Below, piece by piece: positions 1 to 52,749 of a stretch of 52,749 nt of DNA. This DNA is from Paludibacteraceae bacterium (lineage in GTDB: Bacteria; Bacteroidota; Bacteroidia; Bacteroidales; Paludibacteraceae). How positions within the stretch are numbered: the first letter of the stretch is position 1; each line of letters begins with the position of its first letter. The translations under genes were made by a program, and so were the position numbers. The stretch spans positions 1-52,749 of the forward strand of contig JAFPNK010000019.1 in assembly GCA_017401985.1 (NCBI GenBank), written 5' to 3'. The notes below the pieces were generated by a model, which made no database searches, was not told the DNA's origin, and worked only from the letters and a program-made list of their open reading frames with translations.

Positions 1-864
1 AAAGGCATAGAGAAAGAACTATTGCACACGCTTTGTCACGGTCGCGACATCGGCAAATGGAAAACACGTAATTTGGAGCGGAAGATATTGTATGTAGATA
101 AAAATACAAATATTGCAGAATCTTACAAAGGTGCTTTAGATTGGCTTTCTGGTTTCAAGGAAGTGTTATCAACACGCCGTGAATGTGCTAAAGGTGTAAT
201 CCCTTGGTATGCTTTGCAGTGGGCACGAATTAAATCGGAATTAGATGTTCAAGAGAAGATTCTTATTCAAAATACGCGAAATGAGAGCCTTAAAACTCGC
301 ATTGTAGCTACTATTGACAAACAAGGAGTTTATACCACACAAGGTATCAATATTGTTATACCAAAGAATGAAGAGTTTTCTATTTATTTCCTATTGGCTA
401 TATTGAACTCCAAACTGATGAACTATTTGTTCTCCAAGAAGTTCCTCAACTTGGCTATTAAAGCAGAATATATTAAGCAAATTCGCTTCCCAAGAATAAC
501 TCTTGCCGACCAGCAACCATTTATAGAACTTGCAGATTCGATGCTTGTAATGAATAAGGATTTGCAAGATAAACGCAGTCGTTTCCTCCGTCGCTTACAA
601 GATAATATGCCAGAAGTGAAGATCAGTGGCGCGCTGGAAGAGTTCGATAGTCTGGACTTTGCCGGTTTTGTAAAGGAACTCAAGAAACAAAAGATTAAAC
701 TGTCGCTTGTGCAACAAGATGAATGGGAGGACTATTTCAGCCAATATAAGGCAGCCTGCAGCGAATTAGTTGCCAAGATAGCAGACACCGACAAAGAAAT
801 AGACACACGTGTCTATGCCCTCTACGGACTAACAGAAGAAGAGATTGCAATTGTCGAACAATAA
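1..864 (+). CDS. Type IIG restriction-modification enzyme, C-terminal part (partial at 5' end)
   Basis: The frame is open from the first base, so this is the last 287 codons of a longer gene whose start lies outside the window. The visible protein resembles the TaqI-like C-terminal target-recognition domain of Eco57I/type IIG enzymes, which carry methylase and nuclease in one chain. It contains the typical stretch in which a restored main chain (YALQWAR, then ILIQNTR) is followed by a beta-rich segment (GVYTTQGINIVIP) and helices with NSKLMNYLF and the aromatic KAEYIKQIRFP segment. The last 100 residues are helical and charged, as expected of a second recognition half or a coiled spacer. The methylase motifs would be upstream, so activity cannot be judged. 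A truncated WYL-regulator start follows 13 bases later. WYL regulators are common partners of defence operons, which fits a restriction-modification locus. Family assignment is by recognition of the sequence pattern. Confidence 0.72.
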   Translation, partial: KGIEKELLHTLCHGRDIGKWKTRNLERKILYVDKNTNIAESYKGALDWLSGFKEVLSTRRECAKGVIPWYALQWARIKSELDVQEKILIQNTRNESLKTRIVATIDKQGVYTTQGINIVIPKNEEFSIYFLLAILNSKLMNYLFSKKFLNLAIKAEYIKQIRFPRITLADQQPFIELADSMLVMNKDLQDKRSRFLRRLQDNMPEVKISGALEEFDSLDFAGFVKELKKQKIKLSLVQQDEWEDYFSQYKAACSELVAKIADTDKEIDTRVYALYGLTEEEIAIVEQ

Positions 865-877
865 TAAAGCCAAGCTT

Positions 878-1009
878 ATGTCTTTTGCCCTTCTGAAGAA
901 ATACATCTGGCTCGTGGATACTATCCGCAGTGCAGGCAAGATAAGCAAAGATGAGATTGACCGTAAATGGCGCAATACGATTAGTAGCGTAAAATCAAAT
1001 TTTCCCTAA
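878..1009 (+). pseudogene. Truncated WYL-domain regulator gene (5' fragment only)
   Basis: An ATG 13 bases after the restriction-modification stop opens a 43-codon frame whose first 31 residues match the start of the intact regulator at 2338 (shared KKYIWLVDTIRS and later RKW). The two genes share an identical 33-base block (896-928 and 2356-2388). After the RKWRN codons the similarity ends abruptly and the frame stops at 1007-1009. An intact WYL regulator needs about 300 residues, so this is the stump of a second regulator gene, cut off where AT-rich DNA with the promoter of the ATPase gene begins. A short functional peptide is possible but less likely. Confidence 0.7.
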
Positions 1010-1032
1010 TCTCAATATTTTTTGACAAATAC

Positions 1033-1063
1033 TTGCGTATGTCAAAAAAATATACTACCTTTG
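1033..1063 (+). promoter_or_regulatory. Bacteroidetes promoter for the AAA ATPase gene, extended -33 element
   Basis: TTG at 1033-1035 and TACCTTTG at 1056-1063 are 20 bases apart, matching the Bacteroidetes sigma consensus (TTTG, 19-21 bases, TAnnTTTG). The TTG continues as TTGCGTATGTCAA plus an A run, the same extended element seen at 12813-12900 and 35720-35808. It lies 42 bases before the ATG at 1105. Confidence 0.75.
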
Positions 1064-1104
1064 CACTGGATTTCTAAAAGTGTAAAAAAATTAAAGTTTT
1101 GGAA

Positions 1105-2295
1105 ATGAAACTCATTGAACGCACACCTTTATTGACGCAATTGCAAGAGGCTAAGGGCACACCGGATCTGAAAATTATCACCGGTATTCGCCGTAGCGGT
1201 AAGTCGAAACTCTTAGTCGCATTTATGGACTGGATTCGCCAAACAGATACGGAGGCCAATATCATCTTCATCGATTTTCGTCTCTTGAGTGCCGAGCCGC
1301 TTAAAGAGTATCATGCTTTGCATGATTACATTGAGAATCACTACCGTGAAGGAGTGGCAAATTATATCTGTATTGATGAGGTGCAGATGTGCCTCAATTT
1401 CGAGTTGGCTATAAATAGCTTGCATGCTTCCGAGAAATATGATATCTATCTGACCGGTTCAAATGCCTTCCTGCTGAGTTCGGATTTGGCAACATTGTTC
1501 ACCGGTCGTTATTTGGAGATTCAAGTCTTCCCGTTCAGTTTTTCCGAGTATCGCACCTACTTCGGTGAGCAAGAGCTGCAAAGCCAATTTGACCAATATG
1601 TGATAGATGGCGGTCTGAGCGGTAGTTATCTCTATGATTCCCCGCGCAAGCGCAAGCAATACATCAAAGATGTATATAAAACGATATTGGAGCGTGACTT
1701 AGTGCAAAAATACAACTTGGCTGACCCGGAAGTGCTGTCCCAGTTGGTGGAGTACATGATGGACAATATCAGCAACATCAGTTCACCTAATAGCATCGCA
1801 GGTCAACTGACCGCTGAAGGTACGAGTAGCACGAACCATACCATCTCAAAATATCTGGATTATATCTGCCGCGCCTTCATGCTCTATGAAGTAAAACGCT
1901 ATGATGTCAAAGGCAAGAAATACCTGCAATCGCTCAACAAATACTACCTCGTTGATAGTGGTTTCCGCTATGCTATCTTAGGCACGCGAAACATGGACTA
2001 CGGACGAATCTATGAGAATCTTGTGGCGATAGAGTTGCTACGTCGAGGATATGAGATATATGTGGGCAAGTTGTACCAGAAAGAAGTTGATTTTGTGGCG
2101 ATGAGAGGATCGGAAAAGATCTACATCCAAGTGAGCGATGACATCAGTTCACCCGATACATTTAAACGCGAGTACGAACCACTGCTACAAATCAAAGATG
2201 CCTACCCGCGGTTTATCATCGCACGAACACGCAAGCCGCGATATGACTATCAAGGGATACAAATCATTGACCTTGCCGAATGGCTAACCCTTTAA
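1105..2295 (+). CDS. AAA family ATPase (AAA_14/DUF4143 type)
   Basis: A 396-residue P-loop ATPase of the widespread prokaryotic AAA_14-DUF4143 family. The Walker A motif is GIRRSGKS (about residues 29-36), Walker B is YICIDEVQ, and a sensor-like TGSNAFLLSS follows. The C-terminal DUF4143 part contains the VDFVAM segment that resembles a PD-(D/E)XK-like nuclease core (ExDF/V pattern) and IYIQVS. The biological role of this family is not settled; members are often found in variable and defence-associated regions. An upstream TTG at 1099 is in frame, but the ATG at 1105 is the better start, 42 bases after the promoter. The gene sits between a broken and an intact WYL regulator gene, as though it had been inserted or rearranged into that locus. 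The next gene follows after a 42-base repeat-rich gap. Confidence 0.85.
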   Translation: MKLIERTPLLTQLQEAKGTPDLKIITGIRRSGKSKLLVAFMDWIRQTDTEANIIFIDFRLLSAEPLKEYHALHDYIENHYREGVANYICIDEVQMCLNFELAINSLHASEKYDIYLTGSNAFLLSSDLATLFTGRYLEIQVFPFSFSEYRTYFGEQELQSQFDQYVIDGGLSGSYLYDSPRKRKQYIKDVYKTILERDLVQKYNLADPEVLSQLVEYMMDNISNISSPNSIAGQLTAEGTSSTNHTISKYLDYICRAFMLYEVKRYDVKGKKYLQSLNKYYLVDSGFRYAILGTRNMDYGRIYENLVAIELLRRGYEIYVGKLYQKEVDFVAMRGSEKIYIQVSDDISSPDTFKREYEPLLQIKDAYPRFIIARTRKPRYDYQGIQIIDLAEWLTL

Positions 2296-2340
2296 CCATT
2301 ACCCTTTAACCATTCACCATTAACCATTACCATTACCATG
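2285..2340 (+). repeat. 7-base-period ACCATT/CCCTTT array in the gap before the WYL gene
   Basis: Units such as TAACCAT, TACCCTT, TAACCAT, TCACCAT and TAACCAT follow each other at a 7-base step and end in two 6-base units running into the ATG at 2338. The array covers the last codons of the ATPase gene and the whole ribosome-binding region of the regulator. Confidence 0.8.
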
Positions 2341-3249
2341 TCATTCTCCCTTTTAAAGAAATACATCTGGCTCGTGGATACTATCCGCTCCGTCGGACAT
2401 ATATCCCGCGAGGAAATCAGCCGCAAATGGAGCTATTCGTCCGCCAACGAGAAGAAAGAACCCGAATACTCGGAAAGTACCTTCCACCGTAACATCAACG
2501 AGATCCGGTCGCTCTTCAACATCGATATCCAATGCAACCGAACCACCGGACAATACTATATCGCTGAATCGGACCTCACCAGCCAAACGATGCAGTGGTT
2601 GCTCTCCCAGTTCGCCGTCAGTCAGTCACTCGACACCAGCCGCGAACTGCGCGACCGTATCCTTTACGAACCCATCCCGGAAGGCTCCGAGTATCTCACC
2701 ACTATCGTCAATGCGATGCACGACAGTCAGTGGCTTCATATCACCCACCAGCGTTTCGACTCCGACGCCCCGCACGAGTTCTACCTCGCGCCGTATTGCC
2801 TCAAGGTCTTTAAGCAACGCTGGTATGTCTTCGGTGCCAAGTGCGAACTGGATGAACGCCTTGCCGTCAACGCTTCATCCACGACCCGTATCTACGCCCT
2901 CGACCGCGTTAAGAAACTCGAGATCTCCGATAAGACCTTCAAACTGCCGAAGAACTTTGACGCAGAGCAGTATTTCGCGCACAGTTACGGAGTCTTTTGT
3001 GGCTACGAACCCGAACTCATCCGTGCACGCTTCGATGAGAATGCTGCACCCTACGTCCGCACCTTGCCGCTCCATCCTTCTCAAAAAGAGGTCGAACCTT
3101 GCGTCTTCGAGTGGTATCTTGCACCCACCTTGGACTTCATCCAGCAACTCCGCACCCAAGGCTCCCAACTCGAGATCCTTGCCCCCCAATCCCTCCGCGA
3201 CCAGTTCATCAAAGAAGCCCAGGATATCCTCGGCCTATATAAAAAATAA
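2338..3249 (+). CDS. WYL-domain transcriptional regulator
   Basis: A 303-residue regulator with an N-terminal winged-helix part (LLKKYIWLVDTIRS, then STFHRNINEIRSLF as the likely recognition helix) and a central WYL domain (about residues 130-205, with HITHQRF, YLAPYCLKVFKQRWYVFG and ALDRVKKLEI). The C-terminal WCX-like extension runs to the end. WYL proteins sense small ligands or nucleic acid and often repress phage-defence genes (BrxR/CapW group); here the neighbouring restriction-modification gene and ATPase would be natural targets. The start ATG is fixed by alignment with the truncated paralogue at 878, which begins MSFALLKKYIW. The upstream region is a 7-base repeat array without an obvious promoter, so it may be read from the ATPase promoter. 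A terminator follows at 3293. Confidence 0.85.
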   Translation: MSFSLLKKYIWLVDTIRSVGHISREEISRKWSYSSANEKKEPEYSESTFHRNINEIRSLFNIDIQCNRTTGQYYIAESDLTSQTMQWLLSQFAVSQSLDTSRELRDRILYEPIPEGSEYLTTIVNAMHDSQWLHITHQRFDSDAPHEFYLAPYCLKVFKQRWYVFGAKCELDERLAVNASSTTRIYALDRVKKLEISDKTFKLPKNFDAEQYFAHSYGVFCGYEPELIRARFDENAAPYVRTLPLHPSQKEVEPCVFEWYLAPTLDFIQQLRTQGSQLEILAPQSLRDQFIKEAQDILGLYKK

Positions 3250-3292
3250 AATATTTTTGGGATCATTTTTGGTCTTTTTTGACTAAATCTAT

Positions 3293-3323
3293 AAAAAAGT
3301 GCGATTTTTTCGCACTTTTTTTT
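3293..3323 (+). terminator. Rho-independent terminator after the WYL gene
   Basis: Stem AAAAAAGTGCG (3293-3303), loop of seven bases, then CGCACTTTTTT and a run of T. The A and T runs make it able to act in both directions. Confidence 0.85.
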
Positions 3324-3356
3324 GTACCACTCCCATGTTTTGAGAGTTTGATGTAG

Positions 3357-3379
3357 TAACTTTGCGGCCGATTGGCCGC
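3357..3379 (+). promoter_or_regulatory. -7 element with a perfect hairpin at the transcript start
   Basis: TAACTTTG (3357-3364) matches the -7 consensus. It runs directly into a perfect inverted repeat, GCGGCC GATT GGCCGC (3364-3379), seven bases before the ATG at 3386. No TTG is present 20 bases upstream of the -7 element. The palindrome could be an operator at +1 or a 5'-end hairpin that stabilises the message. Confidence 0.55.
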
Positions 3380-3385
3380 AAAGTA

Positions 3386-4117
3386 ATGAAGCCTCCACAC
3401 GATGAACATATAACTCCCGATGCGTACGAAGCCCTACGTCAAGACCGCGACCGGTGGTTCAATATCACTGTGGAGCAGCAACAGTACATCCGCCAATTGG
3501 AAAATCTGGTAAAAATGAAAGATGAAAGAATTAATGAATTAATGCATGAAAGTATGAAAAACAAAGAAAAAACGCAACGACCAGTCATTAAGAAATTCTA
3601 CGGTCCGTACATTGAAAACAATAACCTGAGTGGCGGAAACCAAATCCTTGCAGCAGAGAATGTCTATCTCCCCGGTGCAGAGAATGTCTCTATTAGCAAT
3701 GCCAAGAACGTCCAATCTTGCTCCCCGCCTTCGTCCTCTGCTTCGGACGTTAGAACGGAGTCCTCCCACATCAAGCGCCTCTTTCTCAACGAGTTCGGAG
3801 ATGAGGACCCGCAACGTACCGCAGAAGAACACAACCGGTTCATGAACTTCCTTACCGATCACCACTGGAGCCAACTCGCCATCAATAGCCGACGAGACAA
3901 CCGAATTCTCCAATCTGTCGTCTGCTTCTGCATCAAGTGGCGCAGAATCCGATACATCAAAGACCCCGTCAGCCCTGCCGCTGTACTTCGTTTCCTTACC
4001 GACACCTGCCATCTCTCTTGCGATGTCGAACGCACCACTATCTCCACCGTACTCGGCAAAATGCTCAAATCCGACCATAATAAAGAACTCTATTTCGATA
4101 TGGAGAACTATTTCTAA
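3386..4117 (+). CDS. Unknown coiled-coil protein, first gene of the accessory island
   Basis: I do not recognise this 243-residue protein. Residues 10-65 are charged and helical (DRDRWFNITVEQQQYIRQLENLVKMK... pattern), likely a coiled coil. A middle stretch has a short repeated motif (AENVYLPG, AENVSISN, AKNVQ) that looks like a few turns of beta strands, followed by a serine/proline-rich linker. The last 115 residues are helical with cysteines and aromatic residues (HHWSQLAIN, VCFCIKWRR, DTCHLSCDVERT). The track-like upstream TTG lies inside the -7 element and is therefore rejected as a start; ATG 3386 is chosen. The gene is alone between two terminators, so it is probably its own transcription unit. 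No function is claimed. Confidence 0.6.
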   Translation: MKPPHDEHITPDAYEALRQDRDRWFNITVEQQQYIRQLENLVKMKDERINELMHESMKNKEKTQRPVIKKFYGPYIENNNLSGGNQILAAENVYLPGAENVSISNAKNVQSCSPPSSSASDVRTESSHIKRLFLNEFGDEDPQRTAEEHNRFMNFLTDHHWSQLAINSRRDNRILQSVVCFCIKWRRIRYIKDPVSPAAVLRFLTDTCHLSCDVERTTISTVLGKMLKSDHNKELYFDMENYF

Positions 4118-4197
4118 GCCTCAAGGGCACGATTAGTTCCTATGCAACTAAACACATACGCATTTTTGCGTCAAACTACCTAAACCCCTCTAAATCA

Positions 4198-4221
4198 AGC
4201 CATCCGCAAGGGTGGCTTTTT
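4198..4221 (+). terminator. Rho-independent terminator after the coiled-coil gene
   Basis: AGCCATCC (4198-4205), GCAA loop, GGGTGGCT (4210-4217 region) with one G-T pair, then TTTTTG. It ends the unit that begins at the 3357 promoter. Confidence 0.75.
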
Positions 4222-4275
4222 GTATGGATTTATGGATGAACCTATCCATACCAACCCATACCCTTAAAATACCTC

Positions 4276-4283
4276 TACCTTTG
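4276..4283 (+). promoter_or_regulatory. -7 promoter element for the small membrane protein and HNH genes
   Basis: TACCTTTG followed by CACC fits the TAnnTTTG consensus, 46 bases before the ATG at 4329. No clear TTG lies 20 bases upstream, so the -33 element is weak or replaced by an activator site. Confidence 0.5.
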
Positions 4284-4328
4284 CACCGCATTTCGGATAA
4301 CAAACCATCCCCGAATGCAAAGGAAACA

Positions 4329-4541
4329 ATGATTTATACTATTTTATCTTCCGTCTCGCTGGCAATCTTCTTTGTCGCAGGCGCACTCGGCCTTTGGACT
4401 ACTTTCCAAAAGGCTCGATTCTCTTATCAACCATCGCTGCGCGAGTACATGCCCGCTCTTATCTATTACGCGGTCGCCCTCGTTGCTTTCTTTGCTGCGT
4501 ATTTTGTAGGTCTTCAAATCCCTGACTGCTATGTCCATTGA
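4329..4541 (+). CDS. Small membrane protein with two transmembrane segments
   Basis: A 70-residue protein with two hydrophobic helices (about residues 2-22 and 44-64) joined by a short basic loop (FQKARFSYQPSLREYMP). The start is ATG 4329, preceded by a purine-rich AAAGGAAAC that can serve as ribosome binding site; the earlier in-frame GTG/ATG codons lie in the terminator and promoter region. The next gene (HNH endonuclease) overlaps its last 11 bases, so the two are translationally coupled. I do not recognise the family. Small two-helix proteins of this kind occur in phage and plasmid modules. Confidence 0.6.
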   Translation: MIYTILSSVSLAIFFVAGALGLWTTFQKARFSYQPSLREYMPALIYYAVALVAFFAAYFVGLQIPDCYVH

Positions 4542-5199
4542 CGAGATCATCACCCAAATCTCCAATCTTCAATCTCAAATCTCAAATGATGAAGATTACA
4601 TTCTGTATCCAAATCCGAACTACACTCCGATTACGGACTCGCTCCCGGATGGAACACTTGTCGCCTACGATGAAGTGTCTCGCCTATGGAGCACACGCGA
4701 TATGCGCCTCTATCGTTTGGAGAAAGATGGATCGTGGACGAAGAAGTACATCTCGTTCTGGGAACAGTTTGTGCGAAAACCGAACAATCACTCTCACTAT
4801 CCCCGTGTGTCCAACTATAGCAGGTTGTTTGGTGCTCATGCCATCACCGCTCGCGCGTGGATAGGTCACGTGCCTCCTGGGTATCAAACAGACCATATCG
4901 ATGGTGATAACAAGAATTTTAATATCACCAACCTTCGTCTGCTACCCATCTGGATGAACCACCGCGATGGCGGGTTCCTGCGTCTGCTCCGGCATCATGG
5001 TATCAACCCGACAACCTTTGCACGGGAATACCTCCTCCGGTTCTTTAAACGATTGGCGCTATTCAAAAACACCAATCCCTATGCCGACTATTGCCGCCTC
5101 TCGCACGATGATCTCCTCCGCCTCCTCGTCTCCCCCGAGTTCATCGTCGGAGAACCTCTCGACCCCGCAGCCGAACCCCACAAGTACGCTGACGAGTAG
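4531..5199 (+). CDS. HNH endonuclease (homing/phage type)
   Basis: A 222-residue protein with a clear HNH core near residues 115-140: YQTDHIDGDNKNFNITNLRLL, read as the first histidine in DHIDGD, the N in NKNF/NITN, and a following N/H stretch. This matches HNH_3-type nucleases found in phages and mobile genes, which cut DNA with one metal ion in a beta-beta-alpha fold. The first 30 residues carry a low-complexity segment (QISNLQSQISND) encoded by a 7-base-period DNA array (4555-4589). It overlaps the small membrane protein gene upstream by 11 bases. Whether it acts as a homing enzyme, packaging nuclease or defence nuclease is not decided by the sequence. Confidence 0.8.
   Translation: MSIDEIITQISNLQSQISNDEDYILYPNPNYTPITDSLPDGTLVAYDEVSRLWSTRDMRLYRLEKDGSWTKKYISFWEQFVRKPNNHSHYPRVSNYSRLFGAHAITARAWIGHVPPGYQTDHIDGDNKNFNITNLRLLPIWMNHRDGGFLRLLRHHGINPTTFAREYLLRFFKRLALFKNTNPYADYCRLSHDDLLRLLVSPEFIVGEPLDPAAEPHKYADE
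4555..4589 (+). repeat. 7-base array inside the HNH gene
   Basis: Five units, CAAATCT, CCAATCT, TCAATCT, CAAATCT and CAAATGA, stand at an exact 7-base step and encode the N-terminal low-complexity segment. Confidence 0.85.
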
Positions 5200-5386
5200 C
5201 TTAGTCCTTTTTTATCCAGCTTAGTCCTTTTCACTTTTTTGGACCATTTTGGGCCATTTTGGACTAAAAGAACGAGTCGGCCATATATGACCGACAAAGA
5301 AAAAACATTGTCCCTTTTTGTCGCATATTTGCGGCAAGAGACAGCTACGAAAAAATCTATGTTTATTGCGTCGGATACTATCCGAC
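5200..5386 (+). promoter_or_regulatory. Repeat-dense intergenic region, possible operator or replication-origin-like
   Basis: This gap between the HNH gene and the next gene holds four kinds of structure. Two direct copies of TTAGTCCTTTT lie 20 bases apart (5201 and 5221). Three 10-base units follow (GGACCATTTT, GGGCCATTTT, GGACTAAAAG; 5241-5270), and TTAGTCC with GGACTAA makes an inverted repeat. A near-palindrome with GTCGG and CCGAC arms lies at 5276-5295. A perfect inverted repeat, GTCGGAT ACT ATCCGAC, lies at 5370-5386. The 35-base core is repeated with one mismatch at 8140-8174. A replication-like gene is encoded downstream, so an origin or a regulator-binding region are both possible. 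Confidence 0.45.
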
Positions 5387-5407
5387 ATCTAAAAAATTCA
5401 AACAACT

Positions 5408-5941
5408 ATGTTACAATTATCATTACAACCCATCGCCACAGGCGAAACCAAAAAAGCGCAAATAGCGCTGTCTATTTTCGAACAAACCGAGTCTTTTGAC
5501 CCCGCGCAACGCGGTCGTATCCTCACGCAGATAAAGCGTGCGTGTGAAATCGCGCTCAACGAGATACCGGTCACCACACAAACCATTACTGACATCCACA
5601 CCGGAGAGCAGAAGCAGAATGATATCTTCCTTGCAGACCTTGCCCTTGGACAAGTACAGGAAGAACTTGCGCTCGAAGGTCGTGACAGCGGAAAAACCTT
5701 CATTGATGGTGCTCCGTATACCGTTAACGTAAAAGACAAATGGGACTTGAATGAGTCCGTTGAGCATCCGCGTCACGAAGCTGTCAAAACGTGGCGCGAG
5801 TGGGATGCACAGCAGACCGAACTCAAAGCCCAGTCCGCTACTTGCACCCGCAAGAAAGCTGATGCGGTCAAGGACTACATCGAGGCGTATCCGGACGCAC
5901 AACCGACATCGAGGGAATATATCCTTTCTTATGGTGACTAA
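5408..5941 (+). CDS. Unknown accessory protein, 177 residues
   Basis: No family is recognised. The protein is soluble, acidic and largely helical, with a run of helix-forming residues (KKAQIALSIFEQTESFD, GRILTQIKRACEIALNE) and a C-terminal part rich in W, R and K (EAVKTWREWDAQQTELKAQ). The start ATG 5408 is preceded by AT-rich sequence with hairpins at 5276 and 5370. The stop (5939-5941) is directly followed by the ATG of the winged-helix gene, so the two are one transcription unit and probably work in the same process. The context suggests a phage- or plasmid-like DNA metabolism module, but this is inference from position only. Confidence 0.55.
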   Translation: MLQLSLQPIATGETKKAQIALSIFEQTESFDPAQRGRILTQIKRACEIALNEIPVTTQTITDIHTGEQKQNDIFLADLALGQVQEELALEGRDSGKTFIDGAPYTVNVKDKWDLNESVEHPRHEAVKTWREWDAQQTELKAQSATCTRKKADAVKDYIEAYPDAQPTSREYILSYGD

Positions 5942-6793
5942 ATGCTTCGGTTTGTTATCGGAAATATTAACGGCAAAGCCCTTGGTCTCAATGCGAACGA
6001 AATGTGCGTGTTAGAGACCATCGGCAAGTGCAGTCGCAAGGAGGACGCAAAGGGCTGGTTCGCTTCTATGCAGGCCCTTGCGGACTTTATGCCGTTCGTG
6101 ATTTCCAAACCGACTGTATTGAGAGCCGTTGATAAACTATTGGAATTGGGGCTTATCATCCGTCGTGAAGATAAGAGTCTGTTCTTGGTACAAAATGAAC
6201 CACGCTTGGTACAAAATGAACCGCCTTCGGTACAATTTGATACGAGTTTGGAACAAAATGAACCAATTTCAGCCCCCCTTAATAATCCCCCTATTAATAA
6301 AAGAACAACGAATGAAAAAGAAGAAACACAAACTCGTGCGCAAGAGCGCAACGAGGAAACGATTTTTATTATGGAGAATAATTTTAATAATTTTTGGACG
6401 GCTTTTCACCCGTCCAAGGAGATGAATAGCAGAAAAGCACAATGTCGCTGGCTCTGGGAAGATGTAATTGAGTATTCCGTGAAGCAACAAATCATGAACG
6501 AATTATATCAACATGAAGCTGCTGGAACACGCACGCCCGAGCGAAATCCGTTCTTCTATCTTCGCGCGTTCGCTCCAAAAGTGCCGCACAACTGGAACGG
6601 AGATCACTCCATCGACCGAGAAACAACCGCGCGCCTCATCTGTGCCAAATACAACGGTCAATATGGCGCGTACACACCCGAACATGTGCTGCTGTTCAAA
6701 CTCGAAGTATCTCCTGACTATCAAACAAAATGGGATGCCTATCTCAAATATGTGATGAGCGACCCGAATAAAAAACCGATTAAATACAATTAA
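5942..6793 (+). CDS. Winged-helix replication-like protein with a 7-residue repeat linker
   Basis: A 283-residue protein. Residues 15-78 look like a winged helix of the kind found in phage replisome-organiser and plasmid replication proteins (NEMCVLETIGKCS, then ISKPTVLRAVDKLLELGLI and a basic wing). A linker follows with four copies of a 7-residue unit (LVQNEPR-like) encoded by a 21-base tandem repeat at 6185-6264, then a low-complexity KEE/TQT stretch. The C-terminal half contains FWTAFHPSKEM..., a tryptophan/aromatic-rich helical domain of unknown type. The start abuts the stop of the upstream gene. Replication or transcription control of the island is the best guess; the DNA-binding fold is inferred by eye. 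Confidence 0.55.
   Translation: MLRFVIGNINGKALGLNANEMCVLETIGKCSRKEDAKGWFASMQALADFMPFVISKPTVLRAVDKLLELGLIIRREDKSLFLVQNEPRLVQNEPPSVQFDTSLEQNEPISAPLNNPPINKRTTNEKEETQTRAQERNEETIFIMENNFNNFWTAFHPSKEMNSRKAQCRWLWEDVIEYSVKQQIMNELYQHEAAGTRTPERNPFFYLRAFAPKVPHNWNGDHSIDRETTARLICAKYNGQYGAYTPEHVLLFKLEVSPDYQTKWDAYLKYVMSDPNKKPIKYN
6185..6264 (+). repeat. 21-base tandem repeat, four units
   Basis: Units begin at 6185, 6206, 6227 and 6248, each starting TTGGTACAAAATGAACC or a close variant. They encode a 7-residue repeat in the linker of the winged-helix protein. The step is a multiple of three, so copy-number change would not shift the frame. Confidence 0.9.
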
Positions 6794-6796
6794 GTT

Positions 6797-7111
6797 ATGG
6801 CAAAATGTGATTTCATGGGAGTGGCCAATGTTTCCGGCACTCTCGCAAAAACAAAAATCCAAACCAAAGAGGGTACTATCACCCGCCGCGTAGTGGCAAC
6901 TGTGCGTAATGGTAAACAACATATCTATTTCCGTGAAGACAGCCCGCGTCGGACTAAAATTACCAAGTCTGAGTGTACCAACCGCTTCAATTTTGGCACG
7001 ATTGCCGCAGAGGTGTCTCGGCGTATGGCAGATGGTGATAAGCGTCCGCGTAAAGTCATTTGGGCGGAGGTCAAGAAAGAATTCGCTAAGAAGTCTAAAA
7101 CTAAAAAATAA
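6797..7111 (+). CDS. Small basic protein, unknown
   Basis: A 104-residue lysine/arginine-rich protein (ends KKSKTKK) starting three bases after the winged-helix gene. The first half is predicted beta-rich (CDFMGVANVSGTLAKTKIQT, RRVVATVRNGKQHIYFRED), and the second half has the helical WAEVKKEFAKKSK tail. The charge and position suggest a DNA- or RNA-binding partner of the upstream replication-like protein. I do not recognise a family. Confidence 0.55.
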   Translation: MAKCDFMGVANVSGTLAKTKIQTKEGTITRRVVATVRNGKQHIYFREDSPRRTKITKSECTNRFNFGTIAAEVSRRMADGDKRPRKVIWAEVKKEFAKKSKTKK

Positions 7112-7237
7112 ATGACCCGACCCATTCCCGACCCCGGAGCGTCTTCCCATCGGATTGGGAAGAGCGGCTTCCGCCTAGAAGGGTTCTCCGACCCAAAGCC
7201 GAGGCAACTCCGGCCCAAACCCGATGCATTTACCTGA
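7112..7237 (+). CDS. Possible 41-residue proline-rich small protein
   Basis: An ATG directly after the stop of the basic-protein gene opens a 41-codon frame rich in proline, arginine and glycine (MTRPIPDPGASS...). It keeps the tight spacing of the operon. Otherwise nothing supports it, and the region could equally be a 150-base untranslated spacer; GC-rich inverted segments around 7141-7175 (CCCATCGGATTGGG-like) could fold. Low confidence. Confidence 0.25.
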   Translation: MTRPIPDPGASSHRIGKSGFRLEGFSDPKPRQLRPKPDAFT

Positions 7238-7260
7238 TGTAACATTAAAATTCAAAGAAC

Positions 7261-7617
7261 ATGGAACTTATTTTATCTAATAATGTCACGTCCCTCACTG
7301 GGCAATTCGGACAGGACTATGGCTATGCTATACGACGTAGAGGAGCACGCTTCTTCTCTACACGATGTTCAAACGTCCATGTACCTAAAGACGGACACCT
7401 GCAATTCATCATCCTTGCAGCGAAACTCTCAAAAAATGGGATGTCCCTTGCTAATATCCGAGTGCCGCAAAAAGAGTTTGCCGACGCCCTTCAAGAGGCT
7501 GGTCTGCTCTCTCGCAAACCGTCTCGTCGTAACCGATACAAGGCTATCGTCCCGCCTGCTATCAGCGTCCTCGATGCTAATGATGTTCTCAACTTCAAAA
7601 CATTTCACGGACTATGA
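7261..7617 (+). CDS. Unknown accessory protein, 118 residues
   Basis: An unrecognised, mixed alpha/beta protein, basic (RRRGARFF, SRKPSRRNRYK). It overlaps the next gene by 4 bases (ATGA), which indicates translational coupling. It belongs to the same run of small genes that begins at 5408. No membrane segment or signal peptide is visible. No function is assigned. Confidence 0.55.
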   Translation: MELILSNNVTSLTGQFGQDYGYAIRRRGARFFSTRCSNVHVPKDGHLQFIILAAKLSKNGMSLANIRVPQKEFADALQEAGLLSRKPSRRNRYKAIVPPAISVLDANDVLNFKTFHGL

Positions 7618-7817
7618 GAGAAGACAACAAAATCCCGTTGAGTGATGTTCATGAACAACTCAACGTCCGTATGGGGGAACAGGTGTCCACGTCGATGTTC
7701 GAAGATCTGCTCTGGTGCTGGCGTCGCTACGTCCACAAGACACGCGCCGGAAAGGACGGTTGGCTTTCGCGCAAAAACGCAACCAATTTCCTCAATTATG
7801 CGTACCATCTAGGCTAA
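7614..7817 (+). CDS. Small helical protein, 67 residues, unknown
   Basis: A coupled downstream gene (ATGA overlap). The protein contains FEDLLWCWRRYVHKTRAGKDGWLSRKNATNFL, which is helical, aromatic and basic, typical of small nucleic-acid-binding or phage accessory proteins. It is followed 36 bases later by a terminator stem. No family is recognised. Confidence 0.5.
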   Translation: MREDNKIPLSDVHEQLNVRMGEQVSTSMFEDLLWCWRRYVHKTRAGKDGWLSRKNATNFLNYAYHLG

Positions 7818-7853
7818 AATCGTGCTACTTTTGTTCGGTTTCGTGCCGCTTTT

Positions 7854-7881
7854 GGCGAAGGTCTTGACTTTCGCCTTTTTT
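7854..7881 (+). terminator. Rho-independent terminator overlapping the next promoter
   Basis: Stem GGCGAA (7854-7859), a 10-base loop containing the TTG of the following promoter, TTCGCC (7870-7875), then six T. It closes the 5408-7817 gene run. Confidence 0.7.
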
Positions 7882-7894
7882 ATATATATCTTTG
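7864..7894 (+). promoter_or_regulatory. Promoter for the holin-like gene
   Basis: TTG at 7864-7866, a 20-base spacer, and TATCTTTG at 7887-7894. The -33 element lies in the loop of the terminator hairpin, so termination and initiation signals share the same bases. Confidence 0.7.
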
Positions 7895-7944
7895 CAGCGT
7901 CAAACGACAAAAATTAGTTTAATTCGATAAATTAGTGAATAAAA

Positions 7945-8139
7945 ATGGACAAACATCACGCTATACAATTGATCACAGCCGCGATACTTTCGCTCGGCGG
8001 ACTGATACTCCTCTTTTGCGGAGTCTTCATCGACCCACAAGGCGAGATTCACACCTCCCTCCTCGTCGCCTTCGGTGAGACCTGCACCTTCGCCGGAGCA
8101 TTATTCGGCATCGATTACGTCTACCGCGTAAGAAAATAG
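7945..8139 (+). CDS. Small two-helix membrane protein, holin-like
   Basis: A 64-residue protein with two hydrophobic helices (about residues 8-28 and 39-58) and a short basic tail (YRVRK). The pattern (first helix, FIDPQGEI turn, second helix with GETCTFAGALFGIDY) resembles small membrane proteins encoded beside lysis or amidase genes in Bacteroidetes phages, many annotated as putative holins. Its leader shares TTTAATTCGAT and AATTAGTGAA blocks with the leader of the small gene at 8606. A DUF5675 gene follows. Holin function is inferred from size, topology and neighbours only. Confidence 0.55.
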   Translation: MDKHHAIQLITAAILSLGGLILLFCGVFIDPQGEIHTSLLVAFGETCTFAGALFGIDYVYRVRK

Positions 8140-8174
8140 TTTTTTGGACCATTTTGGGACATTTTGGACTAAAA
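8140..8174 (+). repeat. 10-base-period element, second copy
   Basis: Units GGACCATTTT, GGGACATTTT and GGACTAAAAA (8146-8175) preceded by a T run. The 35 bases match 5235-5269 with one mismatch. A third, degenerate version can be seen near 3251-3286. This copy occupies the place where a -33 element would be expected for the gene at 8213 (a TATATTTG is at 8196-8203). Confidence 0.75.
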
Positions 8175-8212
8175 AAGAATATTGATTATATTGGATATAT
8201 TTGACCTTTAAT

Positions 8213-8575
8213 ATGAGTTATTACAAGTTAATACGCAAGCCCGCACAAGGAAAAGCCGTCCAAGGCCGCCTCTATCTCTGCACCGGAAGTGGAGAAATCG
8301 GTATCTGCGACACCATGGAAAACGCTGACTACCTCGTCCCTGCACTCGTGTACCGCGTCGCCGTCACTCAATCACCGCGCTTCAAGCGCCTGATGCCCGT
8401 ACTCTGTCAAGTCCCTGCACGCTCAGGTATTCGCATCCACCGAGGCACAAAACCCGAACACTCCAAAGGCTGCATCCTTGTGCCTGACATCGACACCGAG
8501 AAATCTATCACCACGGCACTCCTCAAAGAGCAATCCTCCCGCGAGGAGATCCGTCTGGAGATTTGTAACAAATAA
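8213..8575 (+). CDS. DUF5675 family protein
   Basis: A 120-residue protein resembling DUF5675: an N-terminal beta segment with TVQGRLYL-like sequence, a TxRxQSPRF-type core, and the hallmark IHRGTKPEHSKGCILV near residues 82-97, where HIG/HRG ... GCILVG is the family signature. DUF5675 proteins are encoded in prophages and secretion-related loci and are suspected to be peptidoglycan-active; their activity is not established. ATG 8213 is used, because the upstream TTG at 8201 lies within the TATATTTG promoter-like box. The gene sits between a holin-like gene and a smalltalk-like gene, an arrangement that suggests a lysis-derived module. Confidence 0.7.
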   Translation: MSYYKLIRKPAQGKAVQGRLYLCTGSGEIGICDTMENADYLVPALVYRVAVTQSPRFKRLMPVLCQVPARSGIRIHRGTKPEHSKGCILVPDIDTEKSITTALLKEQSSREEIRLEICNK

Positions 8576-8605
8576 TTCGTTTAATTCGATTAATTAGTGA
8601 AGAAA

Positions 8606-8716
8606 ATGAAAACTGAAACTGAAGAAAAAGATTGGAAGAAAGTCCTCATCGACATCATCCTCAAAATCATCACGCTGGGTCTCTACCACGTAGAGAAACA
8701 CAGCAAAAAGCTGTAG
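8606..8716 (+). CDS. Smalltalk-like 36-residue protein
   Basis: A very short frame with a charged start (MKTETEEKDWKKVL) and a hydrophobic helix (IDIILKIITLGLY), matching in size and style the tiny Bacteroidetes proteins called smalltalk, found near phage-type amidase and HU-like genes. Its leader (8579-8605) repeats blocks of the leader of the gene at 7945, including TTTAATTCGAT and AATTAGTGAA directly before the start, which supports that it is a translated gene. It is too short for routine ORF callers. Confidence 0.55.
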   Translation: MKTETEEKDWKKVLIDIILKIITLGLYHVEKHSKKL

Positions 8717-8732
8717 TAATGGCAAAGCCATT

Positions 8733-8801
8733 GACCGCCTAAAGGCTGTAGGACCGTTACACTGTAGGACCGCTACGCTGTAAGACCGGCTACGCCTGTA
8801 G
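8733..8801 (+). repeat. Hairpin-unit repeat (16-18-base units), shared with the potC gene
   Basis: Units start with GACCG and end with TGTAG or TGTAA: a degenerate unit from 8733, one at 8752-8767, then GACCGCTACGCTGTAA and GACCGGCTACGCCTGTAG as an exact 34-base pair at 8768-8801. Each unit has a tiny inverted core (GGC TAC GCC or GC TAC GC). The same 34-base pair occurs twice in tandem at 38165-38232. Confidence 0.85.
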
Positions 8802-8845
8802 GACAACTTCAAACAACTTCAAACAATTTATTAAACCTAACCCTT

Positions 8846-8990
8846 AACCCCTCTCATCTGGCTTAGAGGGCTCTCCCCCTCGGGAGGACTGCTAGTGAAA
8901 CGATAGTCCGACCGAAGAGCGAGGGCATCACGTAGCACTATACAAGCGCAGAGCGCGCAGTCGTGCGAGTGATAGCCAGCAGCGATGGCT
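8846..8990 (+). promoter_or_regulatory. Candidate structured leader RNA before the 8985 gene
   Basis: This GC-rich stretch has successive inverted repeats: CCCTCT/AGAGGG (8849-8870), CTCCC/GGGAG (8873-8886), GGACT/AGTCC (8886-8909), and a nested set with outer GGC-ATCAC (8924-8931) pairing GTGAT-A-GCC (8969-8977), middle GCAC/GTGC and inner GCGC/GCGC. The base AGCCA (8974-8978) can alternatively pair with TGGCT (8986-8990), which includes the start codon. The two pairings exclude each other. This is read by eye; no known RNA family was recognised. Confidence 0.35.
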
Positions 8991-9374
8991 AAAGTAGAAT
9001 GGGCTGACGCGATCAAGACCGTCAGCGGTGCACTCACCAAAATCAACAAGAAGTCGCAACACGCAGGTGACCAGAAGATGATCCTTGCCACCCACCGTGT
9101 AGCAGAGACCACGAACCCCGACTGTAGTCGCATCTACATGCGCGGTCTGAGTTCCGTAACGCGTAGCACTCCGGTGCTGGCAGACGAACTGAAACGTCGT
9201 TCACGTTTCGCAGCTGTCTCCGCAGCAGTAGCCGAGCGTGCACAGGATCTGAGCCGAGTAGCGAACGACACCGCCGCTTTCAAGGCACAGAAAGACCAGC
9301 CGAACGGCAAAAAGACCATGAAGAGTTACCTCTGGTCACTGGAGTTGGCTACTTACGACGCTAACCACGCGTAA
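8985..9374 (+). CDS. Conserved-looking Bacteroidetes protein of unknown function
   Basis: A 129-residue soluble protein beginning MAKVEWADAIKTVSGAL. I have the impression that similar short proteins occur in gut Bacteroidetes near phage-type or HU/amidase genes, but I cannot name a family or function. The body is helical (TRSTPVLADELKRRSRFAAVSAAVAER) and ends with a tryptophan-containing helix (TMKSYLWSLELATYDANH). Its start codon lies in the candidate structured leader (8846-8990). A strong terminator follows 3 bases after the stop. It is the last gene of the island. Confidence 0.6.
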   Translation: MAKVEWADAIKTVSGALTKINKKSQHAGDQKMILATHRVAETTNPDCSRIYMRGLSSVTRSTPVLADELKRRSRFAAVSAAVAERAQDLSRVANDTAAFKAQKDQPNGKKTMKSYLWSLELATYDANHA

Positions 9375-9377
9375 GCA

Positions 9378-9408
9378 AAGAAAGCGACCCTCGGGCCGCT
9401 TTCTTCTT
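9378..9408. terminator. Bidirectional terminator between convergent genes
   Basis: AAGAAAGCG (9378-9386) pairs with CGCTTTCTT (9397-9405), with flanking A and T runs, between the 8985 gene (+) and the amylase gene (-) that converges on it. Confidence 0.8.
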
Positions 9409-9423
9409 GTTCTGCAGAATGTG

Positions 9424-12400
9424 TTATTGCAACAGATATTTATGTCCGTTTTGGATCACCACGCCGCGGTAGGAAGCGTTGACTTGTTGACCGAGGATGT
9501 TATACATCGGTGCATTGAAGTCCAGTTGCGGAGCAGCTGTCTCGACCTCGTCAATCGCTTGCGCTGCGCAGTCCACAGCCACTGCATCTTTGGCGGTAGC
9601 GTCCCAGCCGAAGCATGTGTTCTCGTCCACGAGTATATCGCTGGATTGCACGCTACCGTTGTTCCAGATGATATACATGGTCTTGTACTGCGGGTCGAAG
9701 GTGTAGTAGTACGCTCCGGCGGCGTTGACCTGCGTCAGCGTCTTACCCGGCCAAGCGCCCATGACAGGTGTCTGCGCGCCGTCTGCCGTCCACGCGTAGA
9801 GGTTCACTTTCTTCCAACTGGGTTCTTTGAACGTCACGGTGATCGGTTCAGCCTGCGGTGCCTTGTAGGTATAAACGGCAGTCACTATCTCCGTGGTCTG
9901 ATTACCTGCTACAGCCATCGCGCGCACCTCGGTAGTGGCTTTGAAATTGAGCGTGACGGGGTTGGTGGTGGCAGCAGTCGAAGCCGTTGTCGGGTTGGTG
10001 CCGTTGGTGGTGTAGTAGATGGTCGGAGTAGTTCCTTCCGGTGCACCTACGGCGGTGATGGTCACGTCGAGACCGGCTACGTTGTCACGGAAGATAGAGG
10101 TCTCCGGACTGAGCACTACACTGAACGGCACTGTGATACGACCGCACGCTTCGTCTAACTCTTCGCAACCGTTCTTCCACAAGTAGCATACATCGCAGTC
10201 GGTGGTAAGGTCACCGGTCTGAATGCCTTTGCCTTTGTTGTTGATTACGAAATTCGGAGCGGTAGCAGCGGCAGGGAACTGATAGGTGTACCATCCGTCG
10301 GTACCCAGCGACATTTTCTGTCCGGGCCATCCGCCTGTGCTGGTTCCGTCACCCCAGGTGTGGATATAGACATCACCCGTCCAGGTGTCATCATGCGCAA
10401 AGCGCACTACGATCGGCGTGGTCTGCGGCTCTTTGTAGGTGTAGGTAGCCTCCATCACAGCCGATGACTGACCGTTGAGCACTGCTATCGCTTTGACGGT
10501 CGTCGTAGCGCTGACGGTGAACGGAGCGGTATAAGCGGTGGACGCTGCCGTCGGTTCGGTTCCGTCCGTGGTGTAATAGATAACCGGTGTGCCGGACAGT
10601 GCGTCTGCTTTGAGCGTGACGGTGAACGTAGCGGTGGTGAACTTCTGCGACGGAGTCATCATCAGACGCGGCGTCTCAGGGGTCGTGGTCTGGTAGTACA
10701 TAGCGAAGTTACTGCCCTTGTAAGCCAACGAGTAACCGCTTGGTGCGGTGGCAAAACCGCTGTTCGGACCGAGCAAGAGACGAATCGAACCCTTGGTACC
10801 GGTGATAGTAGCTTTGTAGTAACCGTTTCCTGCGCTCTCATCGGAGATGACGGACTCGGAGTGAACACCGGTGATCTGACGCGCCATGACCATCTTGCTG
10901 ATCGCGCTTTGGTACTTCACCCAATGCGGCCAGAAGACACACGGAACACCCGGACGCGAGAGGATATAGGCATTGGCAGCCAGCACGCGGTCTTTGTTAT
11001 AATCCGCCATGGAGTTACCGCAACCGCCTATCTCGTCTTGGTTATCACGTCCGCCTTGGCAACCGAAATAGGTATCATGACTATCCACGAAGGTCACGGC
11101 GTAACGACCGTCACCTGTACCGGACAGACCGGCGTTTTTGCACTTGTTGTAATCGCCATCCGCGATACCTTGAATAGCCGTGTATTTGCAACTGAAATCG
11201 AACACGGTCGTGTTCCAACCGCAGTCGTTCAGATACGATTTGACAGCACCTGCTTCACCGTTCCAGAACTCGCATACGGAGAAGTAGTTCGCCGCTGCAG
11301 AGTTGTACATATCGATATAACGGCCTTTGAAGCCCTGTGCGTAGTCGTAACGCCAACCGTCAAAACCGATCTCGTTCTTCATCCAGCGCAGGTACGCTTT
11401 CATCATGGCCTGCACGCGAGTGTCGGCATGTGCCCAGTCACGAGCGGAGGAGTAGTTATCTTGTGCATTATAACCACCGTCATCGATACCCGTGGCAGCT
11501 CCGTTGCAGTTCATATCCTCCGTTTGGAAGTTCACCTCATCGGTGCGGCAAATCCAGGAAGCCTCCGGCGTGAAGGTGCCGTACGGACTGAAATACTGGG
11601 TGTAGAAATCGCACCAAGACGATTTACATCCGGCGTGGTTGATGACGATGTCAGCGATCACTTTGGTGTTGGCGGCATGCATACGGTCGATGAATTCCAC
11701 CAACTCCACTTTCGAACCCCACGCGGAGTTCTGGTTGCTGTACTGGGTCTGGTGATAACCCGTACCTCCTTCGGATTTGCCGGAGGGCGGTAACCAAACC
11801 ATATCGAAATACATACCTATCTCACCGCTGTGCTTGAGCAGGGTGGACCATTTGGTGTCGCCTAACTTGGTAGTACCGCTGATGGTCACGTTACCCGGTG
11901 CATCATCGCCGTATGAATCGTAATAGAAAGCCTGCAGCATCACATCCGGACAACGCTCCGGAACGGACTTGTCGTACGACGGGCGCTCTTCAATCGTTTC
12001 TCCCGGATCGACAGGTTGCGTACCGCCGCAGTCATCTCCTTCGCCGATATAGAGGATGTTGTCATTGTACATCATCTTCACGTAGATGTGATAACATCCG
12101 GCTACGTTACAGGTGATCTTTCCGGCTGTCTTACCTCCGGAGAAATTAGCGTACGCACCGTAGGGTTCGAAATCTTCTACCCATTTGGCATCACAACTGC
12201 GGTTCAGCAGCAGGAACTGATCGCCCTGTGCCAGCTGTATCTTCGCCAGATACTGCACACGGCCTTGCGTATCGTTCTCGCCGGTCGGTTCAGCCGCAAA
12301 GAGGGCCGTGTCGTTCACTAAGATGCCGTAAGGACCATCTTGACAGTTGGAGGTAGTGCCGCCACCTTCGCTGCCGCCACCTTCGCTGCCGCCTCCGCTG

Positions 12401-12768
12401 CTACCGCTACAACCTGTGCCTTTGCCGATATACAACTGGTCTGCGTTGTATTTCAACTTGATGTAGAAATCATAGCAACCAGCATTATTGCACACATAGT
12501 GATCTCCGCTTTTGACGATACCGGCCACAGAAGCGCCATCCAAATTGACAGCCCAACCGGCATTATTGTCTGCGTCCCACAACTGCAAGGTAGCCCCTTG
12601 TGCCACTTGCACACTTAACACCTGATACTCCGTGAACGAAGGATCCAGGGGGTTCGGATTCAGTGTTCCGGCATGATAATCCGTGCTGTTAATCATGATG
12701 CCATACGAAGCCGCATGCAGCATCATCGTACACAGCATCACGAAGGTTAATAAGAATGTTTTTTTCAT
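9424..12768 (-). CDS. Secreted multi-domain alpha-amylase (GH13) with starch-binding modules
   Basis: A 1114-residue secreted protein. After a signal peptide (about residues 1-20) come two related N-terminal modules (21-117 and about 146-242) separated by a Gly/Ser/Glu linker. The GH13 barrel (about 265-690) shows region I DIVINH (373-378), region II GWRYD with nucleophile D475, region III acid E500 in SVCEFW, and region IV VDSHD with D565. Downstream, two chitobiase-like beta modules (YYTTDGTEP, YYTTNGTNP) alternate with two CBM26-like starch-binding modules (WTGDVYIHTW..GGWPGQ; KKVNLYAWT..GAWPGK). The tail (YNILGQQV..GVVIQNGHKYLLQ) is like a T9SS C-terminal sorting domain, so export by type IX secretion to the surface is likely. 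The promoter on the minus strand is at 12813-12843. It hydrolyses alpha-1,4 glucans such as starch. Confidence 0.93.
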   Translation of the reverse strand: MKKTFLLTFVMLCTMMLHAASYGIMINSTDYHAGTLNPNPLDPSFTEYQVLSVQVAQGATLQLWDADNNAGWAVNLDGASVAGIVKSGDHYVCNNAGCYDFYIKLKYNADQLYIGKGTGCSGSSGGGSEGGGSEGGGTTSNCQDGPYGILVNDTALFAAEPTGENDTQGRVQYLAKIQLAQGDQFLLLNRSCDAKWVEDFEPYGAYANFSGGKTAGKITCNVAGCYHIYVKMMYNDNILYIGEGDDCGGTQPVDPGETIEERPSYDKSVPERCPDVMLQAFYYDSYGDDAPGNVTISGTTKLGDTKWSTLLKHSGEIGMYFDMVWLPPSGKSEGGTGYHQTQYSNQNSAWGSKVELVEFIDRMHAANTKVIADIVINHAGCKSSWCDFYTQYFSPYGTFTPEASWICRTDEVNFQTEDMNCNGAATGIDDGGYNAQDNYSSARDWAHADTRVQAMMKAYLRWMKNEIGFDGWRYDYAQGFKGRYIDMYNSAAANYFSVCEFWNGEAGAVKSYLNDCGWNTTVFDFSCKYTAIQGIADGDYNKCKNAGLSGTGDGRYAVTFVDSHDTYFGCQGGRDNQDEIGGCGNSMADYNKDRVLAANAYILSRPGVPCVFWPHWVKYQSAISKMVMARQITGVHSESVISDESAGNGYYKATITGTKGSIRLLLGPNSGFATAPSGYSLAYKGSNFAMYYQTTTPETPRLMMTPSQKFTTATFTVTLKADALSGTPVIYYTTDGTEPTAASTAYTAPFTVSATTTVKAIAVLNGQSSAVMEATYTYKEPQTTPIVVRFAHDDTWTGDVYIHTWGDGTSTGGWPGQKMSLGTDGWYTYQFPAAATAPNFVINNKGKGIQTGDLTTDCDVCYLWKNGCEELDEACGRITVPFSVVLSPETSIFRDNVAGLDVTITAVGAPEGTTPTIYYTTNGTNPTTASTAATTNPVTLNFKATTEVRAMAVAGNQTTEIVTAVYTYKAPQAEPITVTFKEPSWKKVNLYAWTADGAQTPVMGAWPGKTLTQVNAAGAYYYTFDPQYKTMYIIWNNGSVQSSDILVDENTCFGWDATAKDAVAVDCAAQAIDEVETAAPQLDFNAPMYNILGQQVNASYRGVVIQNGHKYLLQ

Positions 12769-12812
12769 GTTTTTATGTTTTTAGATGAATGTAGTCCATG
12801 TTTTTCACGCTG

Positions 12813-12843
12813 CAAAGTTACTACAAAAAAATAACATATGCAA
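12813..12843 (-). promoter_or_regulatory. Amylase promoter (minus strand), extended -33 element
   Basis: Read on the minus strand: TTG (12843-12841), 20 bases, TAACTTTG (12820-12813). The TTG continues TTGCATATGTTA, close to the TTGCATATGTCAA of the opposite promoter. The two -33 regions face each other across 26 bases. Confidence 0.8.
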
Positions 12844-12869
12844 ATTTTAATGCTTTTTTGTGATTAATC

Positions 12870-12900
12870 TTGCATATGTCAAAAATTTTTTGTACTTTTG
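12870..12900 (+). promoter_or_regulatory. pepD operon promoter, extended -33 element
   Basis: TTG at 12870-12872, a 20-base spacer and TACTTTTG at 12893-12900. TTGCATATGTCAA plus A/T run forms the upstream block. It lies 24 bases before the pepD ATG and shares the divergent region with the amylase promoter. Confidence 0.85.
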
Positions 12901-12924
12901 TGCCCGATTTTATGTATATTCACT

Positions 12925-14373
12925 ATGGAACCGAAAGCAGTATTTGATATCTTTGCGCAGATCAATCAGATTCCTCGTCCGTCTAAGCACGAGGAGCAGA
13001 TCAGCCGCTGGTTGCAGTCTTTCGCAGCCGAACATGGGATAGAGTGCGTGGCAGACGCCGCGATGAATGTCATTATGCGCGTGGCGGCAACGCCCGGATA
13101 CGAGGAGCACGAAGGCGTGATCCTGCAGGCGCACATGGACATGGTGTGTGAGAAGAACGGCGATGTGGAGCACGATTTCATGCGTGATCCTATTCAGACT
13201 TATGTGGACGGTGATTTTCTCAAGGCCAAAGGAACGACCCTCGGTGCGGATGACGGAATCGGTATCGCGATGGCACTCGCGGCTATCACCGATAAACAAC
13301 TGCCGCACCCGGCTATCGAGTGCCTGTTCACCGTGGACGAAGAGACCGGTCTGACCGGCGCTATGAAACTGCAGGACGGTGTGCTGAAGTCTAAACGACT
13401 GATCAATATCGACTCGGAGGATGACGGTCAGATCTTCATCGGCTGTGCCGGAGGCGTGGACACCTTAGCTCGTATGAAATACGAGCCGGTTAAAGTTGAA
13501 AGTTTAAAGTTGAAAGTTGAAAGTTTATTGCCGGTACGTCTGTCCGTAACGGGTCTGACGGGTGGTCATTCGGGCGATGATATCAACAAAGGTCGTGCGA
13601 ACGCCAACCAGTTAATCGTATGGTTCCTTGCGCGTATCTGGCCGCAGACACAGATGCAGCTGGCGCGTATTCAAGGCGGTAACCTGCGTAATGCGATTGC
13701 CCGCGAAGCGGAAGCGGTTATCGTTATCCCGATGGCCTTCAAGGAGGATCTCCGCGTGGCATGGAACCACTACGTAGCGCAGATGGAGAGCGTGTTCGGC
13801 GAGGTGGAGAAAGAGATGCGTATGGAGTTGGAGACCTGCGACATGCCGGAGACGATTATTCCGACTGAGAAAGCCTACCGTCTGGTGATGGCGCTGTGCG
13901 AGTGTCCGCACGGTATAATCGCTATGAGCAAAGAGATGCCGGGACTGGTGGAGACATCCACTAACCTCGCGTCGATTAAGATGAAAGAAGGCTATATCGA
14001 AGTGAATACTTCGCAGCGTTCGTCCATTGAGTCGTCGAAGCATCATCTCAAATGGGCGGTTGAGCAGGCTTTGGCAATGGCGTGCGACGAAGTGACGCAC
14101 GGTGACGGTTACCCGGGTTGGGCGCCGAACCCCAAGTCTGAACTGCTCGAGACGGTGAAGAAAGCGTATACGGATCTGTTTAAGGCCGAACCCCAAGTGC
14201 TGGCTATTCATGCAGGACTGGAGTGCGGATTGTTCCTGGAGAAATATCCATACCTCGATATGGTTTCTATTGGCCCGCAGATGTACGGTGTGCACTCGCC
14301 GCAAGAGCGCCTCTCTATTTCTTCGACCGAGCGCTGCTATCGTTGGTTGTGCCAAACATTGAAGACGCTGTAA
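12925..14373 (+). CDS. pepD: Cytosolic nonspecific dipeptidase (aminoacyl-histidine dipeptidase, M20C)
   Basis: A 482-residue metallo-dipeptidase that splits a broad range of dipeptides, including carnosine-like ones, in the cytoplasm. The M20C metal and catalytic motifs are visible: AHMDMVCE (about residue 70), GADDGIG (about 115), DEETGLTGA (about 142), GGHSGDDI, NLASI and the final GLECG and YGVHSPQERLSI. No signal peptide is present. The start is ATG 12925; the TTG at 12898 lies in the -7 box. Residues about 190-202 (VKVESLKLKVESLL) are encoded by a 7-base array at 13492-13526, located in a surface-loop position between the metal-binding and dimerisation parts. It is the first gene of a run with the CCA-adding-type enzyme (9 bases away) and parE. 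Confidence 0.93.
   Translation: MEPKAVFDIFAQINQIPRPSKHEEQISRWLQSFAAEHGIECVADAAMNVIMRVAATPGYEEHEGVILQAHMDMVCEKNGDVEHDFMRDPIQTYVDGDFLKAKGTTLGADDGIGIAMALAAITDKQLPHPAIECLFTVDEETGLTGAMKLQDGVLKSKRLINIDSEDDGQIFIGCAGGVDTLARMKYEPVKVESLKLKVESLLPVRLSVTGLTGGHSGDDINKGRANANQLIVWFLARIWPQTQMQLARIQGGNLRNAIAREAEAVIVIPMAFKEDLRVAWNHYVAQMESVFGEVEKEMRMELETCDMPETIIPTEKAYRLVMALCECPHGIIAMSKEMPGLVETSTNLASIKMKEGYIEVNTSQRSSIESSKHHLKWAVEQALAMACDEVTHGDGYPGWAPNPKSELLETVKKAYTDLFKAEPQVLAIHAGLECGLFLEKYPYLDMVSIGPQMYGVHSPQERLSISSTERCYRWLCQTLKTL
13492..13526 (+). repeat. 7-base array inside pepD
   Basis: Five units: AAAGTTG, AAAGTTT, AAAGTTG, AAAGTTG, AAAGTTT. They are read through in frame as alternating lysine, valine, glutamate, serine and leucine. 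Confidence 0.9.
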
Positions 14374-14382
14374 GAGCTACGA

Positions 14383-15822
14383 ATGCAGGTGAATGACCCG
14401 AAAATAGAGAACCCGGTGCTGCGGATGGTCGGCGAGGAAGCCGACCGTCTGGGCTTGGAGTGTTATGTCATTGGCGGATGGGTGCGTGACCTGTTTCTGC
14501 ATCGCCCGTCGGATGACATCGATGTGGTAGTGGTCGGTTCGGGTATCACCCTGGCGGAAGCGGTAGCTAAGCGGCTGGGGAAAGGTGCACACCTGTCGGT
14601 GTTCAAGACGTACGGCACGGCACAAGTGAAACGCGGTGAACTCGAACTGGAGTTCGTTGGGGCACGGCGAGAGAGTTATCAGCACGACAGTCGGAATCCG
14701 ATAGTAGAGGACGGTACGTTAGAGGAAGACCAGAACAGGCGGGATTTTACGATTAATGCGATGGCCATTTGTCTAAATAATGGTGAAAGGTTAAAGGTGA
14801 AAGGTGAAAGGGTTCTCCGGTACGGAGAACTGTTGGATCCGTTTGACGGAATGGGCGATCTGGAGCGTTGCATCATTCGTACGCCGTTGGATCCGGATAT
14901 CACGTTCAGCGATGACCCGTTACGTATGATGCGGGCGATACGGTTTGCTACCCAATTGGGTTTCTTCCTGGACGGCGAGACCTTCGATGCCATCGCTCGT
15001 AACAAAGAGCGCATCGGTATCATCACCAAGGAGCGGATCGCAGACGAACTGAATAAGATCATGCTTAGCCGTCGTCCTTCGGAAGGTTGGATACTGCTGG
15101 ATAAGACCGGTCTGCTGCCGCTGATCTTCCCGGAACTGGAAACGCTCAAAGGCGTGGAGGTGAAGGAAGGACGCGGACATAAGGATGTGTTCTATCACAC
15201 GCTGCAGGTGCTGGATAACGTGGCCGCGTCTTCGGATAACCTTTGGCTTCGCTGGGCAGCGCTGCTGCACGATATAGGCAAACCCAAGAGTAAGCAATGG
15301 GATCCGCAGGCCGGATGGACGTTCCGTAACCACAATTACATAGGTGCGAAGATGGTGCCGAAGATCTTCGCGAAGATGAAGTTACCGCTCAACGAGAAGA
15401 TGGAGTACGTGCGTAAGATGGTGGACCTGCATATGCGGCCGATTAACCTGATAGAGGACACCGTGACGGACTCGGCCGTTCGGCGCTTGCTCTTCGAAGC
15501 GGGAGATGATGTGGAGGACTTGATGCTGCTCTGCGATGCGGACATCACCAGCCGCAACGAACAGAAGAAAGCACGGTATCATCAGAATTACCAACTGGTG
15601 CGGCAGAAGATGGTGGAACTGGAGGAACGCGACCGCATTCGTAATTTCCAACCGCCGGTAGATGGTATGGAGATCATGGAGATGTTCCATCTCGAACCCT
15701 GCTCGCTGGTGGGTGAACTCAAGTCCGCTATCAAAGATGCGATTCTCGATGGCGTGATACCCAATGACCACGAGGCGGCAAAACAATTTGTTATTGAATT
15801 ATGGCAGAAGAAAACGAAATAA
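14383..15822 (+). CDS. cca: tRNA CCA-adding-type nucleotidyltransferase with HD domain
   Basis: A 479-residue class II nucleotidyltransferase of the poly(A) polymerase/CCA family. The head shows [12 protein letters not shown] with metal-binding D45 and D47 in DDIDVVV, the [10 protein letters not shown] and [10 protein letters not shown] motifs that hold ATP/CTP, and the RNA-binding [10 protein letters not shown] and [16 protein letters not shown] segments. The second half has an HD phosphohydrolase motif (LLHDIGKP, about residue 296). It adds or repairs the CCA end of tRNA; a poly(A) polymerase role cannot be excluded. Residues about 134-142 come from a 7-base array (14782-14809). The gene starts 9 bases after pepD and its end overlaps parE by 22 bases. 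Confidence 0.87.
14782..14809 (+). repeat. 7-base array inside the cca gene
   Basis: Units GGTGAAA, GGTTAAA, GGTGAAA, GGTGAAA stand at a 7-base step and run into GGGTTCT. They are read in frame as [10 protein letters not shown]. Confidence 0.85.
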
Positions 15823-17720
15823 ATTTGAATGCCGTGGACTACGGCGAGGAGAACATTATTCACCTCGATGACATGGAGCATATTCGGCGTCGTCCGGGTA
15901 TGTATATCGGTAAGTTGGGTGACGGCAGTCATTCCGATGACGGTATCTATGTGCTCATCAAAGAGAGTATCGATAACTCGATTGATGAGTACCGCATGGG
16001 TGAAGGTAAGATGATAGAGGTGGATGTGCAGGACGGCCGTGTGCGTGTTCGTGACTACGGACGCGGTATTCCTCTGGGCAAACTGGTGGAAGTGGTGAGC
16101 GTGCTCAATACCGGAGGTAAGTATGACAGCAAGGCCTTCAAGAAATCCGTCGGTCTGAACGGTGTCGGTACCAAAGCCGTCAATGCCTTGTCCTCTTTCT
16201 TCGCTGTGGAGTCGTATCGTGAAGGCAAGATGCGTCGTGCGGAGTTTGCACAGGGTAAGTTAACCGGCGATACGGGCATTCAGGATTATAACGGGTCGGA
16301 GAAACGCGGTACGATCATTGAGTTCGTGCCCGATGACAGCAAAGGCTTGTTTGAGAACTACCATTTCCGCGACGATTATATAGAGGAGCTGCTGCGTAAC
16401 TATGCGTACCTCAATACCGGTCTCACGCTGGTGTACAACGGCAAGAAATTCGTGTCCAAGAACGGACTGCTGGATCTGCTGACGGAGAACATGACGGAGA
16501 CACCGCTGTATCCGATTATTCATCTGAAGGGCGAAGATATCGAGATCGCGCTGACGCATACGGACCAGAACGGCGATGAGTATTACTCGTTCGTTAATGG
16601 TCAGCACACGATTCAAGGCGGAACGCATCAGGCGGCATACCGTGAGGCGATCGGACGCACCATCAAGGAGTTCTTCAATAAGAATCAGGAACTGGCGGAT
16701 ATTCGTAACGGTGTGGTAGGAGCCATCTCCATCAATGTGGAGGAACCGGTGTTCGAGAGCCAGACGAAAGTGAAACTGGGTTCGCGTGACATGAGCCCGA
16801 CAGGTGGACTGAGCGTTAATAAGTTCGTGAACGATTTCGTTAAGCAGCAACTGGATAACTACCTGCACAAGAACCCCGAGACTGCGGAGATCATGCTGCA
16901 GAAGATTCAGGACAGCGAGAAAGAGCGTAAGGCGATTGCTGCTGTGTCCAAGGGCGCGCGTGAACGAGCGAAGAAGAACCTGGTGAACAACCCCAAACTG
17001 CGTGACTGCCAGGTTCACCTGAACGATGCCAAACCGGTTAAGAGTGCCAAAGATGCGGATGACGATCTGCGCTTGGAGAGTTCAATCTTCATCACCGAGG
17101 GTCTGTCTGCTTCGGGTTCCATCACCAAGAGCCGTGACGTGCGTACCCAGGCGGTGTTCTCGCTGCGCGGTAAACCGCTCAACAGTTACGGTCTGAGCAA
17201 ATCGGTGGTGTATGAGAACGAGGAGTTCAATTGTCTGCAGTCGGCACTCAATATCGAAGACGGTCTGGATGAGTTGCGATACAACAAGGTGATCATCGCT
17301 ACCGATGCCGATGTGGACGGTATGCACATTCGTCTGCTGATGCTCACGTTCTTCCTGCAGTTCTTCCCCGATCTGGTGAAGAAAGGGCATGTCTATATTC
17401 TGCAGACCCCGCTCTTCCGTGTGAAGGATAAGAATCAGATTATCTATTGCTATTCCGAAGAGGAACGTCAGAAAGCGCTCAATAAGATCAAGAATCCGGA
17501 GATCACCCGATTCAAAGGTCTTGGAGAGATCTCGCCGGATGAGTTCAAGGGTTTCATTGGTCAGGGTATTCGTTTGGACCAGGTGACGCTGCGTAAGGAA
17601 GATGCAGTGAACGAACTGCTTGCTTATTACATGGGTAAGAACACCACCGAGCGTCAGCAGTTCATCATTGATAACCTGGTGATCGAAGAAGACCGTGTCG
17701 AAGAGGAGTTTGAAATTTGA
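15801..17720 (+). CDS. parE: DNA topoisomerase IV subunit B
   Basis: A 639-residue type IIA topoisomerase ATPase subunit that decatenates daughter chromosomes together with ParC. The GHKL ATPase shows [21 protein letters not shown], the DYGRGIPLG lid region and [14 protein letters not shown]. The TOPRIM domain has EGLSASGS (about residue 433) and the metal site [14 protein letters not shown] (about 501). The length and the absence of the GyrB-specific insertion suit ParE of Bacteroidetes. It overlaps the cca gene by 22 bases. The 3' end (17709-17720) lies in a 7-base repeat array that continues into the next gene. parC is not in the window. Confidence 0.93.
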
Positions 17721-17743
17721 GATTTGAGATTTTAGATTTGTGC
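17709..17743 (+). repeat. 7-base array spanning the parE stop and next start
   Basis: TTTGAAA, TTTGAGA, TTTGAGA, TTTTAGA, TTTGTGC at a 7-base step. The parE TGA stop (17718-17720) lies in it, and the last unit supplies the GTG start of the next gene at 17740. Confidence 0.85.
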
Positions 17744-18150
17744 TCCCGCTGATTCTATTCATAGTACTAATCATCGTGGTGGTTGTGCTGTACGAGGTAC
17801 GCGAGCGACAACGCGCCAAGCAGCCGGTTGAGGAACGTCCTCAGCCGCAAGATGCGCGTCCGGACGGTTGTTGCGGCGAACACCTGGTCTGCGAGCGGGA
17901 GACACTGCTGCAGACCAATGCGCAGATCGTCTATTACGATGATGAGGAACTGGATACGTTAGCGGGCATCGCGCCGGAGGAGTACACGCCGGCTCAACGC
18001 GATGCGATACGCGCGGTGTTCAATACCTTGCAGGAAAGCGATGTGCCCGGTTGGTGCCGGTCTATCCAGTTACGAAACATCGCCTTACCGGCAGATATAC
18101 GAGAAGAAGCTCTGCTCATAGTGCGTGAGCGGAGACACAGAAATAATTAA
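17740..18150 (+). CDS. Small membrane-anchored protein, DUF-like, Bacteroidetes type
   Basis: A 136-residue protein with an N-terminal membrane helix (LPLILFIVLIIVVVVLYEV) followed by a soluble domain containing CCGEHLVCERETLL, YYDDEELDTLAG, YTPAQRDAIRAVF and a C-terminal hydrophobic strand (EEALLIVRERR). I recall similar short Bacteroidetes proteins, sometimes labelled phospholipase without proof. No catalytic motif is recognised. The GTG start lies in the last unit of the 7-base array; an ATG alternative is absent. It sits between parE and the thiamine receptor and may be part of the same transcript. The two cysteine/histidine pairs could bind metal. Confidence 0.7.
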   Translation: MLPLILFIVLIIVVVVLYEVRERQRAKQPVEERPQPQDARPDGCCGEHLVCERETLLQTNAQIVYYDDEELDTLAGIAPEEYTPAQRDAIRAVFNTLQESDVPGWCRSIQLRNIALPADIREEALLIVRERRHRNN

Positions 18151-18162
18151 TCATACTGTCCA

Positions 18163-18235
18163 TTTCATTCGGGGTGCTACGGCTGAGAACATACCCGCAG
18201 AACTTGAACAGGTAATACTGTTAAAGAAAATGAAA
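18163..18235 (+). promoter_or_regulatory. TPP riboswitch (THI box) with start codon in its P1 helix
   Basis: The conserved core is present: CGGGGTGC (18170-18177), GCTGAGA (18182-18188), ATACCC, then GAACTTGAACAGG and TAATACTGTT (P4: AACAG/CTGTT). One core base differs from the usual CCTGA. P1 can form between TTTCATT (18163-18169) and AATGAAA (18229-18235), which contains the start codon of the TonB-dependent receptor. Thiamine pyrophosphate binding would therefore hide the start codon and stop translation. Confidence 0.9.
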
Positions 18236-20479
18236 AAACGATTCTTTCTTTTGTGCGCTTTGGCGCCGCTGATGTCTGCTCTTGCGCAGACGAGTCAAGA
18301 CACGTTGACTATTAGAGGCAGAGACATTGACGAGATAGAGGTGTCTGTTCCTCGAGTTCAACAAACGACCCTTTCTCACACCATCACTGCCAAGGATGAA
18401 CTGAACCGCGACAACACGGGTCAGAACTTACCGTACCTGTTATCAACTATGCCGGGCTTGCAGGTGACGAGTGATGACGGCCTGGGAGTAGGGTACACTT
18501 ATTTCCGCGTGCGCGGAACGGACCACACCCGTATTAACATGACGGTGAACGATGTGCCGCTGAACGACGGTGAGAGTCAGACTGTCTTCTGGGTGAACAT
18601 GACGGATATGAGTTCTTCGCTCAGTAGCATAGATGTGCAGCGCGGCGTAGGAACGAGTACCAACGGTTCCGCTTCGTTCGGTGCCAGCCTGAACATGCGC
18701 ACCGATAACGACGGTGATGACCATAGTCATTTTGTGCTGGCGTTCAACGGAGGTATGTACAACACGTTCCGCGAGATGGCGAGTGCCCATGTGGTGCTGC
18801 CCGGACAGTGGATGGCTAATGCGCGGTTCTCTAAAGTGAACTCGGACGGATTCCTGTACCGCACGAAGAGCGATTTGTACAGTTACTACGGCGATCTGGG
18901 TTGGTACGGTGCCCGCACCCAAGTGGTAGCCCGTCTGTTCGGTGGCAACGAGAAGACCGGAATGGGTTGGGAAGGTGTGTCGTATGAGACAGCCTATGGC
19001 CTCAACGGCGCTGACAGACGTTATAACCCGGCCGGCGAATATACGGTGACGGGTAGCGATGGCGCTGATTCCACCGTCTATTATCCCAACCAAACGGATA
19101 ACTACGCGCAGCAGCATGCGCAAGTGGCGGTTACCCACCGTTTCACGCCGCAGTGGAGCCTGAACACCACACTGCACTACACGCACGGCGGTGGCTATTA
19201 TGAGCAGTACAAGAAGAAAAAATACAGTTATTGGGGCTTGTCCGACAGCGGGAAGAGTTACGGCATGTATCAAAAATGGCTGGAGAACCATTTCTTCGGC
19301 GCGGTGCTTTCGGCCAAGTATATATCGGAGAACCTTGATGCGCAGTTCGGGGTGGCGGCTAACGATTATATAGGTGCGCACCGGGGTGTGTTGGATTATC
19401 TGGCCAAGCCTGCCTCCGCTCCGTTACCGGTGCACTATGAGTACTATCGCAACAGTGCCAATAAGATTGATGCCAACGGGTATGCGAAAGCCAATTGGCG
19501 GGTGATCAACCGCGCACAAGAGAAACTGAGTCTGTATGGCGATCTGCAGTACCGATTTGTGCGGTACACGATGGCGGGTGTCAATGACGAGACCATGACC
19601 GAACTGCCGCTGACGGTTGATTTTCATTTCTTTAACCCCAAAGCCGGTTTGACGTATCAGAACCGAGGTCACCTGCTCTCCGCTTCGTTCGCCATGGCGA
19701 ACAGAGACCCGAGTCGAAGCAATTATACGGAGAACCTGAAGTACGATCCGGTTACGAATACGTATCAAGGCACGATGCCGCAGGCCGAGACCTTATACGA
19801 CTATGAGTTGGGTTACTCGTACGCGCACACGCGTTTTAATATAGGTGTCAACCTCTATTTCATGGACTACGACAACCAACTGGTGCTCACGGGCGAGTAT
19901 AACGATGTGGGTAAGTACCTGACCACGAACGTCAAGGACTCGTACCGCATGGGTGCAGAATTGAGTGCGGCGGTGAAGATCACGGACTGGTTCCGCTGGG
20001 AAGGGAATATGGTGGTTAGTCGTAACAAGATACAGAACTACAAGCAGTATATCGACCTGTACGATGACCAGGATAACTGGAACTGGGTGGGACAAGACAG
20101 CATCGTAGGCGATGTGACTATTGCTTTCTCGCCGACTATCACCGCGATGAGTTTGTTCACGTTCGACTACGCCGGTTTTGTGGGCACTATTCAAACGAAT
20201 GTAACCGGTCGCCAGTATCTGGACAACACCATGGACGAGCACGCGATGCTCAAGGCCTTCACGACCACGAACGTGAATTTGCAATACACGTTGCCGCTTA
20301 AAAGTGAGCGGTTTATTCCTGAGGTGAAGTTACTCTGCCAACTCAATAATATCTTCAACGCCAAATACGCCAGCAACGGTGGTGCCGAAGCCAGCCGTTT
20401 TGCCGACGGTAGTCGTTGTGCGTGGTACTATGCCCAGGCGGGCTTTAACGTACACGCAGGATTTGTTGTGCAATGGTAG
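18230..20479 (+). CDS. TonB-dependent receptor, probable thiamine uptake
   Basis: A 749-residue outer-membrane receptor. It has a signal peptide (about 1-20, ending ALAQ), a plug domain (LPYLLSTMPGLQV, RVRGTDHTRINMTVNDVPLND, SSIDVQRGVGTSTNGSASFG) and a beta-barrel rich in aromatic strands, ending in a strand with FNVHAGFVVQW. It lacks the carboxypeptidase-like N-terminal extension of SusC-type receptors. The TPP riboswitch directly upstream makes thiamine or a thiamine precursor the expected substrate, energised by TonB. The start ATG 18230 is within P1 of that riboswitch. Its terminator lies within the convergent membrane-protein gene (20504-20535), and the two coding regions overlap by 35 bases. 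Confidence 0.9.
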   Translation: MKKRFFLLCALAPLMSALAQTSQDTLTIRGRDIDEIEVSVPRVQQTTLSHTITAKDELNRDNTGQNLPYLLSTMPGLQVTSDDGLGVGYTYFRVRGTDHTRINMTVNDVPLNDGESQTVFWVNMTDMSSSLSSIDVQRGVGTSTNGSASFGASLNMRTDNDGDDHSHFVLAFNGGMYNTFREMASAHVVLPGQWMANARFSKVNSDGFLYRTKSDLYSYYGDLGWYGARTQVVARLFGGNEKTGMGWEGVSYETAYGLNGADRRYNPAGEYTVTGSDGADSTVYYPNQTDNYAQQHAQVAVTHRFTPQWSLNTTLHYTHGGGYYEQYKKKKYSYWGLSDSGKSYGMYQKWLENHFFGAVLSAKYISENLDAQFGVAANDYIGAHRGVLDYLAKPASAPLPVHYEYYRNSANKIDANGYAKANWRVINRAQEKLSLYGDLQYRFVRYTMAGVNDETMTELPLTVDFHFFNPKAGLTYQNRGHLLSASFAMANRDPSRSNYTENLKYDPVTNTYQGTMPQAETLYDYELGYSYAHTRFNIGVNLYFMDYDNQLVLTGEYNDVGKYLTTNVKDSYRMGAELSAAVKITDWFRWEGNMVVSRNKIQNYKQYIDLYDDQDNWNWVGQDSIVGDVTIAFSPTITAMSLFTFDYAGFVGTIQTNVTGRQYLDNTMDEHAMLKAFTTTNVNLQYTLPLKSERFIPEVKLLCQLNNIFNAKYASNGGAEASRFADGSRCAWYYAQAGFNVHAGFVVQW

Positions 20480-20981
20480 AAGTGATATAAGCAACCAGAA
20501 CAGCGCCTGTGGGAATCCATCCCCAGGCGTTTTTTGCGTCAAAGAATGCCGCCCAGACGTTCTCTATCCATCCCATATACACCGCCACTGCCGCCCATGC
20601 GGCTACCAGTGCCAGGCCGATGAACGTGGCCAGTGCGGAACGGAAGTTGAACAGGTTCTTGTAAATGAGATAAGCCCAAATAGGGAGTATCAGGAACAGG
20701 ACGGTAGGCAGCCAGTAAGACGCGATACCCAGCAGCAACGCCACTTGCAGACAGTGCTCTACGGAACTGGTGTGCCGCTCAATGCGGCTGATGATCCAGA
20801 TACACAGCAGCACGAGCGCGGCTACCGGAAAGCCGAAGAAATAATGATACGGAACGTGCTCGCCGAGGTGCATGCCAAACCCGTACATCAGTATCGTCGG
20901 CACCAATGCACCGCCTATTGCCAGTAGCCAAAAGACTACCGGCAACAGGTGATACAACATATTTTGTGTGGCGCGTTTCAT
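20445..20981 (-). CDS. Integral membrane protein with about five helices, unknown
   Basis: A 178-residue hydrophobic protein with about five transmembrane segments (residues 9-32, 47-65, 80-105, 115-135 and 152-172). It starts one base into the stop of the M3 peptidase gene upstream (TAATG overlap), so the two are coupled. The 3' end overlaps the thiamine-receptor gene on the other strand by 35 bases. It is opposite to a thiamine receptor but is transcribed with the peptidase, so no transport role is claimed. I do not recognise a family. Confidence 0.65.
   Translation of the reverse strand: MKRATQNMLYHLLPVVFWLLAIGGALVPTILMYGFGMHLGEHVPYHYFFGFPVAALVLLCIWIISRIERHTSSVEHCLQVALLLGIASYWLPTVLFLILPIWAYLIYKNLFNFRSALATFIGLALVAAWAAVAVYMGWIENVWAAFFDAKNAWGWIPTGAVLVAYITSTIAQQILRVR
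20504..20535 (+). terminator. Terminator of the TonB-dependent receptor, inside the opposite gene
   Basis: CGCCTG (20504-20509) plus GGG pair with CCC and CAGGCG (20524-20529), followed by six T. It lies 25 bases past the receptor stop and within the 3' coding part of the convergent membrane-protein gene. Confidence 0.8.
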
Positions 20982-23071
20982 TATTCAATGAATCCTTTGC
21001 GGCGAAGCAGGTTGTTCGGATCTGCCTCTTTGCCGCGGAACTCCAGATACAGTTCCTGTGCATCGCGTGTACCGCCTTGCTCGAGCAGGTGACGGAAACG
21101 CTTTGCGGTCTCTGCGTCGAACAGATCACCGGTCTCTTTGAATGCTGCAAACGCATCGGCATCGAGCACGGCTGCCCAAGTGTAGCTGTAGTAACCGGCT
21201 TCATAACCGGTGGTGAAGATGTGGTTGTAGAAAGTCGGGCGGTAACGAACGATGATCTCATCGATCATACCCATTTGTTTCAGACTCTGTGCCTCAAACG
21301 CATTCACATCCAGTCCTTCCGCACTCGTCAACTCATGGAAATTCATATCCAGGATCGAAGCGGACAGCAATTCGGTTGTCACGAAGCCTTGATTGAACTT
21401 ACCGGCGTTATTGATCTTCTCGATCAGTTCATCCGGAATCACCTCACCCGTCTGGTAGTGGAACGCATAGGTCTTCAGCACCTCCGGATCGTAGCAGTAG
21501 TTCTCCATGAACTGAGAAGGCAGTTCGACGAAGTCACGCGGCGTGTTCGTACCGGACAGGGATTTATAATGCGCCTTACTCATCAGTCCGTGCAATGCGT
21601 GTCCGAACTCATGGAACAGGGTCTCTACATCATCCATCGAGAGCAGCGACGGGTTACCGGCTGTCGGTTTGTTGAAGTTACCCACATTGATGATAACCGG
21701 ACGGTGATCCACACCTTCAGCATCGATGTACTGCGGCAGGATATTGTTCATCCATGCACCCGGACGTTTGCCGGCGCGCGGGAAATAATCGGTGTACAGA
21801 ATACCCACCAAGTCACCCTCAGCGTCCGTCACTTTGAATACCTCTACATCGGGGTTATAAACCGGCATATTGGTCAGTTGCTCAAACTGCAGGCCGTACA
21901 ACTTAGTAGCCACGCCGAAAGCACCCTTGCGTACGTTGCTTAACTCGAAGTACGGTTTGAGTTCTTCCTCGTCCAATGCATATTTGGCTTTACGCAGTTT
22001 CTCAGCATAGTACCACCAGTCCCAGGGTTGCAGTTTCTCGCCCGGATAATCCTGCTCTAACAGTTCCTGCAGCGCAGCAGCTTCCCGTTTAGCAGCCTCC
22101 AGCGACGGCGCCCAAACGGATTGAAGGAAAGCGTCAACGGTCTGATGATCCTTGGCCATACAGTCTGCCAGAATATAATCAGCAGGGTTGTCGTAACCGA
22201 ACAGTTGGGCTTTCTCGATACGCAGTTCCATCTCGCGGATGATAACGGCTTTGTTATCGTTCTCGTTGTCATGGTTAGCACGGGTAGTGTAGTCCATGAG
22301 CAGTTGTTTACGCAGTTCGCGGTTCTCGCAGTACTGCAGTACCGGCGTGAAGGAAGTGCGCTTCGGAGTGAAGAGCCATTCGCCCGGATGGCCGGCTGCC
22401 TTTGCCTCTTCTGCCGCTGCGGCTTTCGCACTCTCCGGCAGGCCTTTCAACTCCTCCTCGTTGGTGACGAAACGTTGGCAAGCATTGGTCTCTGCTACTA
22501 CGTTGTTACCGAACTTAAGGGACAGCAGACCCAGTTCCTGGTTGATCTGCTTGAGGCGCTCTTTCTTATCCTCCGGCAGGTTAGCACCGTTATCCGCAAA
22601 GGACTTATAGGTCTCCGTTACCAGACGCATCTGCTCGGGGTTAAGACCTAACTGCTCGCGCTGGTCGTAAACGAACTTAACGCGTTGGAAGAGCGCATCG
22701 TTCAAGATGATACCGTCACTCAGTTCGCTCATCATCGGGCTCACTTGTTCCGCAATGGCATTCATCTCATCGTTACCGTCTGCCTCCAGCACGTTGAAGA
22801 ACACACCGGCTACGCGTTCCAGCAACAGACCGGTACGGTCGAGTGCCACGATGGTGTTCTCAAATGTCGGTTCGTCAGGGTTATTCACAATAGCCTCCAC
22901 TTCCGCTTTCTGCTCCGCGATAGCGGCCTCAAAAGCAGGCATGTAGTGCTCTAACTTGATTTGGTCAAATGCCGGTACTCCGTACGGAGTGTTCGGTTGA
23001 TCCAATAAGGGGTTGTGGTTGCATGCTAATAAAGTCATAGCAATAGCTCCTAAAAGAATGTTTTTTTTCAT
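20981..23071 (-). CDS. dcp: M3 family metallopeptidase, peptidyl-dipeptidase Dcp-like lipoprotein
   Basis: A 696-residue zinc peptidase. The M3 signature is LFHEFGHALHGL with the HEFGH zinc site near residues 485-489, followed by a downstream glutamate region (SGTNTPRDFVELPSQFMENY). The usual domain order of Dcp/oligopeptidase is visible (DKKERLKQINQELGLLSLKFG; PAFEAAIAEQKAEVEAIV at the N-terminus). The N-terminus is a lipoprotein signal (lipobox LLAC, Cys 17), so it is membrane-anchored and faces the periplasm, where it trims C-terminal dipeptides from peptides. It is 15 bases after the AsmA-like gene, in the same operon. The start ATG 23071 follows the AT-rich gap. Confidence 0.9.
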   Translation of the reverse strand: MKKNILLGAIAMTLLACNHNPLLDQPNTPYGVPAFDQIKLEHYMPAFEAAIAEQKAEVEAIVNNPDEPTFENTIVALDRTGLLLERVAGVFFNVLEADGNDEMNAIAEQVSPMMSELSDGIILNDALFQRVKFVYDQREQLGLNPEQMRLVTETYKSFADNGANLPEDKKERLKQINQELGLLSLKFGNNVVAETNACQRFVTNEEELKGLPESAKAAAAEEAKAAGHPGEWLFTPKRTSFTPVLQYCENRELRKQLLMDYTTRANHDNENDNKAVIIREMELRIEKAQLFGYDNPADYILADCMAKDHQTVDAFLQSVWAPSLEAAKREAAALQELLEQDYPGEKLQPWDWWYYAEKLRKAKYALDEEELKPYFELSNVRKGAFGVATKLYGLQFEQLTNMPVYNPDVEVFKVTDAEGDLVGILYTDYFPRAGKRPGAWMNNILPQYIDAEGVDHRPVIINVGNFNKPTAGNPSLLSMDDVETLFHEFGHALHGLMSKAHYKSLSGTNTPRDFVELPSQFMENYCYDPEVLKTYAFHYQTGEVIPDELIEKINNAGKFNQGFVTTELLSASILDMNFHELTSAEGLDVNAFEAQSLKQMGMIDEIIVRYRPTFYNHIFTTGYEAGYYSYTWAAVLDADAFAAFKETGDLFDAETAKRFRHLLEQGGTRDAQELYLEFRGKEADPNNLLRRKGFIE

Positions 23072-23086
23072 ACTATAATAATTGGT

Positions 23087-26056
23087 TTATCGTATTCGTA
23101 CGTTGCGTTCCATGGACTGCTTGATGCGCTCGCGCAGTTCGCGGGACAGCGTGTCCGTCTTCTGATACCAGTGCGGACGGAAATCCTCTGCGAACTTGCA
23201 CTTGGCGAGTTGGATCTTCAGATCGTCCATCGTACCGCTCACATTGACGCCGAGGTAGATCGGACTCAGCACATTGATGTCATAGTCGAACGTCATGTTC
23301 GTGTTATGCCGTCCGCCGAGTGCCACCATATAATTATCCATCTGTACGCACAGCGGGTAGAGGTCTATCTCGTTCTTGTAGATCGTCATCTCGGCATTGA
23401 TGGAGTCGATGCGGTTCACGGTCTTTTTGTTGAACAGCAGCAGTTTGCTAATCTTGTCAAACGTCTCGCCGTCCAGTACCACCAGGTCTTGGGCTGTCAG
23501 TGAAGCAGCTCCGCGAAGCGTACTCATCTTCGGTTGATACTGACTGTTGAGGTATGTCTCCGCCGCCAAATGGAACTCCGCTGCGCCTTGGAACGAACTG
23601 AGCATCGGCACCATTTCTTCGAGATTCGGTATCATGGTCAGCAGTTCGTCTATGTCCACATCAATCATGTGATAATCGAATCCGAGGTACAGGTGGCTGC
23701 GTCGCGGGGTGCGGTACATGGCGGTTAACTGCAGTTTGGCTGCGCGGCAAACGAAACCGACCTCATCGAGAATCAGTTTACCGTCCTGAATATAGATGCC
23801 GCCCTTGAGGTCTTTTGCCACTTGATTGAAGATCTCCACCTCCTGCATATGGGTGTTGAGTGCCAGATTCACATCCGTGGGCACAAGGAAGGGATCGGCT
23901 TCCGATTTCTCTTCACTCTCCACTTTAGACTCTTGACTCTCAGTTTTCGGCTTTTCTTCTGAACCTTCATCGGCGCTGAACCACTCCATCAGTTGGTTGG
24001 CATCGCAGTGGTTGGACACCAGTTCCAGTTCGCCTTCCAGCACCTCCTGGTGACGGAACCACTTGCCGATATGACGCACGTACCCTTTGAGGTTGATGTC
24101 CGAGTGTCCTAACTCGATACGCGAGTCGGCGATTGTCATCTCGCGGTTGGAGTAACTGAAATCGATGGTCGGTATATACACCGTTTCGGGCAAACGCTCC
24201 GGCAGGTTCAGTTCGCCGTTCTTGAGTTGAATCTTCAGTCTCGGATTCCACTGCAGCAGCATATTCTCTCCTTCTTGGTTGTAACGCGCAGCGGCTTCCA
24301 GCACCAGCGCATCGGTCTTAGCGCTCAGTTCGCCTCCCATGTTCGCACGAAGTGCCGCAGTGTTGAGTTTGGCACTCATTCGTTTGCCTCCGCTCAAGAA
24401 AGCCTCCAAGGACGGAGACTGCAGGTCTGCATGAATCGTGTCGTAGTCGGCGTGCAACTGATCTGTGGTCAGCGACAGGAAATAATCCTCGCCTTTTGCC
24501 AGTACGTTACTTGCTTCCAGACGAATGACGGAAGCACCGAGGGTGGCGCGAATAGTGGTATCCATCGCAAAATCCACGTGTCGGGTATTCAGGTCGAGTC
24601 CCACCCAATTGGTGGGCGCCTTGCTCGGACGGCTGTTCGGTATCTGCAGTCGTGCATGGGTCTGCGGCAGGTCAGCCAACATGCTGTCCATCGCATAATG
24701 AATATCCGTCAGGTTCATATCGGCACTGATGCGACCTTTGTGCAATTGCATATTCGTCAGGTCGTCCAGACGTATCTTGGCATTGGCCGTTCCGGCCGCT
24801 TTGCCGGTGAGTGTCATCTCTTTGGGCAGGAAATAAGCGAAGTCCGGCAGGTTAGCGTCCAGATCCATTTTCAGGTCGAGCAGCATATTGCCGAGCAGGT
24901 TCTCTATGCGTCCGTTCGCCGCGAGGGTGCTCTGCTTCGTTTGCGCCTGCAGTTTTCGAAGAGTGACGGACGAGCTCTGTCCTTCGTTCAGGTTCAGATC
25001 GGCCGTTGCGTCCATTTGTATGTCGCGCAAGGTATAGGGAAGGGGTTTGTATTGTCCTTCACCGTCCTCCAGCAGCAGACGCGCCGTGATCAGCGGCCAC
25101 TGCGTGGCACTGTACTGCCCGCGGATAACAGCGTCCAGTTGTGCCTTGCCGTCTATGTCAATGTCCTTGAGACCGGATGTGAATTTCTCCGGCACAAGTG
25201 CCAAGAGCGGTTTGATCTGCCATTGACCGGTTGATACGTTGGCATCAATAGCCATCGTGTCTCCTAATGTCACGTCGCCTTCTATACGAACATCAAAATC
25301 GTTCACTGCGAGTCGTGCGCCATCGAACGCAAAATGCATCGAGTCAAGGTTCATCGCCATTGGAGCGATTAACTCCACATGCAGACTGTCGGCATAAGTG
25401 TCACCTTGCAGCGTTGCGCACACATCGTGGGCGTCCAGGCAGATCAGCATGTCGTCCCAGTTATCCGCTTTGGCACTCAGTTCGGTGGTGCCCAGGGAAG
25501 CCGTGATCGTATCTTTGTCGTCGACAAAAACAATCGTTTGGGCTTTTAGCCGCAGTCCTTCCACCCGCAGCTCGTTAAACGGCAGCGAGAAGGCAGTCGT
25601 GTCTTCGGTGGCTGAATCGGGCGAAGAGACAAAGACATCCGTGAGGTTAGTGGTGCCGTTCGGCGCTATGTAGAAGTTCACCTGCGCGTCATCCAGGATG
25701 GCTTCGTGTATGTGCAGGTTCTTGTTGTTAATGAACTCCATCACATCCACCGTCGCCGTCAAGTGCGGCGCATACACCACGGTGTCGCTCTGCGCGCCTT
25801 CCATCGGATTGATCAACAGCAGTCCGTCCGCACGCAAGCCGAAACGCGGGAAAGTGGAGAAGAACGTCAGTTCCACTTCACCTATCTCGTGCTGACAGGT
25901 GATGTATTTGTCTGCTGCTTTACGAGCAATAGGAGTCAGGTGCTCCGGCGTGAAGACCACGTACATAGCTACGCAGGCCGTGATCACTACCGCCAGCACC
26001 AGACCTAACAGCGTCCAACCGATGCCCTTCAGTGTTTTCTTCAGTCCTTTTTTCAT
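23087..26056 (-). CDS. AsmA-like envelope biogenesis protein
   Basis: A 989-residue protein with one N-terminal membrane helix (about 13-36) and a long periplasmic part of repeated beta strands, as in the AsmA/TamB group that bridges inner and outer membranes for lipid movement. Diagnostic stretches include PIARKAADKYITCQHEIGEVELTFFSTFPRFGL near the start and a C-terminal AsmA_2-like segment (NYMVALGGRHNTNMTFDYDINVLSPIYLGVNVSGTMDDLKIQL). The insert TESQESKVESEEKSEAD (encoded around 23909-23943) lies in a predicted loop. Its start overlaps the upstream lipoprotein stop by 4 bases (ATGA). Role in outer-membrane integrity is the known behaviour of the family; the exact cargo is not visible. Confidence 0.8.
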   Translation of the reverse strand: MKKGLKKTLKGIGWTLLGLVLAVVITACVAMYVVFTPEHLTPIARKAADKYITCQHEIGEVELTFFSTFPRFGLRADGLLLINPMEGAQSDTVVYAPHLTATVDVMEFINNKNLHIHEAILDDAQVNFYIAPNGTTNLTDVFVSSPDSATEDTTAFSLPFNELRVEGLRLKAQTIVFVDDKDTITASLGTTELSAKADNWDDMLICLDAHDVCATLQGDTYADSLHVELIAPMAMNLDSMHFAFDGARLAVNDFDVRIEGDVTLGDTMAIDANVSTGQWQIKPLLALVPEKFTSGLKDIDIDGKAQLDAVIRGQYSATQWPLITARLLLEDGEGQYKPLPYTLRDIQMDATADLNLNEGQSSSVTLRKLQAQTKQSTLAANGRIENLLGNMLLDLKMDLDANLPDFAYFLPKEMTLTGKAAGTANAKIRLDDLTNMQLHKGRISADMNLTDIHYAMDSMLADLPQTHARLQIPNSRPSKAPTNWVGLDLNTRHVDFAMDTTIRATLGASVIRLEASNVLAKGEDYFLSLTTDQLHADYDTIHADLQSPSLEAFLSGGKRMSAKLNTAALRANMGGELSAKTDALVLEAAARYNQEGENMLLQWNPRLKIQLKNGELNLPERLPETVYIPTIDFSYSNREMTIADSRIELGHSDINLKGYVRHIGKWFRHQEVLEGELELVSNHCDANQLMEWFSADEGSEEKPKTESQESKVESEEKSEADPFLVPTDVNLALNTHMQEVEIFNQVAKDLKGGIYIQDGKLILDEVGFVCRAAKLQLTAMYRTPRRSHLYLGFDYHMIDVDIDELLTMIPNLEEMVPMLSSFQGAAEFHLAAETYLNSQYQPKMSTLRGAASLTAQDLVVLDGETFDKISKLLLFNKKTVNRIDSINAEMTIYKNEIDLYPLCVQMDNYMVALGGRHNTNMTFDYDINVLSPIYLGVNVSGTMDDLKIQLAKCKFAEDFRPHWYQKTDTLSRELRERIKQSMERNVRIR
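23909..23943 (-). repeat. 7-base array inside the AsmA-like gene
   Basis: On the plus strand: CTCTTCA, CTCTCCA, CTTTAGA, CTCTTGA, CTCTCAG. It is read on the minus strand as an acidic/serine loop. Confidence 0.8.
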
Positions 26057-26526
26057 TTGGTCTCTACCACTTTAGTAAAGTAGAACTTGATGCTTTGATG
26101 CTCTTTCTCGTAGTACACCAGATCCGTGTCTGTCAGTTTGGATACGACATAGACCTTCGGAATCTCCGCACCCTCGTTATCCATCAGATGGATCTCCGTC
26201 AGGGTGCCGCTGGTCTCCAGTTTGTATTTGAACCAACCGTTGCCCGGATGTCCTAACTGTTCGCGATTCCAGATGAGGAACTCTTCGTACGTCATATCCG
26301 GATCATCCCATTCGGCATCGTCCCACTCACGACCTAAGAAATACGGATACTCCTCCGAGCGTTCTTCGGTGAAGCGCACAAAATGCTCCGTGTTGTTTTC
26401 CTGCCATAGTCCTTGCAGTTCGGACTGTTTGAACTCCGGCGTGTTGCTCTTCTCTCCGAAAAGCGAACAACTGCTGAAGGCTACGATCACCAGTGCCATC
26501 AGTGCCAAATAATAGCATTTTTTCAT
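26053..26526 (-). CDS. Small lipoprotein, unknown
   Basis: A 157-residue protein with a lipoprotein signal (lipobox FSSC, Cys about 20) and a beta-rich acidic body (WQENNTEHFVRFTEERSEEYPYFLGREWDD; lipocalin-like impression only). The start chosen is ATG 26526, overlapping the ileS stop by 4 bases; the upstream part of the long frame runs into ileS coding sequence. The 3' end overlaps the AsmA-like gene by 4 bases. These couplings place it in the ileS-lipoprotein-AsmA operon. I do not recognise a family. It may serve the AsmA-like protein. Confidence 0.7.
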   Translation of the reverse strand: MKKCYYLALMALVIVAFSSCSLFGEKSNTPEFKQSELQGLWQENNTEHFVRFTEERSEEYPYFLGREWDDAEWDDPDMTYEEFLIWNREQLGHPGNGWFKYKLETSGTLTEIHLMDNEGAEIPKVYVVSKLTDTDLVYYEKEHQSIKFYFTKVVETK

Positions 26527-29500
26527 ACCTTTTCTATCTTGATGTTCACGTTGTATCCATCCATTTCCAGGCTCTCGCCGCTTACGTTCTGCGCCAATTG
26601 CAGGGAGGTGGCGAGTACCTGCGAAGCAATATAATCGCTGCAATGCAGCACGGCGTTGTGTATCTCCGGCCGGTCTTCAAGAGTGATGGCGATGCGGTCG
26701 GTGATCTCCAAACCGGATGACTTACGCAGGTTCTGAATACGGTTAATCAGTTCGCGTGCGATACCTTCTTCAATCAGTTCGTCGTTCAACTCAATATCCA
26801 GCGCGATGGTCAGGATACCGTTGTTCGCTACGAGCCAACCCGGCATGTCCTCGGTGATGATCTCTACGTCTTCTGACACTATCGTGTAGTTGAAAGTTCT
26901 AATCTCCTTCGGAGAACGATCTGAATGTATGGAAAGTTGAAAGTTGAAAGAACCTTCGGACTCCATTTTTGCAATGTCATCTTGGGACATCGCATTGATA
27001 GCCGCAGCAAGTTCCTTCATGTTGGCACCTACTTTCTTACCGAGCACTTTGAACTGCGGTTTGATCTTCTTCACCAGACGAATCTCAGATTGCTCAGCCG
27101 GTACAATGACCAGTTCCTTCACGTTCACTTCGCTCTTAATCAGTTCCGCTACGTGCAGCAGTGCCTGTGTCGTCTCTGCATCGGGCGTCGGGATGACAGC
27201 TTTCTGCAGCGGTTGACGCACATTCTTCTCCGCACGTTTGCGCAGACTGAGAATCATCGAAGTGGCTTGTTGTGCCAGGTACATCTGACGCTCCAGTGTG
27301 GTATTGATGAGCGCTTCGTTCACTTTCGGCCATTCGCTGAGATGCACGGTCTCGCCGCAGAGGTCGCGATAGAGACGATCGGCATAGAACGGTGCGTTCG
27401 GTGCCATCAGTTGAGCTACGGTCTTGAGGCAAGTGTACAGCGTCTCATATGCCGCTTGCTTGTCGGCATTCATCTCACCTCCCCAGAAACGTTTGCGGTT
27501 CAGACGTACGTACCAGTTACTGAGGTCGTCCTGCACGAAGTCACTGATAGCACGACCGGCTTTGGTCGGTTCGTATGCTTCATAGGCTTCCGTCACTTCC
27601 TTCACCAGCGAATTGAGTTTGGAGAGGATCCATTTGTCGATCTCCGAGTATGCCGCATAGCCGGCTTGCTTCGGTTCTAAACCGGTCCACCCGTCCACAT
27701 TCGCGTAGAGGGCGAAGAATCCGTAGGTGTTATAGAGCGTGCCGAAGAATTTACGACGCACCTCATCCACGCCTTCCGGATCGAACTTCAGGTTCTCCCA
27801 TGGGCTGGAGTTGGTTAACATGTACCAACGTACGGCGTCTGCACCGTAGGTGTCGAGTGCACCGAACGGATCCACAGCATTGCCCAGACGTTTGGACATC
27901 TTATTGCCGTTCTTATCGAGCACCAGACCGTTGGAGATCACGTTCTTGTATGCCACCGAACCTTCAATCATCGTGTGAATAGCGTGCAGCGTGAAGAACC
28001 AACCGCGGGTCTGGTCCACACCTTCCGAGATGAAGTCGGCAGTACGCGGCAGATCGGCGTTCTCGAACGGATAGTGGTTCTGTGCATACGGCATTGCACC
28101 GGAATCGAACCATACATCGATAAGGTCGAGTTCGCGCTTCATCGGTTTGCCGCTCGGCGAGACGAGAATGATGTTATCTACGTACGGACGGTGCAAGTCA
28201 ATCACAGACGGATTGTAATTGGCTTTGCTGTAATCGCCTACCTTATGCTTCGGCCACGGGTTGGCGCTCATGAAGCCGGCCTTCACGGACTTGTCTATTT
28301 CGGCGAACAGTTCTGCTATTGAACCGATACAGATCTCTTCGCTTCCGTCTTCCGTGCGCCAGATAGGCAGCGGTGTACCCCAGTAACGCGAGCGGGAGAG
28401 GTTCCAGTCGTTGAGGTTATTGAGCCACTGGCCGAAACGACCTGTTCCGGTCGATTCCGGTTGCCAGTTAATAGTCTGGTTGAGTGCGATCATCTGCTCG
28501 CGCGCCATGGTTGATTTGATGAACCAGCTGTCGAGCGGATAATAGAGGACAGGTTTGTCAGTTCGCCAGCAATGCGGATAGGAGTGCACGTGCTTCTCGG
28601 TCTTCAGCAGACGTCCGTCGGCTTTCATCTCCAGGCACAGGTGCAGATCCAGTGTCTCCGCTTTGGCAGCTGCGGCTTCGTCGTACTTACCGTTCACCAT
28701 GAACTGCGGATCATAGGCGTTCTTCACCCACCGACCGGCATACTTGCCGTACAGGTCCACATTGACGTTCTCTTTCACCCACGCTTCGTCCAGGTCTTCT
28801 ATCTTCCAATACTTACCGGTGAAATCGACCATCGGACGCGGACCGTAGTTCTTGGTCTGCATATAGAGTCCCGGTACACCGGCAGCATCTCCCACCTTCT
28901 TATCATCCGCACCGAAGGTAGGCGCGATATGTACGATACCCGTACCATCTTCGGTCGTTACGTAGTCACCCGGGATGACGCGGTAAGCGCCCGGTCCGGG
29001 ATTTACCCACGGGAAGAGCGGTTCGTACTCCAGGCCGACAAGGTCTGTTCCTTTGTAACGAGCTACTATCTCTGCGTTCTCGAAGTATGCACTCAGACGT
29101 GCCTCCGCGAGAATGTAATTTTCCTCTTTTAACTCTCCATTCTCGTCTCTTAACTTTATCTCCACGTAGTCGATTTTCGGTCCTACACAAAGTGCCGTAT
29201 TAGACGGCAACGTCCAAGGCGTGGTTGTCCAAGCGATGATGTAACGTCCGTCTTTCAGATGGAACTTAGCGGTGCAGGTAAGGTCTTTGACGTCACGATA
29301 GCAACCCGGTTGGTTGAGCTCGTGCGAACTCAGTCCTGTTCCGGCTGCCGGCGAATAAGGTTGAATGGTGTAGCCTTTGTATAAGTAACCTTTCTTATAG
29401 AGTTCCTTGAGCAAGTACCACAACGTCTCGATGTACTTGTTGTCGTACGTGATATACGGATCGTCGAGGTCCACCCAGTAACCCATTTGTTTGGTCAGGT

Positions 29501-29900
29501 TCGTCCACTCGCGTGTGTATTTCATCACCTCGCGGCGGCAGGCGGCATTGTATTCATCCACGCTGATCTTCTTGCCAATATCTTCTTTGGTGATACCGAG
29601 CATCTTCTCCACACCGAGTTCCACCGGCAGACCGTGGGTATCCCAACCGGCCTTACGGCGCACCTGATAACCCTGCATCGTCTTGAAACGGCAGAACGTA
29701 TCTTTGATGGTACGCGCCATCACGTGGTGAATACCCGGCATACCGTTTGCGGAAGGAGGTCCTTCGAAGAACAGGAACTGCGGATGTCCCTCACGGGTGG
29801 AAATACTCTGCTCGAACAGGTGTTCGTTTTCCCACTGCGCCAGCACCTCACGGCTCAACGCAGGCAAATCTAATCGTTTATACTCGTTAAATTTTTTCAT
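26523..29900 (-). CDS. ileS: Isoleucine-tRNA ligase
   Basis: A 1125-residue class Ia aminoacyl-tRNA synthetase that charges tRNA-Ile. The HIGH motif is present as GIHHV (about 56-60), the KMSKS loop as KMSKRLGN (about 665-669), and the editing CP1 domain contains WTTTPWTLPSN and DGTGIVHIAPTFGADD. The length fits the long bacterial/archaeal-like form; the C-terminal half shows the anticodon-binding EGIARELINRIQNLRKSSGLEITDRI. The start ATG 29900 (MKKFNEYKRL) is preferred over an upstream TTG that reads the repeat array. Two repeat tracts (26932-26952 and 29126-29160) lie in predicted loops. The gene overlaps the following lipoprotein gene by 4 bases and follows the C69 dipeptidase gene by 63 bases. 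Confidence 0.95.
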   Translation of the reverse strand: MKKFNEYKRLDLPALSREVLAQWENEHLFEQSISTREGHPQFLFFEGPPSANGMPGIHHVMARTIKDTFCRFKTMQGYQVRRKAGWDTHGLPVELGVEKMLGITKEDIGKKISVDEYNAACRREVMKYTREWTNLTKQMGYWVDLDDPYITYDNKYIETLWYLLKELYKKGYLYKGYTIQPYSPAAGTGLSSHELNQPGCYRDVKDLTCTAKFHLKDGRYIIAWTTTPWTLPSNTALCVGPKIDYVEIKLRDENGELKEENYILAEARLSAYFENAEIVARYKGTDLVGLEYEPLFPWVNPGPGAYRVIPGDYVTTEDGTGIVHIAPTFGADDKKVGDAAGVPGLYMQTKNYGPRPMVDFTGKYWKIEDLDEAWVKENVNVDLYGKYAGRWVKNAYDPQFMVNGKYDEAAAAKAETLDLHLCLEMKADGRLLKTEKHVHSYPHCWRTDKPVLYYPLDSWFIKSTMAREQMIALNQTINWQPESTGTGRFGQWLNNLNDWNLSRSRYWGTPLPIWRTEDGSEEICIGSIAELFAEIDKSVKAGFMSANPWPKHKVGDYSKANYNPSVIDLHRPYVDNIILVSPSGKPMKRELDLIDVWFDSGAMPYAQNHYPFENADLPRTADFISEGVDQTRGWFFTLHAIHTMIEGSVAYKNVISNGLVLDKNGNKMSKRLGNAVDPFGALDTYGADAVRWYMLTNSSPWENLKFDPEGVDEVRRKFFGTLYNTYGFFALYANVDGWTGLEPKQAGYAAYSEIDKWILSKLNSLVKEVTEAYEAYEPTKAGRAISDFVQDDLSNWYVRLNRKRFWGGEMNADKQAAYETLYTCLKTVAQLMAPNAPFYADRLYRDLCGETVHLSEWPKVNEALINTTLERQMYLAQQATSMILSLRKRAEKNVRQPLQKAVIPTPDAETTQALLHVAELIKSEVNVKELVIVPAEQSEIRLVKKIKPQFKVLGKKVGANMKELAAAINAMSQDDIAKMESEGSFNFQLSIHSDRSPKEIRTFNYTIVSEDVEIITEDMPGWLVANNGILTIALDIELNDELIEEGIARELINRIQNLRKSSGLEITDRIAITLEDRPEIHNAVLHCSDYIASQVLATSLQLAQNVSGESLEMDGYNVNIKIEKV
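26932..26952 (-). repeat. 7-base array in the ileS C-terminal region
   Basis: On the plus strand GAAAGTT, GAAAGTT, GAAAGAA. A nearby GAAAGTT at 26892-26898 suggests the tract is decayed. It encodes a short loop around NFQLSIHS. Confidence 0.6.
29126..29160 (-). repeat. 7-base array in the ileS editing region
   Basis: On the plus strand CTTTTAA, CTCTCCA, TTCTCGT, CTCTTAA, CTTTATC. It is read on the minus strand as a charged loop (LRDENGELKEE). Confidence 0.75.
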
Positions 29901-29963
29901 ATCTGTCTCTAAACTCTTAACTCTCAAATAATCGTGCCCGTTAGGGCTAAGAACTCTTAACTC
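29901..29963 (-). repeat. 7-base-type repeats in the gap between C69 dipeptidase and ileS
   Basis: CTCTAAA, CTCTTAA and CTCTCAA at 29907-29927 and CTCTTAA/CTCTTAC at 29953-29967 fill this 63-base gap. No promoter is obvious. The upstream TTG extension of ileS reads the first array. Confidence 0.65.
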
Positions 29964-31652
29964 TTACTCATGCGTAATCTCCGGCGCTACTATCTGCAGG
30001 AACGAATTCGGTAACGGCAGTCGGTTCGGTCCGCAACTCTGTCCGTAGGGGTTCCGTTTGAAATCACCGTTCTCCTCTTTGCGTTCCTGTCCGTCAATGA
30101 ACTTGGTCATCAGGTAGATGCCCAGCCGTTGCCAGTCAGCCACGAGGTTCTCTGCCTGCGAGCAGGAGTAGTCAGTAAGGAACGCACGTGCTTCTTCATC
30201 ACTCATCTCAGCCACTTGTGCGTCCAAGCCGGCAGTCTGCACATTGAACTTATCGTCCCATGCCTGTTGCAGATTACGAATATGCGGGTACATACGGCTG
30301 TACTTGGTGTATGCCCAGTTGGCTACCACGTTGAATGTCCACCAAGCACTGGTGGGTGAGAACGTGTAACTGTCTCCGTTACCTTCCTCAAAGCACTCCG
30401 GTACGCGTTGAATACAACTGTACATCGGCGTGTAGCATGAGCAAGCGGCGTCATCCACTCCGAACCAGAAGATACCGTACCGGTTATTGCTTCTCATCTG
30501 GCTCACGAACGACCACGCGGTCTGTTGGGTGGCCGTCGGACGCTCGTACCAGTACTGCAACGTGTCTGTACCGTTGACAGCGAACTTGAATCCGAGTCCG
30601 CCGTAACGTAACTTACTGTTCCACGGACCGGCATCGGTACCTTGGGTGATGTCCAGCGGTGTGCCTTTGTATTCATCGCGCATGCACTCTTTCATATCCT
30701 GCACACTCACTTTGCGGTTCGGTACAATCCAAAGCGGCATATGTTCGCCTTCGTTCCGGCCGTTGGTGGCACGGAAAGTGGCACCGGTAGCGTAATCGAA
30801 ATATTGATCCATCTCATCGGAGAAATGGCGGAAGAACGACCATACGCGTGCCTCGCACACATAGAGTCCGCTGAAATCGAACGGATTATACGCCGCTTGG
30901 AAACTGAAGTCTTTGTCCGCACCGGTGAAGAACCCTTTCTCGCGTGCGAATGCAATTACGTCTTTGTCATACATCCAGTCTCCGTTGCACACGCAATTCA
31001 GTTTCTTCTGCAGTCTTTTCTGTTCAGCCGTCAGTTTGGTTTTGCCTTGCGGAATGGTGGTGATACGACTCTGGTTAGCGTGGCCTGCGATGGCATTGTC
31101 CGGAATCCGAACAGCCACCCAGTTAGCACCTTTCTTACCCGGTCCTTTACCGATCAGATCCATCATCCATACTTCATTCGGGTCACCGATGGAGAAGGTC
31201 TCTCCTTCGGAGGCGTAGCCGTATTCGTTGACGAGGCTAATCATGCACTCAATGGCTTCGCGTGCGGTCTTACTGCGCTCCAAGGCGATGTAGATAAGAC
31301 TTCCGTAGTCTATACCTACGGTGTCCCACAGCGCTTCACGTCCGCCCCATGTGGTCTCACCGATGGTCACCTGGTGTTCGTTCGTGTTACCTACCACCGA
31401 ATAGGTGTGTGCCACTTGCGGAATCGTACATTGCGGTCTGCCGGAGTCCCAGTCTTTCACTTCGCGCACCGCTCCTTCCTCGTAGTCGGCAGCGGGTGAA
31501 AAATGCAAAAATCCGTACATGCCGTACGAGTCGGCTGCGTACGAGATCATCGTACTACCGTCTGCGGAAGCGTTCTTTCCTACCAGAAAATTGGTACACG
31601 CGAATGCTGCCACCGGCAGTACAAGCGCCATCATCAGAATTATCTTTTTCAT
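29964..31652 (-). CDS. C69 family dipeptidase (secreted)
   Basis: A 562-residue peptidase of the C69/U34 family, which hydrolyses dipeptides using the N-terminal cysteine exposed by processing. The signal peptide ends AAFA and the next residue, Cys 19, is the expected nucleophile (ACTNFLVGKNASADGS). Further family stretches are visible: SYAADSYG, IGETTWGGREAL, NEYGYASEGETFSIGDPNEVWMMDLIG and WVAVRIPDNAIAGHANQSRI. The start is ATG 31652; the longer frame would only add repeat-encoded residues (NERMKD). It probably degrades dipeptides in the periplasm. It lies between glycogen synthase and ileS in the long minus-strand run. Confidence 0.9.
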   Translation of the reverse strand: MKKIILMMALVLPVAAFACTNFLVGKNASADGSTMISYAADSYGMYGFLHFSPAADYEEGAVREVKDWDSGRPQCTIPQVAHTYSVVGNTNEHQVTIGETTWGGREALWDTVGIDYGSLIYIALERSKTAREAIECMISLVNEYGYASEGETFSIGDPNEVWMMDLIGKGPGKKGANWVAVRIPDNAIAGHANQSRITTIPQGKTKLTAEQKRLQKKLNCVCNGDWMYDKDVIAFAREKGFFTGADKDFSFQAAYNPFDFSGLYVCEARVWSFFRHFSDEMDQYFDYATGATFRATNGRNEGEHMPLWIVPNRKVSVQDMKECMRDEYKGTPLDITQGTDAGPWNSKLRYGGLGFKFAVNGTDTLQYWYERPTATQQTAWSFVSQMRSNNRYGIFWFGVDDAACSCYTPMYSCIQRVPECFEEGNGDSYTFSPTSAWWTFNVVANWAYTKYSRMYPHIRNLQQAWDDKFNVQTAGLDAQVAEMSDEEARAFLTDYSCSQAENLVADWQRLGIYLMTKFIDGQERKEENGDFKRNPYGQSCGPNRLPLPNSFLQIVAPEITHE

Positions 31653-31659
31653 ATCTTTC

Positions 31660-31715
31660 ATTCTTTCATTCATTCACTCATTAACTCTTTAACTCTTTCA
31701 TTCTCTCACTCGCTT
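31660..31715 (-). repeat. 8-base array across the dipeptidase/glycogen synthase junction
   Basis: Units ATTCTTTC, ATTCATTC, ACTCATTA, ACTCTTTA, ACTCTTTC, ATTCTCTC, ACTCGCTT follow at an 8-base step, covering the last codons and stop of the glycogen synthase gene and the leader of the dipeptidase gene. Boundaries may be off by one base. Confidence 0.75.
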
Positions 31716-33222
31716 TGCGGAGTGCAATGGCGTACGCTTGGCGGTAGTACTTGAAGAAATGCTTCCAGTCGGCTTTCTTCGCTACTGCTTCCGCCTCCTT
31801 GCGTGCGCGGGCTTTATCCTCTTTCGACAACCGGTCGAAGCGCAGCAAGTCGTCTGCTATGTGTTCCGCCACTTGGTCGAAGTTAGAGTCATTGCGTTCA
31901 ATCACCACTACACCGTACTGGTCTTTCTGTTGCGCTGCCCATGCGCCGAAACCGGCTAACGAAGTGGTGACGGTCGGTACGTGGAACGCACAGGACTCTA
32001 AAGGGGTGTATCCCCAGGGTTCGTAGTACGAAGGGAAGACCGTTACGTCCATACCGATCAGCAAGTCGTAATAGGTCTTACCGAACAGCGGATCGTGTCC
32101 GTCCAGGTAATAGGGAACGAACACGGCGCTCACGCGACCTTTGCGTGCCGGAGCGCGGTCGAGGTACGGAATCATCACGAATGCGATCACCTCGCGCTCC
32201 AACTGGTTGCTGTGGTAGATCTTCTGTGCCAACTTATCCAAGGCAGAAGCGAACACATCAATACCTTTGTTCTTCCACTCCTGTCGTCCGGAGATGCACA
32301 CAAACAGGGCATTCTCCGGCACCACGCCTCCGAGTTGTTCGCCTGCCACTTTGCGTAAGAGTGCCCGTGCTTCCGCGCGTTTCTCGTCAAACGCTTTACC
32401 TTTGGGCACGAAAGTGGGTTCGAATCCGTTCGGCGTCACGATATCCACCGGTTGATCGAGCAGCTGTTTGCATTCGCGCGCGGTGATGTCACTCACGGTC
32501 GTGAAACAATCCGCATGATGCGCAGCCTGTTTCTCTACCGAGTGCTTGGACACCATATTCAGTTCGTACGCCATCTGGTCGCCGTTGTACCCTTCGAAAT
32601 AATCGTACAGCGGTTTGCCGTTTCCGGCTATCGAACGACCGATACCCGTTGCGTGTGTGGTGAACAGCGTAGCGATCTGCGGACAGTGGTCCTGCAAGTA
32701 GAAGATGGAGAATGCCGTCTGCCACTCGTTGGCATGCATGCAGACACTAGGCAGACTAGTTGTCCTAGGCTTCCTAGGCTGACTAGTTAAATAGTTGTAC
32801 AGCGATTCCATCACCATTCCCGCGGCGTAACCGAACAGACAGGACTCGTCGTAGTCGCCGTAAGCGGCGTGGCTCTGTACTTGGAACTTATCCCACGCCC
32901 ACGCGTAAATCGCATCTTTCTTCGGCCATAACGCATCGAACTTAAGCAGGATAGCCATCGGTTCTCCCGGCACTTTCCATCGTCCGATACGAATAGGTAT
33001 GTCTTTTAACTCTCCACTCTTAACTCTCCACCCTTTAAGAAGCGATTTGTCTTCCTTAAAGTAGATATCACTGTGTTCTCCGAAATCAGGGCCGAAGAAG
33101 AACACTTTGTCCGGATGCTCGGCTTGCATCGATGCCGCACGGGTGCTCAGTACCGCATAGATACCACCTACGCGGTTACACACTTCCCATGAGGTCTCAA
33201 AAATATAATCAGGTTGTAACAT
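31681..33222 (-). CDS. Glycogen synthase, GT3 (eukaryote-like) type
   Basis: A 513-residue glycosyltransferase. The start FETSWEVCNRVGGIYAVLSTRA closely follows the pattern of GT3 glycogen synthases of animals and fungi (E-W-E-V-x-N-x-V-G-G-I-Y), not the bacterial GT5 (KTGGL) type. Further family features are THATGIGR, YFEGYNGDQ, FTTVSDITARECKQLL, DIVTPNGFEP, FVCISGRQEWKNKGIDVF and the donor-binding FPSYYEPWGYTPLESCAFHVPTVTTSLAGFG. It would extend alpha-1,4 glucan from UDP- or ADP-glucose in the cytoplasm. Two repeat tracts are translated in it: a 7-base array (33003-33037, WRVKSGELKD) and a CTAG array (32747-32786, QPRKPRTTSLP). The ATG at 33222 is preferred over the TTG at 33228. Confidence 0.88.
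   Translation of the reverse strand: MLQPDYIFETSWEVCNRVGGIYAVLSTRAASMQAEHPDKVFFFGPDFGEHSDIYFKEDKSLLKGWRVKSGELKDIPIRIGRWKVPGEPMAILLKFDALWPKKDAIYAWAWDKFQVQSHAAYGDYDESCLFGYAAGMVMESLYNYLTSQPRKPRTTSLPSVCMHANEWQTAFSIFYLQDHCPQIATLFTTHATGIGRSIAGNGKPLYDYFEGYNGDQMAYELNMVSKHSVEKQAAHHADCFTTVSDITARECKQLLDQPVDIVTPNGFEPTFVPKGKAFDEKRAEARALLRKVAGEQLGGVVPENALFVCISGRQEWKNKGIDVFASALDKLAQKIYHSNQLEREVIAFVMIPYLDRAPARKGRVSAVFVPYYLDGHDPLFGKTYYDLLIGMDVTVFPSYYEPWGYTPLESCAFHVPTVTTSLAGFGAWAAQQKDQYGVVVIERNDSNFDQVAEHIADDLLRFDRLSKEDKARARKEAEAVAKKADWKHFFKYYRQAYAIALRKASERMKELKS
32747..32786 (-). repeat. 9-base CTAG array inside the glycogen synthase gene
   Basis: CTAG occurs at 32747, 32756, 32765, 32774 and 32783, exactly every nine bases, each within ACTAGG, ACTAGT or CCTAGG. 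On the coding (minus) strand the codons split as xCT AGx, giving repeated P/T-R/S pairs. Confidence 0.95.
33003..33037 (-). repeat. 7-base array inside the glycogen synthase gene
   Basis: On the plus strand CTTTTAA, CTCTCCA, CTCTTAA, CTCTCCA, then CCCTTTA. The same CTCTTAA/CTCTCCA alternation appears in ileS at 29126. Confidence 0.85.
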
Positions 33223-33231
33223 ATTCAATCT

Positions 33232-34266
33232 TTAATCCATCGCCAGTTTCGTCACGCCTTTCACTTCATTCAATGGAGTGGGGACGGTGACGAACTTATT
33301 ATTATCCGATCCCACGAACGGCATATACCAAACACCGTTCGCATTCGCCCAGTAGATGCGGTTGTCATACCGGGTGTCGAGTATCATGGCCGAACACGGT
33401 GCGGCATCAATCTGCACGAGGTTCGCACCGTCTATGTTAGCTACCCACAGGCCGTTGGCGCGAATATAGATCTTGCGGTTCGCGATATGAAAACCTTCCA
33501 TCTCCGGGAACACGGTCTGCAGTTCGCTTAGTGTGAACGTATAGCCGTTATAGACCTGCATCGTGTCTTGCTCTGCGTCCAGATAGGATGTGACAGAAGT
33601 CCATTTCGGAGCTTCTGCCCGTTGCCCGAAGATACGCTGACGATAGTCCGACGAAGGAGTACGCATATACAGGGAGTTCGTGGCACGGTCGTGCACGCGG
33701 AAGGTCTTGGTGGTGTACGTCGTTTCGCCGTTCATGGTCACCCGCAGCCCTAACTTCACTTCCGTGGCGCGCACAAAATACAAGTTGAGCGTGGATCCTG
33801 TGATGTCCCATTCGTCGCCATCCATCTCAAAGAGCACGGTGTCCTGCATGTCCGTGCTGCCTACATTCCACAGGTACTCTACTTCGTAGTTGTACGGGTT
33901 GTACACATTCGCCGTGAAGGTGTAATCTTGATAGATATAGAACACGCTGTCCTCGCACACGAAGGTCGGAACGGTGTCATAGACCGTTATCTCTGCGGTC
34001 TTGGACAGGTAGTTTTTGTTGTCCACTTTCAGGGTTACCACATATGTGCCGGGACGTTTGTAAACGTGGTTAGGAATCTTCAGAGTCGAGGTACTTCCGT
34101 CGCCGAAAGACCATTCCCATTCTTCACCTCCGGAACAGAGGTTGGAGAACTTAACCGTTTCGCCTGCTTTGGGTTCGGTAGGTGTGTACGAGAAGTTCAC
34201 ATCTATCTTCTTACATCCCATCAGCGCGATGCAGCAGAGTGTCAATAATAGAATAGTTTTTTTCAT
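33232..34266 (-). CDS. PKD-domain lipoprotein
   Basis: A 344-residue lipoprotein: signal with lipobox LMGC (Cys about 18), then a PKD domain (residues about 25-95; SNLCSGGEEWEWSFGDGSTST, HVYKRPGTYVVTLKV), followed by beta-rich segments and a C-terminal part with RIYWANANGVWYMPF, resembling a beta-propeller or surface-adhesin half. It probably sits on the outer face or periplasmic side of the outer membrane and mediates protein or glycan contacts. The start is ATG 34266; miaA overlaps this 5' end by 56 bases. It precedes the glycogen synthase gene with a 9-base gap. Confidence 0.8.
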   Translation of the reverse strand: MKKTILLLTLCCIALMGCKKIDVNFSYTPTEPKAGETVKFSNLCSGGEEWEWSFGDGSTSTLKIPNHVYKRPGTYVVTLKVDNKNYLSKTAEITVYDTVPTFVCEDSVFYIYQDYTFTANVYNPYNYEVEYLWNVGSTDMQDTVLFEMDGDEWDITGSTLNLYFVRATEVKLGLRVTMNGETTYTTKTFRVHDRATNSLYMRTPSSDYRQRIFGQRAEAPKWTSVTSYLDAEQDTMQVYNGYTFTLSELQTVFPEMEGFHIANRKIYIRANGLWVANIDGANLVQIDAAPCSAMILDTRYDNRIYWANANGVWYMPFVGSDNNKFVTVPTPLNEVKGVTKLAMD

Positions 34267-35128
34267 AATTATCTTTGGCATTTAGCCAATGTATTTCCTT
34301 GTCGCGTCGGAACCAAGTCAGTTGTCGTTTGGCATAATGACGCGTGTTTTGTTGTATCAGTTCGATGGCGCGATTCCGATCGTACTCGCCGTCAAAATAA
34401 GCGAACAGCTCCTTGTATCCGACTGTCTGCAGACTGTTCAGTTGCCGTTTGTCGTACACCCGCCGTGCTTCTTGCTCCAGCCCGTCCGCCATCATCTGTA
34501 GCACGCGGCGGTTGATGCGGTCGTATAACTCCTCTCTCGGTCTGTCCAGTCCGATCTTGACGATGCGGAACGGCCGTTGCTTGCGGGTGTTCGTTCGCAG
34601 CGAAGAGTAGGGTTGTCCGGTGGCAAGGCTTAACTCCACGCAGTGTGCGAGTCGGGCAGGGTTGGATTGATCCACCGTCTTCCAGTACTCCGGATCCAGG
34701 CGCTGCACTTCGCTCTGCAACCATTGGAGTCCGTTCTGTTCGTAGGACTGCTGCACTTGTTGGCGGATGTCTGCGGGCACGGAAGGCAGATCGTCTAATC
34801 CGTAGCAAACGGCATCCGCATAGAGCATCGAACCGCCTGTCATCACCAGTACGTCGTGCGTTGCGAACAAGCGCTCCATCAATTCCAGCGCATCCCGTTC
34901 GAACTGCCCGGCGTTATAGTCCTGCTCGAGCGCGCGCGTAGCAATGAAGTAATGCGGCACGCGTGCCAGTTCGTCCGGTGTCGGGGCGGCGGTACCGATC
35001 GGAATATCCCGATAGACCTGCCGGCTGTCACAATTGATGATCGGGCAGCGGTACTGCTCCGCCACTCGAAGCGAGAGTTCTGTTTTTCCCACTCCGGTCG
35101 GTCCTACTATGAGCAGAAGCGTTTTCAA
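34211..35128 (-). CDS. miaA: tRNA dimethylallyltransferase
   Basis: A 305-residue enzyme that adds the dimethylallyl group to A37 of tRNAs reading UNN codons. Visible motifs are the P-loop GPTGVGKT (residues 9-16), the INCDSRQVYRDIPIGTAAPTPDE region (acceptor and DMAPP binding), VMTGGSMLYADAVCYGLD, and KQRPFRIVKIGLDRPREELYDRINRRV, and the C-terminal QNTRHYAKRQLTWFRRD. Its 3' end overlaps the PKD lipoprotein start by 56 bases, an unusually long overlap. It directly follows the pRiA4b ORF-3-like gene, with which it shares a promoter at 35720-35750. Confidence 0.95.
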   Translation of the reverse strand: MKTLLLIVGPTGVGKTELSLRVAEQYRCPIINCDSRQVYRDIPIGTAAPTPDELARVPHYFIATRALEQDYNAGQFERDALELMERLFATHDVLVMTGGSMLYADAVCYGLDDLPSVPADIRQQVQQSYEQNGLQWLQSEVQRLDPEYWKTVDQSNPARLAHCVELSLATGQPYSSLRTNTRKQRPFRIVKIGLDRPREELYDRINRRVLQMMADGLEQEARRVYDKRQLNSLQTVGYKELFAYFDGEYDRNRAIELIQQNTRHYAKRQLTWFRRDKEIHWLNAKDNYEKNYSIIDTLLHRADGM

Positions 35129-35683
35129 TTAGAACATCGTTCCGTCGTCGAAACTGAGATCTTGGAATCCCTCGTAGTCAATGTCGCCCAGATCGTACTC
35201 GTCTTTGAACTCGTCGTCGAACATAAAATCATCCTCGCTGCCGCCCTTGGTGCCTAAACCGGCTAAGGGGTCTTCGGATTTGAGCTGCTTGGGCGCTTTG
35301 CCTCGGCTCTCCACGCACTCCACGCCGTTCATGCTGCCCGGCTTAATCTCTTTGAGCGAACCGAAGAAATAACGCTCGAACATCGGATCGAAGATGTAAA
35401 TAAGGCGTTGACCTTGCTCCTCGATCAAGTCGCTCAAGCGCGTCTCGTTCATCACCATGTTGTCGTACTCGAAGTTCGAGTCCATCTCCACGAGGGTCAC
35501 TTCCTGTCCTTTCTCCCACTCGTCGTTGCACAAAAAGAACGAAGTCATCTGGTCGTCGGGATAACCGACACTCTTCAAAATAGCTTCGTGTAACTGCAGA
35601 AACGTAGCGTCTGCATCAGCTTCAAACACGCGGCGGAAGTTCGGATCGCCTTCCTCACACGAAAAAGTAAATCTGTATATCAT
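35129..35683 (-). CDS. pRiA4b ORF-3-like protein
   Basis: A 184-residue acidic protein resembling the plasmid pRiA4b ORF-3/IS1096 passenger family: MIYRFTFSCEEGDPNFRRVFEADADATFLQLHEAIL, followed by FFLCNDEWEKGQEVTLVEM and LIYIFDPMFERYFFG with an acidic tail. The molecular role of the family is not known. It starts the long minus-strand run: its stop abuts the miaA start, and the divergent promoter at 35720-35750 lies 37 bases before its ATG. Assignment is by pattern. Confidence 0.75.
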   Translation of the reverse strand: MIYRFTFSCEEGDPNFRRVFEADADATFLQLHEAILKSVGYPDDQMTSFFLCNDEWEKGQEVTLVEMDSNFEYDNMVMNETRLSDLIEEQGQRLIYIFDPMFERYFFGSLKEIKPGSMNGVECVESRGKAPKQLKSEDPLAGLGTKGGSEDDFMFDDEFKDEYDLGDIDYEGFQDLSFDDGTMF

Positions 35684-35719
35684 AATAACTCGATTATTGT
35701 CTGTTTACCAAACCGGGCG

Positions 35720-35750
35720 CAAAGGTACTATTTTTTTTTGACATATGCAA
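35720..35750 (-). promoter_or_regulatory. Divergent promoter, minus strand, for the miaA-ileS run
   Basis: Read on the minus strand: TTGCATATGTCAA plus A run, with TTG at 35750-35748, a 20-base spacer and TACCTTTG at 35727-35720. It faces the pot promoter at 35778. Confidence 0.85.
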
Positions 35751-35777
35751 GAAAATTCTAAAAACTTGCAAATAAAT

Positions 35778-35808
35778 TTGCATATATCAAAAAAAAGCAG
35801 TACTTTTG
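35778..35808 (+). promoter_or_regulatory. Divergent promoter, plus strand, for the potABCD operon
   Basis: TTG at 35778-35780 in TTGCATATATCAA, a 20-base spacer and TACTTTTG at 35801-35808. The CATATG-type core lies as an inverted pair with the opposite promoter (35738-35750). Confidence 0.85.
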
Positions 35809-35826
35809 TGCCGAAATTGCGTGAGT

Positions 35827-35864
35827 GTGCACATATGTGTACGATATATGTGTGCGCTGTGCGC
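35827..35864 (+). promoter_or_regulatory. Palindrome and direct repeat in the pot leader
   Basis: CACATATGTG (35830-35839) is a perfect 10-base palindrome within GTGCACATATGTGTAC, followed by two tandem TGTGCGC units (35851-35864). They lie between the pot promoter and the potA ATG at 35909. They could be an operator or a structured leader for polyamine or general control. No known element is recognised. Confidence 0.35.
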
Positions 35865-35908
35865 AATAAATAGTGTGTAACCAAAACGATTTTTTATGGT
35901 ACGTAGAA

Positions 35909-37375
35909 ATGGCAAAATCGGAGTTTATTATTGAGGTTAATCATGTTTCGAAGCAATTCGAGGATGGTAAATTTGCGTTAGATAACGTAAGCCTGCAAGT
36001 GAAGAAAGGCGAGTTCGTTACGATCTTGGGTCCATCGGGCTGCGGTAAGACGACGCTGCTGCGTTGTATAGCCGGATTCCAGGTGGCGAGTTCAGGAGAG
36101 ATATTACTGAAGGGTGAAGATGTGACGAAGACACCGCCTTACAAGCGTCCTGTTAATACTGTGTTTCAGAAATACGCTTTGTTCCCGCATTTGAATGTGT
36201 TCAACAATGTGGCGTTTGGTTTGAAACTGAAGAAAGAGGACCCGGAGACGATTAAGAAGAAAGTGCGCCAGGCGTTGAAGATGGCGAACTTAACGGGTTA
36301 CGAAGAGCGCAAAGTGGATACCTTGAGCGGTGGTCAGCAGCAGCGTGTAGCGATCGCGCGTGCCATCGTTAATAAACCAGAGGTTTTGTTATTGGACGAG
36401 CCCTTGAGCGCATTGGATCTGAAAATGCGCCATGACATGCAGATTGAGTTGAAGGAGCTGCATGAGAAGCTCGGTATCACCTTCATATATGTCACTCATG
36501 ACCAGGAAGAGGCGCTGACGCTGAGCGATCGCGTGGTGGTGATGAGTGAAGGAAAGATTCAACAGATAGGTACTCCGACCGATATTTACAACGAGCCGCA
36601 AAACTGCTTTGTGGCTGATTTCATTGGCGAGAGTAATATATTAAGCGGCACCATGATTCGCGATAAGCGCGTAGAGTTCTGCGGGCAGGAGTTCGATTGT
36701 ATCGACACCGGTTTCGGCGAGAATAATCCGGTGGATGTAGTCATTCGTCCGGAGGATATTTATGTTTGGCGCAAGGAAGATGAGAAGCGCGGAAAAGTGG
36801 TGGCGAACGAAGAGGACGATGCGGAAGACCGCGTGCCGAAAGGGAAGTTCACCAAATGGTACGGCGAGGTGCAGAGTTGTATCTTCAAGGGCGTGCACTA
36901 CGAGATGCGTGTGCTCACGCCGGATAAATACGAGTTCTTGATTCAGGATTATCATGAGTATCTGCCGGGCACGGAGATAGGAATGCTCGTCAAACCGGAG
37001 GATATTCAGATCATGAGGAAAGAGCACTATATCTACAATTATTTCGAAGGCGAAGTGCTCAAGAACGGCAAGGTTCGTTTCCTCGATGCCGAATGGGAAG
37101 TGATGCCGAAACAGTTGGAAGGACTGGAAGCGGGAGAGCAGGTTCAAGTGCTGGTGCCTTTCCGTTCGATTGATTTGCAGGACTACGAGGAGGAAGGTGT
37201 TCTCTCGGGCGAAGTGCATTTTATCTTGTTCAAGGGTAACCATTTCCATCTGACCATTCGCACGGACGAGGGACACGACCTGTATGTGAACACGAATGAT
37301 GTGTGGGACGATGGCGACCGCGTAGGTATAGTTATTCCGAAAAAAGAGATCTTGATTCGACGCAAAGATGAGTAA
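35909..37375 (+). CDS. potA: Spermidine/putrescine ABC transporter ATP-binding protein, extended
   Basis: A 488-residue ATPase; PotA is usually near 370, so this one carries a longer tail. Walker [10 protein letters not shown] (about 42-50), signature LSGGQQQR (about 139), Walker [13 protein letters not shown] and the H-loop [10 protein letters not shown] are present, followed by a TOBE region and at least one more TOBE-like repeat ([49 protein letters not shown]). It energises polyamine import with PotB and PotC, using PotD as binding protein. ATG 35909 is preferred over the upstream ATG-like TTG at 35873. It overlaps potB by 8 bases. Confidence 0.93.
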
Positions 37376-38159
37376 GTTAGTACAAATATTTTCTTCGCGT
37401 CGCACGTGGGCATGGCCGTATATCCTGTTCCTGGGATTGTTCGTGGTGCTCCCGCTGATTTTAGTGGGTGTGTATGCGCTGACGGATATTGACGGTAATT
37501 TTACGTTACGTAACTTTGCGAAGTTCTTCACGCATAGCGAGGCGATACAGACCTTCTTCTATTCGGTGATGATAGCGGTGTTCAATACCGTCATCTGCCT
37601 GCTCATCGGTTATCCGGCGGCGTATATCATGGCGCAAGCGGATTTCAAAACGCCGAAAGTGATGGCGATGCTGTTTATCTTGCCTATGTGGATCAATTTC
37701 CTGCTGCGAACCGTGGCTACGGTGGAGTTGTTCAACATGTGCGGTCTGCCTTTAGGCGAAGGCGCGTTGCTGTTCGGTTTGTGTTACGACTACCTGCCGT
37801 TCATGATCTATCCGATTTACAACACGCTGCAGAAAATGGATAACTCGCTGGTGGAAGCGGCGCAAGACTTAGGTGCCAACCGCTGGCAGAGTTTCTGGAA
37901 AGTGATCGTGCCGATGAGTATGCCCGGCGTGTATAGCGGTATCGTGATGGTGTTCATGCCGACCGTCAGTACCTTCGCTATCGCCGAACTGCTGACGCAT
38001 AATAATATCAAACTGTTCGGTAGTCTCATTCAGGATTATATCACCACGACGGATCTGCTGAACTACGGTGCCGTGCTCAGTATGGTACTGCTTATTATCA
38101 TCGGTCTGACGTCGTTCTTCGGCGATCATGACAGTAAAGAGGAAGGAGGGCTGGTATGA
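37368..38159 (+). CDS. potB: Spermidine/putrescine ABC transporter permease PotB
   Basis: A 263-residue inner-membrane permease with six transmembrane segments. The cytoplasmic EAA loop, which contacts PotA, is seen as [27 protein letters not shown]. The start overlaps the potA end by 8 bases and the stop overlaps the potC start (ATGATGA). Together with PotC it forms the polyamine pore. Confidence 0.93.
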
Positions 38160-39559
38160 TGAGAGACCGCTACGCTGTAAGACCGGCTATGCCTGTAGGA
38201 CCGCTACGCTGTAAGACCGGCTACGCCTGTAGGATAATACTCGCATTTATCCTCTCCTTATTCCTTACCCCTGCTTTTGCGCAGTCGAACTTGACGTACA
38301 CGGTGAAGGTCGGTACGACGGGTGAAGTGAAGGTGCTGCAGGAGTTCCCGGAGAGCTACTCGGCGGAGAAAGTGAATATAAGTTTAGGAGAACTAGTCGA
38401 CCTAGGAAACCTAGACGGCCTAGATTTTGCCTTTGCGAACGAAGGTACGGAAGCCCTGCGTGCATGGGGTGACAGTGTGTACGGATATACGGATGAAGCG
38501 GATGTGCAGTGGAGTGTATGGCGAAGCCGCAAAGAGAGTAAGAACCGTCAGCAGAACGTGCTGATGAAGAACGGCCGCGATGCGTTTGAGCAGTATCTGC
38601 ATCAGACGCTGGACGTGCAACGCAGTCGCGGTTGGATCTGGTGGGTGTTCGCCGGTGTGATAGGTCTGGCAGTAGCCGTGTATGCGTTCTTCCTGATACG
38701 CAAACGTAAGGCGGAGAAGCATTTGTCGAGTGTGGAGCAGGAGACCCTTCGTCGCAATCGAATGGGCCAACGCAGGCATTATATATCGCAGGCGTACCTG
38801 TGGACGCTGCTGCTGGTGCTGTACGCACCGATTGCGCTGATAGCCGTGTTCTCGTTCACGGAGAGTAAGATCTTAGGTAACTGGACCGGATTCTCCTTCG
38901 GGCTGTACGCCAACCTGTTTACCGGCAAAGCGGATGCGGGATTGAACAGCGCCATCGGTTATACGCTGCTCATTGCGTTAGTGGCGGCAGTATGCTCCAC
39001 CATATTGGGCACGTTGGCTGCTATTGGTATCTATAACATGCGTGCGCGAAGCCGTAAGATGGTTAGTCTGCTTAACTCCGTGCCGATGATCAACCCGGAT
39101 ATCATCACCGGTATATCGCTCTTCCTGCTGTTCGTGGCGTTGGGCATGAGTCAGGGTCTGGCCACGGTGTGCATCGCGCACGTGGTGTTCTGTACCCCGT
39201 ACGTGGTGCTGAGCGTGCTGCCGCGACTGAGTCGCATGAACCCCAACACCTACGAGGCCGCGCTGGATTTAGGTGCCACACCGGCACAGGCGCTGCGAAT
39301 GGTGATGCTGCCGGAGTTATGGCCGGGTATGCTAAGCGGATTCATCTTGGCACTCACGCTGTCCGTAGATGATTTCGGTGTCACCTTCTTCACCAAAGGA
39401 AGCGGAGGACTGGAGACGCTCAGTACGTTTATCTATTCCGATGCCCGCAAAGGTGGTTTGACGCCTGAGTTACGTCCGCTGTTCACCATCATTCTGCTGG
39501 TGATGCTCACGGCATTGATCATCATCAATGTGCGAGACCGAATGAAAAAAGAGAAGTAA
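38156..39559 (+). CDS. potC: PotC permease with an extra N-terminal secreted domain
   Basis: A 467-residue protein; normal PotC is near 260. Residues about 205-467 are a PotC permease (six helices, EAA loop as TYEAALDLGATPAQALRMVMLPELWPG). The first about 200 residues are extra: a repeat-encoded n-region (RDRYAVRPAMPVG then CKTGYACR), a signal-peptide core (IILAFILSLFLTPAFAQ), a soluble part of about 120 residues with unknown fold, and an additional membrane helix (WWVFAGVIGLAVAVYAFFLI) with a basic tail. The topology would put the extra domain outside. The 34-base repeat (38165-38232) precedes the signal core, and a CTAG array (38393-38423) is in the soluble part. The ATG at 38189, created by a C-to-T difference in the first repeat copy, is an alternative start. 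It overlaps potB by 4 bases. Confidence 0.85.
   Translation: MMRDRYAVRPAMPVGPLRCKTGYACRIILAFILSLFLTPAFAQSNLTYTVKVGTTGEVKVLQEFPESYSAEKVNISLGELVDLGNLDGLDFAFANEGTEALRAWGDSVYGYTDEADVQWSVWRSRKESKNRQQNVLMKNGRDAFEQYLHQTLDVQRSRGWIWWVFAGVIGLAVAVYAFFLIRKRKAEKHLSSVEQETLRRNRMGQRRHYISQAYLWTLLLVLYAPIALIAVFSFTESKILGNWTGFSFGLYANLFTGKADAGLNSAIGYTLLIALVAAVCSTILGTLAAIGIYNMRARSRKMVSLLNSVPMINPDIITGISLFLLFVALGMSQGLATVCIAHVVFCTPYVVLSVLPRLSRMNPNTYEAALDLGATPAQALRMVMLPELWPGMLSGFILALTLSVDDFGVTFFTKGSGGLETLSTFIYSDARKGGLTPELRPLFTIILLVMLTALIIINVRDRMKKEK
38165..38232 (+). repeat. 34-base repeat, two tandem copies inside the potC start
   Basis: Copies at 38165-38198 and 38199-38232 differ by one base (CTATGCC against CTACGCC) and the second is identical to 8768-8801. 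Each is a GACCGCTACGCTGTAA unit plus a GACCGGCTACGCCTGTAG unit. Two copies make 68 bases, and the reading frame passes through them without a stop. Confidence 0.95.
38393..38423 (+). repeat. 9-base CTAG array inside potC
   Basis: CTAG at 38393, 38402, 38411 and 38420, with a degenerate TTAG nine bases earlier (38384). It is read as LVD, LGN, LDG, LDF-type triplets in frame CTA Gxx. Confidence 0.95.
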
Positions 39560-39589
39560 ATAGTTTTTAATCAATCAATATTTAAGGAA

Positions 39590-40834
39590 ATGAAAAAGAT
39601 TTCAACTTTCATTTTGGCTTTAGTAGCCATCGTAATGAGTTCTTGCGGCGGTACCGACCGTGCGCATCAACTGAAAGTGCTCAACTGGGCGGACTATATT
39701 GACGAGCAAGTCAAGGCCGATTTTGAGCAGTGGTATTTTGAGCAGACCGGCGAGAAAGTGGAGTTGGTGTATGAGATGTTCGACATCAACGAGACCGCGC
39801 TGACGAAGATTGAAGTAGGCCACGAGGACTACGATGTGTTCTGCCCGTCGGAGTATATCATCGAGCGCATGTTGAAAAAAGACCTGCTGATTCCAATTCA
39901 GAAAGACAGTATTCCGGACAGCATCTATTATTTCAACAACATCTCGCCGTTCGTGCTGGATAAATTCCAACAGATGTCTCCGAGCGAGGATGTGAAAGTG
40001 AGCGATTACACAGCCGGCTATATGTGGGGAACCACCGGTTTCATCTACAATCCGCAGTACGTCGATCGCGAGGAGTTGACCAGTTGGGCAGCTATCCTCA
40101 ATCCGAAGTTCGAGAACCGCATTCTGATGAAAGATGCGTTCCGCGATGTATATTCGGTATTGGTTCTGTACGCTTTCGCTGATCAGATTGAAGCCGGCGA
40201 AGTGGATCGTGACGAACTGGTTCGTAACATCACCCCGGAGCGCGTGGAGGCGGTTAAACAGGTATTGCTGCAAGCCAAGAAGCAGATTAGCGGTTGGGAA
40301 GTGGACTTCGGTAAAGAGGAGATGACCAAAGGTAAAACATGGTTGAACCTCAGCTGGTCCGGTGATGCGCAGTTCGCTATCGAAGAGGCTTCGGAAATGG
40401 GCGTGATGCTTGATTATATCGTTCCGCAAGAGGGTTCGAACGTATGGTTCGACGGTTGGGTGATCCCGAAGTATGCGAAGAACGTGAAGGCTGCTACCTA
40501 TTTCATCGACTATATGTGCAAGGCACAGAACGCTTTGGCGAACATGACTGCCATCGGTTATGTGTCGTGTGCAGGTGGTGAGAAAGCCGCTCCGGTTATT
40601 CTCGCTGCGCAGAACGATGAAGAAGCATGGCCGGAGACCGTGGACGCCAGCTATTTCTTCGGTGAGGAACCGATCGTAGTGGACGGTGACACGTTGGATA
40701 CGCATGCGCTGCACCTCAATCCGGTTTACTATGCAGACAAGAGCACGATCGACCGCTGCGCACTGATGCACGATGCCGGTGACGCACAAGAGATGCTTCT
40801 TGAGATGTGGAACGAAATTAAATTAGCACGATGA
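39590..40834 (+). CDS. potD: Polyamine-binding lipoprotein PotD
   Basis: A 414-residue extracytoplasmic binding protein. The lipobox SSCG puts the acylated cysteine near residue 19. It shows LKVLNWADYIDEQ and the periplasmic-binding fold stretches YDVFCPSEYIIERMLKKDLL, AGYMWGTTGFIYNP and MLDYIVPQEGSNVWFDGWVIPK. It captures spermidine or putrescine for PotBC. It follows potC after 30 bases and its ATGA stop overlaps the TPR gene, so all belong to one operon. Confidence 0.93.
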   Translation: MKKISTFILALVAIVMSSCGGTDRAHQLKVLNWADYIDEQVKADFEQWYFEQTGEKVELVYEMFDINETALTKIEVGHEDYDVFCPSEYIIERMLKKDLLIPIQKDSIPDSIYYFNNISPFVLDKFQQMSPSEDVKVSDYTAGYMWGTTGFIYNPQYVDREELTSWAAILNPKFENRILMKDAFRDVYSVLVLYAFADQIEAGEVDRDELVRNITPERVEAVKQVLLQAKKQISGWEVDFGKEEMTKGKTWLNLSWSGDAQFAIEEASEMGVMLDYIVPQEGSNVWFDGWVIPKYAKNVKAATYFIDYMCKAQNALANMTAIGYVSCAGGEKAAPVILAAQNDEEAWPETVDASYFFGEEPIVVDGDTLDTHALHLNPVYYADKSTIDRCALMHDAGDAQEMLLEMWNEIKLAR

Positions 40835-43779
40835 GACTAAACATTAAACTAGGCATACTAGGTGTTCTAGGTTTCCTAGGCGTCCTAGTCACTCCTGCTA
40901 ATGCGCAGACCTCCGAGATGGAAGAGCGCTACAACGCGTTAGCGGAGCGCTTTGAGGTGCGCGACAAGCTGTTGATGCGCGATCTGAAGGCGTATCTGCA
41001 GGCCTACCCGTACACCACGTTTGCCGATGAGGTGAACTTCATGCAAGCGGTGCTGTACACGGAGAAGTCCAGTTTCAAGCAGAGTATCAAACTTTTTGAG
41101 AACATCGACCGCAAGGCGCTCACTCGGCCGCATCAATTGGATTACTCGTTCTACCGCGGCTATAACTTCCTGATGATGGAGGAGTACCGCACGGCGGCTG
41201 TCTATTTCCATGTGTTGTCCAAATCGGAGAACCGCTATACGGTGCGCGCAAAGTACTACTATGCCTACTGTATGTACATGCAGGGCGAGTATGACAAGGC
41301 GTTGCCGTACTTCACGGAACTGGAGAACGACCCGACCTATTCCAAGACGGTGCCGTATTATCTGACGCAAATATACTACGCCAAAGGGGAATACGAAGAG
41401 GCGGAGCAACGTGCTTTGGCGCTGTTGCAAGCTAATCCCGAGAGTAGCAATAACACCGAGTTGCATCGTCTGCTGGGTGAGATATACTACTACAAAGACG
41501 ATTATCGTCAGTCCGTCAGCCATTTCGCGCAATACGAGCGTGGTGCAACGGCGAACAAAGTGGAGTTGGTACGCACGGATATGTATATGTTAGGTGCAGC
41601 CAATTATGAACTGGGCGCTTACAACGAGGCGGTTAGGTACCTCAAGAAAGTGAAGCAGCAGAACGACTCTCTGTCGGAGGCTTCGTGCCTGCTGTTAGGC
41701 CATTCGTACGTAGCGCTTGAGCAACCCGAGCAGGCGAAACTCTCGTATCAGGCTGCGGCGGCGTATAAACTGACGCCTGCGGTGACGGAGGAGGCGTGGT
41801 ACAACTACACGCTCTGCACCTATCAGTCGTCCAGCGCGCTGGGTGAATCGGTACGGGCGTTCAATGAGTTCTTGACGAAGTTCCCCAACTCGAAATACGA
41901 GAACAAGGTCTATCAGTTGTTATCGGACGCGCTGATGCGCTCGAAGAACTACGCGGCGGCTATCGAGACACTCGATGCTATTCCTAACCCCTCCGCTAAG
42001 ATGCTGCAGACTAAGCAGTACCTGCGTTACCAGTTAGGTGCCGATTGTTTCCTGCAGGGCAAACTGCAGCAGTCTATCGACTGGACTACGGAGGTGATTA
42101 ACCATGCTTCGGAGTCGGATCAATACACGGCAGAAGCGTATTACCTGCGTGCTGAGGCGGCGTACCGCTTGCGCAATTATGTGGCGTGTGAGGCGGACCT
42201 CAACCGCTTCTTCTCCCATCCGTCAGCCAAACGGTCGGAGAACTACACCATCGCTAAGTATCTGAAAGGTTACACGGCGTTCTCGCAAGGCAAATACGAG
42301 GCGGCACGGGAGGCTTTCTCTTCCTACATAGACGGTGCGCTGGCTACGGAGGCTACTTATGCCGATGCACTGAACCGAATAGGTGACTGCTATTTCAATG
42401 CCCGCGAATTCAGCCGTGCCATCTCGTACTACACCCAGGTAAGTAACATCAATGCCTCCGGAGCGGACTACGCGCTGTTCCAGAAAGGATACGCGTTGGG
42501 CTTGCAGCATAAATATGCCGATAAGATCACGGTGCTTAAGGAACTGATTCGTCGTTACCCGCGTTCGGACTATGCCGATGACGGTACGTACGAGATCGCC
42601 CGTGCGCAACTCCAACAGGAGGACGAGCGTGGTGCTATCTTGACATATGAGCAGTTACTGGCTGTTTATCCGCATTCGACGCTGGCTAAAAAGGCTTCGC
42701 TCGAGCGCGCGATGTTGTACCGCAACCTGGGACAGAACGACCAGTCTATTGCTGCGTATCGTGAGACGATTGAGAAATATCCGGCTACCGATGAGGCCTA
42801 TGCTGCGTTGGACGCCCTTCAGGCGCTGTACGTGGAGTTAGGTCGCGTGGACGAGTATCTGGAGTTCACCAAGACGCTCGCGCGTGTTAATATGAATGTG
42901 TCCACGCAAGAGGACAGTCTGATCTACGCTTCGGCGGAGATTCAGTACATGCAGGCTTCGTATCAAAAGGCCGCAGTGGCGTTGAACAATTATATCACGC
43001 AGTTCTGTGCCGGTGGCCGTTATTGCACCACGGCGCGGTATTATCTGGCGGATTCGTATTATCGTCTCGGTAAGACCTCGGAGGCCTTAGCGCAATACCT
43101 GGTACTGGCGGAGATGAATGCTAATCCGTATCAGGAGGAAGCAGCTATCCGCGTAGCGGAGATATGCTACGACAAGGCGGATTATAACTGTGCGTTGGAG
43201 GCTTTCTATCGCATGCATAGTCTGGCATCGAGCCGCGAGAACACCACGATTGCCCGTTTGGGTATCTTGCGTTGCACGCAGGCACTAGGTCGTCATCAGG
43301 CGGCTATCGATATAGCGGATCAGATCCTGGCCGACCTGCCGGTAAGCGATGAGACCAAAGCGGAAGCGCTGTACGGTCGTGCGAAAGCGAACGTGGCCTT
43401 GGGCCAGTGGCTCAAGGCGCAACCCGATCTGGCAGCGCTGGCTACCGATGTACGTACGGCACAAGGCGCGGAAGCGAAATATCTGTTGGCGCAGAGCTAT
43501 TACGAACTGCAGTTATTGGATGAGTCGGAACAGGAGGTGATGTCTTTCACCCGCATGAACACCCAGCAGCAGTACTGGTTAGCGCGCGCACTGATCCTGC
43601 TTAGTGACATCAACCGCGAACGGGGTGAACTGTTCCAAGCACGTCAGTACCTGCTCGTGCTGCAGCAGAACTACACCATCACCGGAGACGACATACCGGC
43701 GCTCATTGCTGCACGCATCGCACAACTGGATCAATTGGAACAACCTGAAGTAAGAGAGGAGGTTGAAGATGAAGAATAA
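40831..43779 (+). CDS. Large tetratricopeptide-repeat periplasmic protein
   Basis: A 982-residue secreted protein. The signal peptide is built largely from a 9-base CTAG array (LGI LGV LGF LGV LV, residues 7-20) and ends ANAQ. The remainder is a chain of TPR units, many with the Y-x-x-G/A and A-x-x-Y pattern (GEYDKALPYFTELE, GEYEEAEQRALALLQANP, YRNLGQNDQSIAAYRETIEKYP). The style resembles Bacteroidetes TPR proteins encoded next to an outer-membrane beta-barrel, suggesting a periplasmic or outer-membrane-attached scaffold. It overlaps potD by 4 bases and the barrel gene by 11. Its link to polyamine transport is only positional. Confidence 0.85.
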   Translation: MRLNIKLGILGVLGFLGVLVTPANAQTSEMEERYNALAERFEVRDKLLMRDLKAYLQAYPYTTFADEVNFMQAVLYTEKSSFKQSIKLFENIDRKALTRPHQLDYSFYRGYNFLMMEEYRTAAVYFHVLSKSENRYTVRAKYYYAYCMYMQGEYDKALPYFTELENDPTYSKTVPYYLTQIYYAKGEYEEAEQRALALLQANPESSNNTELHRLLGEIYYYKDDYRQSVSHFAQYERGATANKVELVRTDMYMLGAANYELGAYNEAVRYLKKVKQQNDSLSEASCLLLGHSYVALEQPEQAKLSYQAAAAYKLTPAVTEEAWYNYTLCTYQSSSALGESVRAFNEFLTKFPNSKYENKVYQLLSDALMRSKNYAAAIETLDAIPNPSAKMLQTKQYLRYQLGADCFLQGKLQQSIDWTTEVINHASESDQYTAEAYYLRAEAAYRLRNYVACEADLNRFFSHPSAKRSENYTIAKYLKGYTAFSQGKYEAAREAFSSYIDGALATEATYADALNRIGDCYFNAREFSRAISYYTQVSNINASGADYALFQKGYALGLQHKYADKITVLKELIRRYPRSDYADDGTYEIARAQLQQEDERGAILTYEQLLAVYPHSTLAKKASLERAMLYRNLGQNDQSIAAYRETIEKYPATDEAYAALDALQALYVELGRVDEYLEFTKTLARVNMNVSTQEDSLIYASAEIQYMQASYQKAAVALNNYITQFCAGGRYCTTARYYLADSYYRLGKTSEALAQYLVLAEMNANPYQEEAAIRVAEICYDKADYNCALEAFYRMHSLASSRENTTIARLGILRCTQALGRHQAAIDIADQILADLPVSDETKAEALYGRAKANVALGQWLKAQPDLAALATDVRTAQGAEAKYLLAQSYYELQLLDESEQEVMSFTRMNTQQQYWLARALILLSDINRERGELFQARQYLLVLQQNYTITGDDIPALIAARIAQLDQLEQPEVREEVEDEE
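40849..40888 (+). repeat. 9-base CTAG array encoding the TPR protein signal peptide
   Basis: CTAG at 40849, 40858, 40867, 40876 and 40885, exactly nine bases apart, in reading frame CTA Gxx xxx, giving leucine-glycine-hydrophobic triplets that serve as the hydrophobic core. Confidence 0.95.
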
Positions 43780-45580
43780 ATATTTCGACATTACGTCATT
43801 ACGTTATTACGTTATTACGATAGCGCTATTCATAAGCGCCGCCTCTTTCGCGCAAGAGGACAGCACGCTGAACCGCAGCGTGACGGTAGAGCGTGATTTC
43901 CAACCGGTTATTCAGGCGGCCGGCAAAGTGGCTACCAAGCCGGCTGTGGTGGAGACCACCATCGAACCGGTAGAGGTGGAGTATTCGGATTATACGGCTA
44001 CGGTACAGACCGACCCGACGGTGGATCCCTTGGCATCGCAGATAACGCGTTTTGCACCGGGACAACGCTATAACGGGTATATACGTGGCGGTTTAGGCCA
44101 CCCGAACACCCTGTTCGATTTCGGGTATCGTCTGGACGACGGTAAGAATTCCATTTTGGATGTCTATGCCCATCATCATGCAGAGTGGGGACTGGCTACG
44201 CTCAGTAAGACCAAAGTCGGACTCAATTTTACGCATACGTTCAGCACCGCAGACCTGTATTTCGGTGTGAATGGCGGGAATATATTCTACAACAAGTACG
44301 GCCATTTCTACGACTACAGCTTCGATAACTCGAACATGTGGGCCAAGAACGATGTCGCTTATCCGAAGCCCTATTCTATTGATGCCAAGGACAAGACAAG
44401 TCTATGGACCGCTGAGGTCTATCTGGGTATCAAATCGAACGCCAAGCAGGATTTTAAATACCGCATACAAACCGGTTATGCTATTTTTGCCAAGGCCCAA
44501 GCAGTCGCAGAGCATCAGGTTCGCACCAGTGCTTCGTTCGACTGGCATGCGGAGGAACACCACGTGGGAGCGAACGTGTATGTGCAGGATAACTTCCTGC
44601 AGTTACGCGGCGCATTAGCGGCTGCTATACCGGATTCGCTCTATGGCAGTCGTCATAATTTCCGCATCGAACCGTATTATGCCTACGAAGGATCGCGCGT
44701 ACGGGTGCATGCAGGAGTGAACTTCGACATGAACCTCGGGCACGGCCATCATATTCTGTCTAAAAACGAAAACTTCAGTTTTGCTCCTTCACCGCATATT
44801 AACTTAGAGGCACAGGTGGCGAAACAGTGGCTCACTATCTACGCAGACGTGTTGGGTAGTTTCGGTTTGGGTAACCTGCAGGGTTATATGGAGGAGAACC
44901 GCTACAGTCTGATTCACGCGGGCATCCTGCATCCGTGCGAGGCCTATACGCCGGTTGATGCCGAGGTGGGATTCCATATTCGTCCTCACCGCGACCTGAT
45001 GCTGGAGCTGCACGGCGGCTATGCGTATATGATGTACGAGGATTATCTGATTGCTGCGGCTGACACAACGGCCTTCGCACCGCTGGCAGGAGTGAACCGT
45101 CTGCCGGGTGACTTCATTCACGAGCACACGCATTATCAGCGCGGCAAAGTGGGTGGTCAGATCAATTACCATTTCCGCGACATAGTACGTGTCAATTTCC
45201 ACGGTGATTATTACATCTGGTCGGGGGACACAACGGTGTATGACCGTCCGAACTGGGAAATGGGCCTGCGCATTGACGGCCGCATTGACGAGCACTGGTC
45301 GCTCTATTCGGATAATTATTTTGCAGGCAGTCGCAAAGTCCTGGCAACCGATGGCGAGCATACGCTCAAGCCGACGGTGGAACTGAACCTGGGATTGCAG
45401 TACGAGATGATGGTCGGTAAGAAAGCGAGAACCGAAGGCGTGCTTCTTCGTCCGGAACCGCAACCGAACCTCACGCTCTTCTTCCAACTCAATAACTGGT
45501 TACACCGTAAGAATGATATTTTCTACGGCTACCGCAGCCAAGGAATCAATTTCCTGCTCGGTGCTACGTACCGGTTCTAA
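43769..45580 (+). CDS. Outer-membrane beta-barrel protein
   Basis: A 603-residue protein with a signal peptide (about 1-25, AASFAQ) and a body of beta strands rich in aromatic residues, ending in INFLLGATYRF, a typical outer-membrane end strand. The early region (NRSVTVERDFQPVIQAAGKVATKP) resembles N-terminal plugs of Bacteroidetes barrels that partner TPR proteins. No TonB box is recognised. The start is ATG 43769, overlapping the TPR gene by 11 bases (the TTG at 43763 is less likely). The signal region is encoded by an 8-base array (43790-43821). A perfect 15-base-stem terminator follows. Confidence 0.8.
   Translation: MKNKYFDITSLRYYVITIALFISAASFAQEDSTLNRSVTVERDFQPVIQAAGKVATKPAVVETTIEPVEVEYSDYTATVQTDPTVDPLASQITRFAPGQRYNGYIRGGLGHPNTLFDFGYRLDDGKNSILDVYAHHHAEWGLATLSKTKVGLNFTHTFSTADLYFGVNGGNIFYNKYGHFYDYSFDNSNMWAKNDVAYPKPYSIDAKDKTSLWTAEVYLGIKSNAKQDFKYRIQTGYAIFAKAQAVAEHQVRTSASFDWHAEEHHVGANVYVQDNFLQLRGALAAAIPDSLYGSRHNFRIEPYYAYEGSRVRVHAGVNFDMNLGHGHHILSKNENFSFAPSPHINLEAQVAKQWLTIYADVLGSFGLGNLQGYMEENRYSLIHAGILHPCEAYTPVDAEVGFHIRPHRDLMLELHGGYAYMMYEDYLIAAADTTAFAPLAGVNRLPGDFIHEHTHYQRGKVGGQINYHFRDIVRVNFHGDYYIWSGDTTVYDRPNWEMGLRIDGRIDEHWSLYSDNYFAGSRKVLATDGEHTLKPTVELNLGLQYEMMVGKKARTEGVLLRPEPQPNLTLFFQLNNWLHRKNDIFYGYRSQGINFLLGATYRF
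43790..43821 (+). repeat. 8-base array in the beta-barrel signal peptide
   Basis: Four units, ATTACGTC, ATTACGTT, ATTACGTT, ATTACGAT, at an 8-base step, reading as ITSLRYYVIT. Eight is not a multiple of three, so gain or loss of one unit would shift the frame. Confidence 0.9.
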
Positions 45581-45581
45581 C

Positions 45582-45616
45582 AACAAATAACCCGCCACAC
45601 CGGCGGGTTATTTGTT
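45582..45616. terminator. Bidirectional terminator between convergent genes
   Basis: A perfect 15-base stem, AACAAATAACCCGCC (45582-45596) with GGCGGGTTATTTGTT (45602-45616), loop ACACC, with A and T at the base. It serves the beta-barrel gene (+) and the proline-rich gene (-). Confidence 0.9.
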
Positions 45617-45618
45617 TC

Positions 45619-45650
45619 TCTCATTCCCTCATTCTCTCATTCCCTCATTC
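45619..45650 (-). repeat. 8-base array at the 3' end of the proline-rich gene
   Basis: TCTCATTC, CCTCATTC, TCTCATTC, CCTCATTC on the plus strand, overlapping the last codons (KRMRE) and stop of the minus-strand gene. Confidence 0.85.
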
Positions 45651-46272
45651 TTTTATAGGAGCGCACGAGCATGTACGCGAGCGCGAGGAGCAGCAGCGGC
45701 CAAACGGCGTCACCTACAGGCTGTTCCACCAATTGGTGCTCCGGATCCAGCGGTTGGGGAGGATTAGGCGGTCCCGGTGCGTTTCGTTCTGCCAGACGCG
45801 CCATCATCGGAGCACGTTGTGCCTCAGGCTCCGCCATCTGACGAGAGGAGGCCATGGCAATGAAATTCGATTGCGGCATAGCCATACTACCGGAGTACTG
45901 AATACCGCGTGTCGAAGACGAACTGCCGGAAGTGGTGTAGATTCCTCCGTTACCACCGCCTCCTACTGAGTGCGGTTGAGCACTGCTGGTGAGGTATAAG
46001 CCGCCTGTAGAATGCATCGGAATAGATGGCAGGTGTGTCCGTCTGACGGTTGGCGTATAAACGGTACGGTACGCGCCGTGCGAACGCATAGGCGAAGACG
46101 TACGAGCGGGTTGCATAGCGGGCGCAGAGGAAGGAACAGGCGCGGTGGTGACGATGCCCGGGTTGTTATACACCTCCGGCTTGTACGTCATCACATAGAA
46201 CACGCCCATCAACCACAGGCCGCTTAGCACGACGGCCAGGGCAATCACCCATTTAACGCGAGTCGATCTCAT
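45637..46272 (-). CDS. Proline/serine-rich membrane protein coupled to the giant surface protein
   Basis: A 211-residue protein with a membrane helix near the N-terminus (about 9-29), a long serine-, proline- and glycine-rich region without clear fold (PVPSSAPAMQPART, GGGGNGGIYTTSGSSSS), and a second membrane helix near the C-terminus (PLLLLALAYMLV). It contains GPPNPPQPLDPEHQLVEQPVGDAVWPLL, a stretch I associate with short Bacteroidetes proteins encoded after large cell-surface proteins. Its start overlaps the giant gene stop by 4 bases (ATGA), so it is coupled to it and may help export or display. No family name is claimed. Confidence 0.65.
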   Translation of the reverse strand: MRSTRVKWVIALAVVLSGLWLMGVFYVMTYKPEVYNNPGIVTTAPVPSSAPAMQPARTSSPMRSHGAYRTVYTPTVRRTHLPSIPMHSTGGLYLTSSAQPHSVGGGGNGGIYTTSGSSSSTRGIQYSGSMAMPQSNFIAMASSRQMAEPEAQRAPMMARLAERNAPGPPNPPQPLDPEHQLVEQPVGDAVWPLLLLALAYMLVRSYKRMRE

Positions 46273-49200
46273 AACGTCACCTCCTTTCCTGTTACGTCAT
46301 ACACTACTCCGCGGTTGCGGATATAGACGTTACCCTTATAGAGGAACTTGACTGGCAAGATCTCGTCTGCATCGGCGTCGAGCTGATCAATGTCCGTCGG
46401 CGTGCGATGCGGATTAGAAGTGATGATGAAGCGCGCTGCCGCTTCCTGATTAGTGGCTTGGAACGAATAGCTGTTACCCGTTCGGATGAGTGTCGCCTGT
46501 TCGGTTAACCGGTCGTAGAGGAACAGGTTATCGCCTTCGTAATCGAAGTAGAAGGTATACACCGAGTCTCGTCCTGCGCGGAAATTCAGATAGCGTTCAT
46601 CCGCCGTAGGCAGTGCAGCTACACTCATGTCTCCGGCCGCTTTGATCACCGCTAACATCGGAGCGTCGGTATCGCCTTCTATCTTACGTCCGTCCCAACC
46701 GTCCTCAAACGCATCCGTGAACTCACCTCTGGTCAGCAGGTGCACTTGGTCTGCACCGAACGCTTCGCCGCTGACGAGCAGTCGCATCACTACCGGTGCG
46801 GTAGCTGTGCGACCCGGTGCACGCATCGGTTGAGTCGAGGTCTTGAAGTAATGCGCATCGTACACCACGCGGTTATAAACCAGAGCCAGCGAAGCGTTTA
46901 ATGCCGGATCGGTCTTGATGAAGAAGCCCTGCATAGCCGGAATGACGGAGTCTACGCCGATGTATGGCGACGAGTGGATAGGAATCACCGTGTATTGGCC
47001 CGGAATAGGAGTAGCAGCACTCGTATTGGTATTGATGACTTCGTCTTGTTTGACTTCCCACTCGGCATACGTACCGGTGTGGTAGATATAGATGGCTCTC
47101 TCTGCGTTCACGAAGTCGTCGTCCGCCATCTCCTGAATCTTGATCGGTGCGGTCCAACTGTTGGCTGCGAAAGCATAACCGTCTCCATCACGGTTGTCCA
47201 ATGCCAGTGTGACGGTAGTCGGCGGATTAAGTTTGCCGTCGAAGACATAAGTCTTAGTAGCAGCCTGCGTGATGCAGTACCCCTCAAACGGGAGCAGCAC
47301 ATCCTCATTGTCCACCCACTCCCATAGGCCGCCGAGGTTATCTGTGGTGGTTTCCGACCAGCGGCACATCCAAGCGGCGTAATACATGCTGATGGCTGTC
47401 TTTCCTGCCCGGAAAGGAATACCCATATACTGCCAAACCGGATTAGCGGTGTTCGCTTTATCGCCGCGGCTGTAGTACTCAACCGTAGCGCGCACATCCG
47501 ATTCCTTATTACCATAGACGAACGCGCCGTTGTTGTTCTCGTCCGCTTTGATGAGCAGGTCTTCGGCCTTGATGGCTGTCGGTGACGCATAGCGGGTGTC
47601 GTTCACTTTCGCTACAATACCGGCCACTGTCAGTCCGCCGTAAGGCTCTACAATCAACTTACCATCTACTATCTCGCCGTGCTCATCGCGTCCTTTGTTC
47701 ACCTTCACGCTACCTGCGTGCGCATCGTCCACGTTCACGTGACACTCCGCGATGATACGTGTCGGGTGGTATGGAGTAGGAATGATGTTATATCCCGGAG
47801 CCCAGTTGGCCGCGGTGGTCCAGAGGCCGTCACCCTTGTGTCCTGTACCTCCGGCGGCGTGGTAAGCGGTTTCGTCATAACCTGTATTGTCCCGTCCGTT
47901 ATCGAAGACGAGCGAGCAGTCGGCTATCTTCGTCTCATCCGTCATGAGCAGGTAGTCTATCATCTGGCGAATGATGATCTGTCCGGCCGAAGAGAGGTTC
48001 GGCATCTCGTAGAAATTGACTCCGAACAGCATCAGACGAGCAGGGAATACCACTTGTCGCTCGCAGCATACAATGAGGTCGCGGTTATGGTCGTCATCGC
48101 GCACGGTAGCGAGGAAGATGAAGTCCGGTGCCTCGTTGATAACGAATCCTTGCAGACCTTTGGCGTCATCTTCCGAACTCAGTGCGTCCAGTACATGTAC
48201 GGTAGTGTCGGTATTGTTGACTACATCTACCGGTGTACCATAATAACTGTCGTCTTTAAAGATGGCGTGTCCGGCGCAAAGCACCTTCATATCCTGTACC
48301 TTAGGACTCGGGTCTTTGGGGTTCGAACCAATATGCCAGTTGGATTGATTGGCCACGTATGCCTCGAAACTGAGAATAGGCTTCTTATCAATCAGCGTAC
48401 CGATGGCATTCGTATATCCTTTTCCGGTGTTTAGGAAGTCGGTTACAACCAACAAATCATAGTCGTCATAGTAAGCGGCTAAGGTAGCCGGATCCTTACT
48501 AGCATAGCCGTTCACGAAGTCCACGGTGTAGAAGTTACGCAGATAGGTGACCAGCGTATTGCAAGAAGTCATATCACCGGACGTACAGGCATTGAATGCG
48601 CCGCCTTCTGTACCGGTTACGATGAAGGCGATACGTGCTTTCTGATCCTTCGGATAGATCTGAATCGTCTGCGTGATGGTTGCCGTAACAGCCGGCGAGC
48701 AGTCGTTCGTGATCGTGAAGGTGATATCTACCGTCTGCACCGTGGTGTTGTACACCGTTGGTGTTCCCATGATGTGAATATAATCGTCGAAATACTCAAA
48801 GTGGCATCCGGGAATCGGATCGGTTGGGGAGACGGACGCTAATGAATAATGGAGTATACCCGTTGTGTCGAACGGACAGCTCAATCGTACCAGACTGATG
48901 TCCACCGGATGTTGATCCCAGATGGTTACAACCGGTGCCACGTTTGTCAAGGTCGGCTCTACCTCACACGGCGTCTGCCATTTGGCATAGAGGGTAGCAG
49001 TGGCCACATCCTTATCCCAGTTGCGCAAGCTCTCGCCGGTTGCAGAATAATACTGCGTACCCGTGCCACCTACGCCGTCGTAGTAACCTTGGAACACATA
49101 ACCTGCGTAAATAGGCAGCACCGCTATCTCGGGCATCGCCGAACCCAACGTAGCCGTCACGGAAGTAGTGTAACTGTTCGTCGCTCCCGGAGCAGACAAG

Positions 49201-52200
49201 GTGATAACCGTTTGACTTGGACGGGTAATCTCAAAATAAGAGATTTTATTATCGCCACCACTTCCTTTCCATAAGTATAGTGTCTTCTCTCCGATCAATG
49301 ATGCCGGAATCGGAGTTTGTTGCAAATCACCTATTGGTAACACAGCATCTGCAGCAGAGGGAGTGCTTCCTGATTTGGTGACCCAGATTGTTCTGTCGGT
49401 GATAGTCGATTTAAATATATCGCCGTCTTCTAATTCGCAATCCAGTTCTACCTTGAGGTAAGCACCGGAGGCATTGATTGAAATGGCATTGTTGTTAGCT
49501 ATCAGTACCTTGTGCGCGGTTGCTCCATCCGTCGTCAACGATCCTCCGATGAGGGTAGTGAGGTAATTGGATGTATTGAAATCAAACGCCACGTTGCTGG
49601 CGGTTACAGCTCCGTTCGTTAGTCCTGTGCCTACTTCGAACTTATACAGCAATCCTCGATCCGGACAGTCTTCGTACTGCGCATAGAGGGTCGTACAACC
49701 GGTTACGGTATAGGCATCGCCGGCAGGGCTTCCTCCAGTCGGAGCATCGAACCATCCTTTGAAGCGGAGACCGTCTTTGAAGGCATGCGGCAGGGCAATC
49801 GATTCGCTCAGTGCAGCCTTCATCTCTTTCGTTGCATTGCCATCTACTGTACCGCCATTCGCATTCAGCGTGACTACTGCCGGACGAATAATCTCGAAGT
49901 AAGAAATACCGGTAGTATTAGATCCGGATACAATGTACAAAACAGTTTTTCCTTCAAAGGCTGCGGTTGCTTCTATTTGCTGAATCTCAGTTTCAGTTCT
50001 GCTGGCATTCAATGTTAATTGCCCACTGGTTGTAGAATTAGATGTGTGGCGCAGATAGTTGTATTTGCTATTGCTGGATGAGTAGTTGTTGAAACGAATC
50101 AAATCTCCTTCCTGTATTGGGCAATTCAGTGTCAAGATCAGCACACCTCTATCGTTATTGGCGTATGTGATTCTTCCGCTTGCAAAGGTAAGGTTGTTCC
50201 AAGACGAGTTATTGGTGATATATCCTTCCAATGAACCACCGGTCAGTACGCTGAGTTGAGTGGGTGTAGTGAGAGTTTTTGGATTATTGCCGGAAGAGCA
50301 GATATTGCCGCCAGATACACTGCTGTTCACTTCGAACTTATAGAGTGTTTCGCCGCTACAATCGTTCGGGCATACAATCCACTTGGCGTAGAACTCTTTG
50401 TCACCGCAATCGGAGGCGGAGATAGAAGTAACCGGCGAACCGGTGAAGCCGGCATTGTCATACCAGCCGCCGAAGCCATAACTGCTTTTGGTTACATCGG
50501 TTGGCAGGGTCGCGCCTGTGCCGTGGGTGTAAGATGTTACGTTGCCGGAATTGATGGTTCCGCCGTTACGATTGAGTGTAATGGGGTAGGTGTCATCGGT
50601 GAAGGTGGCAGAAATAGTAGCATCAGCATCGAGAATATGTTGTATGGAACTGCTGGTGAACTCAGTGCCGTTCACAATGATCTTATCTACCTTGTATCCG
50701 CAGTCAGGCACACCGGTGATGGTGAGAATACACGTGTGTGCCAAGCCGTTGAAGTTCCGTGCCGTGTTCGCTTCGGATGAGTGATCGGTGTTATCGTAGT
50801 GCTTATACTCAATCCTAAGCTTTCCATGTGTTGTGGCGGCAACAGACGCATTGTGCTGCAGCATACCAGCAGTGGTGGAATGGCCACGGAACGTACAGTT
50901 ATCATTCAACCAGTCTGTTCCGTATCCATCTCCGCTGCCAATATGTACATAATAGGTAGAGTCGCCTTCTATCTCATCACCATCGAAGTTGATGGATTGC
51001 GTAATCTCATATTCGGAAGAACTATGCGTCTGATAAATGGCATATCCGTCGCCCTGACTACCGCAGTTATTGGCAATATGCCATGCCCAGAAATTATTCG
51101 ACCAGTCAGGCGTAGTCGTTTCATAGAAGCGCGCTGTTCCAGGCACGAGAGTCATCAGGTATGCCTTCGTGTAGTTTCGCCCGTCACCATCATCATATTT
51201 TCCTTTTCCGATGCGGTAATAGATGTTATTCCATCCGGCTGCCACCATCTCCGCTGTTTTCTCCATGTAGAGATGATGTCCTTCCATTTGGGACATCAGC
51301 GGATAGTCGATGTGAATCTCAAGCGGCTCGTAAACGGAGTTGCTGAAATCCAAATAGAAATGGTATGTTCCTTCCTTATCCGTATCCCATTTGCACCATG
51401 TAGAACCGCTCATTGTCCATTTGGTCGTACTGTTACCACGATCCTTCGTTCCTGTATTTCCGTATGTGGAATGACCGTCTTTTACGGCAAATTCATATCC
51501 CCAAGCTACACCCGGATAGACCGTACAATACGCCCACTCGTTACTGGTGCTACCACGCAAAAACGGCACTATTACATTATCCGAACCGGTACCTCGTGTT
51601 TTATACTCTAAATACGGCACTTTTACTCCGTACGCGCTACTCCAAGTCTCGTTGGCAGAGCCGGTAACGTTCCAAGCCTTGCAGTAATAATTGCCGGCAT
51701 CCGTAATGTCGCAATTCGTTTTGGTGTACGTGGCGCTGGTGGCACCGGCTATCTTGTTCGATTCGGCTGTACCTCCTTTGTACCATTGGAAATTGGAAGC
51801 ACCGGTACAAGTGGCTGTCAGTGTAATCGTCTCCCCCTTGAAAGCCAGCCAATTACCTGAAACACAGACGCTGAAAGGCTTGTTATTGTACGTATAGTTG
51901 GCTTTGCCTCCACTCATGCCGGTGATAGTACAGTACATTCCATTCGCTGCTGTGATGTCGTATGTCTGATCCCATTTGTTGCCCCAATTATTCTCCGTCG
52001 TAGCGCCGTTCATTCGGCAGATGACGTATCCTGTGTATTTGAGATCCACTTCGGCTTTGTAAATCGGGCCTCCACAAGCACCATCTACCAATGTAAAGTT
52101 GTACCACTGCTCTCCGCTTCCAAAGCAATAAATAGCATAGCGTTCGTCTCCTTTTTCCCAATTGCCGTAATTGATTTTCATATAAACGGTCTTGGTCGTA

Positions 52201-52749
52201 GGCGAAGATGGGAAAGTAACAGTCGTTTGTAGTTGCGTCCAATTCGAGTAGTTGATAGTAAAGATATAGGTACCGGCATTCGCATTCATAGTGGTCAGAC
52301 CGCAGTCTGTACCATTGACATTGGTTACCCAAGGACCGTAATTATTATACTGCATAGTACCGGAATTACCGTAGTAATTTCCGCAACCATCCGCTATATT
52401 GAAACAATAATCCCAGTTGGAATCCAAGGAGATAGAAGCAGTAGCCGTAGAAGCAGTAGCACGAGTAAAATCTACATTTCCGTAATCGGTCTTCACAGGG
52501 TCGTAATTATGACCTGTTTTAACATACAATCTTGGAATCTTAACCTCATATGCATCGCCGTTTTGTCCCCAGGTAGATTGAGTACCGCCACAAGTCACTT
52601 TACAATAGTATGAGCCGGCATCTTCAAAAGCACAAGTCTTGCTAAACGTAGCATTCGTTGCACCGTCTATTGCATTGCCGTCAGCCTTACCGCCCTTATA
52701 CCATTGATAAGTTATAGGTCCATTACCGCCTGTCGGTGTAGCCGTCAAC
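46269..52749 (-). CDS. Giant secreted surface protein, Ig-like and InlB-repeat modules, T9SS tail (partial)
   Basis: The reading frame is open at the window edge, so the start of the protein is missing; about 2160 residues are seen. Two Ig-like modules (YQWYKGG...AGSYYCKV, then FQWYKGG...AGNYYCKA; residues about 15-55 and 310-360) share a repeat with a glycine/tryptophan-rich domain. Three Listeria-Bacteroides (InlB B-type) repeats lie near residues 720-790, 960-1030 and 1180-1260 (GGWYDN, KGWFDAP, QGYYDG), alternating with two copies of a roughly 150-residue beta module (LYKFEV...YFEI). A Rossmann-like region (ARIAFIVTGTEGGAFNAC, about 1366) and a long beta region follow. The tail (KFLYKGNVYIRNRGVVYDVTGKEVTL) resembles a T9SS sorting domain. 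It is likely an adhesin or glycan-binding surface protein. Confidence 0.85.
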   Translation of the reverse strand, partial: LTATPTGGNGPITYQWYKGGKADGNAIDGATNATFSKTCAFEDAGSYYCKVTCGGTQSTWGQNGDAYEVKIPRLYVKTGHNYDPVKTDYGNVDFTRATASTATASISLDSNWDYCFNIADGCGNYYGNSGTMQYNNYGPWVTNVNGTDCGLTTMNANAGTYIFTINYSNWTQLQTTVTFPSSPTTKTVYMKINYGNWEKGDERYAIYCFGSGEQWYNFTLVDGACGGPIYKAEVDLKYTGYVICRMNGATTENNWGNKWDQTYDITAANGMYCTITGMSGGKANYTYNNKPFSVCVSGNWLAFKGETITLTATCTGASNFQWYKGGTAESNKIAGATSATYTKTNCDITDAGNYYCKAWNVTGSANETWSSAYGVKVPYLEYKTRGTGSDNVIVPFLRGSTSNEWAYCTVYPGVAWGYEFAVKDGHSTYGNTGTKDRGNSTTKWTMSGSTWCKWDTDKEGTYHFYLDFSNSVYEPLEIHIDYPLMSQMEGHHLYMEKTAEMVAAGWNNIYYRIGKGKYDDGDGRNYTKAYLMTLVPGTARFYETTTPDWSNNFWAWHIANNCGSQGDGYAIYQTHSSSEYEITQSINFDGDEIEGDSTYYVHIGSGDGYGTDWLNDNCTFRGHSTTAGMLQHNASVAATTHGKLRIEYKHYDNTDHSSEANTARNFNGLAHTCILTITGVPDCGYKVDKIIVNGTEFTSSSIQHILDADATISATFTDDTYPITLNRNGGTINSGNVTSYTHGTGATLPTDVTKSSYGFGGWYDNAGFTGSPVTSISASDCGDKEFYAKWIVCPNDCSGETLYKFEVNSSVSGGNICSSGNNPKTLTTPTQLSVLTGGSLEGYITNNSSWNNLTFASGRITYANNDRGVLILTLNCPIQEGDLIRFNNYSSSNSKYNYLRHTSNSTTSGQLTLNASRTETEIQQIEATAAFEGKTVLYIVSGSNTTGISYFEIIRPAVVTLNANGGTVDGNATKEMKAALSESIALPHAFKDGLRFKGWFDAPTGGSPAGDAYTVTGCTTLYAQYEDCPDRGLLYKFEVGTGLTNGAVTASNVAFDFNTSNYLTTLIGGSLTTDGATAHKVLIANNNAISINASGAYLKVELDCELEDGDIFKSTITDRTIWVTKSGSTPSAADAVLPIGDLQQTPIPASLIGEKTLYLWKGSGGDNKISYFEITRPSQTVITLSAPGATNSYTTSVTATLGSAMPEIAVLPIYAGYVFQGYYDGVGGTGTQYYSATGESLRNWDKDVATATLYAKWQTPCEVEPTLTNVAPVVTIWDQHPVDISLVRLSCPFDTTGILHYSLASVSPTDPIPGCHFEYFDDYIHIMGTPTVYNTTVQTVDITFTITNDCSPAVTATITQTIQIYPKDQKARIAFIVTGTEGGAFNACTSGDMTSCNTLVTYLRNFYTVDFVNGYASKDPATLAAYYDDYDLLVVTDFLNTGKGYTNAIGTLIDKKPILSFEAYVANQSNWHIGSNPKDPSPKVQDMKVLCAGHAIFKDDSYYGTPVDVVNNTDTTVHVLDALSSEDDAKGLQGFVINEAPDFIFLATVRDDDHNRDLIVCCERQVVFPARLMLFGVNFYEMPNLSSAGQIIIRQMIDYLLMTDETKIADCSLVFDNGRDNTGYDETAYHAAGGTGHKGDGLWTTAANWAPGYNIIPTPYHPTRIIAECHVNVDDAHAGSVKVNKGRDEHGEIVDGKLIVEPYGGLTVAGIVAKVNDTRYASPTAIKAEDLLIKADENNNGAFVYGNKESDVRATVEYYSRGDKANTANPVWQYMGIPFRAGKTAISMYYAAWMCRWSETTTDNLGGLWEWVDNEDVLLPFEGYCITQAATKTYVFDGKLNPPTTVTLALDNRDGDGYAFAANSWTAPIKIQEMADDDFVNAERAIYIYHTGTYAEWEVKQDEVINTNTSAATPIPGQYTVIPIHSSPYIGVDSVIPAMQGFFIKTDPALNASLALVYNRVVYDAHYFKTSTQPMRAPGRTATAPVVMRLLVSGEAFGADQVHLLTRGEFTDAFEDGWDGRKIEGDTDAPMLAVIKAAGDMSVAALPTADERYLNFRAGRDSVYTFYFDYEGDNLFLYDRLTEQATLIRTGNSYSFQATNQEAAARFIITSNPHRTPTDIDQLDADADEILPVKFLYKGNVYIRNRGVVYDVTGKEVTL

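Follow-up and report, generated by a model that had tools for sequence, protein, structure and literature searches.

In the bacterium that supplied the 52,749-nt window analyzed here (the whole stretch of DNA) and in rumen relatives, the rare word CTAG stands in rows with a step of 8 or 9 bases, scattered over intergenic DNA and unrelated genes and forming an apparent network of docking sites. CTAG is kept while the spacers are not, in coding as well as non-coding sequence, and the arrays are thus units at the level of DNA. We favor, at a probability of roughly 0.4, a reading in which they are dispersed tandem boxes that dock a putative CTAG-recognizing protein: each array consists of 3-10 CTAG palindromes at a step of 8 or 9 bases, the sequence between them being almost unconstrained, and the protein would recognize CTAG and occupy neighboring boxes side by side at this pitch. 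Binding, cooperativity and a role that is chromosome-wide rather than gene by gene are what we infer from these data. A word avoided nearly everywhere else yet kept at an exact pitch suggests an unnamed DNA-reading protein, and the arrays offer a direct bait for fishing it out. The fuller picture, a family-wide chromosomal CTAG network with a stacking protein, in which the arrays compete with other short repeat families for permissive sites and signal peptides and loops of ordinary proteins are time and again remade from binding-site DNA, is offered tentatively and is more doubtful.

The initial annotation described three nine-step arrays, all of which were confirmed at their positions, with five, five and four boxes. 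The first (40849 to 40888, plus strand, CTAG starting at 40849, 40858, 40867, 40876 and 40885) encodes the hydrophobic core LGILGVLGFLGVLV of a putative signal peptide in a 982-aa TPR-repeat protein (40831 to 43779, plus strand; Pfam TPR_6, TPR_16 and YfiO), which, judging by its N-terminus, is probably secreted. The second five-box array (32747 to 32786) lies in a variable loop of a minus-strand gene for a 515-aa glycogen synthase-like glycosyltransferase (31681 to 33228; Pfam Glycogen_syn, 4.9e-80), where it is read in another frame than at 40849 and gives the peptide SQPRKPRTTSLPS. The four-box array (38393 to 38423, plus strand), with a degenerate TTAG box 9 bases upstream, occupies a variable stretch of the gene for a 467-aa ABC transporter permease (38156 to 39559, plus strand; Pfam BPD_transp_1, 6.4e-12, residues 282-458) and yields the peptide LVDLGNLDGLD. 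The proposed location in a signal peptide therefore applies to the putative one at 40849 and fails for the glycogen synthase loop and the ABC permease. The N-terminal extension of the permease also starts with a putative signal peptide, and in this part of the gene a tandem repeat scan found 17-base repeats of consensus AGACCGGCTACGCCTGTA (38164 to 38231, plus strand), another repeat family at the same kind of site as the CTAG arrays. The scan also found CATTACGT octamer repeats (43789 to 43819, plus strand) at the start of the gene after the TPR gene, a place that holds CTAG arrays in loci L063, L065-L068, L086, L088 and L101.

CTAG is rare in the window: of 19 copies, 14 lie within the three arrays and 5 outside, against whole-window estimates of about 206 (base composition) and about 83 (second-order Markov). 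When synonymous codons were exchanged among all predicted window genes (the gene calls being crude), arrays of at least three boxes appeared in none of 1000 shuffled windows, compared with the three observed, and the idea of a DNA unit withstood this comparison with codon-matched random sequence. This genome contains 28 three-box nine-step CTAG matches, which make up 13 arrays, and eight-step arrays as well; the reversed word GATC gives one match. When four boxes are required, almost every one of 200 family genomes has no match for the reversed word, and the CTAG pattern is found again in assemblies of many species. An origin by chance, assembly error or decay of a minisatellite, selected by demanding intact CTAG, could draw on the fact that the searches required exact CTAG in relatives that are metagenome assemblies, and on a control that is nonzero at times (7 vs 56 CTAG in G175, 6 vs 39 in G721, up to 26 in another family), but given these counts, the recurrence among species and a core test that conditions on the outer boxes only before reading the middle one, we consider it already refuted unless all assemblies share one artefact, and its probability is negligible. 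The strong depletion outside arrays would also fit restriction-modification, with CTAG restricted or methylated and avoided, and the arrays acting as methylation-dependent marks or decoys; degenerate arrays of the palindromic words AATT, GTAC and TCGA in the same genomes point the same way. We hold this to be very improbable, as CTAG is equally rare or rarer in many loci that have no nine-step arrays, and the 8-9-base pitch would be left unexplained.

In the core test, 210 of 230 distinct cases had an intact CTAG as the middle box; of the 153 intergenic ones, 142 did. When all combinations of word and step that supplied 30 or more cases are compared, CTAG stands out at step 9 (106/117) and at step 8 (47/52), the best other word that does not overlap CTAG reaching only 35/65. 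The pitch is fixed as expected of binding boxes, since 342 of 376 steps between CTAG neighbors up to 20 bases apart are 8 or 9, and one is 10; viral contigs show no such preference for step 8 over step 10. Nine bases did not hold as the general period, because eight-base arrays are common, mostly in intergenic sequence. Inside genes, the very ends excepted, only step 9 in a TAG-free frame was found, which accounts for the strict nine-base period of the initial annotation; this period seems to be what coding constraints let through of a spacing that at the DNA level is 8-9. The bases beside the box are also restricted: G precedes it in 8 of 396 cases and C follows it in 18 of 396, compared with 102 and 88 of 427 outside arrays, with exceptions (GCTAG or CTAGC) in G138 and in the eight-step arrays of this genome. 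Insertion sequences and REP-type mobile elements have conserved ends, a hairpin or a target duplication around their copies; inspection of the arrays by eye revealed no common flank beyond the boxes. The constraint on the core with free spacers extends outside genes, but it is invisible in the closest pair, in which four intact cores and no spacer had changed (judged by eye), so that a short-term constraint on the core cannot be seen; the close-pair genome comparison covered 44,424 alignable bases, and few cases underlie what it says about the fate of individual arrays.

A strong rival to the binding reading, and one that may quite possibly be correct, is a self-spreading or neutral repeat that arises by slippage at a site and template switching between sites, with CTAG needed for the copying step, for example where strands re-anneal, without any host function. 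Within one array, 38-45% of spacer sites differ, compared with 61-70% between units of different arrays, as local copying would give, and step-8 neighbors are slightly more alike than non-neighbors (0.38 vs 0.45 different). Moreover, uniform arrays occur (four identical ACAGA spacers in L137), the copy numbers of one eight-step array in two sister genomes are exactly one unit apart, different repeat families are found at orthologous sites, swapped whole between nearly identical flanks, array numbers range from 0 to 203 four-box matches between species, and other short tandem repeats abound in the same genomes (301 of 509 have period 7). At step 9, however, neighbors are no more alike than non-neighbors (0.43 vs 0.39 different), steps of 8 and 9 are mixed within 11 of 90 arrays, and heptamer arrays of the same genomes are nearly devoid of a fixed core (longest invariant run 3.04 vs 2.85 shuffled), so that copying by one mechanism for both would leave CTAG unexplained; a core-plus-spacer design shared with the heptamer repeats was rejected on the same figures. 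Whole units are not conserved between copies, which have only the CTAG core in common, and of the traits of variable-number tandem repeats, in which adjacent units are the most similar and copy number changes by whole units, the comparison showed the single whole-unit change and the slight neighbor effect at step 8. The proposed spreading is borne out only in part: orthologous sites in relatives lack the array or hold something else in its place, and one eight-step array changed by a unit, but the relatives compared revealed neither a copying event nor a length change at nine-step arrays. The step-8 neighbor effect, together with the boxes that break the flanking-base rule, lowers the binding reading slightly and raises that of copying.

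The arrays are read in two frames, occur on both strands and are often intergenic, and the signal peptide is therefore one host site among several rather than the special home it had been taken for. These features, together with a CTAG that is kept while spacers vary, support the claim of a DNA unit. By crude gene calls, on loci that are not a random sample, 57 of 90 arrays are intergenic and 33 lie within genes. Many arrays stand shortly upstream of a start codon; a role tied only to start codons was rejected, as the genes on either side converge at 10 intergenic arrays and other arrays are situated far inside genes. An element acting in RNA or translation, with CUAG repeats as multi-frame stop signals or as sites for RNA-binding proteins near stops and starts, would suit the pre-start positions, the 15 of 57 intergenic arrays whose end box provides the TAG stop codon of the adjoining gene, and the eight-step array, which places TAG in all three frames. 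It is nonetheless unlikely in view of the arrays between converging genes and inside genes, the palindromic word with its roughly symmetrical preference in adjoining bases, and the nine-step arrays, which give stops in one frame only. Between genes of the same strand, purines predominate in the spacers when these are read along the gene strand (0.60 and 0.71), which would suit a role at the level of RNA rather than binding to DNA.

Of the 35 genomes sampled from the genus, 26 have four-box arrays (step 8 or 9), as do 11 of 165 other family genomes and 3 genomes of the phylum samples outside the family; among sampled genomes such arrays hardly occur beyond this family. Four-box arrays at both steps are missing from the other nine genus genomes, an observation that runs against binding. 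In G175, the places listed are scattered across its contigs. Viral contigs contain four-box CTAG patterns in 75 stretches at step 8, at least 120 at step 9 and 73 at step 10; the excess at step 9 would be expected from the three-base coding period, and a phage origin was rejected because steps 8 and 10 are about equally frequent. Another candidate source that was considered for the arrays is a reverse transcriptase of telomerase-like or defence type (cf. PMC12632851).

Several known systems resemble these arrays in part. Ribbon-helix-helix proteins bind as several dimers side by side to tandem boxes, such as the met boxes of MetJ, the ParG boxes of TP228 parH and the omega heptads of pSM19035, and a pitch of 8-9 bases would fit side-by-side dimers. 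Their boxes similarly have short cores, a fixed pitch (7-8 bases) and partly free spacers, but the known ones are restricted to a handful of regulatory or partition loci, or even a single one, whereas the CTAG arrays are scattered over the genome, partly coding, and mix steps of 8 and 9. Trp repressor operators have a CTAG core, eight-base tandem steps and tandem binding. The arrays share the tandem CTAG core but occupy many sites at unrelated genes, and the Trp repressor was rejected as the CTAG reader: PF01371 was found in the controls E. coli and B. subtilis but in none of the 20 genomes tested. Ten of these carry four-box nine-step arrays; among the ten that do not, two have eight-step arrays. 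Noc, SlmA and MatP recognize dispersed chromosome-organizing sites, which likewise number tens per chromosome and lie in and between genes, but are single longer motifs rather than arrays of a four-base word. The cyanobacterial STRR are family-specific short tandem repeats of fixed heptamer sequence; the CTAG arrays are equally dispersed and family-specific, but their units have only the core in common. The TAACTGA repeats of Beggiatoaceae, Cyanobacteria and some Bacteroidetes are exact heptamers that are mostly intergenic (PMC4679880). Like the CTAG arrays, they are direct repeats of a short unit that recur in numerous intergenic places, frequently just ahead of a start codon, and have a patchy distribution (PMC4679880). 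The CTAG arrays differ in having a four-base core, variable spacers and steps of 8 or 9, and also occur in genes. The head-to-tail recurrence of a short unit at many places, typical of STRR and TAACTGA repeats, holds for the CTAG core only. Among the matches listed in literature searches on CTAG arrays, heptamer repeats and signal-peptide exchange, nothing described these arrays.

At the TPR gene, CTAG-type signal peptides occur in 12 other loci and keep the pattern LGxLGxLG, as would be expected if a leucine-rich signal peptide were selected at the protein level and CTAG were a by-product of codon use. The rare codon CTA, however, fills 50 of 57 core Leu positions (CTG the other 7), compared with 1 of 19 other Leu codons in those peptides and 3.5% of 1426 Leu codons in window genes, while all four glycine codons are used. 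Moreover, arrays in the other frame encode unrelated peptides, most arrays are called intergenic, and codon shuffling of the window produced none. Protein-level selection is thus already refuted as a general explanation and retains scarcely any probability. Nor is the peptide conserved through unrelated codons, given the prevalence of CTA; relatives without the array carry an unrelated peptide, and TPR signal peptides of relatives hold GACCGC repeats.

Sequence comparison shows that putative signal peptides are swapped whole between close relatives, with flanks 95-99% identical and the flanking protein almost unchanged. Similarly, the glycogen synthase loop differs in length and sequence in the five relatives aligned there, and the array stretch of the ABC permease varies among relatives, with two different repeats in one close pair. 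The array sites are permissive ones: putative signal peptides, loops and stop-to-start gaps. Because relatives have other repeats or nothing at these sites, single arrays come and go. Whole arrays have given way to unrelated repeats at the corresponding positions of relatives, so that none of these sites is essential by itself, a point against the binding reading. No paper on the swapping of whole signal peptides was found among the matches listed; such swapping would be a fast route for change in the exported proteome, and the swapped peptides are natural pairs for testing which signal-peptide features matter. One relative (L073) has neither signal-peptide array, and a purge of CTAG was rejected there, as its genome retains 34 three-box matches.

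The window (52,749 bases, 51% G+C) contains 19 CTAG sites, 14 of which form the three nine-step arrays pointed out in the initial annotation: at 40849 in the putative signal peptide of a TPR-repeat protein gene, at 32747 in a glycogen synthase loop and at 38393 in an ABC permease gene. Outside these arrays CTAG (the box) occurs 5 times, against approximately 206 expected from composition and 83 under a second-order Markov model. The arrays also exceed codon-matched random sequence, with no three-box array in 1000 synonymous-codon shuffles of the window's predicted genes versus three observed. The window genome (1.95 Mb assembly, 82% complete, with the window as its contig 81) has 28 three-box nine-step matches, equal to 13 arrays, compared with one match for the reversed control word GATC, as well as 14 four-box eight-step matches. 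Gene calls place nine of the 13 arrays inside coding sequence, where they run in two frames and on both strands and encode LGxLGx or PSSxPRx-like peptides; in the third frame CTAG reads as a stop. The arrays look clustered: 8.2 kb of the window holds three of the 13, and 0.9 kb of contig 89 another two (7509 and 8321).

In the genomes sampled, the arrays are all but limited to one family. Among 200 family genomes (the window genome included; 35 from its genus, 165 others), four-box nine-step arrays were found in 31 (21/35 of the same genus, 2/2 of genus g9 and 8 others), with up to 203 matches in a single genome, and four-box eight-step arrays in 20, including 18/35 of the genus; at either step, arrays occur in 26/35 genus genomes versus 11/165 other family genomes. 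In phylum samples whose sole family member was the window genome, genomes outside the family had them in 2/394 cases at step 9 and 1/295 at step 8, and the control word gave zero in nearly all family and phylum sample genomes. Several genomes of another family, f19 (e.g., G348, G577, and G514), carry GATC itself in four-box nine-step arrays, with as many as 26 matches; this may be a coding repeat, or else a case parallel to that of CTAG. In viral contigs, a spacing control for four boxes returned 75 stretches at step 8, 73 at step 10 and at least 120 at step 9.

We surveyed chains of at least three CTAG at eight- or nine-base steps in the window and 192 loci of relatives (L046–L157, L165–L244), not a random sample, as TPR-homologue loci have one gene in common, duplicates were retained, and some regions, including 12/20 of one set, were picked for holding arrays. 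By crude gene calls (both "intergenic" chains of locus L048 actually lie in the signal-peptide region), 57 of 90 chains were intergenic, 19 near a gene start (signal peptides), 10 internal and four C-terminal. The step was nine in all 29 start and internal arrays and eight in 3/4 C-terminal arrays, and 11 chains mix both steps. Among 376 neighbouring CTAG pairs no more than 20 bases apart, step 9 accounts for 206, step 8 for 136 and all other steps together for 34, a single one of these being 10.

The core is kept. Where both outer boxes are CTAG, the one between them matches exactly in 210/230 distinct cases (intergenic, 142/153). When all four-base words were compared at steps 7–9 (at least 30 cases, spacers differing at two or more sites), CTAG scored 106/117 at step 9 and 47/52 at step 8, while the best word not overlapping it, TCAG at step 7, reached 35/65. 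G just before a box (8/396) and C just after it (18/396) are rare compared with CTAG outside arrays (102/427 and 88/427), a rule broken by the arrays of genome G138 and some eight-step arrays of the window genome. In 12 of 13 CTAG-type TPR signal peptides (L048 was excluded because of an 11-base step in its array), core leucine codons are CTA in 50/57 and CTG in 7/57 cases, versus CTA in 1/19 other leucine codons of the same stretch and 3.5% of 1426 in the window's genes, while glycine codons following the core spread 14, 11, 9, 9; the species have common ancestry and these counts are therefore not independent. The L048 array (9463–9522) has its 11-base step amid nine-base ones and is partially duplicated, and the gene caller found no start that reads through it; either the gene is broken or the assembly is wrong here.

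Constraint, pitch and location are observed properties of the CTAG arrays; as to binding and function, we infer, at a probability of roughly 0.4, that the arrays may be tandem boxes for a putative CTAG-reading protein. Such boxes would be dispersed along the chromosome, as with the positions listed in genome G175, and tolerated inside genes where the step is nine and the frame avoids TAG. A role at the RNA level is less likely but keeps a low probability, since spacers in same-strand gaps are purine-rich on the gene strand (0.60 for 83 four-base and 0.71 for 53 five-base spacers). Operators of the Trp repressor have a CTAG core; as a candidate reader this protein was rejected, being absent from 20/20 genomes.

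The places that hold arrays are themselves variable. TPR signal peptides were compared in 55 rows, the window and 54 of 63 homologue loci (two lacking the N-terminus were left out, as were seven that were distant or incomplete), and types assigned by motif counts, then adjusted by eye, comprised CTAG nonamers (13 rows), TTATTC heptamers (11), ATTACGT octamers (11), TTGTCC heptamers (5), CTGTA heptamers (3), TCTCGA repeats (1) and plain sequence (11). Mapped onto a quick tree built from the mature protein, the seven types require 23 changes (minimum possible 6), and the CTAG type alone seven. Seven pairs of loci were examined. In L068/L073, L086/L063, and L058/L100, picked because they differ, the mature protein is ~99% identical (tree distance 0.007–0.012) and the signal-peptide DNA wholly different, the replaced stretch running from about the upstream gene's stop codon to the probable cleavage site between 100-base flanks that are 95–99% identical. 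The TPR signal peptide is not replaced in L051/L055, L065/L067, L097/L056, and L069/L098. Patches like these, often with a different tandem repeat on each side, are found elsewhere in the seven pairs as well, in loops, gaps and the signal peptides of other genes, and some are plain divergence of a fast-evolving protein. Putative signal peptides were swapped whole between close relatives, with flanking 100 bases 83–100% identical, in the three picked pairs, L069/L098 and L051/L055; the genes affected are the TPR gene and, in some of the pairs, genes of the cluster for the permease, the solute-binding protein and the product of the next gene downstream.

The permease stretch holding the array at 38393 also varies among relatives. 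In 31 loci (L245–L274, plus L171, whose array was known beforehand) we inspected by eye the gap before a gene we take, from its sequence, to be kbl. CTAG arrays occupy this gap in six loci (one at step 9, five at step 8). Elsewhere it contains ATTACGTN, TCTCGNN, CCTGGNNN or heptamer repeats, or a GC-rich element, or no such sequence at all; the upstream gene differs in several loci. Given the varied repeats at the TPR signal peptide, permease and kbl gap, the CTAG array is therefore one among several short repeats using the same permissive places.

This replaceability also suits the main rival, a self-spreading repeat whose copying step requires CTAG, a tentative account of real weight. Units are alike within an array: in 64 distinct arrays with at least four boxes, the share of spacer sites that differ is 38% at step 8 and 43% at step 9 for neighbouring units, 45% and 39% for non-neighbouring units of one array, and 61–70% between arrays. 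The slight neighbour effect at step 8 fits such copying, whereas its absence at step 9 and the mixing of steps argue against simple slippage. Whole-unit change, again consistent with self-spreading, was seen in L100 versus L058, the closest pair with orthologous arrays, where four eight-step arrays compared by eye had four boxes intact in one genome and altered in the other, no spacer differences, and one array short of exactly one eight-base unit. Over this short distance the comparison speaks against constraint on the core. At longer range, comparing the window's signal-peptide array by eye gives 0/20 core and 8/25 spacer differences from the L047 array, and 1/20 and 9/25 from the L046 array, the core here being under protein constraint as well. 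Core change at short range with spacer change at long range is compatible with arrays being slowly purged and also with their being renewed.

Literature on CTAG arrays or such signal-peptide exchange was not found among the matches listed. The nearest case among them, reported in PMC4679880, is the exact TAACTGA heptamer, located in the main genome studied mostly just before start codons and present in Beggiatoaceae, Cyanobacteria and five Bacteroidetes, including Paludibacter propionicigenes. Period 7 dominates the family loci analysed here (301/509 arrays of period 5–20), with an invariant-run contiguity hardly above chance (3.04 versus 2.85; 499 arrays); only CTAG joins a strict core of four bases to spacers that vary and a choice of two steps. 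In the window, a tandem repeat scan found heptamers, several in genes, at 2287–2339, 4557–4587, 13492–13525, 14778–14811, and 17709–17740, and ten-base TTTTGGACCA repeats at 5237–5264 and 8142–8169 flank a small-ORF stretch (~5.4–8.1 kb). A GC-rich element (CCTCCCTTGAGGGG or similar), a further short dispersed repeat of these genomes, lies in gaps and genes of L246, L250, L169 (2698 and 4592), and L051 (5946).
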